From an uncultured Pseudomonadota bacterium (GTDB lineage Bacteria > Pseudomonadota > Gammaproteobacteria > Methylococcales > Methylomonadaceae): a DNA stretch of 64,000 bases. A program made the translations under genes and the position numbers. Location: positions 35,935 through 99,934 of the forward strand of contig CAIYSZ010000057.1 of assembly GCA_903928965.1 (NCBI GenBank), read 5' to 3'. Position 1 is the stretch's first letter. Every line of letters begins with the position of its first letter. This document shows, piece after piece, positions 1-64,000 of this stretch. The notes under the pieces are model-generated. The model saw only the letters and a list, made by a program, of their open reading frames with translations, made no database searches and had not been told where the DNA came from.

Positions 1-387
1 GCCCCAATCGCTGATGCCGGACAGATTGATGCCCACGGGCGTGCCGCCCGTCGCCGGTTTGGCTGCCACCGCAATGGAAACCGAGCTTGCGGCGGAGCCT
101 TTGCTTCCGGTGCACGTCAGGGTATAAGTTTGCGTGCCAGTTAACCCGGATACGGTTTTGCTGCCTGATGCGCTTACCGCGCCGGACCAACCGCCGGAAG
201 CGGCGCAAGTTTGCGCGTTGGCCGCATTCCAGGTCAGGGTGGACGCGCCGTTATACACCACGGATGTTTGAGACGCGCTCAAGGAGACGTTCGGAGTATT
301 CGCCGCCGTCTTGACCGCGGCCATGCCATCCGCCGGCAACACTAGCGCGGGAATCAGCATGATTTGTAGTAGGTTTTGAATTCTCAT
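1..387 (-). CDS. Secreted Ig-like/PKD-type protein, N-terminal part only
   Basis: The reading frame is open from the left edge to an ATG at 387, so only about 129 N-terminal residues are visible and the ORF track missed it. The protein starts with a signal peptide (MRIQNLLQIMLIPALVLPA). A beta-rich domain follows, with motifs such as TLTWNAANAQTC, ASGGWSG and TQTYTLTC, typical of bacterial Ig/PKD-like domains in secreted proteins. The visible end (NLSGISDWG) resembles the opening of a larger exported, carbohydrate-associated domain, which is a guess. An AGGAG sits 7 bases before the chosen ATG; in-frame ATGs at 393 and 402 are alternatives. It is divergent from the Ig-repeat gene at 1018 across a long AT-rich gap, which suggests shared regulation. 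The product is probably extracellular. Confidence 0.75.
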   Translation of the reverse strand, partial: MRIQNLLQIMLIPALVLPADGMAAVKTAANTPNVSLSASQTSVVYNGASTLTWNAANAQTCAASGGWSGAVSASGSKTVSGLTGTQTYTLTCTGSKGSAASSVSIAVAAKPATGGTPVGINLSGISDWG

Positions 388-1017
388 TTTCATTCTCCTC
401 ATCTTAGGTGGTTCAATAATTTCAGGAGTCGCAAGCAATTGACCGCTGGCTTTGTCTGATAAGCATGGCGTAAGCCGATTCAGTCATTATTGCATCCTCC
501 TATTAAATAGTTAAGGTCTACTCACTTAAAAATGTATCGGCTCAATCACCTAAGTGCGGTTACCTAAGTAGAATTACTTAATTTGACGCATAAATTAAAT
601 GGCTAGATATTAATTCATTGGATTGATATTTTGATTGACGAGCAAATGATGTACTTCACTATGCTCGGCGGCATCCTGATCGATTTGTTGCATACAATTT
701 ATGTTAGTTAATCCGCAGGCGAATTGACAAGAAAAATGTTTATACGAACTAAATTATGTTGTATATATACACATAATGTGTTGAATAAGGTTTTTTTATG
801 ATTGATTTTTGATTAAAAATAAGAATCATTGTTGTTTTGTGGATGTGTTTTTTAATGCGCGGCTTTGAGTTATGTTTGTGTAAATGCTTATATTGATTGT
901 TAAAAATGTGAGCGGTATAACAAAATTATTAGAAATCGCGGGTTGGAAATTAATAACAGTTTGCTATTATTTTAAATGTAAATGATAGATTTATTTTTTT
1001 AAAAAAGGAGAATTAAA
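388..1017. promoter_or_regulatory. AT-rich divergent intergenic region with iterated CACCTAAGTG-like sites
   Basis: This 630-base gap separates two divergent exported-protein genes and is much richer in A and T than its surroundings. CACCTAAGTG (547), TACCTAAGTA (561) and TACTTAATT (575) recur with an exact 14-base step. A related CACTTAA lies at 523, and the exact inverse CTTAGGTG lies at 403-410. Directly after the third copy come a TTGACG (584-589) and, 17 bases later, a GATATT, which could be a plus-strand promoter. An AAGGAG precedes the ATG at 1018. I see no gene here. The repeated sites are read as a likely regulator-binding array; the regulator is unknown. Confidence 0.45.
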
Positions 1018-3558
1018 ATGCGTTTAAAATCTCTATATTTAGCACTTTTGCTAAGTGGAGTAGCAAGCTCGGCGTACGCGGGGGCGTATGGCAGTTTGGC
1101 GAACTTTGATGTGGTGAACGATACCGGCAAAACGGCGCACGGTTTTGAAATTGATATCGAAGGTATACATTCAACCGATATTTCATCGTTGTTCGGCGCG
1201 GCTAACCGTTGGCCAAACATGGAGCGTTACGGCGCTCCGGTGGTGACCGACACCGGCGCCGGCGTCAAAATTGTATATCAAGCGACTTACAACGGCGTCT
1301 GGTCGGCCGGCACGCCGTCCGGCACCTTGCCGGTGAGTCCTTCCGACAGTTGCTGGCCGTTGGGTGCGCCGAGCTACGGCCCGCTCTATCCTTGCGACCA
1401 TTTTGGGGTCAGCGTCAACGTCCCGACGCCTAATGTCACCTCGTTCTGGCTAGTGGAAAGCGCGCCTGGCTCAAGCAGTTTGACGCCGGTGGCCGTCACG
1501 GTGCCTAATCCGGTGTGGACCGTGACCCCGGTTCCGCCGCCGGTGGTGATTCCAGCGGGTTATGTGCCGCCGCCGCCGCAAGTGAACGTCGCCATAGCCG
1601 CGCCACAGCCTTTGGGTTATGAATTCGGCGAGCCGCGCTGGGTTAAAGTCACCGCTACCGGCGCCTTGCAGGATGTGGCGATTGAGGATTTGGTGGCGGA
1701 AAACGCGATCATCAAAAAAGCCCAAACGCAAACCCAAATTGAATGGCAATTATTGCAAGTGGATTCCGGTTCTCCAGGGTCCGGCCAAATCGATTTAAGC
1801 GGCGTGGCCTTGGACCCCGGCGCAACCGGCGTGGTCTACCGGTTTGAGTTTTATCAATACACCGGCGCGCTAGACCCGTCAACCAACGAAGCCTTGCCGG
1901 GCCCCAATGGCGATACCCCAGGCGCAAACGGTCCTAGCCCTGGAGATTTGGGTAAATTTCTGGTCGCGCAAAACGCCGGCATCAATTTCGACGGCGTGAT
2001 TCCACCACCGCCGCCGCTGCCTATCGCGCCTAGCATTAACGCTATCATTAACGGCGCCACGGTGAATTCAGCGTACTCGCAAGCGATTAACGCCACTCCC
2101 GGCGTCGCCGGCGATACGCTGACTTATAGCGTGACCGGTCTGCCGGCCGGCTTATCTTTAAGCGGCAACACCATTTCCGGCACGCCAACCACGGTGGGTA
2201 CGTACCCCATAGTGATTAAGGTGACCGATTCCGTCAATGGTTTAAGCACTTCGGCAAGCACTAATTTGCAAGTCGCCGATTCGGCCATTGTGTTCCCTAA
2301 TCCGTTTACCTTGAATCAGGCAACCGTGGGCGTTTCCTATAGCCAGCCGTTGAGCGTTACCGGCGGTTACGGCGCGATTAGTTTCTCCGACCCGGTGAAA
2401 TCTTTACCGGCCGGCTTGGTAATTTCCGGCGCGGCAATTACCGGCAAGGCCACCACCGCCGGTTCTTATAATGTGACGATTCAAGCCAAGGATTCCCTGG
2501 GATACACCCAAGTGGACACGGCGACATTGACGGTGGCTTCCGCGGTCAATCCGCCGCCGGTTCCATGCTCGGGAAGCAACAAAGTCATTTCCGCGGTCAA
2601 TAAATATTGGCTGGATATCGCCGGCGGTTTGGCCAATGGCGGACAAAGCGTGAATTATGCTCCTAAGGCCAACACCACATTCGTGTCGCCGGCTACCAAT
2701 TTTGTGGCGGGCGAGTTGGTGAGTTATTCAGGAACCTTGGATAATGTTGGTTTCTGCGTGGCTACCAGTATGACGGTAGCGCCGGGTTTAAGCTTGACTC
2801 CGGTGACCTTGCCGGTTGGCGCGGTGGGCAGCGTTTACACGGCTACCGCTATTACTCCGGCTGGCGGCGTTAAGCCTTATACCGTTAGCGTCAGCGGCTT
2901 GCCGAAAGGGTTGAGTTTTGACGGCGCTAAAATCAGCGGCACGCCGGCTTTGGGAAGCAACGGAAGCTTTACCGTGGTGGTTTCAATTAACGATAATATC
3001 GGCGAGACGGTCAACACAAATTTGAACTTGACCATTAACCCGGCGCCCGCCATCGTGTTGGGGGCGACCTCATTGCCCGCGACCGGTAAACTGAATACTG
3101 CCTACACCGGTTCGGTATCCGCGACTGGCGGCTTAGGCGGTTTGACTTGGAGCGCGGCGGGTTTGCCGGGCGGCGTGACCGTGCAAGCCAAGGGTACGGT
3201 CTCCGGAAAGCCGACCGCGGCGGGTGTGTTTAACCCGGTATTTACCGTAACCGACGGCATTGGTCAAAAATCCACGGAAAACGCCACCATTACCGTGCTG
3301 TCGCCGATCACCATTACGGGTGTAAGCGCCTCCGCCGCCAATAAAGTCGGAAAAGCGTTTTCGTCAAACTTGACAATCACCGGCGGATACGGCGCGTTGA
3401 CCTGGACGGCTACTGGTTTGCCGAGCGGACTGAATGTCGCCAATGGCCTTATTTACGGCACGCCTAGCAAGGCGGGAACCTTTAATCCCACGGTAAAAGT
3501 GACGGATGCATTGGGCGATACAGCTTCTAAATCCGTAAAACTGGTGATTTCGCCTTAA
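1018..3558 (+). CDS. Large secreted protein with putative Ig (He_PIG-type) repeats
   Basis: This 846-residue exported protein has a clear signal peptide ending SSAYA at residues 1-22. Residues 23-320 form a domain I do not recognise, containing a proline-rich linker (PVPPPVVIPAGYVPPPP). From about residue 330 onward come at least five copies of a putative Ig domain of about 85 residues. Each has the pattern GLPAGLS...ISGTP...AGTY..I.VTDS, and together they reach the C-terminus. A cysteine-containing insert (about 510-590) interrupts the series. There is no membrane anchor or sorting signal. A role in adhesion or at the cell surface is inferred from the architecture only. A strong SD, AAGGAG, sits 8 bases before the ATG, and a strong terminator follows the stop. 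Confidence 0.85.
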   Translation: MRLKSLYLALLLSGVASSAYAGAYGSLANFDVVNDTGKTAHGFEIDIEGIHSTDISSLFGAANRWPNMERYGAPVVTDTGAGVKIVYQATYNGVWSAGTPSGTLPVSPSDSCWPLGAPSYGPLYPCDHFGVSVNVPTPNVTSFWLVESAPGSSSLTPVAVTVPNPVWTVTPVPPPVVIPAGYVPPPPQVNVAIAAPQPLGYEFGEPRWVKVTATGALQDVAIEDLVAENAIIKKAQTQTQIEWQLLQVDSGSPGSGQIDLSGVALDPGATGVVYRFEFYQYTGALDPSTNEALPGPNGDTPGANGPSPGDLGKFLVAQNAGINFDGVIPPPPPLPIAPSINAIINGATVNSAYSQAINATPGVAGDTLTYSVTGLPAGLSLSGNTISGTPTTVGTYPIVIKVTDSVNGLSTSASTNLQVADSAIVFPNPFTLNQATVGVSYSQPLSVTGGYGAISFSDPVKSLPAGLVISGAAITGKATTAGSYNVTIQAKDSLGYTQVDTATLTVASAVNPPPVPCSGSNKVISAVNKYWLDIAGGLANGGQSVNYAPKANTTFVSPATNFVAGELVSYSGTLDNVGFCVATSMTVAPGLSLTPVTLPVGAVGSVYTATAITPAGGVKPYTVSVSGLPKGLSFDGAKISGTPALGSNGSFTVVVSINDNIGETVNTNLNLTINPAPAIVLGATSLPATGKLNTAYTGSVSATGGLGGLTWSAAGLPGGVTVQAKGTVSGKPTAAGVFNPVFTVTDGIGQKSTENATITVLSPITITGVSASAANKVGKAFSSNLTITGGYGALTWTATGLPSGLNVANGLIYGTPSKAGTFNPTVKVTDALGDTASKSVKLVISP

Positions 3559-3569
3559 GGTAAAACAAG

Positions 3570-3633
3570 CCCGCCGGCTGATTAGGCGGGTTGCATAAAA
3601 GAGCGGATGCGGTTGACGCATCCGCTTTTTTTT
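3570..3633 (+). terminator. Double hairpin terminator after the Ig-repeat gene
   Basis: A first hairpin pairs CCCGCC (3570-3575) with GGCGGG (3585-3590). A second has a perfect 10-base stem, AGCGGATGCG/CGCATCCGCT (3602-3611 with 3617-3626), a 5-base loop and a run of eight T. The second is a textbook intrinsic terminator on the plus strand. Confidence 0.9.
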
Positions 3634-3643
3634 ATCGAGACGA

Positions 3644-3790
3644 TCACCATCCCCCGCCCAAGGCTTTATACATGGCTACGTGCGTGGTCGCCCAGGCCAG
3701 CCGGCTTCAAGCCAGACAACAGCGCCAAGGTATGCCGGGTGTTTTTGATCTGCGCGGATAGTCGGGTTGAACGCCAATTCATAGGCCGCC
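3644..3790 (-). pseudogene. Remnant of a NodT-family outer-membrane efflux protein
   Basis: Read on the minus strand, one frame ends LAWATTHVAMYKALGGGW followed by TGA. The tail YKALGGGW is the characteristic C-terminus of NodT/OprM-type outer-membrane factors. Just upstream, in a different frame, is TRHTLALLSGLKPA, which resembles the RHALAVLLG segment from the middle of the same family. This suggests a gene reduced by an internal deletion and frameshift to about 140 bases. No start codon, signal peptide or lipobox remains. It lies beside a divergently transcribed MarR-type gene, the usual neighbour of drug-efflux operons, so a lost efflux operon is plausible. The C-terminal match is strong; the mid-protein match is weaker. 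Confidence 0.65.
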
Positions 3791-3932
3791 GTGAATTGGC
3801 GTCGCCGAGCTTTGAGCGAGAAAAATCGTGATGAAGTTCTAAAAAATGTTGAATCGTTAAGATTTATGTTTATAGATGACATACACTGATTCGCACGATG
3901 TTTGCATCATTAGTTATTACTTGGAGGTTGCC

Positions 3933-4394
3933 ATGTCAGTTACTGACGTTACCGAGCCGAATTATCAAGAATGCGCCGATTGCACTTGTTTTAGCTTGCG
4001 CAAGGCTAGCCGCGCCGTTAGTCAATTATACGACGACGCATTCCGCGAGATCGGCATCCGCGGCACCCAATTTTCCTTGCTCGTGGCGATTAAAACGGCT
4101 GAGCCGGTGTTGGTGACGCGTCTGGCTGAATTTACCGTGATGGATAGAACCACGTTAACCCGCAATTTGGATATCCTGGTTAAGCAAAACCTGGTGCAGA
4201 TTAGTCCCGGCCGTGACCGGCGCACCCGTGTGGTGAGTTTGTCGGAACAAGGGGAAGCCGTTTTGGCTACCGCTTATCCATTGTGGCGGCAGACGCAAAG
4301 TCAAATTGAGGCGTTGATGCAGGAGCAACGCTTGAAAGCCTTGTTGTCCGAGCTTTCCGGTTTGGTCAAGGCCGTGCAATTAAACGCCGCCTGA
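3933..4394 (+). CDS. MarR-family transcriptional regulator
   Basis: This winged-helix regulator of 153 residues is close to the usual MarR length. The start at 3933 is chosen over the track's 3876 because GGAGG lies 5 bases before it. The N-terminal ECADCTCFSLRKASRAV is the cysteine-rich opening of a common MarR subgroup. The DNA-binding region includes LVTRLAEFTVMDRTTLTRNL and the wing SPGRDRRTRVVSL (about residues 60-115). MarR proteins bind palindromes as dimers and usually repress efflux or stress genes. The cysteines could sense oxidants, which is inference. The adjacent efflux remnant may be its former target. Confidence 0.88.
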   Translation: MSVTDVTEPNYQECADCTCFSLRKASRAVSQLYDDAFREIGIRGTQFSLLVAIKTAEPVLVTRLAEFTVMDRTTLTRNLDILVKQNLVQISPGRDRRTRVVSLSEQGEAVLATAYPLWRQTQSQIEALMQEQRLKALLSELSGLVKAVQLNAA

Positions 4395-4444
4395 CCGGCT
4401 TTGCTTTTTAAGCCTGCCGCAAGTAAAATACAGATTTTCTGTTT

Positions 4445-5014
4445 ATGTCTGATGCTTTGGCTTTACGAATTGACGCAATTTTGCCGCAAACTCAATGCGG
4501 TAAATGCGGTTACGCAGGCTGTTGGCCGTATGCGCAAGCCTTGAGTGCGGGAAACGCCGATCTCAACCGCTGTCCGCCGGGCGGCGAGGCCGGTATCCGC
4601 GCCTTGGCCGATTTATTAGGGCGGCCGGTCAAACCTTTGGCCGCGGAATGCGGCGTGGAGCGGCCGCGCCTGACGGCAATCATTGACGAGAGTTTGTGCG
4701 TGGGCTGTGTGAAATGCATCCCGCCATGCCCGGTGGACGCCATACTGGGCGCGGCCAAGCAAATGCACACGGTATTGCACGCCTTATGCACCGGCTGCGA
4801 ACTATGCCTGCCGGCGTGTCCAGTGGACTGCATTAGTTTGGTTCCGGCGCAAAATCCGGTCTGGGACCATTCGGACGCGGCGCTGGCCCGGAAGCGATAC
4901 CAATCGCGGCTCCAGCGTTTGGCGCGGCTGGAGGCGGAGCAAGCCGAAGCCAGACGCCGGCAAAAGGAAAAATTATTGCAAGCGGGGTTGCTGAAAGCCG
5001 ATAATGCTAATTAA
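4445..5014 (+). CDS. rnfB: RnfB-like iron-sulfur electron-transfer protein without membrane anchor
   Basis: The 189-residue protein opens directly with the RnfB Fe-S domain ([18 protein letters not shown]...RCPPGG, residues 9-45). Two [4Fe-4S] ferredoxin motifs follow, [12 protein letters not shown] (about 87-98) and [12 protein letters not shown] (about 117-128), then a charged C-terminal tail. In the Rnf/Rsx complex, RnfB receives low-potential electrons. Rnf-complex RnfB has an N-terminal membrane helix; this one has none. No rnfA, C, D, G or E gene is nearby. It therefore belongs to the short, free-standing type and probably acts as a soluble or loosely attached ferredoxin. The gene follows marR by 50 bases and is followed by tRNA-Arg. 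Confidence 0.85.
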
Positions 5015-5039
5015 TGTTATGTTGAATGGCGGTTTTTGT

Positions 5040-5045
5040 TATAAT
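5040..5045 (+). promoter_or_regulatory. -10 box of the tRNA-Arg promoter
   Basis: A perfect TATAAT lies 19 bases before the mature tRNA start. The hexamer 17 bases upstream (TTATGT) is a weak -35. Confidence 0.5.
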
Positions 5046-5064
5046 TTCCAGCTAACTTCAAAAT

Positions 5065-5141
5065 GCGCCCTTAGCTCAGCTGGATAGAGCGCGGCCCTCC
5101 GGAGGCCGAGGTCAGAGGTTCGAATCCTCTAGGGCGCGCCA
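5065..5141 (+). tRNA. tRNA-Arg (anticodon CCG)
   Basis: The 77 bases fold as a full cloverleaf. The acceptor GCGCCCT pairs with AGGGCGC, and the D-stem is GCTC/GAGC. The anticodon stem CGGCC/GGCCG carries the loop CTCCGGA, so the anticodon is CCG and reads CGG. The T-arm is AGAGG-TTCGAAT-CCTCT, and CCA is encoded. No integrase gene or duplicated 3' end is seen nearby. Confidence 0.97.
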
Positions 5142-5194
5142 TTTGATATTCGCCCTTACCATCATCTTTTCGGCTGATAACGGTTCTTAAAGAC

Positions 5195-6256
5195 TTATTT
5201 GTTTTTCGACCCGGTTATAAGTTTACCGCCTAAGCTTTTCAAACGCTTGACCATTTGCTCTTTCATCTGCTCCCGCCCGATGTTATGTCTTAATCCGCTA
5301 GCCAAACCGGTTACCTGATCGGTTGAAGTACGTTCTCCGTAAAACACCAGCGTTCCGTCTCGAAAGGGAAGCGCGCCTACGGTCAGATGGCTCGAATTAT
5401 AGGAGTGTCCGACATAAAATTGCCGGGCTAGCATCAAGGCGCCGGTTTTGGTGATCAGTAGAAAATGGTGTCCTAAAATTGCCGTTGGCCGGTTTTCAAC
5501 CTGACGATTCATCCAGTAAAAACGTTCTTCAATACCATTAGGCAACGCTTCCGGATAGTTGAGCCAGCCATGAAATATTTGGGGAAACAGTTGTGCCAGC
5601 ACCTTGTTATTTTCGGCGGCGATGCGCAGTTCGGTAGCGGGGTCGGCAACACCGTTGTCGCGGGAATAAGCCGCTATTCCGGCCAGACCCTGCGCCCGGT
5701 AAGTTTGGTAGCGTTGCAGCAGAATTTCGCGGTATTTTTGGCTAATAACTTCAACCACGTTTATTTTGTCTGTATCGGCAATCGCGTTTTTGATGGCGGC
5801 AAAACTTGAAATTTCTTGACTGGATAGATTAAAGCGGTCACCCGCTTCGGCATTCAAAAGGTCCAGGGCTTCATCCGTTTGACTATCGGTAAAGCCAAAT
5901 CGCTTGAAGGCAATGACATCCGCATTAGGGCTGATTTCCTGATACGCGGTGATGGCCGGATCAACCGAGAGTAGATCGCCATTTTTTATATAATCCACGG
6001 TGCGCTCAAAAGGAACCGGAAAAAAGATGGCGATACTCATCGCCAATTCTTTGCCGGTCGCTTCCGGGATATCATGGAAAATGATTTCGCCATGATTCAG
6101 CTTGTCTATTTGTTGCCGCGGAATCCCAAGCAGATTAAGCACTTCTTCCAATGAAGGCGCGGTAGCCGCCATGGCCGCGGAAATGTAAGTCAGGCTAAGC
6201 AGAAAAAACCATGCGCCTAATCTCAGTCTGTTGTTTAATACACGATTCAGTTTCAT
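5195..6256 (-). CDS. Exported protein of unknown function
   Basis: I do not recognise this family. The start at 6256 gives a standard signal peptide (MKLNRVLNN..., hydrophobic core AWFFLLSLTYIS, cleavage near AAMA). The track's upstream TTG at 6349 adds residues that would bury it. No start has a good SD. The mature protein (about 325 residues) is mixed alpha/beta, without membrane helices or cysteine motifs. The C-terminal half has conserved-looking aromatic segments (GHHFLLITKTGALMLARQFY, PFRDGTLVFYGERTSTDQV), suggesting a soluble periplasmic fold that may bind a ligand. It ends in a basic tail. It stands alone between tRNA-Arg and the divergent AIDA-repeat gene. Confidence 0.7.
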   Translation of the reverse strand: MKLNRVLNNRLRLGAWFFLLSLTYISAAMAATAPSLEEVLNLLGIPRQQIDKLNHGEIIFHDIPEATGKELAMSIAIFFPVPFERTVDYIKNGDLLSVDPAITAYQEISPNADVIAFKRFGFTDSQTDEALDLLNAEAGDRFNLSSQEISSFAAIKNAIADTDKINVVEVISQKYREILLQRYQTYRAQGLAGIAAYSRDNGVADPATELRIAAENNKVLAQLFPQIFHGWLNYPEALPNGIEERFYWMNRQVENRPTAILGHHFLLITKTGALMLARQFYVGHSYNSSHLTVGALPFRDGTLVFYGERTSTDQVTGLASGLRHNIGREQMKEQMVKRLKSLGGKLITGSKNK

Positions 6257-6470
6257 AGCAAAGCAAGGGTTGAAAAAAGGGAGGCTTGGCATGCCGTAGA
6301 TAGTCCCGTCCAAGGTATCGATACGCTTTGGGTAGCGGCTTGGCGGCAAATTTTAACAAATCGTGCAATAGGATGTTTTACTTCCATTTATGGCATAAAA
6401 TGTTACTATAGAGAAAGATGGTGCGCTCTAGTTCGCTTGCCCCTCGTGATTAATTGTTTAAGGAGTTGAC

Positions 6471-8873
6471 ATGACCCAGTATATTGTTTCAGGCGTGGCT
6501 AGCGCCCATTTAGTATTGAGTAACGGCGATTCCGAAATCGTCGAGAACAAAGGACATGGAAATTGGACCACGGTTTTCGGCGGCGGTACGGTCGAGGTTT
6601 ATGCCCGCGGCGCAACCACTGAAACGGATTTGAAATCCGGCGGTAAGGAATTGGTTTTTAGCGATGGAGGCGCGCTTAAAACGATTATATCCCGAGGCGG
6701 TATAGAGACCGTTTTTGGCGGCGGCACGGATATTTCCGCCAGCATAGGCAGCGGCGGCGAGCTGGTTGTCTCTTCCGGCGGGCTCGCTGAATACACTATC
6801 TTATCCTACGGCGGCCAGGAATATGTGCACAGCGGCGCAAGCGTTCTCAGCTCTATAATTGATCAGGGCGGCGACGAAATTTTATACAGCGGGGCGACCG
6901 TTTCCGGCGATATCGTCAACAGCGTAGCGGCGCTTAATGTTGGCGCGGGGGCAAGCGCTAACAGCGTATTGGTTGAATCCGGTGGTTTGTTGCAGGTTAA
7001 TTCGGGCGGCGTCGTCAGCGGCAGTTTAGTGAGCGGTCAGGAAACCATTATCTCCGGCGGCCAAGGTTATAACGATAGCGCCAGTTGGGATGGTGAGATT
7101 CTGGTCAATGGCGGCGTGGAGCGCGTAACCCCCAAAAATAGTGCGACAGGCGTTAGCTTGATTAGCGGCGGCCATGAAGTTATTAGTTCAGGTGGTTTCT
7201 CTTTCGACACTACGGTTAACAGCGCCGGTTTGTTGACGGTTTCCAGCGGCGCGGCCGATTACAACACATTATTGAATCAAGGCGGCTCGGAAATCGTCTC
7301 CAGCGGCGGGGCGTCTTGGTATGCCCTGGTTTATGGCGGTCAAATAACCATTCAATCCGGGGGTAAATTTGAACGCGGCGCGCTTAGCGGTGCAACTATG
7401 GATGTGTATAGGGGTGCGATAGTGTCGTTTACCGCTCTTAGCAATGGTGGCGGCGAAATCATCCACTCCGGCGCCGTGGCATATTCAAACACGGTGTTTA
7501 GCGGCGCTTCGGTTACGGTGCTGTCCGGCGGCGAGGATCATGGCGGCTGGGTTTATAGTGGCGGTTCCTTGCTTATTTCATCCGGCGGCGTCGGTTACAA
7601 CGATGGGGCCTATGCTTTCGGAGGCGTTATAGTTCTTGGGGGAACGGAGCGCGTGTACCAGGGCCAAGTGGATTATGTAACCCTGAGCAGCGGCGGAGTC
7701 ATGCTGGTTAGCGGGCGTGGCGAGGCGCAAGACACCACGGTTAATAACGGCGGCACGCTCTATATTTCCAGCGGCGGCTCGGATTATGCTTCAACATTGA
7801 ATAGCGGCGGCAAGGAAATTTTGTTTAGCGGCGCCAGCGGGAATGAAACCGTCTTGAATAGCGGCGCGAACCTAATTATTGATTCCGGGGCGGTTCTCAA
7901 TTATAGCGACGTGAATAGCGGTTGTACGTTGTTCGTGCATAACGGCGCCGATGTCAGCCTTACCAGAATCAACAGTGGCGCTAAGGAAGTCGTGCTGAGC
8001 GGCGGAACCGGGTTTGGGGATTATATAGCCAGTGGCGGTATGGAAACCGTGTCTTCCGGCGGGGTGGTCAGCTTCAGTCATGTTTACTCGGGAGGCCAGG
8101 AGTTTATCAATTCCGGCGGGGAGGGTTACAACGGTTACGCTTTTGTTCCGGGCGGGATACAGGTCAACAGCGGCGGCGTCGAATACGCCTCTAATGGCGC
8201 TTCTACCGAGCAGGTGATTTTGAATAGCGGCGGAGCTGAGTATATTCTGAGCAACGCGCAAGGTTTAAGTACCACCATAAACAGCGGCGGCGCGGAATAT
8301 GTAGCCAGCGGCGGCTTTTCCATAGGCGCAAGCCTTTATCAAGGCGGCCGGGAATTTATCGCCAGCGGCGCTTATTCGGTATCCGATCAGATTTATAGCG
8401 GGGCGGTGTTGAATGTCGGTTCCGGCGCTGTCTCCCAGGATACCGTGATCTATAGCGGCGGTTTGGAAACTATTTCCGCGGGCGGATTAGGGTTTTACTA
8501 CTCGGTTTCTCCCGGCGGCGAAGTGGATGTGTTAAGCGGGGGACGGTTAGATATATTCGATTCCGCCGGTGGAGTTACCGTAAGCCCAGGCGCGGTCTTG
8601 GATTTTTCGTGGGCTTATAGCGCAACCGACGTCAGCTTAACTTCCGCTAATCAACTTCAAGTCATCAGCGGCGGTGAAGTGCTCGCCTCGGTAAATCTGA
8701 TTGGCAATACGGCCGGTTACACTTTCACAGCCTATTCCGACGGCTATATCGGAACCGATGTGCTGGTTGGCCTTGGGCCGGCCGCTGCTCCGGCGGCTTT
8801 AATCGGACCTTCGCCCGCCGGCGGGCAGCAAGATATCGCGTTGGTCGGCGTGCACGCTTTGTCGCTGGCCTAA
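6471..8873 (+). CDS. AIDA-type (strand-loop-strand) repeat surface protein
   Basis: The 800-residue protein is built almost wholly of about 20-residue repeats of the type GG.E.V.SGG......V.SGG, spanning residues 40 to 720. This is the passenger repeat of AIDA-like autotransporters, which folds as a beta-solenoid. A short end domain (VISGGEVLASVNLIGNTAGY onward) and an Ala/Pro tail follow. There is no Sec signal peptide and no C-terminal beta-barrel translocator, so it is not a classical autotransporter. Repeat proteins of this form without a barrel are usually thought to leave by type I secretion, and such a system lies at 49-53.4 kb; the link is inference. AAGGAG sits 7 bases before the ATG. 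An AraC-type gene is convergent with it. Confidence 0.85.
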   Translation: MTQYIVSGVASAHLVLSNGDSEIVENKGHGNWTTVFGGGTVEVYARGATTETDLKSGGKELVFSDGGALKTIISRGGIETVFGGGTDISASIGSGGELVVSSGGLAEYTILSYGGQEYVHSGASVLSSIIDQGGDEILYSGATVSGDIVNSVAALNVGAGASANSVLVESGGLLQVNSGGVVSGSLVSGQETIISGGQGYNDSASWDGEILVNGGVERVTPKNSATGVSLISGGHEVISSGGFSFDTTVNSAGLLTVSSGAADYNTLLNQGGSEIVSSGGASWYALVYGGQITIQSGGKFERGALSGATMDVYRGAIVSFTALSNGGGEIIHSGAVAYSNTVFSGASVTVLSGGEDHGGWVYSGGSLLISSGGVGYNDGAYAFGGVIVLGGTERVYQGQVDYVTLSSGGVMLVSGRGEAQDTTVNNGGTLYISSGGSDYASTLNSGGKEILFSGASGNETVLNSGANLIIDSGAVLNYSDVNSGCTLFVHNGADVSLTRINSGAKEVVLSGGTGFGDYIASGGMETVSSGGVVSFSHVYSGGQEFINSGGEGYNGYAFVPGGIQVNSGGVEYASNGASTEQVILNSGGAEYILSNAQGLSTTINSGGAEYVASGGFSIGASLYQGGREFIASGAYSVSDQIYSGAVLNVGSGAVSQDTVIYSGGLETISAGGLGFYYSVSPGGEVDVLSGGRLDIFDSAGGVTVSPGAVLDFSWAYSATDVSLTSANQLQVISGGEVLASVNLIGNTAGYTFTAYSDGYIGTDVLVGLGPAAAPAALIGPSPAGGQQDIALVGVHALSLA

Positions 8874-8886
8874 GCCGGATTTAGCG

Positions 8887-8926
8887 GCGGACGATCAAGA
8901 CTGGAATTATTCGGCTTGATCGCCGC
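8887..8926. terminator. Hairpin between convergent genes
   Basis: GCGGACGATCAAG (8887-8899) pairs with CTTGATCGCCGC (8915-8926) with one bulged A and a 15-base loop. It spans the stop of the AraC gene and follows the repeat-protein gene. There is no T run, so it may be a weak bidirectional terminator or only a protective hairpin. Confidence 0.4.
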
Positions 8927-9866
8927 CGGTTTGTTGAAATGCTCCGGTTTGCATTCGTTTGGGCGTGACGCCGTAATACCGTGTAAATGCGGCGGTAAAA
9001 TTATTCGGGTGCCGATACCCCAACTCCCAGGCGATTTGGTTGATTTGCAGATTGCCATATTGCAGTAAGTGGCGGGCGCGTTGCATTTTATATGCGTTCA
9101 ATACTCCGTAGGGCGTGTTGCCGAAGTAGTGGTGAAACAAAAGCTTCAGCTTTTGCGGGTTGACGCCGACGCGTTTACTGAGTTCGGCGACGCCCGGCGG
9201 GTTGGCGTATTCGCTGATCAAGATATCGCGCGCGGTTTCGGCAATCGCCCGCTGGCCGGGGGAAATGGGATGTCCGGCCCGCGGCCGCGGCGTCAGGCGC
9301 TCTAATTCCGTCGCCACGATCAGCAAGGCTTGCCCGTGCATGCGGGCTAGGTCCAACGGGCGGTTAGGGTCTAGCCGCGCCAGTTCAGATGCGGCGGCCA
9401 GGGTCTGCGCGCCAATTTTCCACCCCTCTAATATTTGCGGCGCGGCTGCTCGCCAAATCCTAGCTTCCGGCGCCACGCAGCCATGATTTTCAAGCCAGCT
9501 GGGAGTGACGATGAAGCGCAGTTGACGCAGATTTTCCGCCGCCGCGTATTGGCGTTCGCCTTGGCTGCCGCGGAACGCGGTGAGCGTGGCGTGGCCGGCT
9601 TTGAACGCCATCTCGCAGCTTGGACCTATAAAACTCGATTTGCCGCTTAAAGCTAGAGTTAGCACGATTTTAGGCTCGTCATCGCTAAAGCGGTTGGCGA
9701 CGCTGAATGCCTGACGGCTGACGTAACAAGTATCGATATAGCTAAAGCCGGGCTCGAAAGGGTAGCTGGCTGATTCGCCGGAACCGCAGGCCGCGGGCAA
9801 ACGCAAGATTTGGGCCGGTCCACGGCCGGGTTGCGGTATCAGATTTTCTTGACTAATGCGGTACAT
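8907..9866 (-). CDS. AraC/XylS-family transcriptional regulator
   Basis: The 319-residue protein has an N-terminal sensing domain of about 200 residues and a C-terminal double helix-turn-helix. First helices: PPGVAELSKRVGVNPQKLKLLF; second: INQIAWELGYRHPNNFTAAFTRYYGVTP, the AraC signature. The layout (KLKLLFHHYFGNTPYGVL) is closest to PchR-like regulators, which respond to siderophores, but the N-terminal domain here gives no clear ligand. It converges on the AIDA-repeat gene and is divergent from the two small exported proteins at 10.1 and 10.6 kb. Either could be a target. Confidence 0.85.
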   Translation of the reverse strand: MYRISQENLIPQPGRGPAQILRLPAACGSGESASYPFEPGFSYIDTCYVSRQAFSVANRFSDDEPKIVLTLALSGKSSFIGPSCEMAFKAGHATLTAFRGSQGERQYAAAENLRQLRFIVTPSWLENHGCVAPEARIWRAAAPQILEGWKIGAQTLAAASELARLDPNRPLDLARMHGQALLIVATELERLTPRPRAGHPISPGQRAIAETARDILISEYANPPGVAELSKRVGVNPQKLKLLFHHYFGNTPYGVLNAYKMQRARHLLQYGNLQINQIAWELGYRHPNNFTAAFTRYYGVTPKRMQTGAFQQTGGDQAE

Positions 9867-10086
9867 CCCTTGGACTCCCTGTTTTCGGGTGGCGTAGGTT
9901 TCTTACGCTAATAGCGGCGCGTACTACCCGTGCGGCAAATAACATAGTAATTTTTTTGTCATAGCAAATAGTACCTGATGCATAGTTTTTTGCAAGGCAA
10001 GGCCGGGATGCCGGCTTTATGATTATCGCCAGCCCGCCGTTTCGGCCGGTGTTTTGAATACTTATAACGATAAAGGAGTGTTAATC

Positions 10087-10545
10087 ATGAAAAAAATTAT
10101 GTTATTGAGCGGCTTGGCCTATTTGGCGCCGGGATTGGCGGCCGCGGCGGTGACGCCTTGCATGCAATCCGATATGAACGGCAATTATGTGATGTATCAA
10201 AACAGCGTGGCGCTGGCTAATTTGCATGTCGGCCGGTGTGAGGTAAACGTCAGAAACGGCGTGGCCGAAGGAAGCTGCGATTTCACCACCACTGCCAATG
10301 GCGAAATAAAGCAGGGTTTTAACGGCGCGGTGAGCGGAACGGCCAGCATCAACGTCAATTGTTCGGCCTCCATGACCCTGGATTTTAATCCGGCGCCGGG
10401 CGTGACTGTAATATCCACCTTCAATATGCAATTTAGCCCGGACAAACAATCCTTTGTTGGCTTATGGACCAATAACTTCGGTTTGCTAGGAACTTCCGCC
10501 GGCACGCGCTATTCGCCGTTGTTGCCTGATACCACGGCGCCTTAA
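10087..10545 (+). CDS. Small exported protein of unknown function
   Basis: The start at 10087 is chosen because AAGGAG lies 9 bases upstream and the protein then opens with a signal peptide (MKKIMLLSGLAYLAPGLAAA). The track's 10054 start adds 11 residues ahead of it. The mature part (about 130 residues) has three or four cysteines (TPCMQ, GRCEVNV, GSCDF, NVNCSA), probably disulfide-bonded. Its alternating pattern (NGNYVMYQNSVAL, QGFNGAVSGTASINVNC) suggests a beta-barrel or beta-sandwich. I do not recognise the family. The PEP-CTERM gene starts 12 bases after its stop, so the two are probably one operon. Confidence 0.7.
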   Translation: MKKIMLLSGLAYLAPGLAAAAVTPCMQSDMNGNYVMYQNSVALANLHVGRCEVNVRNGVAEGSCDFTTTANGEIKQGFNGAVSGTASINVNCSASMTLDFNPAPGVTVISTFNMQFSPDKQSFVGLWTNNFGLLGTSAGTRYSPLLPDTTAP

Positions 10546-10557
10546 GCGGGAGCTTTT

Positions 10558-11082
10558 ATGTCAAGACTAGCTATTTTATTGCTTTGCGGCCTATTGGCCG
10601 GCAACGCCCGAGCCGAATGGTACGCCTTTAGCCAAGCCGGATACGACGACGGGGCGACGTTGAGCGGCAAGTTTGAAGCCAAGGATTTAAATAACGACGG
10701 TTGGATTTCGGGATCGGTTTTTACTAATTTTGCTGAAATTCAGGATTTTTACTTTAGTTTTTCGGGTAATTCCCTGGTTCCGGCGTTTAGCGAAACGTTT
10801 GCCGATTTGTCGGTCTTGGACTACCAGCCTTCGCGTTCCGTGTTGGGCGATCAAAATCCGGAGGGCATTGCCGTGAATTGGTTCGCGGAAACCGGATTTA
10901 CCTATGTCACAGGCGCGGGGGTTAACGGGCAACAAGGGGGAGATATCATCGACTGGAGCACCGGCATGAATACGCATAGCGGGGATTTGGTTTCCGTGAG
11001 CGCGGTGCCCGAACCGGCGATTTGGTTGTTTTGGCTGGCGGGTTGGCCGGCCCTGGCGTTGCGTTTACGCCACGCGCGTTAA
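10558..11082 (+). CDS. PEP-CTERM sorting-domain protein
   Basis: The 174-residue protein has a signal peptide (MSRLAILLLCGLLAGNARA) and a middle domain with many aromatic and Gly residues. It ends in a PEP-CTERM sorting signal: VPEPAIWLFWLAGWPALAL followed by the basic tail RLRHAR (about 150-174). In bacteria with exosortase (EpsH/XrtA type), this tail directs the protein to the envelope, where it is cleaved, often in step with exopolysaccharide production. No exosortase gene is in this window. The transmembrane part is unusually rich in Trp. It sits 12 bases behind another small exported protein. The mature function is unknown. Confidence 0.82.
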   Translation: MSRLAILLLCGLLAGNARAEWYAFSQAGYDDGATLSGKFEAKDLNNDGWISGSVFTNFAEIQDFYFSFSGNSLVPAFSETFADLSVLDYQPSRSVLGDQNPEGIAVNWFAETGFTYVTGAGVNGQQGGDIIDWSTGMNTHSGDLVSVSAVPEPAIWLFWLAGWPALALRLRHAR

Positions 11083-11126
11083 CCTCTGCCTATGTGCGCC
11101 GCTACTTTCTAGCAAGGCGGCGCGCT

Positions 11127-11984
11127 TTACACCAGTCTTCCGTCCCGATAATCCCGCATTGCTTGTTCGACTTCCTCGCGGGTATTCATGACAAACGGGC
11201 CGTATTGGGCCACGGGCTCATTCAGCGGCAGCCCGGATAGCAGTAAAAAAGCGGCCGGCGCATCCGTGGCGCGGATTAATATTTGATTGCCGTCGGATAA
11301 CACGCCGGCGCTATGCACCGGCAACAGGCTTTCCGTTTCTGCCGCGCCTATTGCTAGCCAACCTTCGTATGCATAGACAAATATATTATGGTTGGTGGGT
11401 AGTGTTTGACTAAACTTGCCGCCAGCCGGCAATCTGACGTCGAGAAACAAGGGATGAACGGACACGCCTTGTATCGGCCCTTGAATCTCTTGGCCGCCGA
11501 TTAGCGCCGTGCCGGCGATAATTTTAACTTCTCCGCCCTCCGGCAGGGGGTAAGCCGGAATTTCTTCCGGCTGTATGTCTCGGTAAGCGGCCGGTTTCAT
11601 TTTCTCGCGCGCGGGCAAATTGACCCACAACTGAAATCCACGCATGCGTCCGCTTTCTTGCCGCGGCATTTCGGAATGGATAATGCCGCGTCCGGCGGTC
11701 ATCCATTGCGCCCCGCCGCTACGCAAATCGCCGCGATTGCCTAAATGGTCTTCGTGCAGCATATGCCCTTCCAACATATAGGTAACCGTCTCGAAGCCAC
11801 GGTGCGGATGCGCCGGAAAACCCGCCATATAGTCTTCCGGGTCAGCGGAGCTAAACTCGTCCAGCATTAGGAACGGATCGACGCGGGTAAAGGGACTTTG
11901 TCCCAAGCTGCGTAACAGCTTGACGCCGCCGCCGTCGGATACCGCAATCGGTTCTATTATTTGTTTTAGTACGCGCATTTTCAT
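11127..11984 (-). CDS. Pirin family protein
   Basis: This 285-residue bicupin is close to the usual pirin length. The start at 11984 follows a GAGGGGGG stretch and fits the family N-terminus (MKMRVLKQI). Pirin motifs are clear: FTRVDPFLMLDEF, the metal-binding HPHRGFETVTYMLEG with later His/Glu (QWMTAGRGIIHSE), and the C-terminal cupin (PLFLDVRLPAGGKF, VYAYEGWLAIG). Members bind iron and include quercetin 2,3-dioxygenases; the physiological substrate is usually unknown. It is a single gene, convergent with the PEP-CTERM gene. Confidence 0.92.
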   Translation of the reverse strand: MKMRVLKQIIEPIAVSDGGGVKLLRSLGQSPFTRVDPFLMLDEFSSADPEDYMAGFPAHPHRGFETVTYMLEGHMLHEDHLGNRGDLRSGGAQWMTAGRGIIHSEMPRQESGRMRGFQLWVNLPAREKMKPAAYRDIQPEEIPAYPLPEGGEVKIIAGTALIGGQEIQGPIQGVSVHPLFLDVRLPAGGKFSQTLPTNHNIFVYAYEGWLAIGAAETESLLPVHSAGVLSDGNQILIRATDAPAAFLLLSGLPLNEPVAQYGPFVMNTREEVEQAMRDYRDGRLV

Positions 11985-12102
11985 GTCAGCCCCCCTCTCA
12001 ACATAACGCAAAATCCGAAAACTAAGGCATTTCAATGCAGTCCGACGGTTCTGTCAAGTGTGCGCGTGCAAATATAAAGTGCGTTAAGGCTAGGAAAGCG
12101 GT

Positions 12103-13383
12103 TTAGAATTTACGCGACCAGCCCAAGGTTAACGAATACTGTGTCATATTGAGTGCAATATTTTGCGCCGGGTAGAGCGGGTCCGGGCCGGTGACAGTGT
12201 TGGGCGGCGAGTACATGAATGCGAAGCTGAGTTCGTCCCGGTTTGGCAGTTGGTAGCTGAAGCCGCCGTCGATATGCCATTCCTGCACCGCCGGGGCCAC
12301 GATGTTAAACAACACTTGCGAACTGGGTATCGGTTGTTTGCCGTAACTGAAACCGGCGCGCCAGGTGAGTTGGTCGTTTTGCTTCCACTGCGCGCCGATT
12401 TTGTACACGGTCATGTCTTTCCAGCCGAATCCGGCTCCGTTGCCGCTTCCAAGCTGGGTTTGACCTAGAAATAGGGATTGCGCGAGCAACGGGTTGCCGA
12501 CGGAATTGACTTCGCTGTAAAAGATTTCCTGCACGCCGAACAAGGCGGTGAAACTATTGCTGGCCGACCAAGCCAAGCCGGCGTCGAAGCTGGAAGGAAT
12601 GTCGAAACTGCCTTGTCCGGTGAACAGGCCGGCATAGTCGCTTAATTGCGACATATAAGTGCGGCTTTTGTACGCCGCGCCCAGACGCAGGCCTGGTAAT
12701 AGTTCGGCTTGCGCGCCGGCTTTGAAACCGACGCCGAACGAGTATTCGCGGCCCTGATTGGTTAAATGGGCGGGGCTGGCCGAAAATCCGGCGAAGGAGC
12801 CGAAGCCCTGCGCCTCAAAATATTCGATGGCGAGCAGGGGTGAAACGCCGATGGCGTAACGGCCGTTGGCGAAAGAACGGGCGTAGGTGGCGGCCAGAAA
12901 ACCTTGCGCCAAATCCACGCCGGTGCGGCCGGCGCAGAAGACTCCCTTGGCGCCGGGACAGGCGGAGATGCCGTTGGTGACGTGGGCATAGTCGGTATTC
13001 ATGCCGCCGTTGCCGTTCAAGGAGATGCCTACGGTTTGCGTATCGTCCAGTTTGTGGCTCCAGCCTATGGTAGGGATAACGAAATAGTTTTTATCACTGG
13101 TGTAGGTTCCTGCGCTGAGATAGCCGGGATTGTTCACGCTATATTGCCGCAACGGGCTGAAAAACTCGCCTTCTATGTCCAGGCGGTTGCCGGCGTAGGC
13201 GAGCCCGGCCGGGTTTAGCACCGCGGAAATGGCGTCTTGGGAGAAAGCCACGTCGGCCCCGGCCAATCCCTTACTGCGCGAACCGTAGGCGTTTTCAAAG
13301 TAACCGTCGGTGGCCAAGCTGTTTAGGCAGTATCCGCCTAACGATAGCGCCGCCGCGGCGAGGGTTAACTGTTTAAAATGCAT
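12103..13383 (-). CDS. OmpP1/FadL-family outer membrane channel
   Basis: The 426-residue outer-membrane beta-barrel carries a signal peptide (MHFKQLTLAAAALSLGGYCLNSLA) and the family N-terminus GYFENAYGSRSKGLAGADVA...NPAGLA. The barrel ends in the terminal strand YSLTLGWSRKF with a C-terminal Phe, as required for BAM insertion. FadL-type channels take up hydrophobic compounds such as long-chain fatty acids or aromatic hydrocarbons by lateral diffusion. The substrate here cannot be read. It is monocistronic and divergent from ileS. Confidence 0.9.
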   Translation of the reverse strand: MHFKQLTLAAAALSLGGYCLNSLATDGYFENAYGSRSKGLAGADVAFSQDAISAVLNPAGLAYAGNRLDIEGEFFSPLRQYSVNNPGYLSAGTYTSDKNYFVIPTIGWSHKLDDTQTVGISLNGNGGMNTDYAHVTNGISACPGAKGVFCAGRTGVDLAQGFLAATYARSFANGRYAIGVSPLLAIEYFEAQGFGSFAGFSASPAHLTNQGREYSFGVGFKAGAQAELLPGLRLGAAYKSRTYMSQLSDYAGLFTGQGSFDIPSSFDAGLAWSASNSFTALFGVQEIFYSEVNSVGNPLLAQSLFLGQTQLGSGNGAGFGWKDMTVYKIGAQWKQNDQLTWRAGFSYGKQPIPSSQVLFNIVAPAVQEWHIDGGFSYQLPNRDELSFAFMYSPPNTVTGPDPLYPAQNIALNMTQYSLTLGWSRKF

Positions 13384-13603
13384 GTCGATATCCTTTAGTT
13401 ATGCTTATGCGACATGCTAGCCGCGCTGCCTTGGCCGGTCAAACAATATAAAGTGAATTACATTTTATTTTTTTCGATAAAGCGCGCATCCGGCGCTGGC
13501 CAGCCATGGCGGAATCCTTAAAATTCACGGCAATAAGTGGTAAGATTCAACTCTTTTAACTTTTGCCGCTGCATGTTGCTAACCGCCGCGCTTGCTTAGG
13601 ATC

Positions 13604-16435
13604 ATGACCATCGACTATAAACCGACTTTAAACTTGCCTACTACCGAATTCGCCATGAAAGCCAATCTGGCGCAACGCGAGCCGGAAATTTTGCATCATT
13701 GGCGCGAAATTGAGCTCTATGCGCAAATCCGCGCGCATTGCGCCGGACGGCCGCGTTTCATATTGCATGACGGCCCGCCGTACGCGAACGGGTCGATCCA
13801 CATCGGCCACGCGGTGAACAAGATTTTGAAGGATATCATCGTCAAGTCCAAGACCTTGAGCGGTTTTGACGCGCCTTATGTTCCGGGTTGGGATTGCCAC
13901 GGTTTGCCCATCGAACTGATGGTGGAAAAAAGCGTGGGCAAGGCCGGCGTTAAGATCAGTCCGGCCGAGTTCCGCAAGGAATGCCGTAAGTACGCGCTAA
14001 AACAAGTGAATATTCAAAAAGAGGAGTTCATTCGTTTAGGCGTGCTCGGAGATTGGGAGCAGCCGTATCTGACCATGGATTTTCAATTCGAGGCGGATAT
14101 CGTGCGCGCGCTGGGCAAAATCGCCGCCAATGGGCATTTGCACCAAGGCGCTAAGCCGGTGCATTGGTGCACGGATTGCGGTTCCGCGCTGGCGGAAGCC
14201 GAGGTCGAGTACGAAGACAGGCGTTCGCCGGCCATTGACGTGCGCTTCGGCGTGGTGGACGAGGCGGCGTTTTTGGCGCGTTGCCGGCACGTGGACGGTC
14301 ACGCCGGCGATGGCCCGCTTTCGGTGGTGATTTGGACGACCACGCCTTGGACCTTGCCGGCCAATCAGGCGGTAGCGTTGAATCCGGATTTGGATTATGC
14401 GCTGGTGCAATGTGAAATCGACGGTCAACGCGAACGCTTGCTGGTAGCTGAGCGTTTGTTGAAGGATGCGGCGGTGCGCTGGAGCTTGGGCGAGCATCAT
14501 GTGGCGGCTTATTGCACGGGCCGGGATTTGGAGTGGCTGTTGCTGCAACATCCGTTTTACGCGCGGCAAGTGCCGATTATTTTGGGCGAGCACGTGACGC
14601 TGGATGCCGGCACCGGCGCGGTGCATACCGCGCCCGGCCATGGTCAGGAGGACTATGCGGTAGGTTTGCGTTATCAATTGCCGGTGGATAATCCGGTCGG
14701 CGCTAACGGGGTGTTCTTGCCGGATACGGAATTGTTCGCCGGTTTGCATGTATTCAACGCCAACGACAAGGTGTTGGAGGTGTTGCGCGAGCGCGGCAAA
14801 TTATTGCATCACGAGGCCTTGCTGCACAGTTATCCGCATTGCTGGCGGCATAAGACGCCGATTATTTTCCGCGCCACGCCGCAGTGGTTTATCAGCATGG
14901 AGAAAAACGGTTTGCGCGAGGCGGCTCTAGCCGAGATCCAAAAAGTGGCATGGATTCCTGATTGGGGGCAGGCGCGTATCGAGGGCATGATAGGCAACCG
15001 GCCGGATTGGTGTGTGTCGCGTCAGCGTACCTGGGGCGCGCCGATTGCTTTGTTTGTGCACCAGGACAGCGGCGAGTTGCATCCTGATAGTTTGGCCTTG
15101 ATTGAGCAGGTGGCCTTGCGGGTGGAGCAGGCCGGCATAGACGCCTGGTTTGATTTGCAGCCGGAAGAGTTGCTTGGCGATGCAGCCAAGGACTATGTCA
15201 AGATTTGCGATACGCTGGACGTGTGGTTCGATTCCGGCGTCACGCATGCGGCGGTATTGGCGCGGAGGCCTGATTTGGGCTTTCCGGCCGATTTGTATTT
15301 GGAGGGTTCCGATCAGCATCGCGGCTGGTTTCAGTCGTCATTGCTGGCTTCGGTGGCCATGCATGGCGCGGCCCCGTACCGGCAGGTGTTGACGCATGGG
15401 TTTACCGTGGACGCCGAGGGCAAGAAGATGTCTAAGTCCAAGGGTAACGTCGTTGCGCCGCAAACGGTGATGAAGTCGCTGGGCGCGGATGTGTTGCGCT
15501 TGTGGGTGGCGGGTACGGATTATCGGAGCGAGATGTCGGTGTCGGACGAGATTTTGAAGCGTACCGCCGACGCTTATCGCCGCTTGCGCAATACCGCGCG
15601 TTTTTTACTGTCGAATTTGGCCGGTTTCGATCCGGCCTTGCATGCGGTTCCCGTCGCTGATTTGTTGGCGCTGGACCGTTGGTTGCTGGACCGCGCCTGG
15701 CGTTTGCAAAACGAGGTGATCGAGGCTTACGAGCAATATCAGTTTCAGACTATTTATCAAAAAGTGCTGAATTTTTGCAGTATCGATTTGGGCGGTTTTT
15801 ATTTGGATATCGTGAAGGATAGACAATACACCAGCAAGGCCGACGGTTTGCCGCGGCGTTCGGCGCAAACCGCGATGTATCATGTTATTGAGGCGATGAC
15901 GCGCTGGCTGGCCCCGATTATCAGTTTCACCGCCGATGAGATTTGGCGGACCATTCCCGGCCAGCGCGGGGCGTCGGTGTTTTTGGAGACGTGGTATGCC
16001 GGTTTGGCGCCGTTGGATGCGGATGCCGCGATCAACGGCCTAACCTGGGATTATGTGATGGCGACGCGGGCGGCGGTGAGCAAGGAGTTGGAGCAGTGGC
16101 GCGCCAGGGGCGAGATCGGCGCGTCGTTGAATGCGGAGGTGGAGGTTTATGCCGAAGCGGAATATTACGCCGAGTTGGTCAAGCTGGCCGATGAGTTGCA
16201 TTTTGTGTTTATTACCTCTAAGTGTTTGCTGTTGCCGGTGGCTGAATGTCCGCAAGATGGGGTTGTCACCGAGTTGCCGGGCTTGAAGTTGCGGGTGCAT
16301 GCGTCGTCGCAGCCGAAATGCGTGCGTTGCTGGCATCAGCGCGCCGATGTCGGCGTCAATCCGGAGCATCCGGAGTTGTGCGGCCGATGCGTGGAGAATG
16401 TATTGGGCGACGGTGAGGTTCGGCGTTATGCTTAA
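13604..16435 (+). CDS. ileS: Isoleucyl-tRNA synthetase
   Basis: This 943-residue class Ia synthetase charges tRNA-Ile. The ATG at 13604 follows AGGA and matches the bacterial start [12 protein letters not shown]. The HIGH-type motif is [13 protein letters not shown] (about 62-74), the [13 protein letters not shown] editing-domain motif follows, and the KMSKS loop is [11 protein letters not shown] (about 606-616). The C-terminus has the zinc finger CVRCW...CGRC (about 905-930). Length and layout match the E. coli-type enzyme. Its last 8 bases overlap lspA, the usual gammaproteobacterial pair. Confidence 0.98.
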
Positions 16436-16904
16436 GTGGTTGCGCCTGTCGGCGCTGACGTTGCTATTGGATCAGGTCAGTAAGTTGGCGATAGACCGCG
16501 ACATGCAGTTGTATCAATCCATAGAGTTGATTCCGGGCTGGTTTAATTTGACTTATGTACATAATACCGGGGCGGCGTTCAGTTTTTTGGAAAGCGCCGG
16601 CGGTTGGCAGCGTTGGTTGTTTTCCGGTTTGGCGCTTTTTATAAGCGGGGTGTTGTTGGTTTGGCTAAGAGGCCTGTCGCGGCGGCAAGTTTTGTTGGCC
16701 GCCGCCTTGGCTTTGGTGTTGGGCGGGGCGCTGGGCAATTTGATCGACCGGATAGTGTACGGTTATGTGATCGATTTTCTGGACGTGTATTATCAAAGTT
16801 ATCATTGGCCGGCGTTTAATATCGCGGATTCGGCGATTTGCGTCGGGGTGGGGTTGATGTTGTGGGACAATTTTTTTGGCGGCTCCGAGCAGGATTTGAA
16901 GTAG
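16428..16904 (+). CDS. lspA: Lipoprotein signal peptidase
   Basis: The start at 16428, inside the end of ileS, gives the normal 158-residue signal peptidase II; the track's 16299 start is too long. Four membrane helices are visible. Both catalytic-Asp regions are present: [19 protein letters not shown] and [14 protein letters not shown]. The enzyme cleaves prolipoprotein signal peptides after diacylglyceryl transfer. Lipoproteins encoded here, such as BamD, would be substrates. It is translationally coupled to ileS. Confidence 0.97.
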
Positions 16905-17094
16905 TTTTGTTTTGGTTTATTGCTTGTTTCTTCAAGAATTAAAGGTAGTTGTCTTGGCGTGGTTTACTGCCTAGGCATGGTTCCGGCGGTTGCCATGGCA
17001 TGCCGGCTCCGGCGTCCTCTGTAGTGGGTTTGGCGGCTAACTGGTCGGTTTTGCTTCTTTAATTTTTCAAATATTAACCATCGCATGACAAGTC

Positions 17095-18342
17095 TTGAAT
17101 CAATTTATTAGCTCTAATTCCCCGCCCGCCGTAGTCATCGGCGCGGGGCCGGCGGGTTTGATGGCGGCGGAGCAGTTGAGCGCGGCGGGTTTTGAGACGT
17201 GGGTGTTCGACGCCATGCCCGCGCCGGGGCGCAAGTTTTTGATGGCCGGCAAGGGCGGTATGAATATTACGCATGCCGAGGATTTGGCATTGTTCATTAG
17301 CCGTTATGGTGCGCGGGACGAGCAATTGGCGCCGTTGCTCGGAGAGTTCGGGCCGGAGCGGTTGCGGGCGTGGATGGCGGCGTTGGGTATAGATAGTTTT
17401 GTCGGCAGTTCCGGGCGGGTGTTTCCTGGCGATATGAAGGCCGCGCCGTTGTTGCGGGCTTGGTTGCAGCGTTTGCGGCGGCAAGGGGTGCGTTTTTTTA
17501 TGCGCCATCAGTGGCAGGGCTGGGGTGCATCGGGTGGTTTGCGTTTTATTCATGCCGGCACGGAGGTTTGCGTGGTTGCCGAGGCGGTGGTGTTGGCCTT
17601 GGGCGGAGCCAGTTGGCCGCGTTTGGGCTCGACCGGCGCTTGGACCGGATTTTTGAGCGAGCGCGGGGTGCGTTTGACGCCGTTTCTACCGGCCAATTGC
17701 GGTTTTGAGGTTGCTTGGAGCGAGCATTTGCGTGGCCGTTGCGCCGGCATGCCGTTAAAACCGGTGCGCTTGGGGTTTGTTGATCGTGACGGTCAAGCCT
17801 GGCGGCAATCCGGGGAGTTGGTGATTAGCGAATACGGTTTGGAAGGCGGCGCGGTGTATGCTTTGTCCGCCGTGTTGCGGGAGGCGGTGGCCGCCGAGGG
17901 CGGCTGTGTGCTGACTTTGGATTTGATTCCGGATGTAAGCGAAGCCCAGGCGCTGGCGCGTTTGGCGCGGCCGCGCGGCAAGCAGTCGCTGGCCAATTTT
18001 CTGCGCGGCCGGCTGCGCCTGGACGCGGCCAAGTATACGTTGTTGCGCGAATTGGCCACGCCGGATGAATTGCATGATCCGGTGTCATGCGTGGCCAAGT
18101 TGAAGGCGTTGCCGGTGGTGTTGACGGCCGCGCGGCCATTGGCGGAGGCGATTAGTAGCGCCGGCGGGGTTTGTTTTAGCGGTTTGGACGAGCGTTTAAT
18201 GTTGTTGCGGTTGCCTGGGGTGTTTTGCGCCGGCGAAATGCTGGATTGGGAAGCGCCTACCGGCGGTTATTTACTGACTGCTTGTTTCGCCACCGGCCGA
18301 GCCGCCGGTTTGGGCGCGGCGCAGTGGTTGCGGCGCGGCTAG
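17095..18342 (+). CDS. HI0933/BaiN-like flavoprotein (NAD(P)/FAD-dependent oxidoreductase)
   Basis: The 415-residue flavoprotein has the dinucleotide fold VVIGAGPAGLMAAEQL at residues 13-28 and the family motif GRKFLMAGKGGMNITHAED (about 45-63). The C-terminal FAD motif is FCAGEMLDWEAPTGGYLLTACFATG (about 378-402). It fits the HI0933/TIGR03862 type of predicted oxidoreductases, whose substrates are poorly known. The start must be TTG at 17095: an in-frame TGA lies at 17086 and no ATG precedes the FAD-binding motif. No clear SD is visible. Its TAG stop shares the palindrome CTAG with the stop of the convergent kinase gene. Confidence 0.87.
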   Translation: MNQFISSNSPPAVVIGAGPAGLMAAEQLSAAGFETWVFDAMPAPGRKFLMAGKGGMNITHAEDLALFISRYGARDEQLAPLLGEFGPERLRAWMAALGIDSFVGSSGRVFPGDMKAAPLLRAWLQRLRRQGVRFFMRHQWQGWGASGGLRFIHAGTEVCVVAEAVVLALGGASWPRLGSTGAWTGFLSERGVRLTPFLPANCGFEVAWSEHLRGRCAGMPLKPVRLGFVDRDGQAWRQSGELVISEYGLEGGAVYALSAVLREAVAAEGGCVLTLDLIPDVSEAQALARLARPRGKQSLANFLRGRLRLDAAKYTLLRELATPDELHDPVSCVAKLKALPVVLTAARPLAEAISSAGGVCFSGLDERLMLLRLPGVFCAGEMLDWEAPTGGYLLTACFATGRAAGLGAAQWLRRG

Positions 18343-20234
18343 ATTTTTATAGGCCGCAACCATTTCAACAGCTTGGTGTAAAGCAAGTCTTGGGTAATCG
18401 GTTTGCTGATGAAGTCGTCCATGCCGGCGTCGCGGCATTTTTCTTGTTCTTCGCGTGGGACGCTGGCGCTCATGGCGATAATCGGCAAGGTTTTGAATTC
18501 CGGCATTTGGCGTAGACGTTGCGTGGTCTTGCAACCATCCATGACCGGCATGTGCACGTCCATCATTACGCAATCGTAAGTTTCACTGCGCAGTTTGGTT
18601 AATGCCAGTTCGCCGTTTTCCGCCACGTCAACTTGCACGTTGACATAGCCGAGCAGCTCTACCGCGATTTGGCTGTTAATCAGATTATCCTCGACGAGTA
18701 ACACTTTAGCGCCGTTTAAGGCGGCAAATTCGTTGATGTCTAAGGCAGCGCCGGTGTCCGGCGGTTCTGGCGCACTGACGTCGGTTTCCAGATAGACGGT
18801 GAAAATAAAGGTTGAACCCAGTCCTTTTTCACTAACCACCCGGATGTTGCCATCCATGCGCTCGATCAATTGCCGGGCTATATATAACCCTAGGCCGGTG
18901 CCGCCGTAGTTGCGGGTGACGCTGCTGTCGCCTTGGCTAAACGGTTTGAATAAGTTGGGCATGTGCTCGGGATCAATGCCGATGCCGGTATCCATGACGG
19001 TGAACACTAGGCCGATACGGTTGCCTTGACGGGATATTTCGGAAAAACCGACTTTAATTTCACCTTGTTCGGTGAATTTGATGGCGTTGCCGATCAGGTT
19101 GACCAATATTTGTTGCAGGCGGCGCGGGTCTCCGATAAGTAAATGATTGAGTCTGCTATAGCAAAACGTTAATTGGAGCCCTTTGCTGGCGCATTTGTCT
19201 ATATTTATTTGCCGAATTTGCTCCAACAATTCTTCCAACGAAAACGGGATGTTTTCAAATTCCATTTTCGCCGCTTCAAGTTTTGAAATGTCTAAAATAT
19301 CGTCGATAATGTGCATTAAGGAACGCGAGGATATTTCAACTTTCCGCAGATAATTGCGTATCTTGGGTTCCAGGTCATGTTTCAGACTCAGCTCTATCAA
19401 TCCGTAAATCGCATTCATCGGGGTGCGGATTTCGTGGCTCATATTGGCCAAAAATTGGCTTTTGGCGGCATTGGCGGCCTCGGCTTCATGCGTGGCCGCC
19501 TCCAGTTGCCGGGTGCGTTCGCTGACTTTTGCTTCCAGCAGGTTTTCGGTGCGTTGAATTTCAATCAGCATGCTATTGAACGCCTCGGCTAAGTCGCTGA
19601 TTTCATCGTTGCCTATGTAATCGGAGCGTTTGTTGTAATCATGATCTCGTTCGATTTGCCGCGCCGTATCCGCCAAGCGTAGGATGGGCTTCAGGAAAAC
19701 GTGTTGCAACCGCAGCACAAAAATTCCGGCCACGCTCAAGGCCAGCCAGACGATAAAGGCGTTGATTAAAGCGTTATGCAGCAATAAGTCGTAGGTTTTT
19801 TTGAGATCAGCCGACAGGGTGATTTCGCCGACGACTTTTCCTCGATGCCATATCGGCCGGGTTACTTGCCGGGTTTTCGGCAAGTGGTTCATCCAAAAAT
19901 AAAGCCGCGGGTTGAAATGGCCGCGATATTCCGCCAATGCCTCGCCGGTCGCGGATTCCAAGGCGGCGTAAATGATTTCAGGGTCGTATTCCAGGGCGCG
20001 CAGAATTTCCTGCGCGGTGATTTTATCGTCGAAGATAATCGCCACGCTGCTATTTTGCCCTATCATATCCGCGGTCAATTCAAGTTTTTCATCCAGTTTT
20101 GACTGCAAATCTCTGTATTCGCGTATAAATAAAGTTATGGTCGCTACTAGCAGGGTAACGCCGATCATGAAAACCAAGATACGGGTTAGTTTTCCGACTA
20201 GGGAGACGCGCGGTAAATGATTAAATTGATTCAC
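18339..20234 (-). CDS. Hybrid histidine kinase with CHASE8-type periplasmic sensor, HAMP and receiver
   Basis: The 631 residues run in order as follows. Membrane helix (about 14-36). Periplasmic domain resembling the YfiN CHASE8 sensor (NSSVAIIFDDKITAQEILRAL, about 37-150). Second helix (about 153-175). HAMP (about 176-230). HisKA with NMSHEIRTPMNAI (His near 267). HATPase with NLIGNAIKFT, DTGIGI and GGTGLGL (about 370-485). C-terminal receiver with VLLVEDN and MMDVHMPVMDG (about 505-625). There is no DNA-binding or GGDEF output, so a separate partner should carry the signal on. The start overlaps the yfiR-like stop by 4 bases. Together with the receptor gene upstream this looks like one signalling operon. 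Confidence 0.9.
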   Translation of the reverse strand: MNQFNHLPRVSLVGKLTRILVFMIGVTLLVATITLFIREYRDLQSKLDEKLELTADMIGQNSSVAIIFDDKITAQEILRALEYDPEIIYAALESATGEALAEYRGHFNPRLYFWMNHLPKTRQVTRPIWHRGKVVGEITLSADLKKTYDLLLHNALINAFIVWLALSVAGIFVLRLQHVFLKPILRLADTARQIERDHDYNKRSDYIGNDEISDLAEAFNSMLIEIQRTENLLEAKVSERTRQLEAATHEAEAANAAKSQFLANMSHEIRTPMNAIYGLIELSLKHDLEPKIRNYLRKVEISSRSLMHIIDDILDISKLEAAKMEFENIPFSLEELLEQIRQINIDKCASKGLQLTFCYSRLNHLLIGDPRRLQQILVNLIGNAIKFTEQGEIKVGFSEISRQGNRIGLVFTVMDTGIGIDPEHMPNLFKPFSQGDSSVTRNYGGTGLGLYIARQLIERMDGNIRVVSEKGLGSTFIFTVYLETDVSAPEPPDTGAALDINEFAALNGAKVLLVEDNLINSQIAVELLGYVNVQVDVAENGELALTKLRSETYDCVMMDVHMPVMDGCKTTQRLRQMPEFKTLPIIAMSASVPREEQEKCRDAGMDDFISKPITQDLLYTKLLKWLRPIKI

Positions 20235-20788
20235 TCTTGAATCTCCGCTATTCTCAATAATTTTGAGCTGAGTTTTAAACCGGCGTTTTTCACGGCCGGA
20301 AGATTTACGATTAACTTTAATTTGTCGTCGCGCAAGGCGATTTCTATCATGCCGCCTTGTTGGGCGAAGTTGGGCTGGTCGCTGACGAGCAAGATATGAT
20401 AAGCGTTGGCTATTTCAACCAGCTCCGCTAGTCCCTTGCTTTCATAGCCGACAAACAGAATATTGCATTCCTCTAGGTGTTCGGGAGCTATGTTAATGTG
20501 TACCTGTTGACCGCCGATGGCTTGTCCTTGCAGCGCCGGTAAATGTTCGCGCAAATTGGTTTTGCCGCTAATGCAAATGATATGGGCGCTGGTTTCCGGC
20601 CATTCGGTGAGTTCGGCGAGATGAAAAATGTAGGCAGTTTTTAATTGATATTCGTATACCGGCGGGGCGGCGCGTGAAATGCCGGCAAACAAAGCAAGCA
20701 ATAGCGCAAACCGCCAGCGGTGCGCTAGGCTGGACGGCGGGCGGAAGAACAGCGACGTCAGAAAGCCAAGCATGCCTTTGCCATGCAT
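20231..20788 (-). CDS. YfiR-like (DUF4154) periplasmic protein
   Basis: The 185-residue exported protein has an N-terminal hydrophobic segment (FALLLALFAGISRAAP) and then the DUF4154 pattern: YEYQLKTAYIFHLAELTEWPE, ICISGKTNLREHLPAL, CNILFVGYESKGLAELV, ILLVSDQPNFAQQGGMIEI and a basic C-terminus with LKLSSKLLRIAEI. Pseudomonas YfiR is a periplasmic repressor of the diguanylate cyclase YfiN. Here the next gene encodes a kinase with a YfiN-like sensor domain, so this protein probably gates that kinase. It starts 30 bases after the receptor gene and overlaps the kinase start by 4. Confidence 0.87.
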   Translation of the reverse strand: MHGKGMLGFLTSLFFRPPSSLAHRWRFALLLALFAGISRAAPPVYEYQLKTAYIFHLAELTEWPETSAHIICISGKTNLREHLPALQGQAIGGQQVHINIAPEHLEECNILFVGYESKGLAELVEIANAYHILLVSDQPNFAQQGGMIEIALRDDKLKLIVNLPAVKNAGLKLSSKLLRIAEIQE

Positions 20789-20818
20789 GAGCGAAGCAGG
20801 GTAGTAAGGAGCATGGGC

Positions 20819-22900
20819 TTAAAATCGCCAGCTGAATTGCGCGAAATAACTGCGTTGAATTTGGCTTAACATCGGAATATAGAGTAAGTCCGCGAATTCC
20901 GTGTGTTGTTCGTATAAAAGATTTTGACCGGCAATGGATATTTCCAAGTTTTTGAGCGGATGCCATCCCAGGCGGGCGTCCAGACCGAAATAGGCTGGAA
21001 TCGGAATGTAGTCCTTATAAATTTGATCGACGTAGCGGCCCCACAGGTCTAATTCAACGTCATTGCCGACATCGAAAAGCGAGCGTAGGGATAATTGTTG
21101 TTGTGGGTCGTAGTGCAATTCCGCCAGAGGGTCGCGATACCAATTAAGTTTGGGATCGTATCGGGTGCTGAAACCAATGTAGCTATAGGATGCTTGCAAG
21201 CGCCAGTTATGATTGACGTGGTAATTCATTGCGAGCTCGGCGCCGTAGCTCGTTACTTGCCGGTTATTGACCACGCTGGCGTGCAACACCTCGCCATAGG
21301 GTTGAATATCGGCGTATCCGGTTATGTAAGTGCCTTGCATGCGGTCGTAGATGTTGTAAAAAAAGGCGCTATCCAAATCCAGGTCGCATAACATTCTCCA
21401 ACGCCATCCCAATTCAAACGCGAGCAGGTTTTCCGTTTTCATGTTCGGGTTGCCCTGGGTCAGGACAAATACGTTTTGTCCGGGGATGGGGGTGAAAAGA
21501 TTGATGCTGTGTTGGGCGCGGTTGGGCGCGACCACGCTACGCGACACCGAGCCCCAAAAATTGTGTTGTTTATTGGCGTTCCATAGCAGGCGGATGTTGG
21601 GCTCGGTTTCCCAACCGGTATAGGTGAAATTTGTCACCCGGTTGGCGAGGGTTAATTGCATTGTGCCGCTTAAATCGATTTCGTCTTGTAAAAATACGCC
21701 GCTGTTGTTTTGCGTGAAACTGTCTGGCCGGAATGCCAATGCGTAACTGTTGACGAAGTTGTCGGATATGGTTTGATAGTATACGCCCCACATTAAATTG
21801 TGCCGGCCCATGGTCGGGAAGCGGTCGTGAAAATCTAATACATAATAGGTCCGGTTCATTTGATCCACGGCCAGCGACCAATTGGTGTGAGTCAGCGACA
21901 TATTCAGCTTCCAATTATGGCCGGTGTCGTTTTCATGCTCCCAATGGCCTTGCAGGCTGTAGTTATCGCCGTCTCGGCCGAAATTGTTTTGTTGCCAGTT
22001 CCAATTGGGATTGGCGGCGGCGCCGGTGTTGCTGGTGGAGCCGATAAAATAACCCATGAGTCTGTAGTCGTCTACCTCGCCCTCCAGCATTAATTTGTCG
22101 TGGCTGTTTAACTCGCTGTCGATTCTGAAGTTCGTGGTTTCGGCGTTGCCGAAGTCGGCGGTGTTGCCGATTGGGTTGCTAGGCAGGCTTGGGCTTGCAT
22201 CACGGTAGACTCCATTGCCTGACACGCGGGCATAGGTGTTTTGATCAAGCTTGACGCCGTAACGCACGCCGCCGGACTGTTCCTTGTTGCCGCCGCCGCC
22301 GTTGATCAGGCCGCCTTGGGTTTCCTTGGCGTCGCTGGTGATGATATTGATGACGGCGTTGACGGCATTGGGTCCCCAAAGTGTGCCGCTAGGTCCGCGA
22401 ATGACTTCTATGCGTTTGATATTTTTTAGAAATTGATTTTGCTGTCCCCAATATACGCCGCCGGTCTGTGGATCATATATACTTCGGCCATCAATCATAA
22501 CCTGCAATTTATTGGCGTATAAATCATTAAAGCCGCGGGCGCTAACGCTCCAGTTCCATGAGTTGATGCGCGCGACGTCCATGCCTGGCGCCATGCGCAG
22601 CACGTCGGCGATGTTGGTGGCTCCGGAGCGGCGGATATCCTCGGCGCTGATGACAAAAGCCGCGGCGGCGGTGTTTTTGACGACTTGTTGCTTACGCGCG
22701 AGCGAGGATACGTTTTGATCCATTAATTCATCCAGGCTGAGCGGCAAAATGTCGCAAAGCGCATCCTGGTCTTCAATCAGGGAATCCAAGCTTAATGCGT
22801 CGGCTTGATCAGTGGCCCGCGCTCCGCTAGCGGCGAGTAAGCCGGTCATTGAAACAAGCAATATTCGTAGCGGCTTAAAGAGTTTCGGTTTCAAAGGCAT
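20819..22900 (-). CDS. TonB-dependent outer-membrane receptor
   Basis: The 693-residue protein has a signal peptide (ILLVSMTGLLAASGARA) and a plug domain of about 70-190 (AFVISAEDIRRSGATNIADV, GRSIYDPQTGGVYWGQ, IEVIRGPSGTLWGPNAVNAV). The beta-barrel runs to the C-terminal strand SYFAQFSWRF. The family imports siderophores, cobalamin, metals or glycans, or senses them. No N-terminal STN signalling domain is seen. The plug is most like receptors found beside YfiR-type proteins and kinases. Being first in the operon, it may be the outer-membrane input rather than a bulk importer; the ligand is unknown. Confidence 0.92.
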   Translation of the reverse strand: MPLKPKLFKPLRILLVSMTGLLAASGARATDQADALSLDSLIEDQDALCDILPLSLDELMDQNVSSLARKQQVVKNTAAAAFVISAEDIRRSGATNIADVLRMAPGMDVARINSWNWSVSARGFNDLYANKLQVMIDGRSIYDPQTGGVYWGQQNQFLKNIKRIEVIRGPSGTLWGPNAVNAVINIITSDAKETQGGLINGGGGNKEQSGGVRYGVKLDQNTYARVSGNGVYRDASPSLPSNPIGNTADFGNAETTNFRIDSELNSHDKLMLEGEVDDYRLMGYFIGSTSNTGAAANPNWNWQQNNFGRDGDNYSLQGHWEHENDTGHNWKLNMSLTHTNWSLAVDQMNRTYYVLDFHDRFPTMGRHNLMWGVYYQTISDNFVNSYALAFRPDSFTQNNSGVFLQDEIDLSGTMQLTLANRVTNFTYTGWETEPNIRLLWNANKQHNFWGSVSRSVVAPNRAQHSINLFTPIPGQNVFVLTQGNPNMKTENLLAFELGWRWRMLCDLDLDSAFFYNIYDRMQGTYITGYADIQPYGEVLHASVVNNRQVTSYGAELAMNYHVNHNWRLQASYSYIGFSTRYDPKLNWYRDPLAELHYDPQQQLSLRSLFDVGNDVELDLWGRYVDQIYKDYIPIPAYFGLDARLGWHPLKNLEISIAGQNLLYEQHTEFADLLYIPMLSQIQRSYFAQFSWRF

Positions 22901-22957
22901 ACGACGCGGATGGTTGGATGCGGATGCTTAGATGTTAATGCTCAATTAAGATAAGAG

Positions 22958-22983
22958 CCCGGCGCGCGGGTTTTCGCCGCCGG
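22958..22983 (-). terminator. GC-rich hairpin after the DUF502 gene
   Basis: CCCGGCG (22958-22964) pairs with CGCCGGG (22977-22983) around a 12-base loop, just past the DUF502 stop on the minus strand. It is followed by CTCTTATC rather than a T run, so it is a weak terminator candidate. Confidence 0.4.
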
Positions 22984-22994
22984 GACATTGTGTT

Positions 22995-23570
22995 TTAGGG
23001 CAATTTTTTGATTTCGCTAATGTTTTCGAAATCAGAACCCACGCTGATGATAAAACTGGTGACGGCTTCGATGCTCATTTCCGACCGGATGATTTTATCC
23101 TCGCTGACGATAATGGCGAATCCGGAGGTGGGATTCGGGGAGGTCGGTACGAATAACACCAAACGGTCATCCACTTTATTGGTCACGTAAGCCGGCACCC
23201 AAATGCCTTGCTTGGGATATTCCACGTAAACGACTTCTCGCGGTTCCTGCAATTGGTGGCCGGCGATCATGTTGACTAACTTTTTGGTTACCCGATAAAT
23301 GGTGCTCAATACCGGGATGCGTTCAATCAATTTTTCGATGGCGGCGATGATGGAAAAGCGTCCCGAGCTGACGCGGTGCCCGACATAGGTAATCAGCAGG
23401 AAACTGGTGGCGAATAGTAAAAAAGTCACCACATAATTATCCGAATAGCCGTACACGAAGCGGAACAGATCGGTTAGCCTGTCCTTGACGAACAACACAA
23501 TCTGTACCACCACTGTAATAGGAATGAAGGCCAAAGTGCCTATCAGTGCGTAATTTAAAATTCTTTTCAT
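22995..23570 (-). CDS. DUF502 family membrane protein
   Basis: The 191-residue protein has two N-terminal membrane helices (ALIGTLAFIPITVVVQIVLF and VVTFLLFATSFLLITYVGHRV). A conserved soluble part follows with IERIPVLSTIYRVTKKLV, VVYVEYPKQGIWVPAYVT and VLFVPTSPNPTSGFAIIV, which is the DUF502 pattern. Molecular function is unknown; the family occurs widely in bacteria and plants as an envelope protein. It is the last gene of the uppP-antiporter-hpnN group, 43 bases after hpnN, and may take part in lipid or envelope handling (inference). Confidence 0.9.
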   Translation of the reverse strand: MKRILNYALIGTLAFIPITVVVQIVLFVKDRLTDLFRFVYGYSDNYVVTFLLFATSFLLITYVGHRVSSGRFSIIAAIEKLIERIPVLSTIYRVTKKLVNMIAGHQLQEPREVVYVEYPKQGIWVPAYVTNKVDDRLVLFVPTSPNPTSGFAIIVSEDKIIRSEMSIEAVTSFIISVGSDFENISEIKKLP

Positions 23571-23613
23571 GTTTTTCCCCGTTTGCTGTCGTTATGATCT
23601 ATTTTAATAATGC

Positions 23614-26280
23614 TTACGCCTCGCGCCGGCGTAGCGCCAGCCGGCTGATGGCCGGCAACACCACAAACGTGCAGGTCATAATCCAAAATATCCCTATCGT
23701 TATTACCAGACCCATGCTGGCTATGCCTTGATGCGGCGAAAAGGCCAAGCCGATGAAGCTGGAAATTGTGGTTAACGCGCCGTAAAACATGCCGCGCGCG
23801 GTGCTGGATTGATATATATTTTGCTCTTCGTCTTGGGAATGGCGTAATTTTTCCACCATATGGATGCCGTTGTCCACGCCCAAACCCAATAATAACGGCA
23901 AGGCGATAATGTTGGCGAAGTTGATCGGCGTGCCGGTGAATACCGTGGTGGCCATGGTGAATAATCCGGCCAGGATTAAAGGCGTCATGACCAGCAAGGT
24001 GTCGACCGCGTTGCGGCGGATTAGCAGCAGCAATAGGGTGATGGCGCTCAAGGCGATGATAATGGCTTCCCGGAACGAGTCTATGACCGCCTTCATTGAT
24101 TCCCAATACATGATCGGCAAATCGGTGGCGTTAGGCGCGACCGATTGCACCTCCAGTATGAAATCCTGCAGGTTTTGCAAATCGTTTAAATCGTGTTCCG
24201 GAAAAATTTGCACTCGGTATAGTCCGTCCTTGCTCAGCCAGCGTTCGCGCAAGTCGGCCGGCAAATTTTCCATGCTGATTTCCTCGGCCTTGAAGCCTTG
24301 CAACAATTCGTCCATGACCATGGGCAGCGTGCCAAGCAAGCCGGTTTGCAGGTGTTCATAAAAGACTTCGCGTTCCGGGGAAAAGCGCGCGTTCGCTTCC
24401 TGCAGCGCGCCCTGCAATTGGTTTATGAATGCTTGCAAGGCTTCTTGCTCCTCCGGTTTTTGCCGTTGCGGCAGAACTTGCCGCACCACTTTTAGCATAT
24501 GTTGAATGCTTGCGGTGGGCTCGATGCCGGATTTTATTTTCGGGAAGGTATCGCCTTTGTAGCCCAAGGTGATGGCCATGTCGTCTATCAACGCCAATTT
24601 ATCTTCCTGCGCCGCCGGTACGAAATCGAACAGGCTGCGGGTGTCGTGCACGGATTCCAGCGCGGTTAGTTTTTTTTGCAGGTCGTGGGCTTCCTGAGCG
24701 CTATTCGCCAGTACGGTTAAGGTCATTGGCGAGGTCTCGCGGCTTTTTATTAATTCCTTAAACGCGATAACGGATTCGGTGCGCGGGTCGCGTAAATTGA
24801 TCGGGTTGAAATCGGTTTGCACATGAAACGTCAAAATAACGGAAGCCAACGCCAATAGCGCGGTGACGGCGGTGATTTGCCAGGCGTAATGCAAGGTGAA
24901 ATGGGCGAATGCCTTGGATAGGCGGGAAGTTTCGGGTTGTTCCGTCACGATGGGGTCGGGGCAACACGGGGCTGGCAGTAGTTTTAATAACACCGGCAGC
25001 AAGGTTAACGTGACGAATAAACAGATGAACAAACTGCTGCCGGCTAGCAGGCCTAATTCGGAAATGCCTTGATAGTCGGTCGGGATGAAGGAGTAAAGTC
25101 CGATTGAGGTGGTGAGCGCGCATAGCAGCAGCGAGGGACTGGTGGTGAACAAGGCCTCGCGGATCGCCTTGGTCTTGTCTACGCTGTCTTGTTTCATCAG
25201 GGTGTCGCGGTAGCGTAGGCAAAAATGAATCGCATATTCCACCCCTAAGCCGATATTGGATACGGCGAACGCCACTGAAATCAGATTGAGTTGTTTCACG
25301 GCCACCGAGGCGAACAAGCCGCAAAACACCATACCTATACTCAGGGTGAATAATGTGGCCCACATCAATAGCCAGGAACGGTAGGCTACCAGTAAGATGA
25401 ATAGCACGAGCACGACGGAAAAAATGCTAGCCGTGAAAGTGCCCTCGCTCATGCCCACCATTTCGTCGTGTTCCAGGCCGACCTCGCCAGTGATTTTAAT
25501 GCTGACCGCCGGAAGATTCGGGTCCTGCAAATTGGCGATTTGGCGGCGAATGGCGTTGACTGCCGGTTCCACTGGCAGGATTTGGTTGTAATCGAACTTG
25601 GGCGTGGCCAGGATAAAGGCCTTGGCGGATTGCTCCTTGGTGATATTGTTTTCCGCGATTAATTTTTGCCAGGAAATCAAATTGGGTTGGCCGTTCAGCG
25701 TGCTGTGGATGGAGGCGCTGACTTTGTTGATCAAGCCAAAAATGTCTATCGGCGCTTCACCGCTCTTGTCTTGCTTGGTGAGGGCGTCTTCAAGTATTGA
25801 AAAAAAGCCGTTGAGGCTGGGGTCTTGCGATATGCGGCCGATGAACGGTTGCGCTTGGGCCACGGTAACGGCGAAATCCTGCAATTCGTCATTGTCCAGA
25901 TACAAGAGGCCGTTGCGATGAAAAAATTCGTTATCGTCCGGCCGGTATATGGCGGAGAAGTGTTCGGTGTCGGCTTGCAAGGCTCTGGTTAAACGCCGGG
26001 CGGCGGCCTTGGTCAGTTCCGGGGTGTCGGATTCGACCACGAGTAGCAGAGTATGCATTTCTTGGCTGAACGCTTGCTCAAACTTGCGCCGGTTTTGTTG
26101 GAACGGCGCGTCGGGCGCGATCAATTCGGCGGTGTCGGTGTTGACGCTCAAATGCTCGCTGGTATATCGGACGGCGCCATAGGCAAGGCCCAGCACGATA
26201 CATAAAACCAAAATGGGCGAATAAAGCAGGCTGTTCGCCCAATGGTAGGCAAAATTGGAGATGCGAGTGTTCAGATTCAT
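23614..26280 (-). CDS. hpnN: Hopanoid-associated RND transporter (HpnN-like)
   Basis: The start at 26280, two bases after the upstream stop, gives 888 residues and the family N-terminus; the track's 26439 start lies inside the antiporter gene. It is an MMPL/RND-type permease with an N-terminal helix, a large periplasmic loop (SVNTDTAELIAPDAPFQQN at about 49-67), a helix bundle (about 285-460), a second loop and a final bundle with PLLLGLGVDNGIHMVEKL. That motif and length match HpnN, which moves hopanoids to the outer membrane in Rhodopseudomonas and Burkholderia. No other hpn gene is in the window. The gene ends just before DUF502. Confidence 0.85.
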   Translation of the reverse strand: MNLNTRISNFAYHWANSLLYSPILVLCIVLGLAYGAVRYTSEHLSVNTDTAELIAPDAPFQQNRRKFEQAFSQEMHTLLLVVESDTPELTKAAARRLTRALQADTEHFSAIYRPDDNEFFHRNGLLYLDNDELQDFAVTVAQAQPFIGRISQDPSLNGFFSILEDALTKQDKSGEAPIDIFGLINKVSASIHSTLNGQPNLISWQKLIAENNITKEQSAKAFILATPKFDYNQILPVEPAVNAIRRQIANLQDPNLPAVSIKITGEVGLEHDEMVGMSEGTFTASIFSVVLVLFILLVAYRSWLLMWATLFTLSIGMVFCGLFASVAVKQLNLISVAFAVSNIGLGVEYAIHFCLRYRDTLMKQDSVDKTKAIREALFTTSPSLLLCALTTSIGLYSFIPTDYQGISELGLLAGSSLFICLFVTLTLLPVLLKLLPAPCCPDPIVTEQPETSRLSKAFAHFTLHYAWQITAVTALLALASVILTFHVQTDFNPINLRDPRTESVIAFKELIKSRETSPMTLTVLANSAQEAHDLQKKLTALESVHDTRSLFDFVPAAQEDKLALIDDMAITLGYKGDTFPKIKSGIEPTASIQHMLKVVRQVLPQRQKPEEQEALQAFINQLQGALQEANARFSPEREVFYEHLQTGLLGTLPMVMDELLQGFKAEEISMENLPADLRERWLSKDGLYRVQIFPEHDLNDLQNLQDFILEVQSVAPNATDLPIMYWESMKAVIDSFREAIIIALSAITLLLLLIRRNAVDTLLVMTPLILAGLFTMATTVFTGTPINFANIIALPLLLGLGVDNGIHMVEKLRHSQDEEQNIYQSSTARGMFYGALTTISSFIGLAFSPHQGIASMGLVITIGIFWIMTCTFVVLPAISRLALRRREA

Positions 26281-26282
26281 AT

Positions 26283-27257
26283 TTAGGCGACGGTCACGCT
26301 GTGGATCAAATAGGCGGTATAGGCGAAATAAATTGCCAGCAACGTTAGCCCGTGCGTTCTGCGAATAGAGGATGGCTGTTGGTTTCCACCCGCCCCCAAC
26401 AGAAACATGGAGGCGGTTAGCGCCGCCATTAGCGGCCAATCGCGGTGGAGGATTTCCCGCGGAATGGACATGGGCTGGATAGCGCCGGCCAGGCCCACCA
26501 CCATCAGGGTGTTGAATAAATTGGATCCCAGGATATTACCCAAGGCTAAATCGTCTTGCCCTTTGCGGGCGGCGGCAATGGCCGAGGCCAATTCCGGCAG
26601 TGAAGTGCCGACCGCTATCACGGTCAGGCCGATGATTAAGTCGCTGACGCCCAGATTTTGCGCCAAGGCGACGGCTCCCCAGACCAAGGCGCGGGAACTG
26701 CCGATCAGCAGTAGCAAGCCGGCGAGCAGCCAAATCAGCGCTTGGTCGCGGGATACGGCTTTTTCTTCCAGCTCGGCGTTGATTTCCCGTTCCAGGCTGT
26801 CTTGCTTTTGGCGCATGGTTTGCCGCGCCATCCAAACCATCACGCCGGCGAAGGTTAATAATTGAACCAGGGCGTCGAGCCTTGAAAATTCGCCGTCCAA
26901 GATTAATAGCAGCGCCAGCATGGTCACGCCGAACAGTATCGGCAATTCTCGTTTCAATATGTTCGATTCCACGGCGATGGGCTTGATAATGGCCGTAATT
27001 CCTAAAATCAGCCCAATATTGGCGATGTTGGAGCCGTAGGCGTTGCCCAAGGCGACGCCAGGGTTGTTTTGCAACGCCGAGATGGCGGATACCGCCAGTT
27101 CCGGCGCGGAGGTGCCGAAACCGATGACCAGCATACCGATCAATAGCGGCGGCACACCCATATATTTGGAGATCATTGCCGCGCCGTCGACAAATATGCC
27201 GGCGCTCCAGACTAGCAAAATTAAACCTACTACTATCATTAATAATGGCAACGCCAT
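26283..27257 (-). CDS. Calcium/sodium antiporter (YrbG/CaCA family)
   Basis: The start at 27257 has AAGG 7 bases upstream and gives 324 residues, as in YrbG; the track start is 5 codons earlier. Both alpha-repeats of K+-dependent Na+/Ca2+ exchangers are clear: GFGTSAPELAVSAISAL...GNAYGSNIANIGLILG (about 48-85) and AVGTSLPELASAIAAA...GNILGSNLFNTL (about 210-250). About ten membrane helices flank a charged central loop. The role is cation exchange at the inner membrane. In the Enterobacteria the homologue sits near lipid-transport and Kdo genes; here it precedes hpnN. Confidence 0.93.
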   Translation of the reverse strand: MALPLLMIVVGLILLVWSAGIFVDGAAMISKYMGVPPLLIGMLVIGFGTSAPELAVSAISALQNNPGVALGNAYGSNIANIGLILGITAIIKPIAVESNILKRELPILFGVTMLALLLILDGEFSRLDALVQLLTFAGVMVWMARQTMRQKQDSLEREINAELEEKAVSRDQALIWLLAGLLLLIGSSRALVWGAVALAQNLGVSDLIIGLTVIAVGTSLPELASAIAAARKGQDDLALGNILGSNLFNTLMVVGLAGAIQPMSIPREILHRDWPLMAALTASMFLLGAGGNQQPSSIRRTHGLTLLAIYFAYTAYLIHSVTVA

Positions 27258-27299
27258 AAATAACCTTATCATTCTAAAGAAACGTTCTATCGTAAATTA

Positions 27300-27328
27300 C
27301 CGCGCCCGCCGCGCAGGGACGGGCGCGG
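27300..27328. other. Stable hairpin between uppP and the antiporter gene
   Basis: CCGCGCCCG (27300-27308) pairs perfectly with CGGGCGCGG (27320-27328) around 11 bases. There is no T run on the minus strand. It may partly stop transcription after uppP or protect the mRNA end. Confidence 0.5.
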
Positions 27329-27334
27329 CGGGCA

Positions 27335-28162
27335 TTATTCCGTGGTCCAATTGACCAGGCCGCCGTAGGCGCTGGCAATGACTACAATGCCGAATAAAAT
27401 CCGATACCAGGCGAACACAATGAAATTGTGATGGCTGATATAACGCAGTAAGCCTTTTACGGCGACGATCGCGCTCAAGAAAGCGGCAATAAGCCCTACC
27501 GCGAATAAAGCGCCATCGTCGTGCAGATTGAGCAATTCTCGGTGTTTGTATAAATCGTAGGCGCTAGCCAGCATCAGGGTAGGAATCGCCAAGAAAAAAG
27601 AAAATTCAGTGGCGGCCTTGCGCGATAAACCGAAGAATAAGCCGCCGATAATGGTCGCCCCGGAGCGGGAGGTGCCGGGAATTAACGCGAAAGCTTGCGC
27701 GAAACCGAGTTTTAGCGCGTCCAGCGGTGTGATATCGTCCACGCTTTCCACGGTGATTTTATGTTCGCGTTTTTCCGCCCAGATAATGATGAAGGCGCCG
27801 ACGATGAAAGCCAAGGCCACCGGGATAGGTTTAAACAGCACCGCCTTGATGTGTTTACCAAAAGCTAGACCCAGCAAGGCCAGCGGTAAAAAGGCGATAC
27901 CTAGGTTCAGTACGAATTTTTGCGCCTGCCGGTCATGGAATAGATTGCGAATGACGTTAAATATCTTGACTCGGTATTCCCAGCAAATGGCTAAAATGGC
28001 GCCTACTTGAATGACGACCGTAAACACTTTTGCTTTTTCGTCATTAAAATGTAATAAGTCGCCAGCCAGGATGAGATGTCCGGTGCTGGAAATGGGTAAA
28101 AATTCGGTCAGACCTTCCACCACGCCTAGTATGACTGCGTTAATAATTTGATTGATATCCAT
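27335..28162 (-). CDS. uppP: Undecaprenyl-diphosphatase
   Basis: The 275-residue integral membrane phosphatase of the BacA/UppP family recycles undecaprenyl pyrophosphate for peptidoglycan and O-antigen synthesis. Diagnostic motifs are [20 protein letters not shown] (about 15-34) and [17 protein letters not shown] (about 158-174). About eight helices are visible. It heads the minus-strand group antiporter-hpnN-DUF502, all envelope-lipid related, with a 77-base gap and a hairpin after it. Confidence 0.96.
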
Positions 28163-28229
28163 TTTTGCTATTGGGGGGCATTGAAGTGAAGTTTGAAACT
28201 AAATTACTATTTGATTAAATTAAGATTTT

Positions 28230-28285
28230 CTAACAATGAAAATGCATTAGTCCTCCTAATGTAGGGTAATCAAAAAAAATGTCAA
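28230..28285 (-). promoter_or_regulatory. Possible uppP promoter and five-codon leader ORF
   Basis: On the minus strand a perfect TTGACA (28285-28280) is followed after 16 bases by TACATT (28263-28258), a plausible promoter for uppP. The same stretch holds AGGAGG, 4 bases and ATG, opening a five-codon frame (MHFHC, stop at 28230). The SD and ATG lie in a small hairpin, CATTAG-GAGGA-CTAATG. The two readings conflict, because the promoter would start RNA at about 28251, inside the SD. Confidence 0.35.
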
Positions 28286-28357
28286 GCTCGTGTATGCCGG
28301 CGCTAAATCAATGCTAAGTCCGGGTACATTATAGGCCGCCTTTTTACCGGTGAACGG

Positions 28358-28846
28358 CTATTCGACGGATTGGCCCAGTATGCGCCATTGATCGAAATAC
28401 GCGGCTTGACCCGCGGCCGCGCCTTGTTCATTGTACACATTCCAGATTTTGACTTGACTGATTAAAAAGCGGGCGCCGGATTTGGCGATTCTGACGCCAT
28501 GGTAATCGGAAACATAACCTTGGCTTGCCGCTAGCGCCAGCCATTTTTGCCGGTCTTGCTGGCAAGCCGCCTCGGCGGATGAACGCGAGGGCGCGCCGAC
28601 TATCTCCTCCCAGCTCATTTCAAACAAGCGTTGCGCGGTTAAATTGGCGTAATTGAACAAGGGATCGCTGCTTGCATCATGCGTCAGCAGGGCGAATTTC
28701 GCATGATAAGCCAGTTCGGCGGCGTTGCTTTGGCCCGCCGCGGCAAATAGCGGTTGCCCGAGCAGTTTTTGATAGCTGGCGAATACCAACGCCAGATGCG
28801 CGGCGTCGTAAGCGTTGCTTGAAGAGGGTTCTGGTTTGCTTGTCAT
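28358..28846 (-). CDS. MEKHLA domain-containing protein
   Basis: The 162-residue soluble protein has the PAS-like MEKHLA signature PLFNYANLTAQRLFEMSWEEIVGAPSR (about 57-83) and the later GYVSDYHGVRIAKSGARFLI and VKIWNVYN. MEKHLA is related to PAS domains and was named from plant HD-ZIP III proteins; in bacteria it usually stands alone and its ligand is unknown. It has no output domain. It is a single gene, divergent from the glycosyltransferase. Confidence 0.88.
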   Translation of the reverse strand: MTSKPEPSSSNAYDAAHLALVFASYQKLLGQPLFAAAGQSNAAELAYHAKFALLTHDASSDPLFNYANLTAQRLFEMSWEEIVGAPSRSSAEAACQQDRQKWLALAASQGYVSDYHGVRIAKSGARFLISQVKIWNVYNEQGAAAGQAAYFDQWRILGQSVE

Positions 28847-28954
28847 GTTAAATTATTGATCTAATGTTTGTTTGAATCGCCGTAAAGCAAGAATTGTGAC
28901 GCGCCGCTAACAATTTGTTTGCATAATCATATATGATGTTAATTTTTGGTAAAC

Positions 28955-30115
28955 ATGTTTTGTGTGCGCATACTCATATTACAGCCGATGCTGAAATTTT
29001 ATCGCGTTGCTTTTTATCATGAATTGAACTCGCTGTTAACCGCCCGCGGGCATCAACTGCGGGTAGTGTTCGGCACGCCAAGCGCCGAGGAATCAAAACG
29101 CAGGGATAACTCCGAGTTGTTTCTTGATTTCTGTCATTTCGAGCGTAGTTACTGGTTGCTTGGTAACCGGCTGCATGTTCACAGCAACAGCCTGCGTCAT
29201 GTTTTATGGGCGGATTTGATTATTACCGAACAGGCGAATAAGCATTTTTATAATTATTTGCTATATCTGTTACGCGCCTTGAGAGTAAAACGATTTTGCC
29301 TTTGGGGGCACGGTTTCAATCGGCAAGGCGAAGCGCGGAATTGGCGCGAAGCGTTCAAAAAATATTTGGCGGTGCATACGGATTGGTGGTTTGCCTATAG
29401 CGCCAGCGTGGTGGACTATTTGGTCGGCTTAGGCTTTGCGCCCAATAAAATTACCCAATTAAACAATAGCATAGATACCGTGGTTTTCAAGCGCGGCCTG
29501 AGCGCCGTGACCGAGGCCGAGTTGCTGGATTTTAAACGGCGGCAGCGTATTGCCGGAGAAGCCCGTGTCGGCCTGTTTTGCGGGAGTTTGCACAAGGACA
29601 AACATGTGGAATTTTTGTTGCAGGCCGCGCTAAAAATTCGTTTAGCCGAGCCCAACTTCGTTTTGTTGTTGATAGGAGACGGTCAGGATAGAGATATCGT
29701 GCAGCGTTACGCTGATCATTACGAATTCATTAAACCGTTAGGCATGTTGATAGGCGCTGAAAAATGTTTGGCGTTCAGGAGCGCTGAGGCGTTGTTGATT
29801 CCCGGTATGGTGGGGCTGGGGATTCTGGACGGTTTTTGCGCCGGCCTGCCTTTGTTCACCACCCGGCATACGCTACATAGTCCGGAGATTGATTACCTGC
29901 GGCCGGGTTACAATGGACTATGCTCGGATTTCCAAGTCGACGCTTACGCCGCTTTAGTGGCGGCTGCGTTGGCCGATAGCGAGCGATTGGCGGCTTTGCG
30001 GCGTCATGCGTTGGAAAGTAGCAACCATTATTCGATTCAACAAATGGCCTGGAATTTCGCCGCTGGCGTCGAGGGGTGTATTGCGGCGTTGGGTTTGTCT
30101 GCTTCTAAATATTAG
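28955..30115 (+). CDS. Glycosyltransferase, GT4-like
   Basis: The 386-residue protein has the GT-B layout of group 1 glycosyltransferases. The N-terminal Rossmann half contains RILILQPMLKFYRVAFYHEL. The C-terminal half contains VGLFCGSLHKDKHVEFLLQA (about 205-224) and a donor-site region EALLIPGMVGLGILDGFCAG (about 280-300). The usual E-x7-E motif is altered (no first Glu). The ATG at 28955 is preferred to the TTG at 28946, although neither has a good SD. No polysaccharide cluster surrounds it, so the acceptor cannot be inferred. It may modify lipid-linked or exopolysaccharide sugars. Confidence 0.82.
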   Translation: MFCVRILILQPMLKFYRVAFYHELNSLLTARGHQLRVVFGTPSAEESKRRDNSELFLDFCHFERSYWLLGNRLHVHSNSLRHVLWADLIITEQANKHFYNYLLYLLRALRVKRFCLWGHGFNRQGEARNWREAFKKYLAVHTDWWFAYSASVVDYLVGLGFAPNKITQLNNSIDTVVFKRGLSAVTEAELLDFKRRQRIAGEARVGLFCGSLHKDKHVEFLLQAALKIRLAEPNFVLLLIGDGQDRDIVQRYADHYEFIKPLGMLIGAEKCLAFRSAEALLIPGMVGLGILDGFCAGLPLFTTRHTLHSPEIDYLRPGYNGLCSDFQVDAYAALVAAALADSERLAALRRHALESSNHYSIQQMAWNFAAGVEGCIAALGLSASKY

Positions 30116-30493
30116 CCTAGGGCGGCTTGTGCAAAAGCCGCGAAAGTCGCGGTTAGGATTAGCGCGATGCCAACAATGACGCAATAATTTACTAATTGAT
30201 CGTCCGCGACGACTCGGCGTTTGTGCCGCGTCAAGCTTGCGTAGCTGATGAGGAACACGCGCAGCGCCGGAACCTGCAAACGCGGATCGGTGAATCGTTG
30301 CCAGGGGGGTGACGGGTAGATAGGGGTTCAGGATGACGAAACCGATGAAAAACGCCGCCATGGCATGGGTTCAGGTAATCTGTACGCTAGTCATTTGATA
30401 GCCGCAGGCGCAGGTTTTGCCCGAACCGAGTACGCCGTCGCTAAGATGTCCGGAGCCGCAACGGGGGCAGCGAAGTTGCGCCGTCAAGTCCAT
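30112..30493 (-). pseudogene. Broken zinc-ribbon plus membrane-helix gene
   Basis: The frame opens with an ATG at 30493, overlapping the kdpE end: MDLTAQLRCPRCGSGHLSDG and then KTCACGYQM, a zinc-ribbon-like fold. It meets TGA at 30371 after 40 codons. The same frame continues past the stop with AAFFIGFVILNPYLPVTP, a membrane helix. A shift of one base in a run of six C (30304-30309) then restores an open frame with PWQRFTDPRLQVPALRVF and a second helix (NYCVIVGIALILTATFAAFA), ending TAA at 30112. The simplest reading is one ancestral protein of about 125 residues broken by a stop and a frameshift. Two separate tiny genes, or a sequencing error, remain possible. Confidence 0.5.
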
Positions 30494-31191
30494 GCATTGC
30501 CTTCCTCGTGCAAACGGTAGCCGACGCCGGGTTCGGTCAATAAATAACGCGGCCGCGCCGGGTCGTTTTCTAATTTGTGCCGCAATTGCCCCATGTAAAT
30601 GCGCAGGTAATGGTTGTGCTCGATAAATGCCGCGCCCCACACTTTTTCCAGCAATTGCCGGTGGGTGACGACGAAGCCGGCGTTATGCGCTAGTGTGGCC
30701 AATAACTTGAATTCCAATGGGGTTAAATGGATTTCGCGCGTGCCGACGAATACCCGGCGTTTAGTCAGTTCGATTTTTAGTTCGCCGCTTTGAAAAATTT
30801 CCAGCACGCCGCCCGGCGCTTTGCCGGCGCGGCGCAGCAAGGCGTTGATGCGTGACAGCAATTCCGCGTTGCTGAACGGCTTGGTCAGATAATCGTCGGC
30901 GCCGCTGTCCAAGGCTTGCGTGATATCCATTTCTTGATTGCGGGCGGACAATACGATGATCGGTAAGTCGGTGCGTTTGCGCAAGCGGCGGATTAAATCC
31001 TGTCCGTCAATGTCCGGCAGTCCTAAATCCAGCACCAATAAATTGGGCGGTTTAGAGCGCATCAATTCCAAGGCGTCCAGTGCGTTTTCGGCCGCGTGGA
31101 TGATAAAGTTGTGATGCCCCAATGTAGTGGTCAGCAACAGGCGAAATTGCGGATCGTCCTCGATCAGCAATAGGGATGGGCGTGTCTTCAT
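30484..31191 (-). CDS. kdpE: KdpE-type response regulator
   Basis: The 235-residue OmpR/KdpE-family regulator has a receiver with acidic EDD (about 10-12), phosphoacceptor Asp in NLLVLDLGLPDIDG (about 51-64) and conserved Lys in YLTKPFSNAELL. The winged-helix output is HLTPLEFKLLATLAHNAGFV...VWGAAFIEHNHYLRIYMGQLRHKLE, with the KdpE-like LLTEPGVGYRL end. It should be phosphorylated by KdpD, encoded just upstream with a 4-base overlap. Its classic target kdpFABC is absent from this window. Confidence 0.93.
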   Translation of the reverse strand: MKTRPSLLLIEDDPQFRLLLTTTLGHHNFIIHAAENALDALELMRSKPPNLLVLDLGLPDIDGQDLIRRLRKRTDLPIIVLSARNQEMDITQALDSGADDYLTKPFSNAELLSRINALLRRAGKAPGGVLEIFQSGELKIELTKRRVFVGTREIHLTPLEFKLLATLAHNAGFVVTHRQLLEKVWGAAFIEHNHYLRIYMGQLRHKLENDPARPRYLLTEPGVGYRLHEEGNAWT

Positions 31192-33881
31192 GTTGATTCG
31201 GGTGGTAAAATTGGCGGTTGCGGCGACAGCGGCAGCTGTAGTTGAAACACGGCGCCGCCGCCGCCGCGCGGGTTGACGTTGATTTCTCCGCCGTGCGCTT
31301 CAACGATGGCGCGGCAGATGGATAAACCCAAGCCGGCGCCGCTTTGCGCGCTTTCAGGGTGGATGCGAAAAAACTTTTGAAAAATCTTTTGCCGAAATTC
31401 TTCCGCCACGCCGGGGCCGCGATCGGCGACGGCGATGCACAGCCCCAGGGCAGTGCTTTTCACGCTGATGTCTATCGGCTCGCCTTCCGGCGTATATTTG
31501 TCGGCGTTGTCCAATAAATTGATGAGGACTTGCTGCAATAACACCGCGTCAACATAAATCAAGGCCTGATTGTCGGTGATATCGACGCCAACCTCCCGCT
31601 TTTGCAGTTTTCCGCGTAAGCGGTGCAAGGCGCTGCCTATGATCTCCTCGGCTGCGTACCATTGGCGGTTCAATTTAACCTCGCCGGCCTCGAATTTGGC
31701 CATGTCCAGGATTTTGATGGTTAGATCGGACATGCGTTGCGCTTCCTCGTGGATGGCGCGCACTAATTTTTGCCGGTTGGCGTCGTTCAAGCCGGAGTCG
31801 TTTTCCAAAGCGCCGGCGGCGCCGACTATCGTGGCCAGCGGGGTGCGCAGGTCGTGGGATATGCTGCTCAGCAAGGAGTTGCGCAGGGTTTCCGCTTGAA
31901 TTTTAAGCGTGGCTTCCTTGGCTTGTTCGGCTAGGGCCGCCCGTTCCAGGGTATGCACGATTTGATTGACAAAAGTGTCTAGCAAGCGGCGTTGCTCGGG
32001 TAAAAAAATGCGGCGCCAGTTCACTGCTTGCAGCGCCAATACGCCGATAGGGCCGGAAGAACCGATTAAGGGAATATAAATGCCGCTCTCGCTGGGCAAG
32101 GTGTCGGTGCCGGCCCCGGCGCTTCGCCTATTGTTGAACGCCCAGCGCGCGACGCCCAAGTCCGCGCCGCGAAACGATATGTCCAGCGGCGGATATTTAG
32201 GGTAACCCAGAATGCCGTTGCGTTGCGGAAATAAAAATGTGTTGCGGCCGCCGAATTCTGCGTGGATGTGGCGGACGCCGATTTCAATGATTTCGTTCTC
32301 CAGGCGGGCTTCCGCCAATTCCTTGCTCAGGCGGTACAAGGCGGAAGTCCTCCGTTCGCGCAAGGAGGCGATGCGCGCTTGGGTGCGCACGTTTTCCGCT
32401 TGTTTGCTGGAGACCGACGCGACGACCAGCATGACCAACAAGCCGACCAAATTTTCTTGATCAGCGATTTCAAAGGAAAAAATCGGCGGCGCAAAGAAAA
32501 AGGCGAATAAAGCGGCGCTGGAAAATGCCGCCAATATGGACGGCCATAAACCGAAGCGTATGGCGGTGAAAAATACGCCGAGTAAATAGACGAGCAAGAT
32601 GTTGCTCGGCACTAAAAAAGCGCGGAACGGCCAGTCAAGTGCAGTCAGCAGCAGGGCGGCGGCGATACCAGACAGAAGATTGCCATGTGTTTTTTCGGGT
32701 TTCTTGTCGGGATATCCGGTTTCCGCCGGTGTATGTAACACCGGTTTGCCGTCGTCGCCCAGCAAATAAAAATTGACGCCTTTGGCTTGACTCATCAAAG
32801 TATCCACCACCGAGCCCAAAAACCAGCGCCGCCAGCCTTTGCGGCTGGGTTTGCCTAATACCAGTTTGTTTATATTGTGCTCGTGGGCAAATTGCAGAAT
32901 GGCGTCACCCATGTTCGGGGATGATAAGGTCGCGGTGTCCGCGCCTAAACGTTCCGCCAAGCGCAAGGCCTTCAATACTTGGTCACGGCGGTCGGCGGTC
33001 AGGCTTTGTAATGCCGGCGTTTCCACATAAATGGCGAACCAATTGGCGTGCAGACTGGCGGCTAGACGCTTGGCCGCCCTGACCAGGCGTTCGGCTTGCG
33101 GTGTCGGCCCCAGGCAGACCAAAATTCGTTCCCCGACGTTCCAGACTTCATGGATGGCGTTTTCCTGGCGGTAATCTTGCATTTGAGCGTCCACCCGCTC
33201 CGCGGTGCGGCGTAGCGCCAGTTCACGTAGCGCGATCAAATTGCCCTTGCGAAAAAAATGCCGAAGCGCGCGCTCGGCTTTGAGAGGCGGGTAGACTTTG
33301 CCTTCGCGCAGGCGCGCCAACAGTTCGTCCGGCGGCAGATCCACTAATTCTACTTCGTCGGCGCTTTCAAACACCGTGTCCGGCACGGTTTCCCACACCC
33401 GAATACCGGCGAAACGGCCTACGTCCTCGTGCAGGCTCTCCAAATGCTGTACGTTGAGCGTGGTGTAAACGTCTATGCCGCTGTCCAATAATTCTTGGAT
33501 ATCTTGCCAACGTTTCGGATGCCGGCTGCCGGTAAGGTTGGTATGCGCCAATTCGTCCACCAAAATCAAGTCAGGGTTGCGCAATAGGGCGGCGTCCAAA
33601 TCGAATTCATGCCGCAAGCCGCCGCGTAGGGTTTTGGATGCCAGCGGCAATAACTCCAAGCCTTGCAATTGAGCTTGGGTTTCGGCGCGGCCGTGGGTTT
33701 CCACAAAACCGACCACTACGTCGCGCCCCTCCCGCGCCAATTGTTTTGCCGCCAATAACATGGCGTAGGTTTTGCCGACCCCGGCGGCGGAGCCGAAAAA
33801 AATCTTTAGCCTCCCGCGGTGGCGGCGGGCTTCGTGGCGGCGCGCTTGTTCTAGTAGGCGGTCAGGGTCGGGGCGGTTCAT
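31188..33881 (-). CDS. kdpD: KdpD-type sensor histidine kinase
   Basis: The 897 residues have the full KdpD layout. N-terminal KdpD domain with Walker A IFFGSAAGVGKTYAM (about 28-42) and VDELAHTNLTGSRHPKRW. USP-like domain (about 250-370). Four close membrane helices (about 400-490). GAF-like region. HisKA with SISHDLRTPLATIVGA (about 668-683). HATPase with LLDNADKYTPEG and GAGLGLSICRAIVEAHGG. KdpD senses K+ limitation and salt stress. It starts 14 bases after the porin stop and overlaps kdpE, so porin-kdpD-kdpE is one operon. All parts appear intact. Confidence 0.95.
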   Translation of the reverse strand: MNRPDPDRLLEQARRHEARRHRGRLKIFFGSAAGVGKTYAMLLAAKQLAREGRDVVVGFVETHGRAETQAQLQGLELLPLASKTLRGGLRHEFDLDAALLRNPDLILVDELAHTNLTGSRHPKRWQDIQELLDSGIDVYTTLNVQHLESLHEDVGRFAGIRVWETVPDTVFESADEVELVDLPPDELLARLREGKVYPPLKAERALRHFFRKGNLIALRELALRRTAERVDAQMQDYRQENAIHEVWNVGERILVCLGPTPQAERLVRAAKRLAASLHANWFAIYVETPALQSLTADRRDQVLKALRLAERLGADTATLSSPNMGDAILQFAHEHNINKLVLGKPSRKGWRRWFLGSVVDTLMSQAKGVNFYLLGDDGKPVLHTPAETGYPDKKPEKTHGNLLSGIAAALLLTALDWPFRAFLVPSNILLVYLLGVFFTAIRFGLWPSILAAFSSAALFAFFFAPPIFSFEIADQENLVGLLVMLVVASVSSKQAENVRTQARIASLRERRTSALYRLSKELAEARLENEIIEIGVRHIHAEFGGRNTFLFPQRNGILGYPKYPPLDISFRGADLGVARWAFNNRRSAGAGTDTLPSESGIYIPLIGSSGPIGVLALQAVNWRRIFLPEQRRLLDTFVNQIVHTLERAALAEQAKEATLKIQAETLRNSLLSSISHDLRTPLATIVGAAGALENDSGLNDANRQKLVRAIHEEAQRMSDLTIKILDMAKFEAGEVKLNRQWYAAEEIIGSALHRLRGKLQKREVGVDITDNQALIYVDAVLLQQVLINLLDNADKYTPEGEPIDISVKSTALGLCIAVADRGPGVAEEFRQKIFQKFFRIHPESAQSGAGLGLSICRAIVEAHGGEINVNPRGGGGAVFQLQLPLSPQPPILPPEST

Positions 33882-33895
33882 TTAAAAGCTATTTT

Positions 33896-35074
33896 CTAAA
33901 ATTGCACCACGGCGTCAAGCAAAAACAAGGTTTGATTCGGTTGGCGGCCGGAGTCGAACGGGGCCGTTTGCGCCTGACTCCAGTCATAACGCAGTTCCGG
34001 CCGTAGCAAGAGCCAGCTTTTGGGTTTCCAATTCGCGCCCAGGCTGACGTCGTAAAAACTGGCTTCTCCGTAACCGTATCGAAACCCGTTTTGGTCGCGA
34101 AACCATTCGCCGCGCCCGCCGAAACTCCATTTTTCGTTCATTTGGTAAGTTAAATATTGCACTACCGAATACCAGGCGGCGGTTTGCTTGTTCTCGGCAT
34201 GGTTCAAAGTGCCTCTATCGTGTTGCAATACATAATGCCAGGAACCCAATTGCTGTTGGAATACCGCCGTATAATACTCAACGTCGTTGTTCGGCCTATT
34301 TGGGTAGGCCGGGCCTTGCATGATCGAAAACGAGACGGTGGCGCCAATCTCGGCGTTGTTATACGTCAAGCCGCTCATCTGGCTCCAGGCTTGCATGTTC
34401 AAATCGAAGTTGTCCATTCCCTTTACCGCGCCGAGATTGATATTCCAACGCTCATTAATGTTGTAATTGAACAACGCGCCGGTGGTGGTGAACGGAGAGG
34501 ACTTAAAGCTATAGGTGTGCGATGAAAAGAAGTTCAGAGCCGACGGCACGGATTCATAACCGATAATCGTGTAAAAGTGGCCGATTTTGGCGCTTATCCC
34601 GTTGCCGTAAGGAGCGTACGCCTCGACATAGGCCTGTGGAATCGCTATGTTGTAGTAGCTGTTCGGATTCAAGAATTTTGAGTCCCAATCACCCGCCGCC
34701 TGCGTGTAGCGGGTGTCAGTACCATACATATAATCCAGCCGGCCGCCGACTTCCCAGCTACTACCCTTGCCAAGCGCTTTTTCCAGAAACAAGTTCATTT
34801 GGTACAGGTTTATCTCTCCGTTGCGGTCGGTCATATTGACTGGCCCGTTTGTATTATCGTTAGGGACGTCGGTATTGTAGTTAATACCGGCGGCGGCCCA
34901 GCCGCCGACTGTCCATTTAGAATTTTTTAACCCGGTCCAAGCGTTAGCCTCCTTGCCGGTTAATTCTTCGATGAGACCGTTGCTTTCTCTATCATCGGCG
35001 ACGCAGGCTAAGGTAATAGCCGTTAGGGCTATAATACTGATTGCGAATGTTGTTCGTTTAGGTTGAAATTTCAT
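33896..35074 (-). CDS. Outer-membrane beta-barrel porin linked to kdpDE
   Basis: The 392-residue protein has a signal peptide (ISIIALTAITLACVA) and then a barrel rich in alternating aromatic residues (WTVGGWAAAGINYNTDV, SWEVGGRLDYMYGTDTRY, WKPKSWLLLRPELRYDWSQ). It ends in LFLLDAVVQF with the terminal Phe. It resembles the BBP2/porin-type barrels of Gram-negative bacteria. Heading the kdpDE operon suggests that it passes potassium or another ion across the outer membrane, or that its level is set by the sensor. There is no SD; TATAAT lies only 9 bases before the ATG, so the transcript would be nearly leaderless. Confidence 0.82.
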   Translation of the reverse strand: MKFQPKRTTFAISIIALTAITLACVADDRESNGLIEELTGKEANAWTGLKNSKWTVGGWAAAGINYNTDVPNDNTNGPVNMTDRNGEINLYQMNLFLEKALGKGSSWEVGGRLDYMYGTDTRYTQAAGDWDSKFLNPNSYYNIAIPQAYVEAYAPYGNGISAKIGHFYTIIGYESVPSALNFFSSHTYSFKSSPFTTTGALFNYNINERWNINLGAVKGMDNFDLNMQAWSQMSGLTYNNAEIGATVSFSIMQGPAYPNRPNNDVEYYTAVFQQQLGSWHYVLQHDRGTLNHAENKQTAAWYSVVQYLTYQMNEKWSFGGRGEWFRDQNGFRYGYGEASFYDVSLGANWKPKSWLLLRPELRYDWSQAQTAPFDSGRQPNQTLFLLDAVVQF

Positions 35075-35083
35075 GTATGCGTG

Positions 35084-35129
35084 ATTATATTAATTTTTTA
35101 TAAGATAGCGCTAACTCGTCTAGCGCTAT
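35084..35129 (-). promoter_or_regulatory. Porin-kdpDE promoter with a 9-base dyad
   Basis: On the minus strand a perfect TATAAT lies at 35089-35084, with no -35 hexamer at the expected distance. In its place is a perfect inverted repeat ATAGCGCTA-N7-TAGCGCTAT (35105-35129), centred about 40 bases before the predicted RNA start. That is where class II activators bind. The binding protein is unknown. Confidence 0.5.
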
Positions 35130-35174
35130 GTTCAACGGGCGATTGGCAAAATACGAACGTTGCGGGAGTTGAAA

Positions 35175-35456
35175 ATGGGTTGGGCCGAGCAATTTGAAGT
35201 TTGGGAACGGGAATTCATTCAAAAAGGGATGGAGCAAGGGATAGAAAAAGGGATGGAGAAAGGAATCATCAAAGGTATTGAGCAAGGGATAGAGAAAGGG
35301 GAGGCTAAAGCCTTGCGAGTGCTGTTGACCAAACGCTTTGGCCCGTTGCCTTTGCATCTGGAAGCCCAAATCGGCTCCGCTTCCGCGCCAGAGATTGAGG
35401 AATGGTTGCAGGCGGTTTTATCGGCGAATAGCTTGAATGAAATTTTTCGGAATTAA
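35175..35456 (+). CDS. C-terminal fragment of an Rpn/DUF4351-type protein
   Basis: The 93 residues carry the stutter repeats typical of Rpn-family (PD-(D/E)XK) recombination-promoting nucleases (KGMEQGIEKGMEKGIIKG). The DUF4351-like tail follows (ALRVLLTKRFGPLPLHLEAQI, EIEEWLQAVLSANSLNEIF). The nuclease domain that should precede it (about 200 residues) is missing. GGGAG lies 6 bases before the ATG at 35175, so it could still be translated. Short free-standing versions of this C-terminal domain exist in some genomes; a decayed remnant is more likely given the surrounding scars. Confidence 0.6.
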   Translation: MGWAEQFEVWEREFIQKGMEQGIEKGMEKGIIKGIEQGIEKGEAKALRVLLTKRFGPLPLHLEAQIGSASAPEIEEWLQAVLSANSLNEIFRN

Positions 35457-35842
35457 CGCCGGTTCCATAAACCATTATTTTTTAGTCGCCTTCAGCAATT
35501 AAATTCAGGGTTGGCTCTCGAAAACCATCTGTTTGGCGGAATATTTGTTTTGCACTATTTAGTGCGTGGCATATTTGAAGTGTACGCTATGATTATAACC
35601 CCGTGCGTGCGATTACGCTTATCAATCGCACCTATCAATCGCACCTACGCGTAGCAAGACAGTTGGCGGAAGACTATCCGCCAGCATCCAAATTGAATAT
35701 ATAGGCTTGAGGTCCAAAAAGCCCTTGCTTTGTTTTAATGGTTGGGCATATATATTGGCGCAATTGTAGATCATGCGCTTGGTTAAATGTTGGATTGGTA
35801 GCACGTCTAGGCTATCGGTTTCTAACGTTCAAGTGGTCTTAC
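35457..35842. other. Gene-free scar region between the DUF4351 fragment and nhaD
   Basis: No coding sequence is convincing in these 386 bases. They hold the palindromic repeat at 35607-35646 and a hairpin TGGCGGA-agacta-TCCGCCA (35664-35683). The AT-rich tail beyond 35690 shows nothing I recognise. The nhaD stop is at its right end. Confidence 0.5.
35607..35646. repeat. Palindromic repeat with duplicated arm
   Basis: GTGCGATT (35607-35614) pairs with AATCGCAC (35624-35631). The right arm is then repeated in tandem: ATCAATCGCACCT occurs at 35621-35633 and again at 35634-35646. The core GCGATTACGCTT...AATCGCACC resembles a small dispersed palindrome that I recall from several methanotroph and cyanobacterial genomes. 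Only one copy lies in this window. Confidence 0.5.
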
Positions 35843-37273
35843 TTATTGAAAACTGCTGGCATTGAGTAAAAACAATGAGCCTATGCTCAAGAAAAATCCT
35901 AACAATATTGCAGGCATCCAGCGTAAATGGAAGCTAAAGGTATAGTCTTTTTTGACCAGGCCGAGTAAGTGCAAGGCCGGCGCGGAGCCGATGGCCAACA
36001 GGCTGCCGCCCACACCCAAGGTTAATGTCAGTAATAGCCATTGACCTTTGGGAATCTCCGGGTGCATGCTGAGTACGGCGAACATCAAGGTGCCGTTGTC
36101 GACAAACGCCGAAGACAGGCCGATTAATATATTGGCCAAGCTGACATCGATTTCAATGAATAGATAATGCGCGATTTGGCCCAGATAGCCGATGAAATCC
36201 AGCGCGCCGACGATTAACATGGCACCGTAGAAGAACAGCAAAGTATCCCAATCCACGCCGGCGATGCATTTATAAATATCAAAACCCTTTTGCTGTTCCG
36301 AGCCGCCGGGCTTTTCCGAAATAATCAGGTAATAAGTAAAAAATTGCAGGATACCGAGTCCGGCGATCATGCCGGACACCGGTTGCATTTCCAGCCAGAT
36401 GTTGGCGGCGACGGTAATGCCTAAGGTGACGACGAACAGAAAAATAATGCGTTTGCTGCCGCGTTTTAGTTGTATGGTTTCTTGAGGCGCGTGCGGGGTT
36501 TCCTTCGGTACCGAGAAATGCATGAAGATGGCGGGTACAAAAAAATTAATCAAGCACGGCACGGTCAGGGCGAAGAATTCGGTGAAGTGCAGAATGCCTT
36601 TTTGCCACACGAACAAGGTGGAAATGCCGCCCAATGGACTCATGGTGCCGCCGGCGTTCGCCGCCACCACGATATTGACGCAAGTGAGGGCTATGAATTT
36701 GGGCTGGTTTTTGCCCACGGTTAGCACAATGGCGCCCATCAGCAAACCGACCGTCAGGCTGCTGACGAAGGTGGAAAAGAAAAAGGACAGGCCGCCGATA
36801 ATCCAAAACAATTGCCGGTAACTGAATTGCTTGTTCAGTAAATAAATGCGCAGGCCGTTAAAAATACCGCGTTCGCTCAAGGTGTTTAAATAAGTCATCG
36901 ATACCACGATGAAGAGCATTAATTCCACGTAAGCGGTCAGATTGGTTTCAAACGCCTTGGCGGCTATTTGCGCTTGGCCATGTAGGGTATAGTAAGTGCA
37001 AATCGCGAACCAAGTCAGCGCCGAACCCAAGATCATGGGCTTGGATTTTTTCATTTCATGCACATCCTCGGTCATCGCGATAATGTAGGCGATGGCCGTG
37101 ATGGCGATGGTCAAATATCCAACGAAATGATGTTTCAAGTCTGGCTGCGCGACACCAGCGGCTTCCTGCGCGTAAGCCCAAGCCGGCAAAACGGCTATTA
37201 GGATCAGGATCAAAACGTGACGGCAATTCGCCAGATAAAATAAGCTTTTTAAACGATAGAAAAGGGTTTGCAT
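35843..37273 (-). CDS. nhaD: NhaD-type Na+/H+ antiporter
   Basis: The 476-residue membrane protein has an N-terminal signal-like helix ending AWAYA and about twelve more helices. Family motifs include IAMTEDVHEMKKSKPMILG (about 65-83), AANAGGTMSPLGGISTLFVW (about 207-226), VDWDTLLFFYGAMLIVGAL and LSSAFVDNGTLMFAV. This is the ion-transporter superfamily arrangement of NhaD antiporters, which export Na+ or Li+ in exchange for protons. No good SD precedes the ATG. Two OmpR-type direct-repeat sites lie 40-100 bases upstream. kdpDE and the porin lie downstream, so local genes cluster on ion homeostasis. Confidence 0.92.
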   Translation of the reverse strand: MQTLFYRLKSLFYLANCRHVLILILIAVLPAWAYAQEAAGVAQPDLKHHFVGYLTIAITAIAYIIAMTEDVHEMKKSKPMILGSALTWFAICTYYTLHGQAQIAAKAFETNLTAYVELMLFIVVSMTYLNTLSERGIFNGLRIYLLNKQFSYRQLFWIIGGLSFFFSTFVSSLTVGLLMGAIVLTVGKNQPKFIALTCVNIVVAANAGGTMSPLGGISTLFVWQKGILHFTEFFALTVPCLINFFVPAIFMHFSVPKETPHAPQETIQLKRGSKRIIFLFVVTLGITVAANIWLEMQPVSGMIAGLGILQFFTYYLIISEKPGGSEQQKGFDIYKCIAGVDWDTLLFFYGAMLIVGALDFIGYLGQIAHYLFIEIDVSLANILIGLSSAFVDNGTLMFAVLSMHPEIPKGQWLLLTLTLGVGGSLLAIGSAPALHLLGLVKKDYTFSFHLRWMPAILLGFFLSIGSLFLLNASSFQ

Positions 37274-37314
37274 AGGGGTTTGCGCTAATCGCCCGGAGCG
37301 TCTGGTGGAGAAAA

Positions 37315-37374
37315 GGGTGTAAAGATTTTGTAACTACCCAATTTTAGAGCGTTGGGTGTAAAGATAATGTAATG
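37315..37374. promoter_or_regulatory. Two direct-repeat sites upstream of nhaD
   Basis: GGGTGTAAAGATTTTGTAA (37315-37333) and GGGTGTAAAGATAATGTAA (37354-37372) match at 17 of 19 positions with a 39-base period. On the minus strand each reads TTACA-N5-TTTACACCC. This fits the tandem half-sites bound by OmpR-family regulators: the CpxR box is GTAAA-N4-8-GTAA, and the E. coli KdpE site, as I recall it, is TTTATACTTTTTTTACA. The rest of the 283-base gap up to 37556 shows nothing clear. Confidence 0.5.
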
Positions 37375-37556
37375 AAATGTTTTGACTTTTGAAACAGATT
37401 ATTTTCTTTTTAAAAATAATTGCCCGGGATTTCTGTCTCCGTTCAGGCGGTTTGTTCTTGATGATAAGCGTGATTTCGTGATTATTGGTCAGCTTGCGCC
37501 GTTACAACAAACACATTGGCGATTTGCAGAGAAGTAGGTGTGGCGCTGGTGAAAGC

Positions 37557-38108
37557 CTACCACAGTAAATCGTCCGGAATTTTGTAGGCGGCGTAAGGAT
37601 CGTCGGCTTCGGGAGCGGGCGGGGGCGAGTTCAGCAATACTACGCAGTCAGGTAGGCGTTCGCTTATTTTAGCGGCGGTTTCGGTGTTTACCAGAAAATA
37701 GGCGCCGTCTTGCTTGACAATGCCGATGCGGCCTTCCACCAGGCCGGCGCGGGTGTCGGCCGAGACGTATACGGTTTTAACCTTGGCGTCGTCAGCGAAT
37801 TTGAAGGGTGCGCCGTTGGGATCGATGGCGATTTGATGTTGCTCGATCATTTGACGAATTTGCGCGGCGACGGCCTTTTGCGCCTCGGCTTGCTGGCGTT
37901 GCAGGTTCAATTGCTTGTCGCGCTCGGCTTGGGCGCGGCGGATTTCTTCCAGTTCATGTTTTAAGGCATCGTCCGCGGTTTGCCCTTGGGTGCGCTGTTG
38001 TTTTTGCTGTTTGCGTTTTTCCGTCTTGACTTGTTTCAGTTTAGCATCGCTGGTCAGGCCGGATTTGAGTAATTGTTCCTGCAGGGAAAGCGGGCCGGAT
38101 TTTTTCAT
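37557..38108 (-). CDS. DUF2058 family protein
   Basis: The 183-residue cytoplasmic protein has the DUF2058 layout. It starts with SLQEQLLKSGLTSDAKLKQV and continues with a long Lys/Gln/Arg-rich coiled coil (about 25-90). A small globular end follows (YVSADTRAGLVEGRIGIVKQDGAYFLV...AAKISERLP). The homologue in E. coli is YaiL, of unknown function, sometimes noted as nucleoprotein-associated. It is a single gene with no operon partner. Confidence 0.92.
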   Translation of the reverse strand: MKKSGPLSLQEQLLKSGLTSDAKLKQVKTEKRKQQKQQRTQGQTADDALKHELEEIRRAQAERDKQLNLQRQQAEAQKAVAAQIRQMIEQHQIAIDPNGAPFKFADDAKVKTVYVSADTRAGLVEGRIGIVKQDGAYFLVNTETAAKISERLPDCVVLLNSPPPAPEADDPYAAYKIPDDLLW

Positions 38109-38221
38109 GGCGTCGTATCGGGCAAAGCGCTGTTAAGTTGAGTTTGTAATAAAAATCGTGATTCGGGCTAATGAAATATTAGAATCACATTTTCTTTTTG
38201 CTTGAGTTTACCAGGATTCTA

Positions 38222-39406
38222 TCAATGGCCCAGCATTTTGACGGTGGCTTTTTGCCACCAGGTCAAGGGCCGGGTCAAGGGCTTGACGCAAGTGTCGTAG
38301 CCTTGGTATTCGACGCCGCGAAACACTTCGTCGCGCAACCAGCGGTAAGCGTCTGGCGCGCTGGCTTGGAGACGTTCAGGAATCAAGATGTACTGCGCCA
38401 CCAATTCCGCCAGTTTTTCCTGGGTGACGCCGTCGTAACGGCCTTCGTTGACCTCGGCCAAGTATTCAAAGGCCTCGAACCATTTGGACGGCCACAAGGC
38501 CAGACGCGCTTCGCGAATCAGGCTGGCGGTCTCTTCGTCGTTGGAAATTTTACGGTAGCGTTGAAAATAATACAATTCGTCTTGGCCGTTCCAAAAATGA
38601 AAATTGTCAATGGTATGCGCGATTTCATGTACTACGATAGGCAGGCGGAAATCGACCAGATATTGCACGTCGATATCGCGGTAGCCGCGGCCTTCCTTGC
38701 CTTTGTCAAAGGCCTTGATGGTGAAGATGATGAGATTTTGTCCGCTGAAGACTTGCGCCACGGTTTGGTAACGGAAGCCGTGGCCGGGAATCAACGTCAA
38801 CGGGTGAGTATGGTCTAGCCAGATGCCGGTGCGGTAATCCTCGGGGAAGGCATCTTTTATCAGGGTTTGCATGGCGCTGGGTTTGTCGGCGATGGCCTGC
38901 TCAAGGTTATCCAAGGGCTTGGCCTTGCTGATGTTATGCCGCAGAAAGGCGGGGATTTTTCGCACCGCTTTCTCGAACACGCGCAAATGGTCGGCGGTAA
39001 AATGCGGCAGTTGGTAGTCGTCGCTGTGCTTGACGAGGGTTTTGGCGTCGTAAAACAGGGCCAAGGCGCGCAGGGCGGCGTTCGGGTCGTCGTCCCAATA
39101 GCGCCGCAAGACGCAGAAATCGTCACCGGCGCATTCGGCGCGGAATTCCGCCAAATCTTCCAAATATTCGGGGCTGCGGTGATCGGTGAGCGCCGCTACC
39201 GCGTCGCGGCGCAATTCCGGGCGGCCGGCTTCATAAAACTGGACTATGCGCCACAGTTCGCTGATAGAGTCGACTTGTTGCTGGCTGGTGGCGCACAATA
39301 ATTCGTTGCCTTGCGAAAGCGTAAAAAAACGGTTTTGAAACAAGGTTTCGCCGCCGCGCGCCGCCGACCAGCACCCGAATAAAAATAACAGGCAGGCTAA
39401 ACGCAT
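38222..39406 (-). CDS. Exported putative zinc metallopeptidase (HEIAH)
   Basis: The 394-residue protein starts with a signal-like segment (MRLACLLFLFGCWSAARG). The Cys at residue 12 sits in a poor lipobox. The key feature is HEIAHTIDN (His at 260 and 264), a HEXXH zinc site. It is followed about 40 residues later by WFEAFEYLAEVNEG, which could give the third ligand as in gluzincins of the ATLF/M34 type (HEXXH with a later ExxAE); that family link is inference. Several cysteines in the first 120 residues may form disulfides. The substrate is unknown. It ends the bamD side of the operon: bamD stops 1.2 kb downstream of its own start and only 22 bases before this gene. Confidence 0.72.
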   Translation of the reverse strand: MRLACLLFLFGCWSAARGGETLFQNRFFTLSQGNELLCATSQQQVDSISELWRIVQFYEAGRPELRRDAVAALTDHRSPEYLEDLAEFRAECAGDDFCVLRRYWDDDPNAALRALALFYDAKTLVKHSDDYQLPHFTADHLRVFEKAVRKIPAFLRHNISKAKPLDNLEQAIADKPSAMQTLIKDAFPEDYRTGIWLDHTHPLTLIPGHGFRYQTVAQVFSGQNLIIFTIKAFDKGKEGRGYRDIDVQYLVDFRLPIVVHEIAHTIDNFHFWNGQDELYYFQRYRKISNDEETASLIREARLALWPSKWFEAFEYLAEVNEGRYDGVTQEKLAELVAQYILIPERLQASAPDAYRWLRDEVFRGVEYQGYDTCVKPLTRPLTWWQKATVKMLGH

Positions 39407-39428
39407 CGGGGGCGTGAGCGTAAAGGGT

Positions 39429-40283
39429 TTAGTAGCGGTCGAAGCCGATATAGTTCCAAAAACGTTGCATTACGGTATCATCTTTGTAATCGACTTTCGG
39501 CGCGCCGTTGGGGTAGTTTAGCTGGTAAACCCGTTTTGCGTCGGCGGCCAAATCCTCCAGGCCGAGGTTGTGGTAACCCGCTTCCATGATTTCCAACGCT
39601 TGCGGCACGGCCGGGGTGCGCTGATATTCCTTGATGACGAAATTGGCGCGGTTAATCGCCGCTTCATAGGCTTTGCGCCGCATGTAAAAATCCGCCACAT
39701 GGATTTCATACATGGCCAGGTTATTACGCAACGCGATCATGCGCAAGCGGGCGTCATCGACATATTGGCTGTTAGGGAATCGCCGCGTCAGTTCCTGGAA
39801 ATTGTCGTAGGAATCCCGCGCGGCGCCGGGGTCGCGCTGCGATGAGTCAGTAGGAATGAAGCGGTCAATGAAGCCGATGCCGCGGTTATAATTGACCAGG
39901 CCTTTTAGGTAATACAGATAATCCACGTGCGGGTTGCGAGGATGGGTTTTGATGAAACGGTCGGCGGCGGCGATGGCGGCTTCCGGATCGTCGTTTTTAT
40001 AATAGGCGTAAGCCACGTTCATTTGCGCCTGCGGGGCATAGTCGCCGAACGGGTAGCGGGCTTCCAGCGCTTCATATAAAGTGATGGCTTTTTGATAGCT
40101 TTTGTTATCCAGGGCTTCCTTGGCTTGGTCATGGAATTTTTTTTCGTCCCAGCCGGAGTATTCGTCTTCCTTGCCCGCAGCCGGCTTGCTTTCTTTATCC
40201 GAAAATATGTTTAGCGTTTCGCAGCCCGGCAGCCAGAAGGCGCTGGCGGCCAAAAAAATAATTTTTAGCAAAAGTGATCGCAT
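39429..40283 (-). CDS. bamD: Outer-membrane assembly lipoprotein BamD
   Basis: The 284-residue lipoprotein has lipobox LPGC (Cys 21), so it is processed by LspA and anchored in the outer membrane. TPR-type repeats fill the rest (YQKAITLYEALEARYPFGDYA, PEAAIAAADRFIKTHPRNPHVDYLYYLKGL, AYEAAINRANFVIKEYQ). The BamD-specific DRDPGxARxSYxxF-type segment is present as QRDPGAARDSYDNFQEL. BamD couples BamA to the other lipoproteins of the BAM complex and is essential. It is divergent from rluD, the usual order. Confidence 0.96.
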   Translation of the reverse strand: MRSLLLKIIFLAASAFWLPGCETLNIFSDKESKPAAGKEDEYSGWDEKKFHDQAKEALDNKSYQKAITLYEALEARYPFGDYAPQAQMNVAYAYYKNDDPEAAIAAADRFIKTHPRNPHVDYLYYLKGLVNYNRGIGFIDRFIPTDSSQRDPGAARDSYDNFQELTRRFPNSQYVDDARLRMIALRNNLAMYEIHVADFYMRRKAYEAAINRANFVIKEYQRTPAVPQALEIMEAGYHNLGLEDLAADAKRVYQLNYPNGAPKVDYKDDTVMQRFWNYIGFDRY

Positions 40284-40393
40284 AATTCATTCAATACGTT
40301 GTATTATTGCCGGTTTTTCGCGGCAATTTCCGGCGGCGGAGAAGTGGAGCCCTTCCAGGGCTTGCAAGGCGAAGTATAACTTAAAATACCACT

Positions 40394-41338
40394 ATGACGA
40401 TATTAACAGCTAGGGTTCCCGAGGATTTGGCCGGCATGCGCCTGGACCAATGTTTGGCGGAAATTTTTCCGGATTATTCGCGCAGTAAATTGCAAACCTG
40501 GATTAAGGCCGGCAGGGTCAAGGTCAATGGCTTGGCTAGGCAAGGGCGCGATAGGCTGGACGGCGGAGAAGCGTTGGAACTGGACGCCGAAGCGGAAGCG
40601 GTGTTGATATGCGACGCCGAGGAAATACCTTTGCACATCGTGCATGAAGACGACAGTTTATTGATTGTCAACAAACCGGCCGGTTTGGTGGTGCATCCGG
40701 CGGTCGGCAATTGGAGCGGCACATTGGTCAACGCGTTGTTGAATCATGAGCCTAAATTGAATATCTTGCCGCGCGCCGGCATTGTACACCGGCTGGATAA
40801 GGACACCAGCGGTTTGTTGATGGTGGCCAAGACCTTGCAAGCGCATAACAGTTTAGTGGAGCAATTGCAGGAACGCAGTATAGAACGGGAGTATTTGGCG
40901 TTGGTTAAAGGGTGGATGACCGCCGGCGGCTGCGTGGACGAGCCGATAGGCCGGCATCCGGTGGACCGTAAACGCTACGCGGTGCGCCGTGACGGCAAGG
41001 AAGCGGTGACGCATTACCGCTTGGAAAAACGGTTTAAGCGGCACACCTTGATTCGGGTGATGCTGGAAACCGGTCGTACGCATCAAATTCGGGTGCACAT
41101 GTCGCATATCAACTATGCCTTGGTTGGCGACCCGGTATATGGCGGCCGCTTTCAAATGCCGGCTGAATGTTCGCCTGCCCTGGCCGAGGCGTTTCGGAAT
41201 TTCAAGCGGCAAGCTTTGCATGCGGCCAAGTTGGGCCTGGAGCATCCGGAAACCGGAGAGTATTGCGAATGGGAACAAGAGATGCCCGCGGACATGCGGC
41301 ATTTAATCGAATTATTGGCTGAAAATGAATTGGCTTGA
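40394..41338 (+). CDS. rluD: 23S rRNA pseudouridine synthase RluD
   Basis: The 314-residue enzyme isomerises U1911, U1915 and U1917 in 23S rRNA (E. coli numbering). It has an N-terminal S4 RNA-binding domain (MRLDQCLAEIFPDYSRSKLQTWI, about 14-36). The catalytic motif is IVHRLDKDTSGLLMVAKT (about 131-148; Asp in RLDKD). The conserved RTHQIRVHM comes later. Placement between bamD (divergent) and pgeF (14-base overlap) is conserved in gammaproteobacteria and separates it from RluC or RluA. Confidence 0.96.
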   Translation: MTILTARVPEDLAGMRLDQCLAEIFPDYSRSKLQTWIKAGRVKVNGLARQGRDRLDGGEALELDAEAEAVLICDAEEIPLHIVHEDDSLLIVNKPAGLVVHPAVGNWSGTLVNALLNHEPKLNILPRAGIVHRLDKDTSGLLMVAKTLQAHNSLVEQLQERSIEREYLALVKGWMTAGGCVDEPIGRHPVDRKRYAVRRDGKEAVTHYRLEKRFKRHTLIRVMLETGRTHQIRVHMSHINYALVGDPVYGGRFQMPAECSPALAEAFRNFKRQALHAAKLGLEHPETGEYCEWEQEMPADMRHLIELLAENELA

Positions 41339-42047
41339 GCCGGAATGGCCGTTGCCGGCCAATGTGCGGGCGGCGGCGACTTTGCGTCATGGCGGCGTGG
41401 GCGCGGGCGCTTACGCCAGTTTTAATCTGGCGGCGCACGTCAACGACAATCCGGAGCATGTGCGCGAAAACCGCGCACTTTTGAAAAACAGGTTGGATTT
41501 GCCGGCGGAGCCTGTTTGGCTGCGGCAGGTGCACGGGATAGCGGCGGTGGACGCGGCGGTGGCCATGGAGCCCGAGGCGGACGCCAGTTACGCCGCGCAA
41601 GCCGGCGTGGTCTGCGTAGTGCTGACCGCGGATTGCCTGCCGGTGTTGTTTTGCGGCGACGGCGGCCGGGTGGTGGCGGCGGCGCACGCCGGGTGGCGCG
41701 GCTTGGCGGCCGGGGTTTTGCGCGAGACGGCGGCGGCGATGCGTTGCGCGCGGATCAGCGCTTGGTTGGGGCCGGCGATTGGGCCGGAGCGGTTCATGGT
41801 CGGCGCGGACGTCTACTTGGCGTTCACGCAAGCCAATCCGCAAGCGGCGGCGGCGTTTCGCGCGGTTTCCGCCACGCATTGGCTGGCGGATATCTATCAT
41901 TTGGCGCGCCTGGATTTGGCCGCCGCCGGTGTTGGGGAAGTATACGGCGGCGGTTTTTGCACGGTGAGCGAAGCGGAACGCTTTTTTTCGTACCGCCGCG
42001 ACGCTGGGGTAACCGGGCGCATGGCTAGCCTGATTTGGAGAAGCTGA
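41325..42047 (+). CDS. pgeF: Purine nucleoside phosphorylase / laccase-domain protein PgeF (YfiH)
   Basis: The 240-residue protein of the YfiH family has the metal and active-site motifs QVHG, TADCLPVLF, AAAHAGWRGLAAGVL and LGPAIGPERFMVG. It ends with CTVSEAERFFSYRRDAGVTGRMASLIW. Members act as purine nucleoside phosphorylases; E. coli YfiH removes wrongly placed L-Ser from peptidoglycan precursors. Its start overlaps the end of rluD by 14 bases, so the two are translated together. Confidence 0.95.
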   Translation: MNWLEPEWPLPANVRAAATLRHGGVGAGAYASFNLAAHVNDNPEHVRENRALLKNRLDLPAEPVWLRQVHGIAAVDAAVAMEPEADASYAAQAGVVCVVLTADCLPVLFCGDGGRVVAAAHAGWRGLAAGVLRETAAAMRCARISAWLGPAIGPERFMVGADVYLAFTQANPQAAAAFRAVSATHWLADIYHLARLDLAAAGVGEVYGGGFCTVSEAERFFSYRRDAGVTGRMASLIWRS

Positions 42048-42048
42048 G

Positions 42049-42870
42049 TTGAGTTTACTAAGCTATATTTTGCTGTTTACCGCGTTGGGCGGTGTATTGA
42101 GCGTGCTGGCCGCCGCATTGTTTTTATTGTTGCCTCCGTCGCGGCGGCAAAAGCTGTTGCCGCACGGGATTAGTTTCGCCACCGGAGCCTTGTTGACCGG
42201 GGCTTTCGGCGGTTTGTTGCCGCATGCGTTCGGCGAGGCGTCCGCGGATCAAATTCCGGGTTTGTCGGCGACTATTTTGGCCGGCATTTTACTTTTTTTT
42301 ACTCTGGAAAAACTGCTGATTTGGCGGCATTGCCATGCACAGGATTGCCAAGCGCACGGCGAGGACGCGCACGTGCGTTCCGGACCCGGTCACTACGCGG
42401 GCGTCAAGGAAAAGCCGGCCGGCATGTTTATCATCATCGGCGACAGCTTGCACAATTTTGTCGATGGGGTGTTGATCGCCGCGGCGTTCTTAACCGACGC
42501 GGAATTAGGCATGGTCACTAGCTTGGCGGTGGCGGCGCACGAGATTCCGCAAGAAGTTGGCGATTTCGCTATTTTGCTGCACAGCGGCTATAGTCGGAGC
42601 AAGGCGTTTTTATTTAATTTGTTGTCAAGTTTTGCCACAGTGGCCGGCGGGTTGTTGGCGTATTTCGGCATGGCGCGCCTGCATGCGGTGTTGCCGTACT
42701 TTTTATGCGTGGCGGCTTCTAGTTTTATTTACATCGCGGTGGCGGATTTGATTCCTACCTTGCACCGGGAAACCGATCTAAAGACGTCTTTGTTGCAAAT
42801 CGTACTGATTTTGGCCGGCGTGGCCCTGATTTCCGGCATGCAGCATTGGGCGCATGCGATGATGCAATGA
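42049..42870 (+). CDS. ZIP-family metal transporter
   Basis: The 273-residue membrane protein has about eight helices. The ZIP signatures are HNFVDGVLIAAAFL (about 142-155, helix IV) and AAHEIPQEVGDFAILLHSG (about 163-181, helix V), the residues that bind zinc, iron or manganese. A His-rich loop (HCHAQDCQAHGEDAHVRSGPG) precedes them and probably senses or buffers the metal. The start is TTG at 42049, one base after the pgeF stop, with GGAG 9 bases upstream; no closer ATG exists. Metal specificity cannot be told from sequence alone. Confidence 0.93.
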   Translation: MSLLSYILLFTALGGVLSVLAAALFLLLPPSRRQKLLPHGISFATGALLTGAFGGLLPHAFGEASADQIPGLSATILAGILLFFTLEKLLIWRHCHAQDCQAHGEDAHVRSGPGHYAGVKEKPAGMFIIIGDSLHNFVDGVLIAAAFLTDAELGMVTSLAVAAHEIPQEVGDFAILLHSGYSRSKAFLFNLLSSFATVAGGLLAYFGMARLHAVLPYFLCVAASSFIYIAVADLIPTLHRETDLKTSLLQIVLILAGVALISGMQHWAHAMMQ

Positions 42871-42969
42871 TGCAAGGTTAAAAACATTGCGCGTCGCTTA
42901 CGCTTGGCGCATCTCAGGTTCGGAAATAAATGCATCGCGTAAAAAAATGGCTATGCAAGATTACTTAAT

Positions 42970-43012
42970 TTGACAACGACGAATAGCCGGGAATACTTGC
43001 GTAAGCAAGTAT
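42970..43012 (+). promoter_or_regulatory. Promoter and palindromic operator of the globin-like gene
   Basis: TTGACA (42970-42975) and AATACT (42992-42997) with a 16-base spacer form a good sigma70 promoter. A perfect palindrome ATACTTGC-GTAA-GCAAGTAT (42993-43012) begins on the -10 and covers the predicted start of RNA, a typical repressor site. It is not the FNR/NnrR pattern TTGAT-N4-ATCAA. Confidence 0.6.
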
Positions 43013-43038
43013 AAAATAATAACTACCTGGAGAAATTT

Positions 43039-43584
43039 ATGTCAAACCTAGCATTGACCTATCCGCAATTGGCCGCTTGGCTGTACGGCGAAGAACCGGC
43101 CGCCTTGGCCGTCGCCAAGGATTTTTGCTCGCGCATGCGCGAGGACTATCGCATTAACCGGTTTTTTAACGATAAATCCGTGGACGAACATGCCGCCGCA
43201 TTATTCGCCCCGATCAAGGCGTTGTTAGCGTCTCAGTCGCCAAGCGCAGAGGAATTGCATGCCTTGGTCAACGATTATTTCACCGCCGCGTTTGCCCGTC
43301 ACAATCGTTCACCTAGTCTGGTGACCGGGAATGATTTCGCGTTTTTGTTGGACATAGCCGGCGGCAAGGATATGCGGGAAATCATTCCTTTATGCGAGTC
43401 CCATGCCTGGCTGATTAAATTAATACCCGACGATGATCATTTCGACGCGGCGATGGAACATTTGGCCGCCAGCATGGTTAAAGCCGGCGTCCCGGAATCC
43501 TTGCGCCGGCAGATACTGGATTTCGCCGAGCGCGGGCGTGACGCGGTGCTGGCGCGCGGCCCGTCGGCTTTGCAAGCCGCTTGA
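43039..43584 (+). CDS. Divergent truncated-haemoglobin-like protein
   Basis: The 181-residue protein resembles group I truncated haemoglobins at both ends: CSRMREDYRINRFF near the N-terminus (about 30-43), then GKDMREIIPLCESHAWL (about 112-128), and HFDAAMEHLAASMVKAGVPE (about 134-153), which parallels the HFDAVVEHLxATLxxxGVP of that family. The His in CESHAW could be the proximal haem ligand. The middle (about 70-110) does not match, and the protein is longer than the usual 120 residues. Oxygen, NO or redox chemistry is therefore inference. GGAG lies 8 bases before the ATG, and a palindromic operator covers the promoter. Confidence 0.6.
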   Translation: MSNLALTYPQLAAWLYGEEPAALAVAKDFCSRMREDYRINRFFNDKSVDEHAAALFAPIKALLASQSPSAEELHALVNDYFTAAFARHNRSPSLVTGNDFAFLLDIAGGKDMREIIPLCESHAWLIKLIPDDDHFDAAMEHLAASMVKAGVPESLRRQILDFAERGRDAVLARGPSALQAA

Positions 43585-43770
43585 GCCCGGCTCGGATGCC
43601 GATGGCGGAGTATTGGGATGATTTTTTATCATATTCAATGCATTGACTCTATGCTCGCGGCAGGCGCGCCACAAAGCTGGCCGTTGCCGCGCCGATAAGC
43701 GTATAATACCGCCGCTTAGGATGTTTTGGTAAAGTTTTATAACAATAACAATTAGCTGAGAGGAAAAAAT

Positions 43771-44184
43771 ATGATCGGTGGTGTGATAAATGTTTTAGTG
43801 GCGATTTGGGTGTACCAAACGCTGCTTAAGGTTAAATTCCCTAATTTATTGTGGTGGGTAGTGGGCGCGGCGGCTTTGTTTTTTGCGGTGGAATTTACCG
43901 TGCAACTGTTCTGCATCGAAATTATTGATGCGCTGAACGGTAAGGACATCGGCGGCGAATATGAACCCGGTTTGACCGATGTTGGCGACCGGAAAACCCA
44001 GGAAGCAGCCGGCGGCGGTATGTTCATGTCGGTGGTTTGCGAGTTGTTCCCGTCCGTGGCCGGGGTGTTGGCGGTGGCTATTTTGCGTGCGCAATTCATT
44101 CTGAAAGCGGCGCTAACCCCCGCTAATCTGTTTAGCGGCATTAAGGAAATGTTTATTAGTATCGGCAGTAGCTTTAAGCCTTAA
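43771..44184 (+). CDS. Small integral membrane protein of unknown function
   Basis: The 137-residue protein has an N-terminal helix (GGVINVLVAIWVYQTLL), a second (LWWVVGAAALFFAVEFTVQLF) and a third (FMSVVCELFPSVAGVLAVAILRAQFIL). An acidic loop lies between the second and third (NGKDIGGEYEPGLTDVGDRKTQ). I do not recognise the family. AGAGG precedes the ATG by 9 bases, and a hairpin terminator follows, so it is an independent gene. Confidence 0.75.
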   Translation: MIGGVINVLVAIWVYQTLLKVKFPNLLWWVVGAAALFFAVEFTVQLFCIEIIDALNGKDIGGEYEPGLTDVGDRKTQEAAGGGMFMSVVCELFPSVAGVLAVAILRAQFILKAALTPANLFSGIKEMFISIGSSFKP

Positions 44185-44195
44185 TAAAGTCATTG

Positions 44196-44221
44196 CGGCG
44201 GCCGGAAGCTAACGGCCGCCG
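44196..44221 (+). terminator. Hairpin terminator after the small membrane-protein gene
   Basis: CGGCGGCCG (44196-44204) pairs perfectly with CGGCCGCCG (44213-44221), with an 8-base loop. AGTCTTTTA follows, a short T-rich tail. Confidence 0.75.
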
Positions 44222-44622
44222 AGTCTTTTACTTGCACCGCGAAATTTTTAAGCCTCAAACGGCAAGCCGGAAATTATTGCTATGCTAAGCCGCTAACAAA
44301 AAAGACTGTGTTAATGAAATGTAGAAGGTCTTGTGAACCGCGAGTTCTTGAGAAAGGCTTCAGGACGTTTTTTGACGAACAGCTTGCGCTTACAAGGGCG
44401 TAGGCTACCCTGAACTATACTTATAGAGACTTGTTTTTCTATAACTTTTTGAAAGCCGTGTCTTATTATTGGTTAAGTCTTTGTAGGCAATTTTTGAGCC
44501 GATTGTCGCCGCGTTTTCAATTGTATTATCATTCCCATCTTCAGCGGTTTTGCCGAATTGCGGATTCACGTTGCGATTTACACTGGGCGCGGCTTGGGTT
44601 GCGTGTATTTCGATTTCCGGTT
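44222..44622. other. Gene-free region before the DUF2970 gene
   Basis: About 400 bases with no convincing gene. The minus-strand 139-residue ORF here overlaps DUF2970 in another frame and has no credible start. An imperfect TATAGA/TCTATA hairpin lies near 44421-44443. I see no riboswitch upstream of metH. Confidence 0.45.
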
Positions 44623-44811
44623 TTAACCAGCTACTAGCGAGGCTATACTGGCCACGGCCAAAACAAATAATAAGGTGGCGATGATGCCTACGATAATAAA
44701 TGCCGGTAGCGAGCCTTGCTTGAAGTCCTTGATGCGGTTTTCGTTGCTTTGCACGCCCAACATGGCGGCGCCTACGCTTTTGATGGCTTGTAGCAGCTCT
44801 GATTTTGTCAT
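44623..44811 (-). CDS. DUF2970 small membrane protein
   Basis: The 62-residue protein matches the DUF2970 pattern: amphipathic start ([28 protein letters not shown]), then one membrane helix ([22 protein letters not shown]) to the end. GVQS with the RxxDF step is the family mark. The function is unknown; the family is common in Beta- and Gammaproteobacteria. It is divergent from metH, with 36 bases between the two starts. Confidence 0.85.
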
Positions 44812-44847
44812 GGCGGATTCTCAAATTTTTTAATTAAGTTAAAGTCA

Positions 44848-47800
44848 GTGAACTATCAATATAACTTGGAACAACTGTTAGCGGAGCGTATTTTACTCTT
44901 GGATGGCGCCATGGGCACCATGATACAAGGCTATCGATTAACTGAAAAGGATTATCGCGGCGAACGCTTCGCGGATTGGCCCATCGATTTGAAAGGCAAT
45001 AACGATTTATTATCCCTGACTTGTCCGGACATCATCACGGCGATTCACAAAGACTATTTGGCGGCGGGTTCGGATATTCTCGAGACCAATTCGTTTAACT
45101 CCACGCGAGTGGCGATGGCGGATTACGGCATGGAAAGCCTGGCTTACGAAATCAACGTGGCGGCGGCGCGGATCGCCAAGCAAGCGGCGGCGGAATATAC
45201 GCGGCTGACTCCGGATAAACCGCGTTTCGTGGCTGGGGTTTTGGGGCCGACCAATCGAACCTCTTCCATGTCGCCGGATGTTAACGATCCCGGTTTCCGT
45301 AATATTTCTTTTGAAGATTTGACCGAGGCCTACGCAGAATCGACCTGTGGCTTGCTTGACGGCGGCGCGGATATTATTTTGATTGAAACCGTGTTCGACA
45401 CGCTGAACGCCAAAGCGGCGATTTTTGCGGTTGAGCAGGTGTTCGAGCAACGCGGGCGGCGTTGGCCGGTCATGATTTCCGGCACGATTACCGATGCTTC
45501 CGGGCGCACTTTGTCCGGTCAGACCACGTCGGCGTTTTGGGCCTCGCTCAAGCATGTCCGGCCTATATCCTTCGGTTTCAATTGCGCATTGGGCGCTACC
45601 GAATTGCGCCAATACATCAAGGAATTGTCCGGCATTGCCGATACCTATGTTTCCGCGCATCCTAACGCAGGCCTGCCGAACGAGTTCGGCGAGTACGACG
45701 AAACGCCGGAGCAAATGGCGGCGGAGTTGGCCGATTGGGCGGACCAGGGTTATGTCAACATTATCGGCGGTTGCTGCGGCACCACGCCGGACACTATCCG
45801 CGCCATTGCCGCGGCGGTGGCGGGTAAGCCGCCGCGGCGGATACCGGAATTGCCGAAACGTTGCTGGCTGTCGGGTTTGGAGGCGATGACCATAGGCGAG
45901 GACAGTTTGTTCGTCAATGTCGGCGAACGCACCAATGTTACCGGCTCCGCGCATTTCAAGAAGCTGATCGTCGATGAACAATACGAAGCGGCCTTGGACG
46001 TGGCGCGGCGGCAGGTGGAAAGCGGCGCGCAAGTAATCGACATCAATATGGACGAAGGGATGTTGGATTCGCGCGCGGCGATGGTGCGCTTTTTAAATTT
46101 ATTGGCCGCCGAGCCGGATATCGCCAAGGTTCCGATCATGCTGGATTCTTCAAAATGGGACATTCTGGAAGCCGGATTGAAATGCATCCAGGGCAAGGGC
46201 ATCGTCAATTCCATTTCCTTGAAGGAAGGCGAGGACGCGTTTGTGCGTCAGGCGCAGGCTGTTCTGCGTTACGGCGCGGCGGTGGTGGTGATGGCGTTCG
46301 ACGAGCGCGGCCAAGCCGACACATTTGCGCGCAAGGTGGAGATTTGCACCCGTGCTTACCAGGTTTTGACCGAGCGAGTGGGTTTTCCGCCGGAAGATAT
46401 TATTTTCGACCCGAATATTTTTGCCGTTGCCACCGGCATTGATGAACATAGCAATTACGGCGTGGATTTTATCCAGGCGGTGCGAGCCATCAAGCAAAGC
46501 TTGCCGCACGCCTTGATTTCCGGCGGGGTGTCGAATGTCTCGTTTTCGTTTCGCGGCAACAATCCGGTGCGCGAGGCGATACATTCGGTATTTTTGTACC
46601 ACGCCGTCAACGCCGGCATGGACATGGGCATCGTCAACGCCGGGCAATTGGCGATTTACGCGGATTTGCCGCCGGATTTGCGCGACGCGGTAGAAGATGT
46701 GGTACTAAATCGCCGCGCCGACGCCACCGAGCGTTTGCTGGAGGTTGCGGAAACGTTTCGCGGCAACGCCGCCGGTCAAGCGATTAGGCTGGAGACGCAG
46801 GAGTGGCGCTCTTGGCCGGTGGAAAAGCGTTTGGAGCACGCCTTGGTAAAGGGCGTCACCGATTTTATCGATCAGGATGTGGAGGAGGCGCGCCTGGTGG
46901 CGGAGAAACCGCTGCACGTGATCGAAGGGCCGCTGATGGCCGGCATGAACGTGGTGGGCGATTTATTCGGGGCCGGAAAAATGTTTTTGCCGCAGGTGGT
47001 GAAATCGGCGCGGGTCATGAAAAAAGCTGTGGCTTATTTAATGCCGTACATGAATTTGGAGGCGGAGGGCGCGCGGCAAACCAACGGCAAGATTTTAATC
47101 GCCACGGTCAAGGGCGACGTGCACGACATCGGCAAGAATATCGTGGCGGTGGTGCTGCAATGCAATAACTATCAAGTCATCGACCTGGGGGTAATGGTTC
47201 CGGCGGAGACGATTTTGAAAAAAGCGCGCGAGGAGAACGTGGATATCATCGGCCTGAGCGGCCTGATTACCCCGTCATTGGACGAGATGTCGCACGTGGC
47301 CAGGGAGATGCAGCGTCTCGGTTTCCGCACGCCCTTATTGATAGGCGGGGCCACCACGTCGCGCGCGCACACGGCGGTAAAAATCGAACCGCATTACCAA
47401 AACGCGGCGACGGTCTACGTACCGGACGCTTCGCGTTGCGTCGGGGTGGTCGGCGCGTTGTTGAGTCCGCGGGAGCAAGCCGATTATGTGCAAAAAGTGC
47501 GCGCCGAGTATGCGCTAGTGCGCGAGCGGCATCAGGGGCGGCAGGCCAAAACTCGGCAACACGATTTGGCCGCCGCGCGCGGGAACAAATTTGATTCCGC
47601 CTACTTGCCGGTGAAACCCAAGTTTCTCGGCGTGCGGGTGATCGAAGACCAGGATTTGCGGCAATTGGCCGCCTATATCGATTGGACGCCGTTTTTTCAG
47701 ACTTGGGAGTTGACCGGCCGCTATCCGGAAATTTTGCACGATCCGGTGGTCGGCGTGGAAGCCACGCAATTATTCGCCGACGCCAAGGCCATGCTGGAGC

Positions 47801-48519
47801 AATTGATTGCCGAGAAATGGCTGCTGGCTAAGGCTGTGTTCGGATTTTTCCCGGCCAACCGGCTGGATCACGACGATATCGTGGTATTTAGCGACGACAG
47901 CCGGGCGGGCCGGCTTTCCGTGCTGCATCATTTGCGGCAACAAAACATCAAGCCGTCCGGAAAGCCGAATTATTGCCTGGCGGATTTCGTTTCTCCGCCG
48001 GGAGTGGCGGATTATATCGGCGGTTTCGCGGTGACCTCAGGGCTAGGGATAGAAGCCAAGTTGGCGGAATTCGAGGCGCGGCACGACGATTATGATTCCA
48101 TTATGTTAAAGGCCTTGGCGGATCGTCTGGCTGAAGCCTTCGCCGAGTATTTGCATCAACAGGTGAGAACCGTTTACTGGGGCTACGCCGCGGACGAGAT
48201 TTTGGATAATCGGGATTTGATCGAGGAAGCCTACCAGGGCATACGGCCGGCCCCGGGCTATCCTGCTTGTCCGGATCACACGGAGAAGGAAAAACTATTC
48301 GATTTATTGCAGGTCAGCGAGCGGATAGGCGTGACTTTGACCGAAAGTTTCGCTATGTATCCCGCGTCCTCGGTGAGCGGTTGGTATTTCGCGCATCCCG
48401 AGGCGCAATATTTCAACGTGGGCAAGATCGAGCAAGATCAATTGCACGATTACGCCAAACGCAAGGGCATGCGGGTGGAAGTGGCGGAGCGCTGGCTGCT
48501 GGCGCATCTGCAACATTAA
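44848..48519 (+). CDS. metH: Cobalamin-dependent methionine synthase
   Basis: The 1223 residues are near the E. coli length (1227). Homocysteine domain with zinc-binding cysteines FGFNCALG and GGCCGTTPD (about 245 and 310). Pterin domain ([18 protein letters not shown], about 350-610). Helical cap. B12 domain with [11 protein letters not shown] (cobalt-ligating His near 759). AdoMet reactivation domain with [15 protein letters not shown] (about 1132-1146). It makes methionine from homocysteine with methyl-tetrahydrofolate. The start is GTG at 44848 with only a weak SD. No cobalamin or SAM riboswitch is visible. The glutaredoxin-like gene follows by 10 bases. Confidence 0.97.
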
Positions 48520-48529
48520 GGCGGTTTGC

Positions 48530-48766
48530 GTGGCGGAATGGGTGTTGATTGGAACCGCCGGCTGTCATTTATGCGAGCTGGCGCGAGACGAATTGCAGAC
48601 GGCGGGTCTGGCGTTCGAGGAGGCGGAATTGTTGGCGCATCCGGAGTGGGAGGCGCAATTCGCGACGCGGATTCCGGTGCTGTGGCGGGTAGCCGACGGC
48701 GCTTGGCTGGGTTGGCCGTTTAGCGCGGCCGAGGTGAAAGCCGCTCTGGAGAAGAAGCCTGCGTAG
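48530..48766 (+). CDS. Glutaredoxin-family (DUF836-like) protein
   Basis: The 78-residue thioredoxin-fold protein has the redox motif GTAGCHLCELARDEL (Cys 12 and Cys 15), the cis-Pro segment TRIPVLWRV and a C-terminal helix. It fits the short glutaredoxin-like family (DUF836/YfiA-type). The start is GTG at 48530 with AAGG 8 bases upstream, and only 10 bases separate it from metH, so it is probably cotranscribed. A link to keeping MetH or its cobalamin reduced is speculation. Confidence 0.85.
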   Translation: MAEWVLIGTAGCHLCELARDELQTAGLAFEEAELLAHPEWEAQFATRIPVLWRVADGAWLGWPFSAAEVKAALEKKPA

Positions 48767-49027
48767 TTGACAATATAACTCAACGCCTACAGGCTGCGGA
48801 TTCAAAAGAATTATTGCTTTGGTCGGAACGTATTTTGAGCAGAAACAGTCTGGCTGAAATTTTTGCGGCGCCATGAATTGAGCTATGATTGAATCCGGCG
48901 CATGGTCGGACTTGAAAAAAGGCGGCGTTCTCTGCCGAAATAGATTTACCAAGATCAAATCAGCCCCAGTGAGAATCGCCATGAGTACTGGACAACAAGG
49001 GCGAATACACGACAATGCAATTCGGAT
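48767..49027. other. Convergent gap with a weak minus-strand terminator
   Basis: Nothing coding is seen in these 260 bases. On the minus strand, past the tolC-like stop, a short stem CGGC-agagaac-GCCG (48937-48923) is followed after CC by six T (48920-48915). It is the only terminator candidate for the secretion operon. Confidence 0.35.
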
Positions 49028-50377
49028 TTACTCCTGCAACCAACCGTTAATTTCCAATAAATTATCCTCGCTGATGGCGCCTATGGCTTTTTGAAAGCGC
49101 ATGCGGTTGACGATGTAATTATATTTGGCGCGGCTGAGTTCGCGTTCGGTTTTGTGTTCGTGTTGCACGGCTTCCAACACTTCGCGGATGGATTTTACGC
49201 CGTAATTAAAGCTGGTGAGCATGGCTTGTTGGGATTTTTGCGCCGATGACAGGGCTTTTTCGGTTGCTTCTATGCGTTTGGCGTTGGCGTTGGACAGGGT
49301 GAAAGCCTCGCTGGTTTCCTTGATTAAGGCGCGGGTTTTGGCTTCTCGTTCCTCGCGCGCCAAGGCCGCTTTGCTTTGCGCTTCCGAGACCGCCGCGGTG
49401 GTGGAGCCGCCGTTGAAAATCGGCACGTTGACGTTCAGAGCCGCCACCTGGTTTTGGTAATGTCCGGTGCGGACGTTTTGGTAGCCGGTGTCGGTGTCGT
49501 AAAAATATAATTGTAAGTCCACCACCGGCAGGTATCTGGATTTTTTGACCGCCACTTCGTTTTCGGCGGATTCCACCGCCAAATGTTGAGCGGTTACCAT
49601 CGGATTTTCGCTTCTGGCTACCTCCAGCCAATCCTCCAGTTTACCGTCTAGGGCTTGGAAGACGACTTGCTTGCGCAACGGCGCCAATTCCAGCGGCGGG
49701 GCGTTGGTTTGTTCGCTGAGGCTTTGCCGGGCGGTCACTAATTGACTTTCCGCCTCTATTTCATCGGCCTTGATTTGATCCAGGCGGCTTTCCACTTCGT
49801 AAACGTCGGTGATTTTGGCCAATTGCTTGCTGAACAGTACATTGATTTGTTCGGAGAGTTGTTCATACATTTGCCGTTCGTGATTGGTCAAGCGCAGTTG
49901 ATCCTGGGCGTCAAGTATGGCGAAATAGCGTCGGGTGACTTCGTAAATGAGGGTATTTTGGGCGTTGGTACGCTCGGCGTCCAATTGCCGCTCCAGGCTG
50001 TGGGTACGCCGCCATTCCCAGAATTTGGCAAAATCCATGAGACTTTGCGTCAGCGATACAAAGTAGCGGGTACCGGTGTAATTTTGCGTGGCCGAGGTCG
50101 CGACCAGATTTAAACTGTTTTCCGACCAGTTGGCGACGCCGCTGATTTGCGGCAGCAATTGGCCGAATGCTTGGCCTTTTTGCGCTTCGCCGACTTCGAG
50201 TTTAAAGCCGGCGGCTCTCAATTCCGGAGCCGATTGCAGCGCTAATTGATAAACCGAGAGCAAATCGTCCGCGCGGCAGGAAGAACCGGCGAGACTGGTT
50301 ATCAGAAGGGTTAACGCCAGCGCGGGCAGGAATGTTTTGCCTTGCGCCCCGAAGTCATGCGTTTTGCGGCGGAACAT
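49028..50377 (-). CDS. TolC-family outer-membrane protein of a type I secretion system
   Basis: The 449-residue outer-membrane channel has a signal peptide (LALTLLITSLAGSSCRA) and two coiled-coil/barrel repeats typical of TolC. Marks are VYQLALQSAPELRAAGFKLE near the N-terminus, YTGTRYFVSLTQSLMDF, and late YNYIVNRMRFQKAIGAISEDNL. TolC proteins form the outer tunnel. The gene is last of a three-gene operon, 8 bases after the hlyD-like gene, which assigns it to that exporter rather than to drug efflux. Confidence 0.9.
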   Translation of the reverse strand: MFRRKTHDFGAQGKTFLPALALTLLITSLAGSSCRADDLLSVYQLALQSAPELRAAGFKLEVGEAQKGQAFGQLLPQISGVANWSENSLNLVATSATQNYTGTRYFVSLTQSLMDFAKFWEWRRTHSLERQLDAERTNAQNTLIYEVTRRYFAILDAQDQLRLTNHERQMYEQLSEQINVLFSKQLAKITDVYEVESRLDQIKADEIEAESQLVTARQSLSEQTNAPPLELAPLRKQVVFQALDGKLEDWLEVARSENPMVTAQHLAVESAENEVAVKKSRYLPVVDLQLYFYDTDTGYQNVRTGHYQNQVAALNVNVPIFNGGSTTAAVSEAQSKAALAREEREAKTRALIKETSEAFTLSNANAKRIEATEKALSSAQKSQQAMLTSFNYGVKSIREVLEAVQHEHKTERELSRAKYNYIVNRMRFQKAIGAISEDNLLEINGWLQE

Positions 50378-50385
50378 ACGGGGGC

Positions 50386-51705
50386 TTACTCCTCGACGAA
50401 GGCGCGGTTGAAGGTTTGGGTAATCGGCTTGGTCAGGTATTGCATCATGGTGCGTTCGCCGGTTTTGATCATGACCTCCACCGGCATGCCCGGCAATAAG
50501 GCTAGGTGAGACATTTTTTGCTGGCTTTCCGGAGTCAATTCGATTTGCGCTTGATAATAAGCCGAGCCGCTGCGTTCATCCACCACCCGGTCGGCGGATA
50601 GGTTGATGACTTTGCCTTCGATGGAGGGCAGATCGGCTTGCTTGAAGCCGGGAAAACGCACCTCGGCCAGCATGCCAAGATTGACTTTGTCTACATCCAT
50701 CACCGAGACTTGCGCATCTATGATTAATTCTTCTTCTTGCGGCACGATTTCTAGAATCGGGCCGCCGGGAGGCAGGACCCCGCCCAGCGTGTGCACCGTT
50801 AGGCCCATGACGCGGCCGGGAACCGGAGCTTTGATTTCCACGCGCTGCATTTTGTCTTGCGAGGCCAGCAGGCGTTGATTGACCTCATAAAGTTCGGATT
50901 GGGTTTGATTCAGCCGGGCGCTGACGTCTTCCTGGAATTTTTGCTCCAGTTGCAGGATTTTCAGCCGATTTTCGCCTAGTTGAATTTCCGCCCCGGCGAT
51001 GTCCGCGGTTAGGGAGGCGATTTCGCCCAAGTTGTTTTGATAATTGCGCTGCAATTCGCGCAAGCGCAATTTGTCGGCGTAGCCGGAGGACAGTAATTCC
51101 TCCCAATCCTTGATTTCCTCGCTGTAGGACGCGACTAGAACCTGCTTGCTGGCGCGCACGGCCTGCATGCCGGAAATTTTGCTTTTCAGCAGACTGAGTT
51201 GCTGTTTGAAAATTTCGATTTCCCCTTCATGGGATTGTTTGCGGGCTTGAAACAAGGCCAGTTCGTTTTTTCTGGCATCCAGGCAGCGCTTATCGGCGGA
51301 GTTCAGCAACTCGGGAGGAAAGCGCGGGGCCGGCAGGCGGTCGCGTTCGGCTTCCAGACGGGCGAGTTGCGCGCTCAGGCTGATGAATTGACCGCGCGCC
51401 GTTTCCAGCACGGCTTTATTTTCGGTGGCGTCCAGTACCAGTAACAAATCGCCTTCCCGCACCCAATCGCCGTCCTTGACCAGTAATTGGCTGACGATGC
51501 CGCCTTCGCGGTGTTGCACGGTTTTTTTGTGGGATTTGACGGTAATAAAGCCGGGAGCGACGGCGGCGCTGTCCAGCGGCGCGAATCCGGCCCAAATGCC
51601 GAACACGCCGACGGTCAGCAGCAAGACCAGCAAGCCGATGAGGCGGATAGGGCGGTCGTCGGTCAATAAGGCGTGAGGGTGGCGGTTGGGCGAGTTCGGG
51701 GACAT
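50386..51705 (-). CDS. HlyD-family membrane-fusion protein of a type I secretion system
   Basis: The 439-residue adaptor has a short cytoplasmic start and one membrane helix (LIGLLVLLLTVGVFGIWAGF, about 23-42). A split lipoyl domain follows (VKSHKKTVQHREGGIVSQLLVKDGDWV, about 56-82). Long coiled coils run from about 95 to 290. The C-terminal barrel has the HlyD signature region EIVPQEEELIIDAQVSVMDV and VEVMIKTGERTMMQYL. It links the ABC protein to TolC. It begins 21 bases after the ABC gene stop. Confidence 0.94.
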   Translation of the reverse strand: MSPNSPNRHPHALLTDDRPIRLIGLLVLLLTVGVFGIWAGFAPLDSAAVAPGFITVKSHKKTVQHREGGIVSQLLVKDGDWVREGDLLLVLDATENKAVLETARGQFISLSAQLARLEAERDRLPAPRFPPELLNSADKRCLDARKNELALFQARKQSHEGEIEIFKQQLSLLKSKISGMQAVRASKQVLVASYSEEIKDWEELLSSGYADKLRLRELQRNYQNNLGEIASLTADIAGAEIQLGENRLKILQLEQKFQEDVSARLNQTQSELYEVNQRLLASQDKMQRVEIKAPVPGRVMGLTVHTLGGVLPPGGPILEIVPQEEELIIDAQVSVMDVDKVNLGMLAEVRFPGFKQADLPSIEGKVINLSADRVVDERSGSAYYQAQIELTPESQQKMSHLALLPGMPVEVMIKTGERTMMQYLTKPITQTFNRAFVEE

Positions 51706-51726
51706 GAGTTTTTGTTGTGCGCGGTT

Positions 51727-53418
51727 TTAGGCGGTGGCGGGTTGAGGTTGGTTTTTTTGCAGGTGGGCGATTACCAAATCTTTTCTGCCGTAGACCACTA
51801 ATTCTCCGTCGTTTAAAACTAAGAGCTTACTCACGTGATTAAGAATGTTGTGGCGGTGGGTGACCACGATCACCGTGGCCTGGCGTTCCCGCAGGCGGTT
51901 GATTGAGTTGGCCAGCGCTTGCTCGCCTTGTTCGTCCAAATTGGAGTTGGGTTCGTCCAGCACCACCAGTACCGGTTCTCCGTAAAGCGCGCGGGCCAGG
52001 CCTATGCGTTGACGCTGGCCGCCGGACAGCACGCCGCCTTGCGCGCCGATGATGGTGTCGTAACCGTCCGGCAGGCGCAGAATCAGATCGTGGACGTCGG
52101 CCATTTTGGCGGCGGCGACGACTTTTTCCGGGTCTATGTCGCCGAAGCGGGCGATGTTTTCGCCGATGCTGCCTTCAAACAATTCTATATCTTGCGGCAG
52201 GTAGCCGATATAAGGGCCAAGCTGGTCGCGGTTCCAGGCGAAGATTTCCGCGCCGTCCAAACGGATTTTTCCGCTGGCGGTCGGCCACACGCCCAGCAAG
52301 GCGCGGGAAAGCGTGGATTTTCCGGCTCCGCTGGGACCCAACACGCCGAGGATATCGCCGCGTTCTATGGTCAAGCTCAGATTCTTGATCGCCGGTGTTT
52401 TGGCGCCCGGCGGAATGATGCTGGCGTTTTCAATTTGTATTTCCCCTCTTGGCGGCGGCAAGGGCATTTTTTCCGCCGGGGCCGGAGTGCGCAGCAGCTC
52501 TTGCAGACGGGCGTATTGGCCGCGGGCGTTGATGAAGCCTTTCCAAACGCCGATAATCATGTCGATCGGCGCCAGCGCGCGTCCTAATAGAATTGAGCCG
52601 GCAATCATAAAGCCGGGCGTGATTTCGCGTTCGATGACTAGATAGGCGCCGAGACCGAGGATGAGCGATTGCGAGGTGAGGCGGAATATCTTGGACACGG
52701 CGGCGATTAGGCCGGCGCGCGAGCTGACCGCCGATTGCAATTCCAGCACTTGATAGGCGGTGTCGCTCCAGCGACGCCGCACTTGGCGCAGCATGCCCAT
52801 GGCTTCAATGACTTCGGCGTTGCGTAGGTTGCGGCCGACTTGGGCGCGGCCGGCCAGGGCCACCCGGTTGGCTTCTTCCAGCATGCCGGCGGTGGCTTTT
52901 TCGTTGATAATGGCTATGGCGACCAATATCGCGCCCGTTATCACGGAAAACCAGCCGTACCAGGGGTGAAAAGCGAATAGCAGCGCGATGTAAAACGGCA
53001 TCCACGGTGCGTCGAAAAAAGCGAATAGGCCGTTGCCGGTCAGGAATTGCCTGAGTCCGGTCAGGTCTTCCAGCGCTTGTCCGCCGCCGCGCCCGCTGTA
53101 AAGCGCGTGTTGAAAGGCGATGCCGAAGATGCGTTCGTTCAACAGGGTTTCCAGGCGGGCGCTGACCCGCACCAGGATTTGGGAGCGTACCCACTCCAGC
53201 AAGCCCATGGTAATGAAAACAAAGAAAATAATCAGCGACAGCATCAGCAATGTGGCGTGGTTGCCGGTGGCCACCACGCGGTCATAGATTTGTAGCATGT
53301 AAAGCGATGGCGCCAACATCAAGATATTGATGACCATGCTGAAACCCGCCGCGGACAAAAAAGCGCCCTTGCACAATGATAAAGCGCGTTCCAGGTCGGA
53401 TTTGGTTTGAATTTTCAT
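51727..53418 (-). CDS. PrtD-type type I secretion ABC transporter
   Basis: The 563-residue half-transporter has six N-terminal helices (about 15-300). The ATPase follows, with Walker A GPSGAGKSTLSRALLG (about 356-371), signature LSGGQRQRIGLARALYG (about 461-477), Walker B PVLVVLDEPNSNLDEQG and the switch His in VIVVTHRHN. It has no N-terminal peptidase or CLD domain. The length and the D-loop PNSNLD mark the PrtD/AprD class, which exports RTX proteases, lipases and adhesins with C-terminal signals. No RTX gene is adjacent. It is the first gene of the operon and has AGGG before its ATG. Confidence 0.95.
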   Translation of the reverse strand: MKIQTKSDLERALSLCKGAFLSAAGFSMVINILMLAPSLYMLQIYDRVVATGNHATLLMLSLIIFFVFITMGLLEWVRSQILVRVSARLETLLNERIFGIAFQHALYSGRGGGQALEDLTGLRQFLTGNGLFAFFDAPWMPFYIALLFAFHPWYGWFSVITGAILVAIAIINEKATAGMLEEANRVALAGRAQVGRNLRNAEVIEAMGMLRQVRRRWSDTAYQVLELQSAVSSRAGLIAAVSKIFRLTSQSLILGLGAYLVIEREITPGFMIAGSILLGRALAPIDMIIGVWKGFINARGQYARLQELLRTPAPAEKMPLPPPRGEIQIENASIIPPGAKTPAIKNLSLTIERGDILGVLGPSGAGKSTLSRALLGVWPTASGKIRLDGAEIFAWNRDQLGPYIGYLPQDIELFEGSIGENIARFGDIDPEKVVAAAKMADVHDLILRLPDGYDTIIGAQGGVLSGGQRQRIGLARALYGEPVLVVLDEPNSNLDEQGEQALANSINRLRERQATVIVVTHRHNILNHVSKLLVLNDGELVVYGRKDLVIAHLQKNQPQPATA

Positions 53419-53645
53419 TGGCTGATCCCTGTTTTAGCCAAACGTGAGAGCGATAACCGAAGCGGGCCGCGGATGCTAAAAGTATACTATTCTACGGTGA
53501 ATTTGAACGGATTGCACGGCTAGTTGGTTGCGGAAAATAAGTTATTTATGTTACCTGCGTCCCATGATTTTACCAAGTCTTTCCGGAGCGGGCGGCGCGG
53601 CTAGGGGCTTGACCGAATAATAGCCTGCCTCTGTTAGCCGCGTGA

Positions 53646-53867
53646 TCAAGGCGATTGGTCGTCCGTCGGCGCGCCGGATTCTGGAGCGTCAAGGTCCTCG
53701 AATGCCGGTTCGCCGGGAATCTTGAAGGATTCGGAAGCCCAGTCGCCAAGGTCTATCAAGCGGCAGCGCTCGCTGCAAAACGGGAACGGCGAGCCAGCGC
53801 CCCAGCGCGCCGGTTTTCGGCAGCGCGGACACGGAACTTCCAGCGGGTTTGGCGGCGTTTCGCTCAA
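53646..53867 (-). CDS. yacG: DNA gyrase inhibitor YacG
   Basis: The 73-residue zinc protein has the motifs [12 protein letters not shown] and [24 protein letters not shown], with four Cys binding one zinc, followed by an acidic tail. E. coli YacG binds GyrB and inhibits gyrase. It is the last gene of coaE-zapD-yacG; its ATG overlaps the zapD stop by 4 bases. Confidence 0.95.
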
Positions 53868-54634
53868 AATATGCAGCGGGTTAGTAGAAAGCTCACGTCT
53901 TCGCTAACTTGGCTCGGCCGACTTTCGTCGCTGGACGGTTTCATAAAGCGAACGCTGAAACGGTGCCTGCCGCCGCTGATTTCGGCAAAGCAGCTGGCTT
54001 GGCGCGGCAGCGAGACGCGCAATAATTGCACCGGATGGCTTTTATCCAGGGCGAGTTGAAAGAAGCCGGCCGCGGCGGTTTCTTGCGTCGGTACGCTGCT
54101 TTGCCGAATGTAGCTCAGGATGAGGTCTATGGCGATGCGGATATCGTTAAACGGTTGCGTCCAGCGCTCCACGTCTTTTTGCTGCTCCGCCGGGTCTTGC
54201 TCCAGCCAATAATGAAACGCCGGCAAATCGAAGGAGCAACTGCCGCCTGGGATGGAGTTGCGCTGCGAAATGCTTTGAAACAAGTCGCTTTCCATTACCC
54301 GGATGCCGATGCGTCCGTTGGTGCCGTACAAGGTGCGGCTAGCTTGATTCAATTCGGCCAAGGTCAGCGTCAATTTGTCTTTATCCACCCCCGGACTGTT
54401 GGCCAGCATGTTGAACGCTTTGGTTTGCCGGTCCAGTTCCTTGATCAGCTCGGATTTTAAATCGCTACGGCTAAAAATCGTCAATATGTCCAGCAGAACA
54501 TCAATGACCGCGCGTTTGTCAAAAACGGAATGCCTCGCCATGAAATGGTCAAGCTGTTGAAACAGTTGCTCTAGCCGCATGAAGACTCGAATTCGTTCAT
54601 TAAGCGGGAATTCGTAAGTGGTATATGTGTTCAA
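53864..54634 (-). CDS. zapD: Cell division protein ZapD
   Basis: The 256-residue protein starts [25 protein letters not shown], very near the family start. It has all-helical regions and the C-terminal [37 protein letters not shown]. ZapD crosslinks FtsZ filaments to build a compact Z-ring. It lies between coaE (4-base overlap) and yacG, the conserved order. Confidence 0.95.
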
Positions 54635-55242
54635 GCCGATGATGTCCTAACCGAGGCTAATGATTTATAAAATTGGTGTAGATTTTGAACTTGTTCCGCA
54701 AGATGTGCAATAGAGTTCGAATTGTCGATCACGTCGTCCGCCATCGCCAGACGCCGCCGCCTAGGCATCTGGCTCTGAATAATGCGTCTGGCTTGCCGCC
54801 AATCGACGCCGTCGCGTTGCAATACACGGGCCAATTGCTGCTTTAGCGGGCAATCGATCACTAATACTCTATCCGCCAATCCGGCCGGAGCCGTTTCCAA
54901 CAACAGTGGCGCGGCAATAATACAATATATCCCTTGCGCTTGCGGAATTTCCTCGGCTATTTTTGCGTAGATCAATGGGTGCATCACGCTGTCCAAATTC
55001 CGGCGCTTGTTCGGGTCCGAGAATATCATTTGCCGCAGTTCGGCTCGCTTGAGATGGCCGGCGGCGTCCAATACGCCGTCGCCGAACAATGCAGCCAGCC
55101 GCGCCACGGCCGGCGCTCCCGGTTGCAACAGGTCGCGGGCGATCAGGTCGGCGTCGATAATCGCCGCGCCCAGTTCGTCGAACATCCGGCAAGCGGTTGA
55201 TTTGCCGGAGCCCACGCCGCCGGTGAGGCCGATTTTCAACAT
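54631..55242 (-). CDS. coaE: Dephospho-CoA kinase
   Basis: The 203-residue enzyme catalyses the last step of coenzyme A synthesis. It has the P-loop GLTGGVGSGKSTACRMF (about 5-21), the conserved DADLIARDLLQPG, and MHPLIYAKI with RDGVDWRQARRIIQSQM. Length is normal. The gene follows the prepilin peptidase by 51 bases and overlaps zapD. Confidence 0.96.
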   Translation of the reverse strand: MLKIGLTGGVGSGKSTACRMFDELGAAIIDADLIARDLLQPGAPAVARLAALFGDGVLDAAGHLKRAELRQMIFSDPNKRRNLDSVMHPLIYAKIAEEIPQAQGIYCIIAAPLLLETAPAGLADRVLVIDCPLKQQLARVLQRDGVDWRQARRIIQSQMPRRRRLAMADDVIDNSNSIAHLAEQVQNLHQFYKSLASVRTSSA

Positions 55243-55293
55243 TGCGCGTCAACCGAATCAGTCATAGGCCGACATAATCACAAGTCAAACTAA

Positions 55294-56058
55294 TCACAAG
55301 CCGACCCAATCAAAATAATATTCGTTCAAACGGTCGCCGCAGAACATGGCCAACCAACCGGCAGCCGCCAGATAAGGTCCGAACGGCATGGCTTGGCCTG
55401 GGGCGAGCTGGTTGCGCCATATCAACGCCAGCCCCGCCAAGCCGCCGCCAAGCGAAGCAAGGAATATGATTTGCGGCAAATAGGCCCAGCCTAGCCAAGC
55501 TCCGCACATGGCTAGCAGTTTGAAATCGCCATACCCCATGCCTTCCTTGCCGGTCAAAGCCAGAAAGGTTTTATAGACCGACCAGAGGCTTAAATATCCG
55601 GCCGCCGCGCCGATAATCGCATCCCGGCTGTCCGCGAATAGATGAAACAGCGACAGTAATAATCCCAGCCATAGCATCGGCATGGTCAGATGATCGGGCA
55701 ATAATTGCCGTTCACTATCGATAAAAGCCAGCGCCAGAAGAGCCCAGGTATAAATCAACGCCGCCAACGCGGCCGGACTTTGCCCAAAACGCCAAGCCGC
55801 CGCGGCGGAACCCAGCGCGGCCAGAAAGATTACCACGGGATAGCGGCGTCCCGGCGCGCGGCTAGGCGGCGCTTCGTCCGCCGTTGCGGGCGGGGGCAAT
55901 TGTAAATAGTCATAACATTCCAGCCGCCAATCGCGCTGAAGGCGCGCGGGCAGCCAATCGATCAATGCGTTCAAGCCGACGCCGGCCGCGCAGCCCAAGG
56001 CTCCGCACAGGAGGATGAATTGGCCGGTGGCCGCTGGCGGCGCTTGTATTAACGACAT
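55294..56058 (-). CDS. A24 prepilin peptidase (PilD-like) lacking the cysteine motif
   Basis: The 254-residue membrane protein has both catalytic-Asp motifs of type IV prepilin peptidases: ALAFIDSERQLLPDHLT (about 130) and GMGYGDFKLLAMCGAWLGW (about 190). It has the expected helices and the conserved PFGPYLAAAGWLAMF. The N-terminal domain is shortened: where PilD has four Cys in two CxxC pairs, this has LPPPATADEAPPSRAPGRRYP and no pair. Placement before coaE-zapD-yacG, and 7 bases after rsmA, resembles the PilD position. Type IV pilin processing is inferred; methyltransferase activity is doubtful. Confidence 0.85.
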   Translation of the reverse strand: MSLIQAPPAATGQFILLCGALGCAAGVGLNALIDWLPARLQRDWRLECYDYLQLPPPATADEAPPSRAPGRRYPVVIFLAALGSAAAAWRFGQSPAALAALIYTWALLALAFIDSERQLLPDHLTMPMLWLGLLLSLFHLFADSRDAIIGAAAGYLSLWSVYKTFLALTGKEGMGYGDFKLLAMCGAWLGWAYLPQIIFLASLGGGLAGLALIWRNQLAPGQAMPFGPYLAAAGWLAMFCGDRLNEYYFDWVGL

Positions 56059-56065
56059 AGTTTTT

Positions 56066-56857
56066 CTAGGCGGTGGTTTTTTGCGCCGCCGCCCAGCGCG
56101 CTAACAAGGCGAAATCGGACAAGCTCAGGGCTTCGGCGCGTAGGCCCGGGTCCAGCCCCAAGGCTTGCAGTTGCTCGGCGTTTACGCTTGGTTTCAGGGT
56201 ATTGCGCAAGGTCTTGCGCCGTTGCGAAAAGGCGCGGGTCACTAATTCTTGAAACAGCGGCAAGTCCCCGACTTGCGCCGGCGGCGACGGGTGCGGGGTA
56301 AGACGGATAATGGCCGACATGACCTTAGGCACGGGATGAAAGCTTTCCGGCGGCACGTCGAACACGTATTCCGCCTGGCAAAAATAACGCGTCATCACGG
56401 TCAAACGACCGTATTGCTTGCATCCGGGTTCGGCGCATAAACGATCAACCACTTCTTTTTGCAGCATGAACAGCATATCGGCGATCAAATCGCTATATTC
56501 CAATAAGTGAAACAATAAGGGCGTCGAAATATTATAGGGTAGATTGCCGATAATTTTTAGTTTCTCGCCCGGTTTGGCTATGGAGCGGATGTCGAATGCC
56601 AGCGCATCGGCGTTATGCAAGGTGAAGTTTTCACGCGCCAAGAATCGGCGGCGTAAATGCGCGGCCAAGTCTCGATCCAGTTCAATGGCGTCCACTATCG
56701 CGCCGGTGTTGAGCAAGGGTTGCGTCAACGCGCCCAGGCCGGGGCCGATTTCCAGCCAATGTTCGCCGGGGCGCGGCCCGGCGCAAGCCAGGATTTGCTG
56801 AATAATCGAGGCATCTTGCAGAAAATTCTGGCCGAAGCGTTTACGGGCTTGATGCAT
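56066..56857 (-). CDS. rsmA: 16S rRNA dimethyladenosine transferase
   Basis: The 263-residue SAM enzyme starts MHQARKRFGQNFLQDASII, the family opening. It has the SAM motif WLEIGPGLGALTQPLL (about 34-49), the acidic IDAIELDRDLA, and the catalytic NLPYNISTPLLFHLL (about 104-118). It dimethylates A1518 and A1519 of 16S rRNA. It lies directly after pdxA, the common gammaproteobacterial pair. Confidence 0.97.
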   Translation of the reverse strand: MHQARKRFGQNFLQDASIIQQILACAGPRPGEHWLEIGPGLGALTQPLLNTGAIVDAIELDRDLAAHLRRRFLARENFTLHNADALAFDIRSIAKPGEKLKIIGNLPYNISTPLLFHLLEYSDLIADMLFMLQKEVVDRLCAEPGCKQYGRLTVMTRYFCQAEYVFDVPPESFHPVPKVMSAIIRLTPHPSPPAQVGDLPLFQELVTRAFSQRRKTLRNTLKPSVNAEQLQALGLDPGLRAEALSLSDFALLARWAAAQKTTA

Positions 56858-56918
56858 GAAGTCAAATTACCTTTAATTGAAGTGTAATGGGCGGCGATTT
56901 ATTTTCATGGCGCGGCCG

Positions 56919-57905
56919 CTAAGCGGCCCGCGCCATGTCAATGGCGGTTTGCAGCGCCAGGCGCAAGCTGCCGGCGTCGGCGCGTCCGGAGCCGGCCAAA
57001 TCCAGGGCCGCGCCGTGATCCACCGAGGCGCGGATGATGGGTAAGCCCAGGGTAATGTTGACTGCGTTGCCGAAGCCTTTGTATTTCAATACCGGCAGCC
57101 CTTGGTCGTGATACATGGCCAATACCGCGTCGGCTTGGCTCAGGTTTTTTTCGTTGAACAAGGTATCGGCCGGCAGCGGACCTATCAGCCGCATGCCTTG
57201 GCTTCGCAAAAAATCCAACGCCGGCTGGATGACGTCAATTTCCTCGCGCCCTAGATAGCCCCCTTCTCCTGCGTGCGGGTTTAGGCCGCAGACCAGGATT
57301 TTGGGATCGGGCAAGTCGAAACGGCGGCGTAAATCCGCGTGCAGGGTTTGCAACAGCCGGATCAAACCCGGCGTATTGATGGCGGCGCTAACCTGCGCCA
57401 ACGGTAAATGCGTGGTGGCCAAGGCGACCCGCAAGCCGGGGGTGGCCAGCATCATCACCGGTTCGCCGCCGGTAATGGCGGCGATGAATTCGGTATGTCC
57501 GGTAAAATCGACCCCGGCTTGATTGATGACCGCTTTATGCACCGGCCCGGTGACCATGGCGGCGAAATCCCGCCGCAAACAGCCTTGCACCGCCAGGCGT
57601 ATGGTTTGCAATACGTATGCGCTATTGGCCGGGTTCAATTGGCCGCAAACAGGCTCCGCCGCCAGGGCGACCGGGAGTACGCTCAAGCGGCCGGCGCGGT
57701 GCGGCGGAACTTGCTCGGAGTGTCGCAGGCAAGAAATTTCCAGCGGCAAGCCCAGCAAGCGGGCGCGGCTGGCGAGCAATTCCGGGTCGGCGATGGCGAG
57801 TAGCCGGCAATCCTGCTCTTGCCGCGCCAATTGCACGCACAGGTCCGGACCTATGCCGGCCGGTTCGCCAGGGGTCAGAGCTATGACGGGCTGGTTGCTT
57901 GGCAT
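56919..57905 (-). CDS. pdxA: 4-hydroxythreonine-4-phosphate dehydrogenase
   Basis: The start at 57905 gives 328 residues, near the E. coli length of 329; the track start (a TTG) adds 6. The protein opens QPVIALTPGEPAGIGPDLC and contains the PdxA marks TGHTEFIAAITGG, the metal-binding CGLNPHAGEGG and YHDQGLPVLKYKGFGNAVNITLGLPIIR. It oxidises 4-phosphohydroxy-L-threonine in pyridoxal phosphate synthesis. It is first of the block running to yacG. Confidence 0.96.
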   Translation of the reverse strand: MPSNQPVIALTPGEPAGIGPDLCVQLARQEQDCRLLAIADPELLASRARLLGLPLEISCLRHSEQVPPHRAGRLSVLPVALAAEPVCGQLNPANSAYVLQTIRLAVQGCLRRDFAAMVTGPVHKAVINQAGVDFTGHTEFIAAITGGEPVMMLATPGLRVALATTHLPLAQVSAAINTPGLIRLLQTLHADLRRRFDLPDPKILVCGLNPHAGEGGYLGREEIDVIQPALDFLRSQGMRLIGPLPADTLFNEKNLSQADAVLAMYHDQGLPVLKYKGFGNAVNITLGLPIIRASVDHGAALDLAGSGRADAGSLRLALQTAIDMARAA

Positions 57906-58025
57906 AAACTTCGCTTGATTCAAAGTATTATTATAACAGCCGTAGGGATGTCAACGGCGCAATTGTAATTGAGCCAGCCTATTACCTTGGATTCCGCATT
58001 AAAATGGGGCGAATGTTTTTATGAG

Positions 58026-58943
58026 ATGCAATGTTGCGCGATGCCGGCAGAGTTAAATCATTTTAGTTTTCAATTTAAGGCCATGGGCACTTTGTGCGAG
58101 TTGCAATTTTTTTGCGCGAGCGCCGGGCAAGCGGAAAAATTGAGCCGCGACATTATTGCCGAAGTGCTGCGCTTGGAGGCTAAATATTCCCGTTACCGGG
58201 AGGATAGCTTGTTGAGCGAAATCAATCGCGCCGCCGCCGCCGGGGGGGCGGTGAACGTGGACGCGGAGACGGCGTTGCTATTGGATTATGCGCAAACCTG
58301 TTATCTGCAAAGCGACGGATTGTTCGATATCAGTTCGGGTTTACTGCGGCGGGCATGGAAGTTTCGCGAACAGCGTTTGCCCGGCCAAGCTGAAATAGAT
58401 GACTTGCTGGAGCGCATAGGCTGGTCTAAATTGGAATGGCGGCCGCCGGCGCTACGGTTTTTACAGCCGGGGATGGAGTTGGATTTTGGCGGCGTGGTCA
58501 AGGAATACGCGGTGGACCGGGCGGCGAATCTGTGCCGCGCCGCGGGGGTGCGGCGGGCGTTGGTGAATCTGGGCGGCGATTTGTGCATGGTGGGGCCGCG
58601 CGGCGACGGTCAGCCTTGGATAGTCGGCATAAGCCATCCGCGCCGGCCGGAAGACGTGTTGACTAATCTGGCGGTGACTCGCGGCGCGGTGGCTTACAGC
58701 GGCGATTATCAGCGGTGCATGATGATAGACGGCGTGCGTTATGCGCATGTATTGAATCCGAAAACCGGTTGGCCGGTGCGCTATTTGGCCGGCGTGGCGG
58801 TGATCGGCGATCAGTGCGTGGTGGCCGGCAGCGCCACGACCATAGCCATGCTCAAGGAGCGCGAGGGCCCGGCTTGGCTGCGCGAGTTGGGTTTGCCGCA
58901 CATCTGGATGGATGAGCATGGACGTATCGGCGGCGATTTATAA
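58026..58943 (+). CDS. ApbE-family FAD:protein FMN transferase
   Basis: The 305-residue protein (counted from the ATG at 58026) has the ApbE marks FKAMGTLCELQF, KYSRYREDSLLSEIN, ALNLGGD-type as ALVNLGGDLCMVGPRG, the Mg2+ site AYSGDYQR, YAHVLNPKTGWPV and AGSATTIAMLK. ApbE attaches FMN to Thr of NqrB, NqrC or RnfG-type proteins. The start is uncertain: the track's TTG at 57969 and an ATG at 58041 are alternatives, and none has a good SD. Unlike most ApbE it lacks a lipoprotein signal, so it may act in the cytoplasm or have been shortened. Confidence 0.87.
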   Translation: MQCCAMPAELNHFSFQFKAMGTLCELQFFCASAGQAEKLSRDIIAEVLRLEAKYSRYREDSLLSEINRAAAAGGAVNVDAETALLLDYAQTCYLQSDGLFDISSGLLRRAWKFREQRLPGQAEIDDLLERIGWSKLEWRPPALRFLQPGMELDFGGVVKEYAVDRAANLCRAAGVRRALVNLGGDLCMVGPRGDGQPWIVGISHPRRPEDVLTNLAVTRGAVAYSGDYQRCMMIDGVRYAHVLNPKTGWPVRYLAGVAVIGDQCVVAGSATTIAMLKEREGPAWLRELGLPHIWMDEHGRIGGDL

Positions 58944-59029
58944 GCATATTTTTGCAAGACGAGCCGGCCGAAACGGCGGCAATGCCGTAGAATAAACCTA
59001 ATCCACTAGCCTGAACGGAGTTGATCGAA

Positions 59030-59644
59030 GTGTTTGAAATTTTGCGAAGCGGCGGCTGGATGATGGCGCCGATTTTATTGTGTTCGGTGGCGGCCATGGC
59101 CATTATCCTAGAGCGCTTGTGGGCGCTACAGCGCAATCGCATTATTCCGGCCGAATTGGTGGCGCATATCTGGCGATTGCATCAAGACGGTTTGCTGGAC
59201 GACGGCGCGATCAAGCAAATCAAAATTTGCTCGCCGCTGGGGCGGATTTTGGCCGCCGGTTTGCTGAACCGCAAATACGGCCGGGAAATGATGAAAACCA
59301 GCATAGAGGAAGTAGGCCGGCAGGTGACCCACGAATTGGAGCGTTATTTGAACGCGCTGGGCAGCATCGCCGCCGTCACTCCGCTGTTGGGTTTGTTAGG
59401 CACGGTGGACGGCATTATCCGGGTGTTTTCCGGCATCGCCGCTTCGGGCTTGGGCGATCCGGCGGTATTGAGCCAAGGCATTTCGGAGGCGCTGATTTGC
59501 ACGGCGGCCGGCTTGACCACGGCGATACCGAGCTTGTTTTTTCACCGTTATTTTGAGCGTTTGGTGGACGATCATGTGGTGCGCATGGAGGAAGAGGCTT
59601 TGCGCCTGATTGATTTCATGCAGGGCGACCGGGAGGCGGGCTGA
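59030..59644 (+). CDS. exbB: ExbB/TolQ-type proton channel protein
   Basis: The start is taken as GTG at 59030 because CGGAG ends 9 bases upstream; the track's TTG at 59021 sits directly on that SD. The 204-residue protein has three helices (about 11-30, 115-140, 155-175). The family region GSIAAVTPLLGLLGTVDGIIRVF is present, with the later ISEALICTAAGLTTAIPSLF. It forms, with ExbD, the motor that powers TonB-type uptake or envelope work. It heads exbB-exbD-lpxK-ycaR-kdsB. Confidence 0.93.
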   Translation: MFEILRSGGWMMAPILLCSVAAMAIILERLWALQRNRIIPAELVAHIWRLHQDGLLDDGAIKQIKICSPLGRILAAGLLNRKYGREMMKTSIEEVGRQVTHELERYLNALGSIAAVTPLLGLLGTVDGIIRVFSGIAASGLGDPAVLSQGISEALICTAAGLTTAIPSLFFHRYFERLVDDHVVRMEEEALRLIDFMQGDREAG

Positions 59645-60084
59645 TGCAGTTTCGGCGCAAGCGCCGCGCGGCGGTGGACATTGGTTTGATTCCAATGATA
59701 GACGTATTGCTGGTGCTGCTGTTTTTTTTCATGTTGGCGACTACTTTTCGCCAGCATACCGATTTGAAAATTCAATTGCCCAGCGCCGGGGGCGCGGCGT
59801 CGCCGAAATCGCCCGCGGTCAATTTATTTATCGACGCCGCCGGGGAGTACGCCTTGTCCACGCCTGAGGAGGATAAGGCGCGGCCGGTATCGCCGCCCAG
59901 CGGTCCCGGATTGCGGGCGGCGCTGGCCCAAATGCCGGCGGGCTGGCGGGATGCGCCGTTTATCATCAACGCCGATGCCAAAACGCCGCATCAAGCGGTT
60001 ATCACCGCCTTGGAGGCGGCTGGGCAAAGCGGTTTTGTGCAAATTACCTTTGCTACCCGGCCCGAAGCGGGAGGCGTTCAATGA
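59644..60084 (+). CDS. exbD: ExbD/TolR-type protein
   Basis: The 146-residue protein has one N-terminal helix with the key Asp (IGLIPMIDVLLVLLFFFMLA, about 15-34). A periplasmic domain ends VITALEAAGQSGFVQITFAT. The start overlaps the exbB stop by one base and the stop overlaps lpxK by 4. It partners ExbB as part of the proton-driven motor, for TonB or for LPS-linked transport in this operon type. Confidence 0.92.
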   Translation: MQFRRKRRAAVDIGLIPMIDVLLVLLFFFMLATTFRQHTDLKIQLPSAGGAASPKSPAVNLFIDAAGEYALSTPEEDKARPVSPPSGPGLRAALAQMPAGWRDAPFIINADAKTPHQAVITALEAAGQSGFVQITFATRPEAGGVQ

Positions 60085-61079
60085 AGGCGCGTCTGGAAAA
60101 ATGGTTGACCGATGCTTGGTATTCGGAGATGTATTTGTCTCCCTGGCTGACGCCGTTTTCGATGTTTTATGCGGACGCGGTGCGGCTGCGCCGTTTTTTG
60201 TACCGCATCCGCGTTTTGCGTTCGGTTAGGCTTCCGGTTCCGGTCATCATGGTGGGGAATTTAACCGTCGGCGGCTCCGGCAAGACGCCGCTGGTGATTT
60301 GGCTGGCGGAATTGCTGCGCCGTGAAGGCTACCGGCCGGGCGTGGTTAGCCGCGGTTACGGCGGCGGGGAAGCGGGGGAGCGTTTGGTCGCGGCCGGAGA
60401 TGCGCCGGCGGCGGTCGGCGACGAGGCGGTGCTGCTGAGCGAACGTTGCGGCTGTCCGGTGGCTGTGGGCCGGGATCGTCCGGCGGCGGCGCGGCTGTTG
60501 TTGGCGCAAACCGATTGTAATTTGATCATCTCGGACGACGGCTTGCAACATTACGCCTTGCAAAGGGATATCGAAATTATCGTAGTGGACGGCCAGCGTT
60601 ATTTCGGCAACGGTTACTGCTTGCCGGCCGGGCCGTTGCGCGAGCCGCAATCACGCCTGATGCAGGCGAATTTGCAGGTCGTCAACGGCGGTGAACCGTT
60701 GAACGAGCATATGTTCATCATGCAATGCTTGGGACAGACCCTGGTGAATCTGCAAAACGGCGAACACAGGCCGTTGGCGGATTTTCGCGGCCAGAGTTGC
60801 CATGCCTTGGCGGCGATTGGTAACCCGAAGCGGTTTTTCAAGCAATTGGAGGCCGCCGGGCTGGATTGCCGCGTCCGCGCCTATCCGGATCATTATTTGT
60901 ATCAGGCGGAGGATTTGCGTTTTGCCGGCGATGCTCCGCTGATCATGACTGAAAAAGATGCGGTGAAATGTCGGGCGTTCGCGCGGCCTACGCATTGGTA
61001 TTTGCCGGTGACGGCGGAATTGCCGCCCGCGTTCGCGGCGGCGGTGCTTAACTTGTTGTGGAAGAAAAACCATGGATAA
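60081..61079 (+). CDS. lpxK: Tetraacyldisaccharide 4'-kinase
   Basis: The 332-residue enzyme phosphorylates the lipid A precursor at the 4' position. The P-loop is [22 protein letters not shown] (about 58-79). The family [30 protein letters not shown] and [17 protein letters not shown] follow, and [11 protein letters not shown] lies near the end. It has an N-terminal membrane helix. Linked by overlap to exbD and ycaR; the kdsB gene (Kdo activation) two genes on confirms an LPS operon. Confidence 0.97.
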
Positions 61080-61278
61080 AAAATTACTCGATATTTTAGT
61101 CTGTCCGCTTTGCAAAAGCGGTTTGATTTTTAAGACGGAGGAGCAGGAGTTGATCTGCAAGGCCGACGGTTTGGCGTTTCCGGTGCGCGACGGCATTCCG
61201 GTGATGCTGGAGGAAGAGGCGCGCGCCTTGAGTTTTGAGGAAAACGAAGCCTTGCGTCAACACGTTACGCATCCATGA
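61072..61278 (+). CDS. ycaR: Trm112 family protein YcaR
   Basis: The 68-residue zinc-ribbon protein matches Yca[38 protein letters not shown] and EEEARAL. The last Cys pair is reduced to one Cys (LICKAD), as is common in YcaR. It overlaps the lpxK end by 8 bases and the kdsB start by 4. Trm112 proteins activate methyltransferases in eukaryotes; the bacterial role is not established. Confidence 0.95.
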
Positions 61279-62039
61279 ACGTCGGGTTTAAGGCGGTCAT
61301 TCCGGCCCGCTTCGCTTCCAGCCGCCTGCCGGGCAAGCCCTTGTTGGATATCGCCGGCAAACCGATGATCGCGCACGTTTGCGCCCAGGCGCAAGCGGCC
61401 GGGGCCGAGCAAGTGGTGGTGGCCACCGATGACGAACGCATTCGTGACGCGGTGACGGGATTGGGCGTGCATGCGGTGATGACCTTGCCCGGCCATGCCT
61501 CGGGGACCGAGCGGATTGCCGAGACCGCCGATTTATTGGGCTGGCCGGACGCTACCGTGATAGTCAACGTGCAAGGCGACGAGCCATTGCTGCCGCCGGA
61601 GTATATTCGCCTAACGGCAAGCGCCTTGGCCGAGGGCGATGCGGCGGCGGCCACGCTGGCCGCGCCTATCAGCGATACGGGCGAGATTTTTAATCCAAAC
61701 GCGGTGAAGGTGGTGACCGACCGGCATGGCTATGCCTTATATTTCAGCCGCGCGCCAATACCTTGGTATAGAGACGGCTTTAATCAGCCGCAACCGGTGG
61801 CGCCGGAACAGGCCGGCTATTTGCGGCATATCGGCGTCTATGCCTATACCGCCGGGTTTTTGCGTCGCTACCGGCAATTGCCGGTCAGCCCGTTAGAGCA
61901 AGTGGAGGCCTTGGAGCAATTGCGGATTTTGTGGGCGGGCGAAAAAATCCGCGTGGCTACGGTGGCGGCGGCTCCCGAGGCGGGCGTGGATACGGCGGAG
62001 GATTTGGCGCGCGTGCGCGCAAAACTTACGGCGGTTTGA
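61275..62039 (+). CDS. kdsB: 3-deoxy-manno-octulosonate cytidylyltransferase
   Basis: The 254-residue enzyme makes CMP-Kdo for LPS core. It has the nucleotide motif [25 protein letters not shown] (about 9-33), the metal site [13 protein letters not shown] (about 97-109) and [13 protein letters not shown]. The C-terminus [12 protein letters not shown] is typical. Start ATG overlaps the ycaR stop. It ends the operon just before a strong terminator. Confidence 0.97.
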
Positions 62040-62043
62040 GGCT

Positions 62044-62077
62044 CGTTTCCCGCCAGTCGCTTGGCCGGCGGGAAACG
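62044..62077. terminator. Bidirectional terminator between kdsB and dapD
   Basis: CGTTTCCCGCC (62044-62054) pairs perfectly with GGCGGGAAACG (62067-62077), an 11-base stem and 12-base loop, in the 44-base gap between convergent genes. It would end both transcripts, though T runs are short. Confidence 0.75.
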
Positions 62078-62083
62078 CCGGGC

Positions 62084-62902
62084 TTAATCGCGCAGCAATT
62101 CGTTGATGCCGGTTTTGCTTCTGGTTTTTTCGTCCACTTGTTTGATGATGACCGCGCAATACAGACTATGGCTGCCGTCTTGTGACGGCAAGTTGCCGGA
62201 GACCACCACCGAGCCTTCGGGAATGCGGCCGTAGCTGATTTCACCGGTCGAACGGTTATAGATTTTGGTGCTTTGGCCGATGTAGACGCCCATGGAAACC
62301 ACGCAATTGTCTTCCACGATGACGCCTTCCACGATTTCCGAGCGGGCGCCGATAAAGCAATTGTCGCCGATGATGGTCGGGTTGGCCTGCAAGGGCTCCA
62401 GCACGCCGCCGATGCCGACCCCGCCGGACAAATGTACGTTTTTGCCGATTTGCGCGCAAGAGCCGACCGTAACCCAGGTGTCCACCATGGTGCCGCTGTC
62501 TACATAAGCGCCGATGTTGACGTAGGACGGCATTAAAATCGCGCCCGGCGCGATGTAGGAGCCGTAGCGCGCCACGGCGTTAGGCACTACGCGCACGCCG
62601 GCCTTGGCGAATTCTTCCGCGCCGTAGCGGCCGAATTTGGTGGGGACTTTGTCGTAATAGCGTATATCACCGCTGTCGACGACTTGGTTTTCATTGATGC
62701 GGAACGATAGCAATACGGCTTTTTTCAGCCATTGATGCGTAACCCAATTTCCGTCTTTTTTCTCGGCTACCCGCGCTTGGCCTTTGTCCAGCAGTTCCAG
62801 GGCGCTGGCGACGGCTTCACGCACCTCGGCGGAAACAGTGGCCGGGGAGATTTCGGCGCGGTTTTCAAAAGCGTGTTCGATGATCGATTCCAAATTTGAC
62901 AT
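62084..62902 (-). CDS. dapD: 2,3,4,5-tetrahydropyridine-2,6-dicarboxylate N-succinyltransferase
   Basis: The 272-residue enzyme of the succinyl branch of lysine and diaminopimelate synthesis. It has an N-terminal helical domain, then a left-handed beta-helix of hexapeptide repeats ([65 protein letters not shown]). It ends [22 protein letters not shown]. It lies 9 bases after dapC, making a two-gene operon for consecutive steps. Confidence 0.97.
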
Positions 62903-62911
62903 AACAAAAAA

Positions 62912-64000
62912 TCAGTTAAATGAGTTGATAAAAGTTTTCAGCCGTTCCGCCGCCGCCACGCATTCGTTGAGCGGCGCGACCAAGGCCATGCGCACGTAAT
63001 CGGCGCCGGGGTTTATTCCGTCATTATCCCGCGACAAATAGCCGCCGGGCAATACGGTGATGTTTTTGCGGCCCAGCAAGTGTTGGGCGAATTCCTCGCC
63101 GCTCAAATTCAGGCCGCGGTTGCCGCGGGTGCGCAGCCACAGGTAAAAACCGGCGGCGGGTTGCTCCACTTCGCAGGCGTCGCGCAGGATGTTCAGCACG
63201 GCGGCGAATTTTGCCCGGTATAGGTCGCGGTTGTGCCGCACGTGAGCTTCGTCGCGCCAGGCGGCGATGCTGGCGTGCTGGGTCGGCAACGGCATGGCGC
63301 AGCCATGATAGGTGCGGTATTTCAGGTATTGACGCAGAATGCCGGGGTCGCCGGCGACGAAACCTGAGCGCAAGCCCGGCGCGTTGGAGCGTTTGGAAAG
63401 ACTTTGAAAGCTGACGCAGCGGCGGAAATCGGTGTTGCCGGCCTGGTAGGCGCTGCCGAGCAGGCCGGGCGGCGGCGCGTTTTCGTCGAAATACAGTTCG
63501 GTGTAGCATTCATCCGAGGCGATGATGAAGTCATAACGCTCGGCCAATGCCAGCAATTTGCGGTGTTGCGCCGCCGGCAGCACCGCGCCGGTGGGGTTGC
63601 CGGGCGAGCAAATGAATAATACCTTGCAGCGTCGCCAGACCGCTTCCGGCACGGCATCGAAATCGGGCAGAAAACCTGTTTCGGCGGTGGTGTTTAGATA
63701 ATAGGGCCGCGCGCCGGCCAGCAGGGCCGCGCCTTCGTATATTTGGTAAAACGGATTCGGCATCAACACTAATGCTTGCTCGGCTGGGTCTACCACAGCT
63801 TGCACAAAGGAGAACAAAGCCTCGCGGCTGCCGTTGACCGGCAATACGTGCTGTTCCGCGTCCACGGCGGCGGCGGGCAGGCCGAAGCGGTGCATCAGCC
63901 AGCGGGCGATGGCCTGACGCAATTCCGGCATGCCCTTGGTGCTTGGGTAGGCGCTCAGGCCGTGCAAGTGCTGAATCAATGCTTCCTGTATGAAATGCGG
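62912..64000 (-). CDS. dapC: Succinyldiaminopimelate transaminase, cut by the right edge
   Basis: The frame runs off the window; 363 codons are visible and the first about 40 are probably missing. It begins PHFIQEALIQHLHGLSAYPS within the AAT class I fold. Visible marks are YPSTKGMPELRQAIARWL, FICSPGNPTGAVL, the PLP Lys in SLSKRSNAPGLRSGF and YVRMALVAPLNEC near the end. DapC is a PLP aminotransferase making N-succinyl-L,L-diaminopimelate. Pairing with dapD supports this over a generic aspartate aminotransferase. The true start lies beyond 64000. Confidence 0.93.
   Translation of the reverse strand, partial: PHFIQEALIQHLHGLSAYPSTKGMPELRQAIARWLMHRFGLPAAAVDAEQHVLPVNGSREALFSFVQAVVDPAEQALVLMPNPFYQIYEGAALLAGARPYYLNTTAETGFLPDFDAVPEAVWRRCKVLFICSPGNPTGAVLPAAQHRKLLALAERYDFIIASDECYTELYFDENAPPPGLLGSAYQAGNTDFRRCVSFQSLSKRSNAPGLRSGFVAGDPGILRQYLKYRTYHGCAMPLPTQHASIAAWRDEAHVRHNRDLYRAKFAAVLNILRDACEVEQPAAGFYLWLRTRGNRGLNLSGEEFAQHLLGRKNITVLPGGYLSRDNDGINPGADYVRMALVAPLNECVAAAERLKTFINSFN

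Follow-up and report, generated by a model that had tools for sequence, protein, structure and literature searches.

Can a TonB-dependent receptor serve as the outer-membrane input of a Yfi-type signalling system, in the place held by the lipoprotein YfiB in the well-studied examples? The question is raised by three adjoining genes of a methane-oxidising bacterium, located in a contig stretch of 64,000 nucleotides that we refer to as the window. They encode a TonB-dependent receptor, a YfiR/HmsC-like periplasmic protein and a hybrid histidine kinase, and a first-pass annotation had read them as one tight operon in which the receptor replaces YfiB and a kinase replaces the GGDEF output of YfiN. 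YfiR-sensor modules with kinase outputs and without YfiB were already reported by Malone et al. in 2012, who described the module as widespread and highly modular, most YfiR systems being devoid of YfiB (PMC3375315). How sensors under YfiR control become activated has yet to be settled by work on Yfi systems.

The three open reading frames all lie on the minus strand, where that annotation had placed them, and their tight spacing was confirmed, with a gap of 30 bases between the receptor and the YfiR-like gene and an overlap of 4 bases between the latter and the kinase gene. The receptor (20819..22900, minus strand, 693 aa) comprises a Plug domain (PF07715, residues 75-183, 22352..22678, minus strand, 9.4e-21) and a beta-barrel (TonB_dep_Rec_b-barrel in Pfam, residues 285-661), and no STN domain was matched by Pfam up to an E-value of 0.1, in agreement with the earlier reading. 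The middle protein (20231..20788, minus strand, 185 aa) begins with an N-terminal signal-like stretch and matches PF13689 over residues 47-182 with an E-value of 4.9e-32 and 111.4 bits against a curated cut-off of 24.9, so that its proposed YfiR-like nature is upheld. The kinase (18339..20234, minus strand, 631 aa, GTG start) follows the order TM-CHASE8-TM-HAMP-HisKA-HATPase_c-REC according to Pfam and a model of its sensor half, with each domain scoring above its curated Pfam cut-off. The periplasmic CHASE8 sensor domain that had been suspected is found at residues 44-140 (19815..20105; PF17152, 3.7e-16, 59.7 bits against a cut-off of 27), followed by HAMP (residues 179-227, 19554..19700), the dimerisation and phosphoacceptor domain HisKA (residues 257-321, 19272..19466), the catalytic domain HATPase_c (residues 368-482, 18789..19133) and a receiver (Response_reg, residues 511-621, 18372..18704), all on the minus strand and with no Hpt domain after the receiver.

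Profiles for this combination exist in NCBIfam as three consecutively numbered models, one for each protein of the triad. NF053590 (TonB_dep_TOL0244) and NF053591 (YfiR_like_TOL0243) are the best NCBIfam matches of the receptor (499.9 bits, cut-off 645) and the YfiR-like protein (85.5 bits, cut-off 125), and NF053592 (HK_near_YfiR_like) spans the whole sensor half of the kinase (144.2 bits, cut-off 194). Curators have thus already modelled a set of this type. With all three proteins matched below the curated cut-offs, and none belonging by that measure to the TOL_0244/TOL_0243/YfiR-associated kinase triad, the window copy represents a divergent branch.

The core of the operon closely resembles YfiBNR of P. 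aeruginosa (AwsXRO, TpbB) and YfiR-DgcN-YfiB of E. coli, with which it has in common the YfiR fold and family, an AAVVF-type patch in CHASE8, the HAMP relay and the order of YfiR before the sensor in overlapping genes. Mutations rendering P. aeruginosa YfiN insensitive to YfiR cluster partly in AAVVF, residues 66-70 (PMC3375315). To this motif of YfiN and DgcN, mapped by genetics as the patch that binds YfiR, aligns VAIIF of the window kinase (residues 64-68, 20031..20045, minus strand), which falls within the periplasmic stretch quoted as YfiN-like by the first-pass annotation. Among 127 aligned CHASE8 sequences, 121 retain the F of the motif and 123 the D that stands two residues further along. 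On the YfiR side, L157, L159 and I180 occupy the equivalents of the hydrophobic residues 160, 162 and 183 that have been implicated in P. aeruginosa (PMC3375315). With an AAVVF-type sensor encoded directly next to YfiR, the locus can be assigned to the YfiR-YfiN[PAS] modules with kinase, Hpt or GGDEF-EAL output (PMC3375315), whose core is identical and most of which have no YfiB; by a word search for YfiR and TonB, a receptor partner is not named in the main text of that paper. The AF2 model of the YfiR-like protein (pLDDT 86) has only structures of P. aeruginosa YfiR as its top PDB matches (4zhu, E 6e-8). In the model of the kinase sensor half (pLDDT 79), a PAS/Cache-like sheet is flanked by a membrane helix on either side, and its closest structural neighbours are WalK and a periplasmic domain of LapD type.

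The differences from YfiBNR concern the outer membrane, the output and the cysteines. Where YfiBNR has the OmpA/Pal-like lipoprotein YfiB, the window operon has a TonB-dependent receptor, and no OmpA-like open reading frame was found within 5 kb of its yfiR gene; the GGDEF output of the YfiBNR sensor is represented by HisKA-HATPase-REC. In YfiR of YfiBNR, a disulfide joins Cys145 and Cys152 close to where YfiB docks, and neighbours of this pair contact YfiB in the crystal (PMC4655355), whereas the window protein has only the first pair of the four cysteines found in YfiR of complete YfiBNR systems. This first pair, C72 and C108 (span 20465..20575, minus strand), corresponds to Cys71-Cys110 of P. 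aeruginosa YfiR, a redox-sensitive pair, and is nearly invariant, with C in 132 and 135 of 142 YfiR sequences, compared to 2 and 1 of 142 at the positions of the second. The absence of the second pair fits YfiR proteins that do not meet YfiB. FecA-FecR-FecI is similar in that a TonB-dependent receptor is encoded beside envelope signalling genes, but the window receptor is free of the STN domain of the FecA type and the operon contains neither a FecR-like anti-sigma nor a sigma gene. HmsCDE of Yersinia, compared here by family name only, is described in PMC5550408 as tripartite envelope signalling, with HmsC also belonging to the PF13689 family and a different outer-membrane partner and output.

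The first-pass annotation had named a kinase without CHASE8 and a triad without conservation among the outcomes that would refute it, and neither applies. Conservation of the triad is evident in two independent sampling frames, one starting from the receptor and one from YfiR. Within Methylomonas, receptor orthologues show 54-66% identity, 17 of the 20 congeners drawn have an orthologue of the kinase sensor half (51-62% identity, 36% outside the genus), and the triad is intact in 14 of the 17. When GTDB genomes were scanned with the receptor only, YfiR adjoined 22 of 24 receptors, 19 of them with a CHASE8 kinase directly after YfiR, in genera including Methylomonas, Azospirillum (five species), Thiocystis and Nitrosomonas as well as a verrucomicrobial bin; we estimate chance adjacency at about 1 in a hundred, given some tens of receptors and about 4000 genes. 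The genes also occur singly, as would be expected of a chance or housekeeping neighbourhood without joint function: two related genomes (L129, L130) keep YfiR and kinase with the receptor missing at the locus, one is missing the kinase (L168), and in another a transposase-like open reading frame interrupts it (L121). Such a neighbourhood is nevertheless extremely improbable in view of a gene order that Methylomonas shares with Azospirillum and still other groups, of the agreement between the two sampling frames, and of a single-chain fusion of YfiR and kinase (L076, YfiR-TM-PAS-HisKA-HATPase-REC) encoded adjacent to a receptor gene.

The place of the receptor was examined in a class-wide survey of 274 evenly drawn genomes. 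PF13689 was present in 39 of them, and the neighbourhoods retrieved held 65 YfiR genes. Counting receptors on the same strand within 400 bases, 41 of these 65 genes adjoin a receptor and 43 a CHASE8 protein, whose gene is located downstream in 42 of the 43 cases; both neighbours are present at 25, neither at 6. A YfiB-like gene was found beside none of the 65, while one was recovered at the E. coli control; the OmpA profile derived from E. coli YfiB found few sequences, and adding a plain OmpA motif search left this outcome unchanged. In terms of anatomy alone, the receptor thus stands in the place of YfiB. It is not obligatory in the operon, since L129 and L130 lack it and since a CHASE8 protein but no same-strand receptor adjoins YfiR in 18 of the 65 cases.

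Less of the supposed signal route from receptor through YfiR to kinase could be recovered when distances were compared across 42 receptor-YfiR-kinase triads, thinned to 31 and 27 representatives. YfiR and CHASE8 distances correlate with r 0.63 and a partial correlation of 0.49, compared to a partial correlation, given CHASE8, of 0.04 between YfiR and the kinase's own catalytic core, and the YfiR-CHASE8 signal persisted after thinning (Mantel p 0.0005 and 0.0015, respectively). The distances of receptor, YfiR and CHASE8 share phylogeny, for which the test controls via the kinase core only. As YfiR co-varies with the sensor and not with the core, it is the sensor that is tied to YfiR, and together with the published binding motif this supports the YfiR-CHASE8 coupling proposed earlier. 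CHASE8 and receptor show a partial correlation of 0.38-0.41 that is significant after both thinnings; that between receptor and YfiR is at most 0.09 given CHASE8, and its significance is lost at the stricter thinning. For the receptor, a tie can therefore be demonstrated to the module but not to YfiR in particular. The receptor's N-terminal LSLEEL, which precedes the plug, was considered as a peptide that might bind YfiR and discarded because receptors without a YfiR neighbour have it too; no sequence motif was found that sets receptors with such a neighbour apart.

That receptor and YfiR hardly co-vary is what one would expect if the YfiR-like protein were a ligand carrier, with the receptor only importing a small molecule and never touching YfiR, and ligand-bound YfiR, as a single lobe of a substrate-binding protein, signalling to the kinase. 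In line with such a role, the matches of the YfiR model that come next after YfiR itself are small substrate-binding proteins (6k1x, 5z6v, 3lkv, 3lft). In P. aeruginosa YfiR, moreover, the pocket for F57 of YfiB also accommodates vitamin B6 or L-Trp, albeit with reported affinities in the ten-millimolar range (PMC4887326), and the hydrophobic character of this pocket is kept in the window protein (L163, V166, L173, L178). Such affinities, and a CHASE8-receptor partial correlation of about 0.4 that would be unexpected for a mere transporter, speak against the carrier, which we regard as unlikely but worth keeping in mind.

Co-transcription alone would give an identical gene order if the receptor were the target rather than the source of the signal, that is, if YfiR and the kinase sensed the envelope or redox state and controlled the operon as a regulated uptake system. 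The nearly invariant C72/C108 pair would suit this arrangement, and PMC3375315 and PMC5550408 discuss the redox state as an input to YfiR and HmsC. The orthologous operons in Methylomonas, however, have no response regulator gene after the kinase among the domains searched, the next gene being mostly convergent, and receptor-YfiR pairs with a GGDEF-EAL output (L139, L141) would exert no transcription control by themselves. No Fur box could be discerned upstream of the receptor with a consistent match above shuffled sequence. The scan for Rfam RNAs, riboswitches included, returned none within 16000-28500. Overall, we consider control of the receptor by the kinase improbable.

Regarding the output, the first-pass annotation was right in that HisKA-HATPase-REC stands where YfiN has GGDEF, but the exchange is neither unusual nor new (PMC3375315), and many relatives wire the kinase back to a GGDEF protein, either via a directly following REC-GGDEF gene or within a single chain. 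Among operons with room to see the downstream gene, REC-GGDEF directly follows 14 of 61 kinase-type operons vs none of 15 GGDEF-type ones (one-sided Fisher p 0.033); for the class draw alone, the counts are 9 of 29 vs 0 of 7 (p 0.11). Two receptor-YfiR operons (L057, L144) encode CHASE8-HisKA-HATPase-REC-REC-Hpt-REC-PAS-GGDEF-EAL in one chain, and a third protein (L148) has a similar layout according to profiles that we built ourselves. A tree of 103 sensor halves requires 10 changes between kinase and cyclase by parsimony, 3 of them forced by well supported branches; as the deep branches are poorly resolved, we claim only several such changes.

By the matches of its receptor alignment in named genomes, the window belongs to Methylomonas or a close neighbour of that genus. 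The source genome (3.25 Mb, 92% complete) itself contains four YfiR genes and two CHASE8 kinases. One further locus (L015, contig 25) is arranged as YfiR-receptor-YfiR-CHASE8 hybrid kinase, and another (L016, contig 7) is a receptor-YfiR pair with no adjacent CHASE8 kinase. We found 31 receivers and three Hpt domains, one of the latter in a separate REC-Hpt protein, and a single GGDEF protein, which has no REC. For this genome, an output through c-di-GMP as in relatives is therefore not supported, although at 92% completeness the absence of a further GGDEF protein is unproven.

Taken together, we favour the operon as a Yfi-type envelope-signalling system, at a probability of roughly 0.62, with the receptor in the outer-membrane place of YfiB, the hybrid kinase in that of YfiN, YfiR holding the kinase and the state of the receptor as the input. 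By analogy with YfiN, YfiR would bind the VAIIF patch of CHASE8 and hold the kinase in one signalling state. The receptor, whether ligand-bound or TonB-energised, may then draw YfiR off the kinase or change YfiR; we infer this step with less confidence than the one between YfiR and kinase. The kinase may then phosphorylate its own receiver and pass the phosphate via a separate Hpt protein to a response regulator whose gene lies elsewhere; among relatives, this downstream step often leads to c-di-GMP. The parts, the operon, its conservation, the putative YfiR-binding patch of CHASE8 and the predicted YfiR fold are established at sequence level, while the receptor as input to YfiR signalling is what we infer from them.

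Our literature search returned no paper joining YfiR with a TonB-dependent receptor, a histidine kinase and an operon; co-mentions of YfiR and TonB look incidental by title, and an A. baumannii paper on YfiR and kinases is unrelated to the triad. The core idea of YfiR and kinase is thus already in print, and the receptor partner is known to the profile library but apparently unstudied in the papers searched. What our survey adds to Malone et al. is the output wiring, namely kinase operons leading to REC-GGDEF.

As a variant of Yfi signalling, the window operon is genuine and nothing out of the ordinary within its clade, and the arrangement is common and under-noticed as such a variant. More tentatively, and at slightly less than even odds, YfiR signalling in Gram-negative bacteria could usually receive its outer-membrane input from TonB-dependent receptors, with no need of an STN domain, anti-sigma or sigma factor and with interchangeable outputs (a kinase, a kinase leading to REC-GGDEF, or GGDEF-EAL), YfiBNR being the better-studied special case. 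If receptors of this family do supply the input that is missing at the outer membrane, a part in signalling could be tested for many receptors so far uncharacterised, and FecA-FecR would be joined by a second general way in which receptors drive signalling. One sensor with exchangeable outputs furthermore offers a natural series for studying how a single periplasmic switch drives either a cyclase or a kinase.

A second YfiR system is encoded in the window's own genome at L015 (contig C25, 179-6223) in the order YfiR, TonB-dependent receptor, YfiR and CHASE8 kinase, the single receptor being flanked by two YfiR genes and the kinase showing a CHASE8-HAMP-HisKA-HATPase-REC-REC-Hpt architecture. 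This two-YfiR layout resembles the Thauera kinase system with two YfiR described by Malone et al. (2012, PMC3375315). A further receptor-YfiR pair, located on contig C7 (L016, 6117-8616), has no adjoining CHASE8 kinase. Such orphan pairs are common, as 16 of the 65 YfiR genes in the class-wide sample have a receptor neighbour without a CHASE8 neighbour. At L172 of a Nitrosomonas bin (1063-10619), genes for REC-GGDEF, receptor, YfiR, receptor, receptor and YfiR are lined up on one strand, and no CHASE8 protein was seen within this locus.

Among the relatives, we found a natural single-chain YfiR-kinase (L076:5912-8629), in which a signal-like stretch is followed by a YfiR domain, a long coiled coil, a membrane helix, PAS, HisKA, HATPase and REC, with a divergent receptor gene about 20 bases away. 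Receptor-YfiR operons also harbour long CHASE8 proteins of about 1650 residues (L144:7288-12210; L057:8493-13484), in which one CHASE8 sensor is followed by a full phosphorelay and GGDEF-EAL. The orthologue of the window's kinase at L121 (9808-13411) is split by an opposite-strand transposase-like ORF of 476 aa. Elsewhere in the window, a KdpD kinase (897 aa) and a KdpE-like regulator are encoded at 30484-33881.

Inspecting L184 (contig C77, 19256-19726) and the whole own genome for c-di-GMP domains, we counted one GGDEF, two EAL and 31 receiver domains; this c-di-GMP machinery is very small, given four YfiR genes. In two further loci, YfiR genes lie immediately downstream of histidine kinases (L063:8012-10417; L064:6105-8523) that did not match our custom CHASE8 profile and carry a different region in the CHASE8 position, and YfiR may also serve other sensors.

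Follow-up and report, generated by a model that had tools for sequence, protein, structure and literature searches.

In group I truncated haemoglobins (trHbN), oxygen affinity goes with the residues of the distal pocket: Gln at E7 and E11 accompanies high affinity and NO detoxification, Leu at E7, E11 or G8 accompanies low affinity, and storage or transport of O2 is the role proposed for low-affinity N subgroups, some of which carry Leu (PMC4720485). Truncated haemoglobins are believed to supply methane monooxygenase with O2 (PMC11102522), and in Methyloprofundus a group I member is a top-10 transcript, which was taken to reflect a response to NO (PMC8788690). The bacteriohemerythrin of methanotrophs, a small soluble protein that binds O2, is also connected with methane oxidation, and the hemerythrin mutant of Methylomonas LW13 showed no significant growth in an oxygen gradient (PMC11072679). 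Bacteriohemerythrin is a non-haem iron protein of a family unrelated to the globin described here, and it is used as a working analogy only. In the literature searched, no paper was found on Methylomonas globins or on truncated haemoglobins with an insert between the E and F helices. What is new here is a long truncated haemoglobin subfamily, undescribed in that literature, and the kinship of its promoter with that of pmoCAB, the operon of particulate methane monooxygenase (pMMO).

The gene was studied in a stretch of 64,000 nucleotides from a Methylomonadaceae genome, called the window below. The coding sequence of the long group I truncated haemoglobin variant occupies positions 43039-43584 of the forward strand, encodes 181 amino acids and is preceded by a Shine-Dalgarno-like TGGAG at 43028-43032, read from the sequence. 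The range given in the initial annotation starts at 42970, where the -35 hexamer begins and not the gene. Upstream lie rluD-like, pgeF-like and ZIP-transporter genes, and downstream a small membrane-protein-like ORF followed by a metH-like gene; except for ZIP, these names are presumptive, given from recognisable sequence only. The order rluD-like, pgeF-like, ZIP transporter is kept only beside the nearest orthologue (genome G117). In other species the neighbours differ, and a conserved operon partner was rejected because they vary from species to species. The membrane-protein-like ORF (137 amino acids, 43771-44184) has no counterpart beside the nearest orthologue, and its search against Pfam and NCBIfam gave no match. 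A structured RNA leader upstream of the globin was also considered and dropped, since the Rfam search gave no match.

The window protein is not named by Pfam or NCBIfam at their cut-offs. Searched alone against the PDB with phmmer it found cyanoglobins at E 3e-4, and a profile of 29 family sequences found 2ksc, a group 1 truncated haemoglobin, at E 1.3e-12, with all leading matches in the same group; only 2 of the 29 members reached Pfam Bac_globin at E<=0.01. The profile similarity falls into two blocks (profile positions 13-65 and 102-173) with an unmatched middle, in agreement with the initial annotation that both ends, but not the middle, resemble group I truncated haemoglobins, and the excess between E7 and F8 is 44 residues. 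Its statement that the protein is 50% longer also holds approximately, as 181 residues exceed the 122-134 of the short trHbN of related bacteria by about 35-50%. Structure prediction, which the same annotation had proposed, gave truncated-haemoglobin-like models. The AlphaFold2 model built from 48 sequences (pLDDT 83.6, pTM 0.78) has helices at 48-62, 70-85 (extra), 98-107, 122-126, 132-148 and 153-164; its loop at 90-97 is ill-defined. Foldseek searches of the PDB placed truncated haemoglobins in nearly all top ranks, at E-values that are all at least 0.05; for the top ones the probability is 1.00 and TM-to-target reaches 0.73. Since the best of these E-values is only 0.07, a 2-over-2 helical fold is a prediction, and the fold assignment rests on sequence and fold jointly. 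The globin fold proposed initially is supported by both blocks of sequence similarity, by the F8 His that never varies and by a pair of AlphaFold2 models, all of which suggest a truncated haemoglobin. The trHbN structures of Synechocystis, Chlamydomonas and Mycobacterium (Pfam PF01152) are the best PDB matches both by sequence and by fold, and the long globins share with them the predicted helix order, the G and H helices, the DDxRxNRFF B-C region, the CD1 Phe and the F8 His. These comparisons place the window protein, as a variant, among the group I truncated haemoglobins, and the long globin would be expected to bind haem.

Two features set the long globins apart from trHbN, an insert of 37-50 residues between E7 and F8 and a Leu at E11. 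The short trHbN of Methylococcales (122-134 amino acids) belong to the same globin group and share CD1 and F8; they have no insert, a Gln at E11 and no promoter of the pmoC type. The size of the insert follows from the E7-F8 offset: each of the 65 short trHbN from related bacteria has 27, and the 62 long proteins compared have 64-77 (71 in the window protein, hence 44 inserted residues). The direct E-to-F connection by a short chain, typical of trHbN, is absent from the window protein. The insert covers approximately residues 65-104 (43231-43350, forward strand) and carries the family motif SLVTGNDFAFLLD. Its placement is ambiguous, as HMMER treats residues 48-65 as the E helix and MAFFT also aligns the inserted YFTAAFAR to FLTMAFGG of the short proteins. 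The insert is predicted to form an extra helix (70-85) between the distal E and proximal F helices, and may serve as a docking surface.

The same 62 long and 65 short proteins were compared at the pocket positions. The letters B10, E7 and E11 come from alignment to truncated haemoglobins of known numbering and not from a structure. Phe43 at CD1 (43165-43167) and the proximal His122 at F8 (43402-43404) are invariant in all long and short sequences. At E11 the window protein has Leu55 (43201-43203), as do 62 of 62 long proteins, in place of the Gln found in 64 of 65 short ones. At B10 it has Cys30 (43126-43128), where Tyr is found in 52 of the 62 long and all 65 short proteins, and at E7 it has His51 (43189-43191), where 59 of the 62 long proteins have Gln; all these codons lie on the forward strand. 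The window protein reads Phe29-Cys30 where group I has the B9 Phe-B10 Tyr pair, and it lacks the polar Gln that the high-affinity subgroups carry at both E7 and E11. His at E7 occurs otherwise only in two near-identical proteins, L156 (G108) and L160 (G107), both of which also have Cys at B10. A long globin gene of this B10 Cys/E7 His type lies directly 5' of one that codes for a PocR-PAS-GGDEF protein (L044, G108, about 6661-9266). The short trHbN of the window species (L048, G000 contig C46, 5199-5585) is the only one of the 65 with Leu at E11 and His at E10, so that both group I globins of this species have altered distal pockets.

In a search of 311 genomes of the order, every full-length match (E at or below 2e-56) came from Methylomonadaceae, and the next class of matches, starting at E 4e-18, consisted of short trHbN or fragments. 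The full-length copy is absent from most genera of the family. Nearly all Methylomonas genomes carry a long globin, and many carry a second long paralogue. In one genome (L012, G105, 1426-1968) an in-frame TAA follows codon 61 and breaks the long globin, its relatives being intact; in another (L052, G119, 6493-12839) a long globin of the second-paralogue type lies in divergent orientation to an operon that resembles that of soluble methane monooxygenase, with a Phenol_Hydrox hydroxylase and a 2Fe-2S/FAD reductase. An alignment-based scan of contigs of 85,000 species, which used two short peptide patterns, retained 80 loci and could thus have missed distant members, gave long forms only from Methylococcales among the matches listed, including named Methylomonas strains; a single-sequence search of the same kind of genome contigs gave no match. 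As far as searched, the subfamily appears to be confined to Methylomonadaceae.

The conserved pmoC-type promoter of these globins, missed by the initial annotation, is a better clue to function. In the window it consists of a -35 TTGACA (42970-42975), a 16-nt spacer and a -10 AATACT (42992-42997), on the forward strand. The globin promoters of relatives have a common element, TTGACA-N12-CTGGAARACT, of which the window promoter is a degenerate copy, matching 14 of 16 positions of the globin consensus and two changes away from an exact TTGACA-N13-TGGNARRCT. Scored over 16 positions, 26 long globins, the window's included, reach at least 14, against a ceiling of 13 in 3,100 shuffled upstream regions and of 11 in intact short trHbN. 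The long globin of Methylomonas sp. LW13 carries the element intact. When genomes were scanned with the globin element at one mismatch, a second recurrent site appeared that had not been sought, in nine pmoC promoters; the gene was recognised by its MAATTESVKADAAEAPLLN start, which is taken to be that of PmoC. A protein search detected pmoC in 33 of 37 Methylomonas genomes, the promoter could be read in 30, and all 30 had the element, 29 of them in the form TTGACA-N13-TGGTAGACT. The exact pattern TTGACA-N13-TGGNARRCT, which was tuned on these very promoters, occurs at 56 sites in the 37 genomes, namely at 34 of pmoC type (three of them, in G000, G111 and G132, assigned via promoter similarity), 18 at long globins and 4 elsewhere, and its reversed-pattern control gave no site. 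The pmoCAB promoter of Methylomonas (TTGACA-N13-TGGNARACT) has the same spacing as that of the long globins; pmoC reads TGGTAGACT, the globins mostly TGGAARRCT, and the window copy GGGAATACT. The window species has its own pmoC-type promoter near a contig end (L221, G000 contig C15, 418-445) and a part of its pmoC is all that was detected, on contig C110, the assembly being broken at pmo. Upstream of the second paralogue in several species, a related element, TTGACTTAAGCAAATAAGCTGGTTAACT, lies close to the start codon (L176, L148, L047, L175 and L146).

Tentatively, and a little short of an even chance, we propose that the window gene encodes an O2-handling group I truncated haemoglobin with a 44-residue insert, made together with pMMO. 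The long globin of Methylomonas would be transcribed from a promoter of the unusual type of pmoCAB, and because this promoter type is common to both, globin and pMMO are probably made together. The globin would then bind and release O2 for methane oxidation as a low-affinity store, buffer or delivery protein; an O2 role of this kind seems most likely, in place of the NO-dioxygenase function that high-affinity trHbN usually have. In its favour are the Leu at E11 in every long globin and the findings cited above on residues and O2 affinity (PMC4720485), on O2 supply to methane monooxygenase (PMC11102522) and on the hemerythrin mutant (PMC11072679). Against this reading, two genes with the same promoter type need not have the same regulator, and the promoter may reflect strong expression only; most members retain Tyr at B10 and Gln at E7, and Leu at E11 alone need not mean low affinity; a full-length copy is missing from most genera of the family; and the window copy has drifted both in its promoter and at the pocket positions B10 and E7. 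At low O2, pmoCAB of LW13 cells is down by 1.26 log2 (PMC11072679), and a pmo-type promoter would therefore not make the globin hypoxia-induced. A stronger version of the O2 reading is unlikely: a family-specific globin dedicated to O2 delivery to pMMO, whose promoter, and perhaps regulator, is almost only that of pmoCAB, and whose inserted helix docks.

The main rival to O2 handling is NO detoxification, which we consider possible but doubtful. As an NO dioxygenase in nitrosative-stress defence, the oxy-haem would turn NO into nitrate and so protect copper and haem enzymes, with the NO coming from partial denitrification or ammonia co-oxidation. This is the usual role of group I truncated haemoglobins, the abundant Methyloprofundus transcript was read in the same way (PMC8788690), and the B10 Tyr and E7 Gln of most long members agree with it. 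In one genome (L046, G236, 6473-8710) the genes for a long globin, a 2Fe-2S/FAD/NAD reductase and a short trHbN adjoin on one strand, a cluster that is possibly a globin-reductase unit and that also favours NO defence. On the other hand, the E11 Gln is replaced in every one of the 62 long members, related bacteria also have short trHbN with a canonical pocket, the neighbouring genes do not include NO-responsive ones, and the globin promoter matches that of pmoC.

Less likely again is that selection on the gene has been relaxed or altered in the window species, a formerly pMMO-linked globin drifting in its promoter and at B10 and E7. The tree joins the window protein to G117 (94/86), with which it has its gene neighbourhood in common, and gives it the longest branch (1.22), a point in favour of this reading; L156 and L160, the only others with B10 Cys and E7 His, are placed elsewhere (85/89) on a branch that is also very long (1.09), and the window promoter is degenerate. 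Since both branches of this type are very long, convergence or long-branch error is possible. However, the frame is intact over 181 codons, which still encode His122, Phe43 and the SLVTGNDFAFLLD motif, and the pairing of B10 Cys with E7 His in two groups could be a functional change. Close pairs of long globins have dN/dS of 0.09-0.21, which means purifying selection; the window gene has 0.16 against L007, though with dS saturated, and against G117 the ratio was not computable because synonymous sites were saturated.

The initial annotation had drawn attention to a perfect palindrome over the -10. It is present as ATACTTGC-GTAA-GCAAGTAT at 42993-43012 of the forward strand, overlapping the -10 AATACT. 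It is also unlike FNR sites, as had been said: the FNR consensus is TTGAT-N4-ATCAA, and the palindrome has TTGC-N4-GCAA, with the distance from TTG to CAA 2 bp shorter. The pattern ATACTTGC-N4-GCAAGTAT has no other match in the window at up to three mismatches (0.18 expected) and one exact copy in the whole genome. Its rarity is modest, since the window has 20 perfect inverted repeats (arms of at least 8, spacer 0-10) and 1.9% of shuffled 110-bp upstream regions contain such a repeat. At up to three mismatches the genome has 7 near-matches against 7 for the reversed-pattern control, and the lone copy with one mismatch sits within a porin-like coding sequence, so the palindrome was rejected as a site for other genes. 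Near the globin genes of 37 Methylomonas genomes no copy with up to two mismatches was found except the window's own, and the promoters of 29 relatives contained no inverted repeat with 8-bp arms. The alignment shows a window-specific insertion of about 5 bp within the palindrome, which partly creates it. Unconserved at orthologues and unrepeated at other genes, it was rejected as a conserved operator; it is a species-specific promoter feature for which no conserved operator role was found. That the protein is a sensor or scavenger under its own dedicated repressor is very improbable, however perfect the palindrome and its position on the -10, as the site is private to the species, no regulator gene was found among the globin's neighbours in the window, and the protein, a single domain of 181 residues with no other Pfam domain above cut-off, has no transmitter domain, no globin-coupled-sensor architecture and no conserved regulatory neighbour. 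A scavenger role by itself is possible.

How pMMO is supplied with O2 in low-oxygen habitats, in competition with the cell's own oxidases, is an unsettled question. A globin with an element shared almost only with pmoCAB across the genus is a concrete candidate that can be knocked out, and the shared element offers a handle on the regulation of pmoCAB, which these bacteria express more highly than any other operon.
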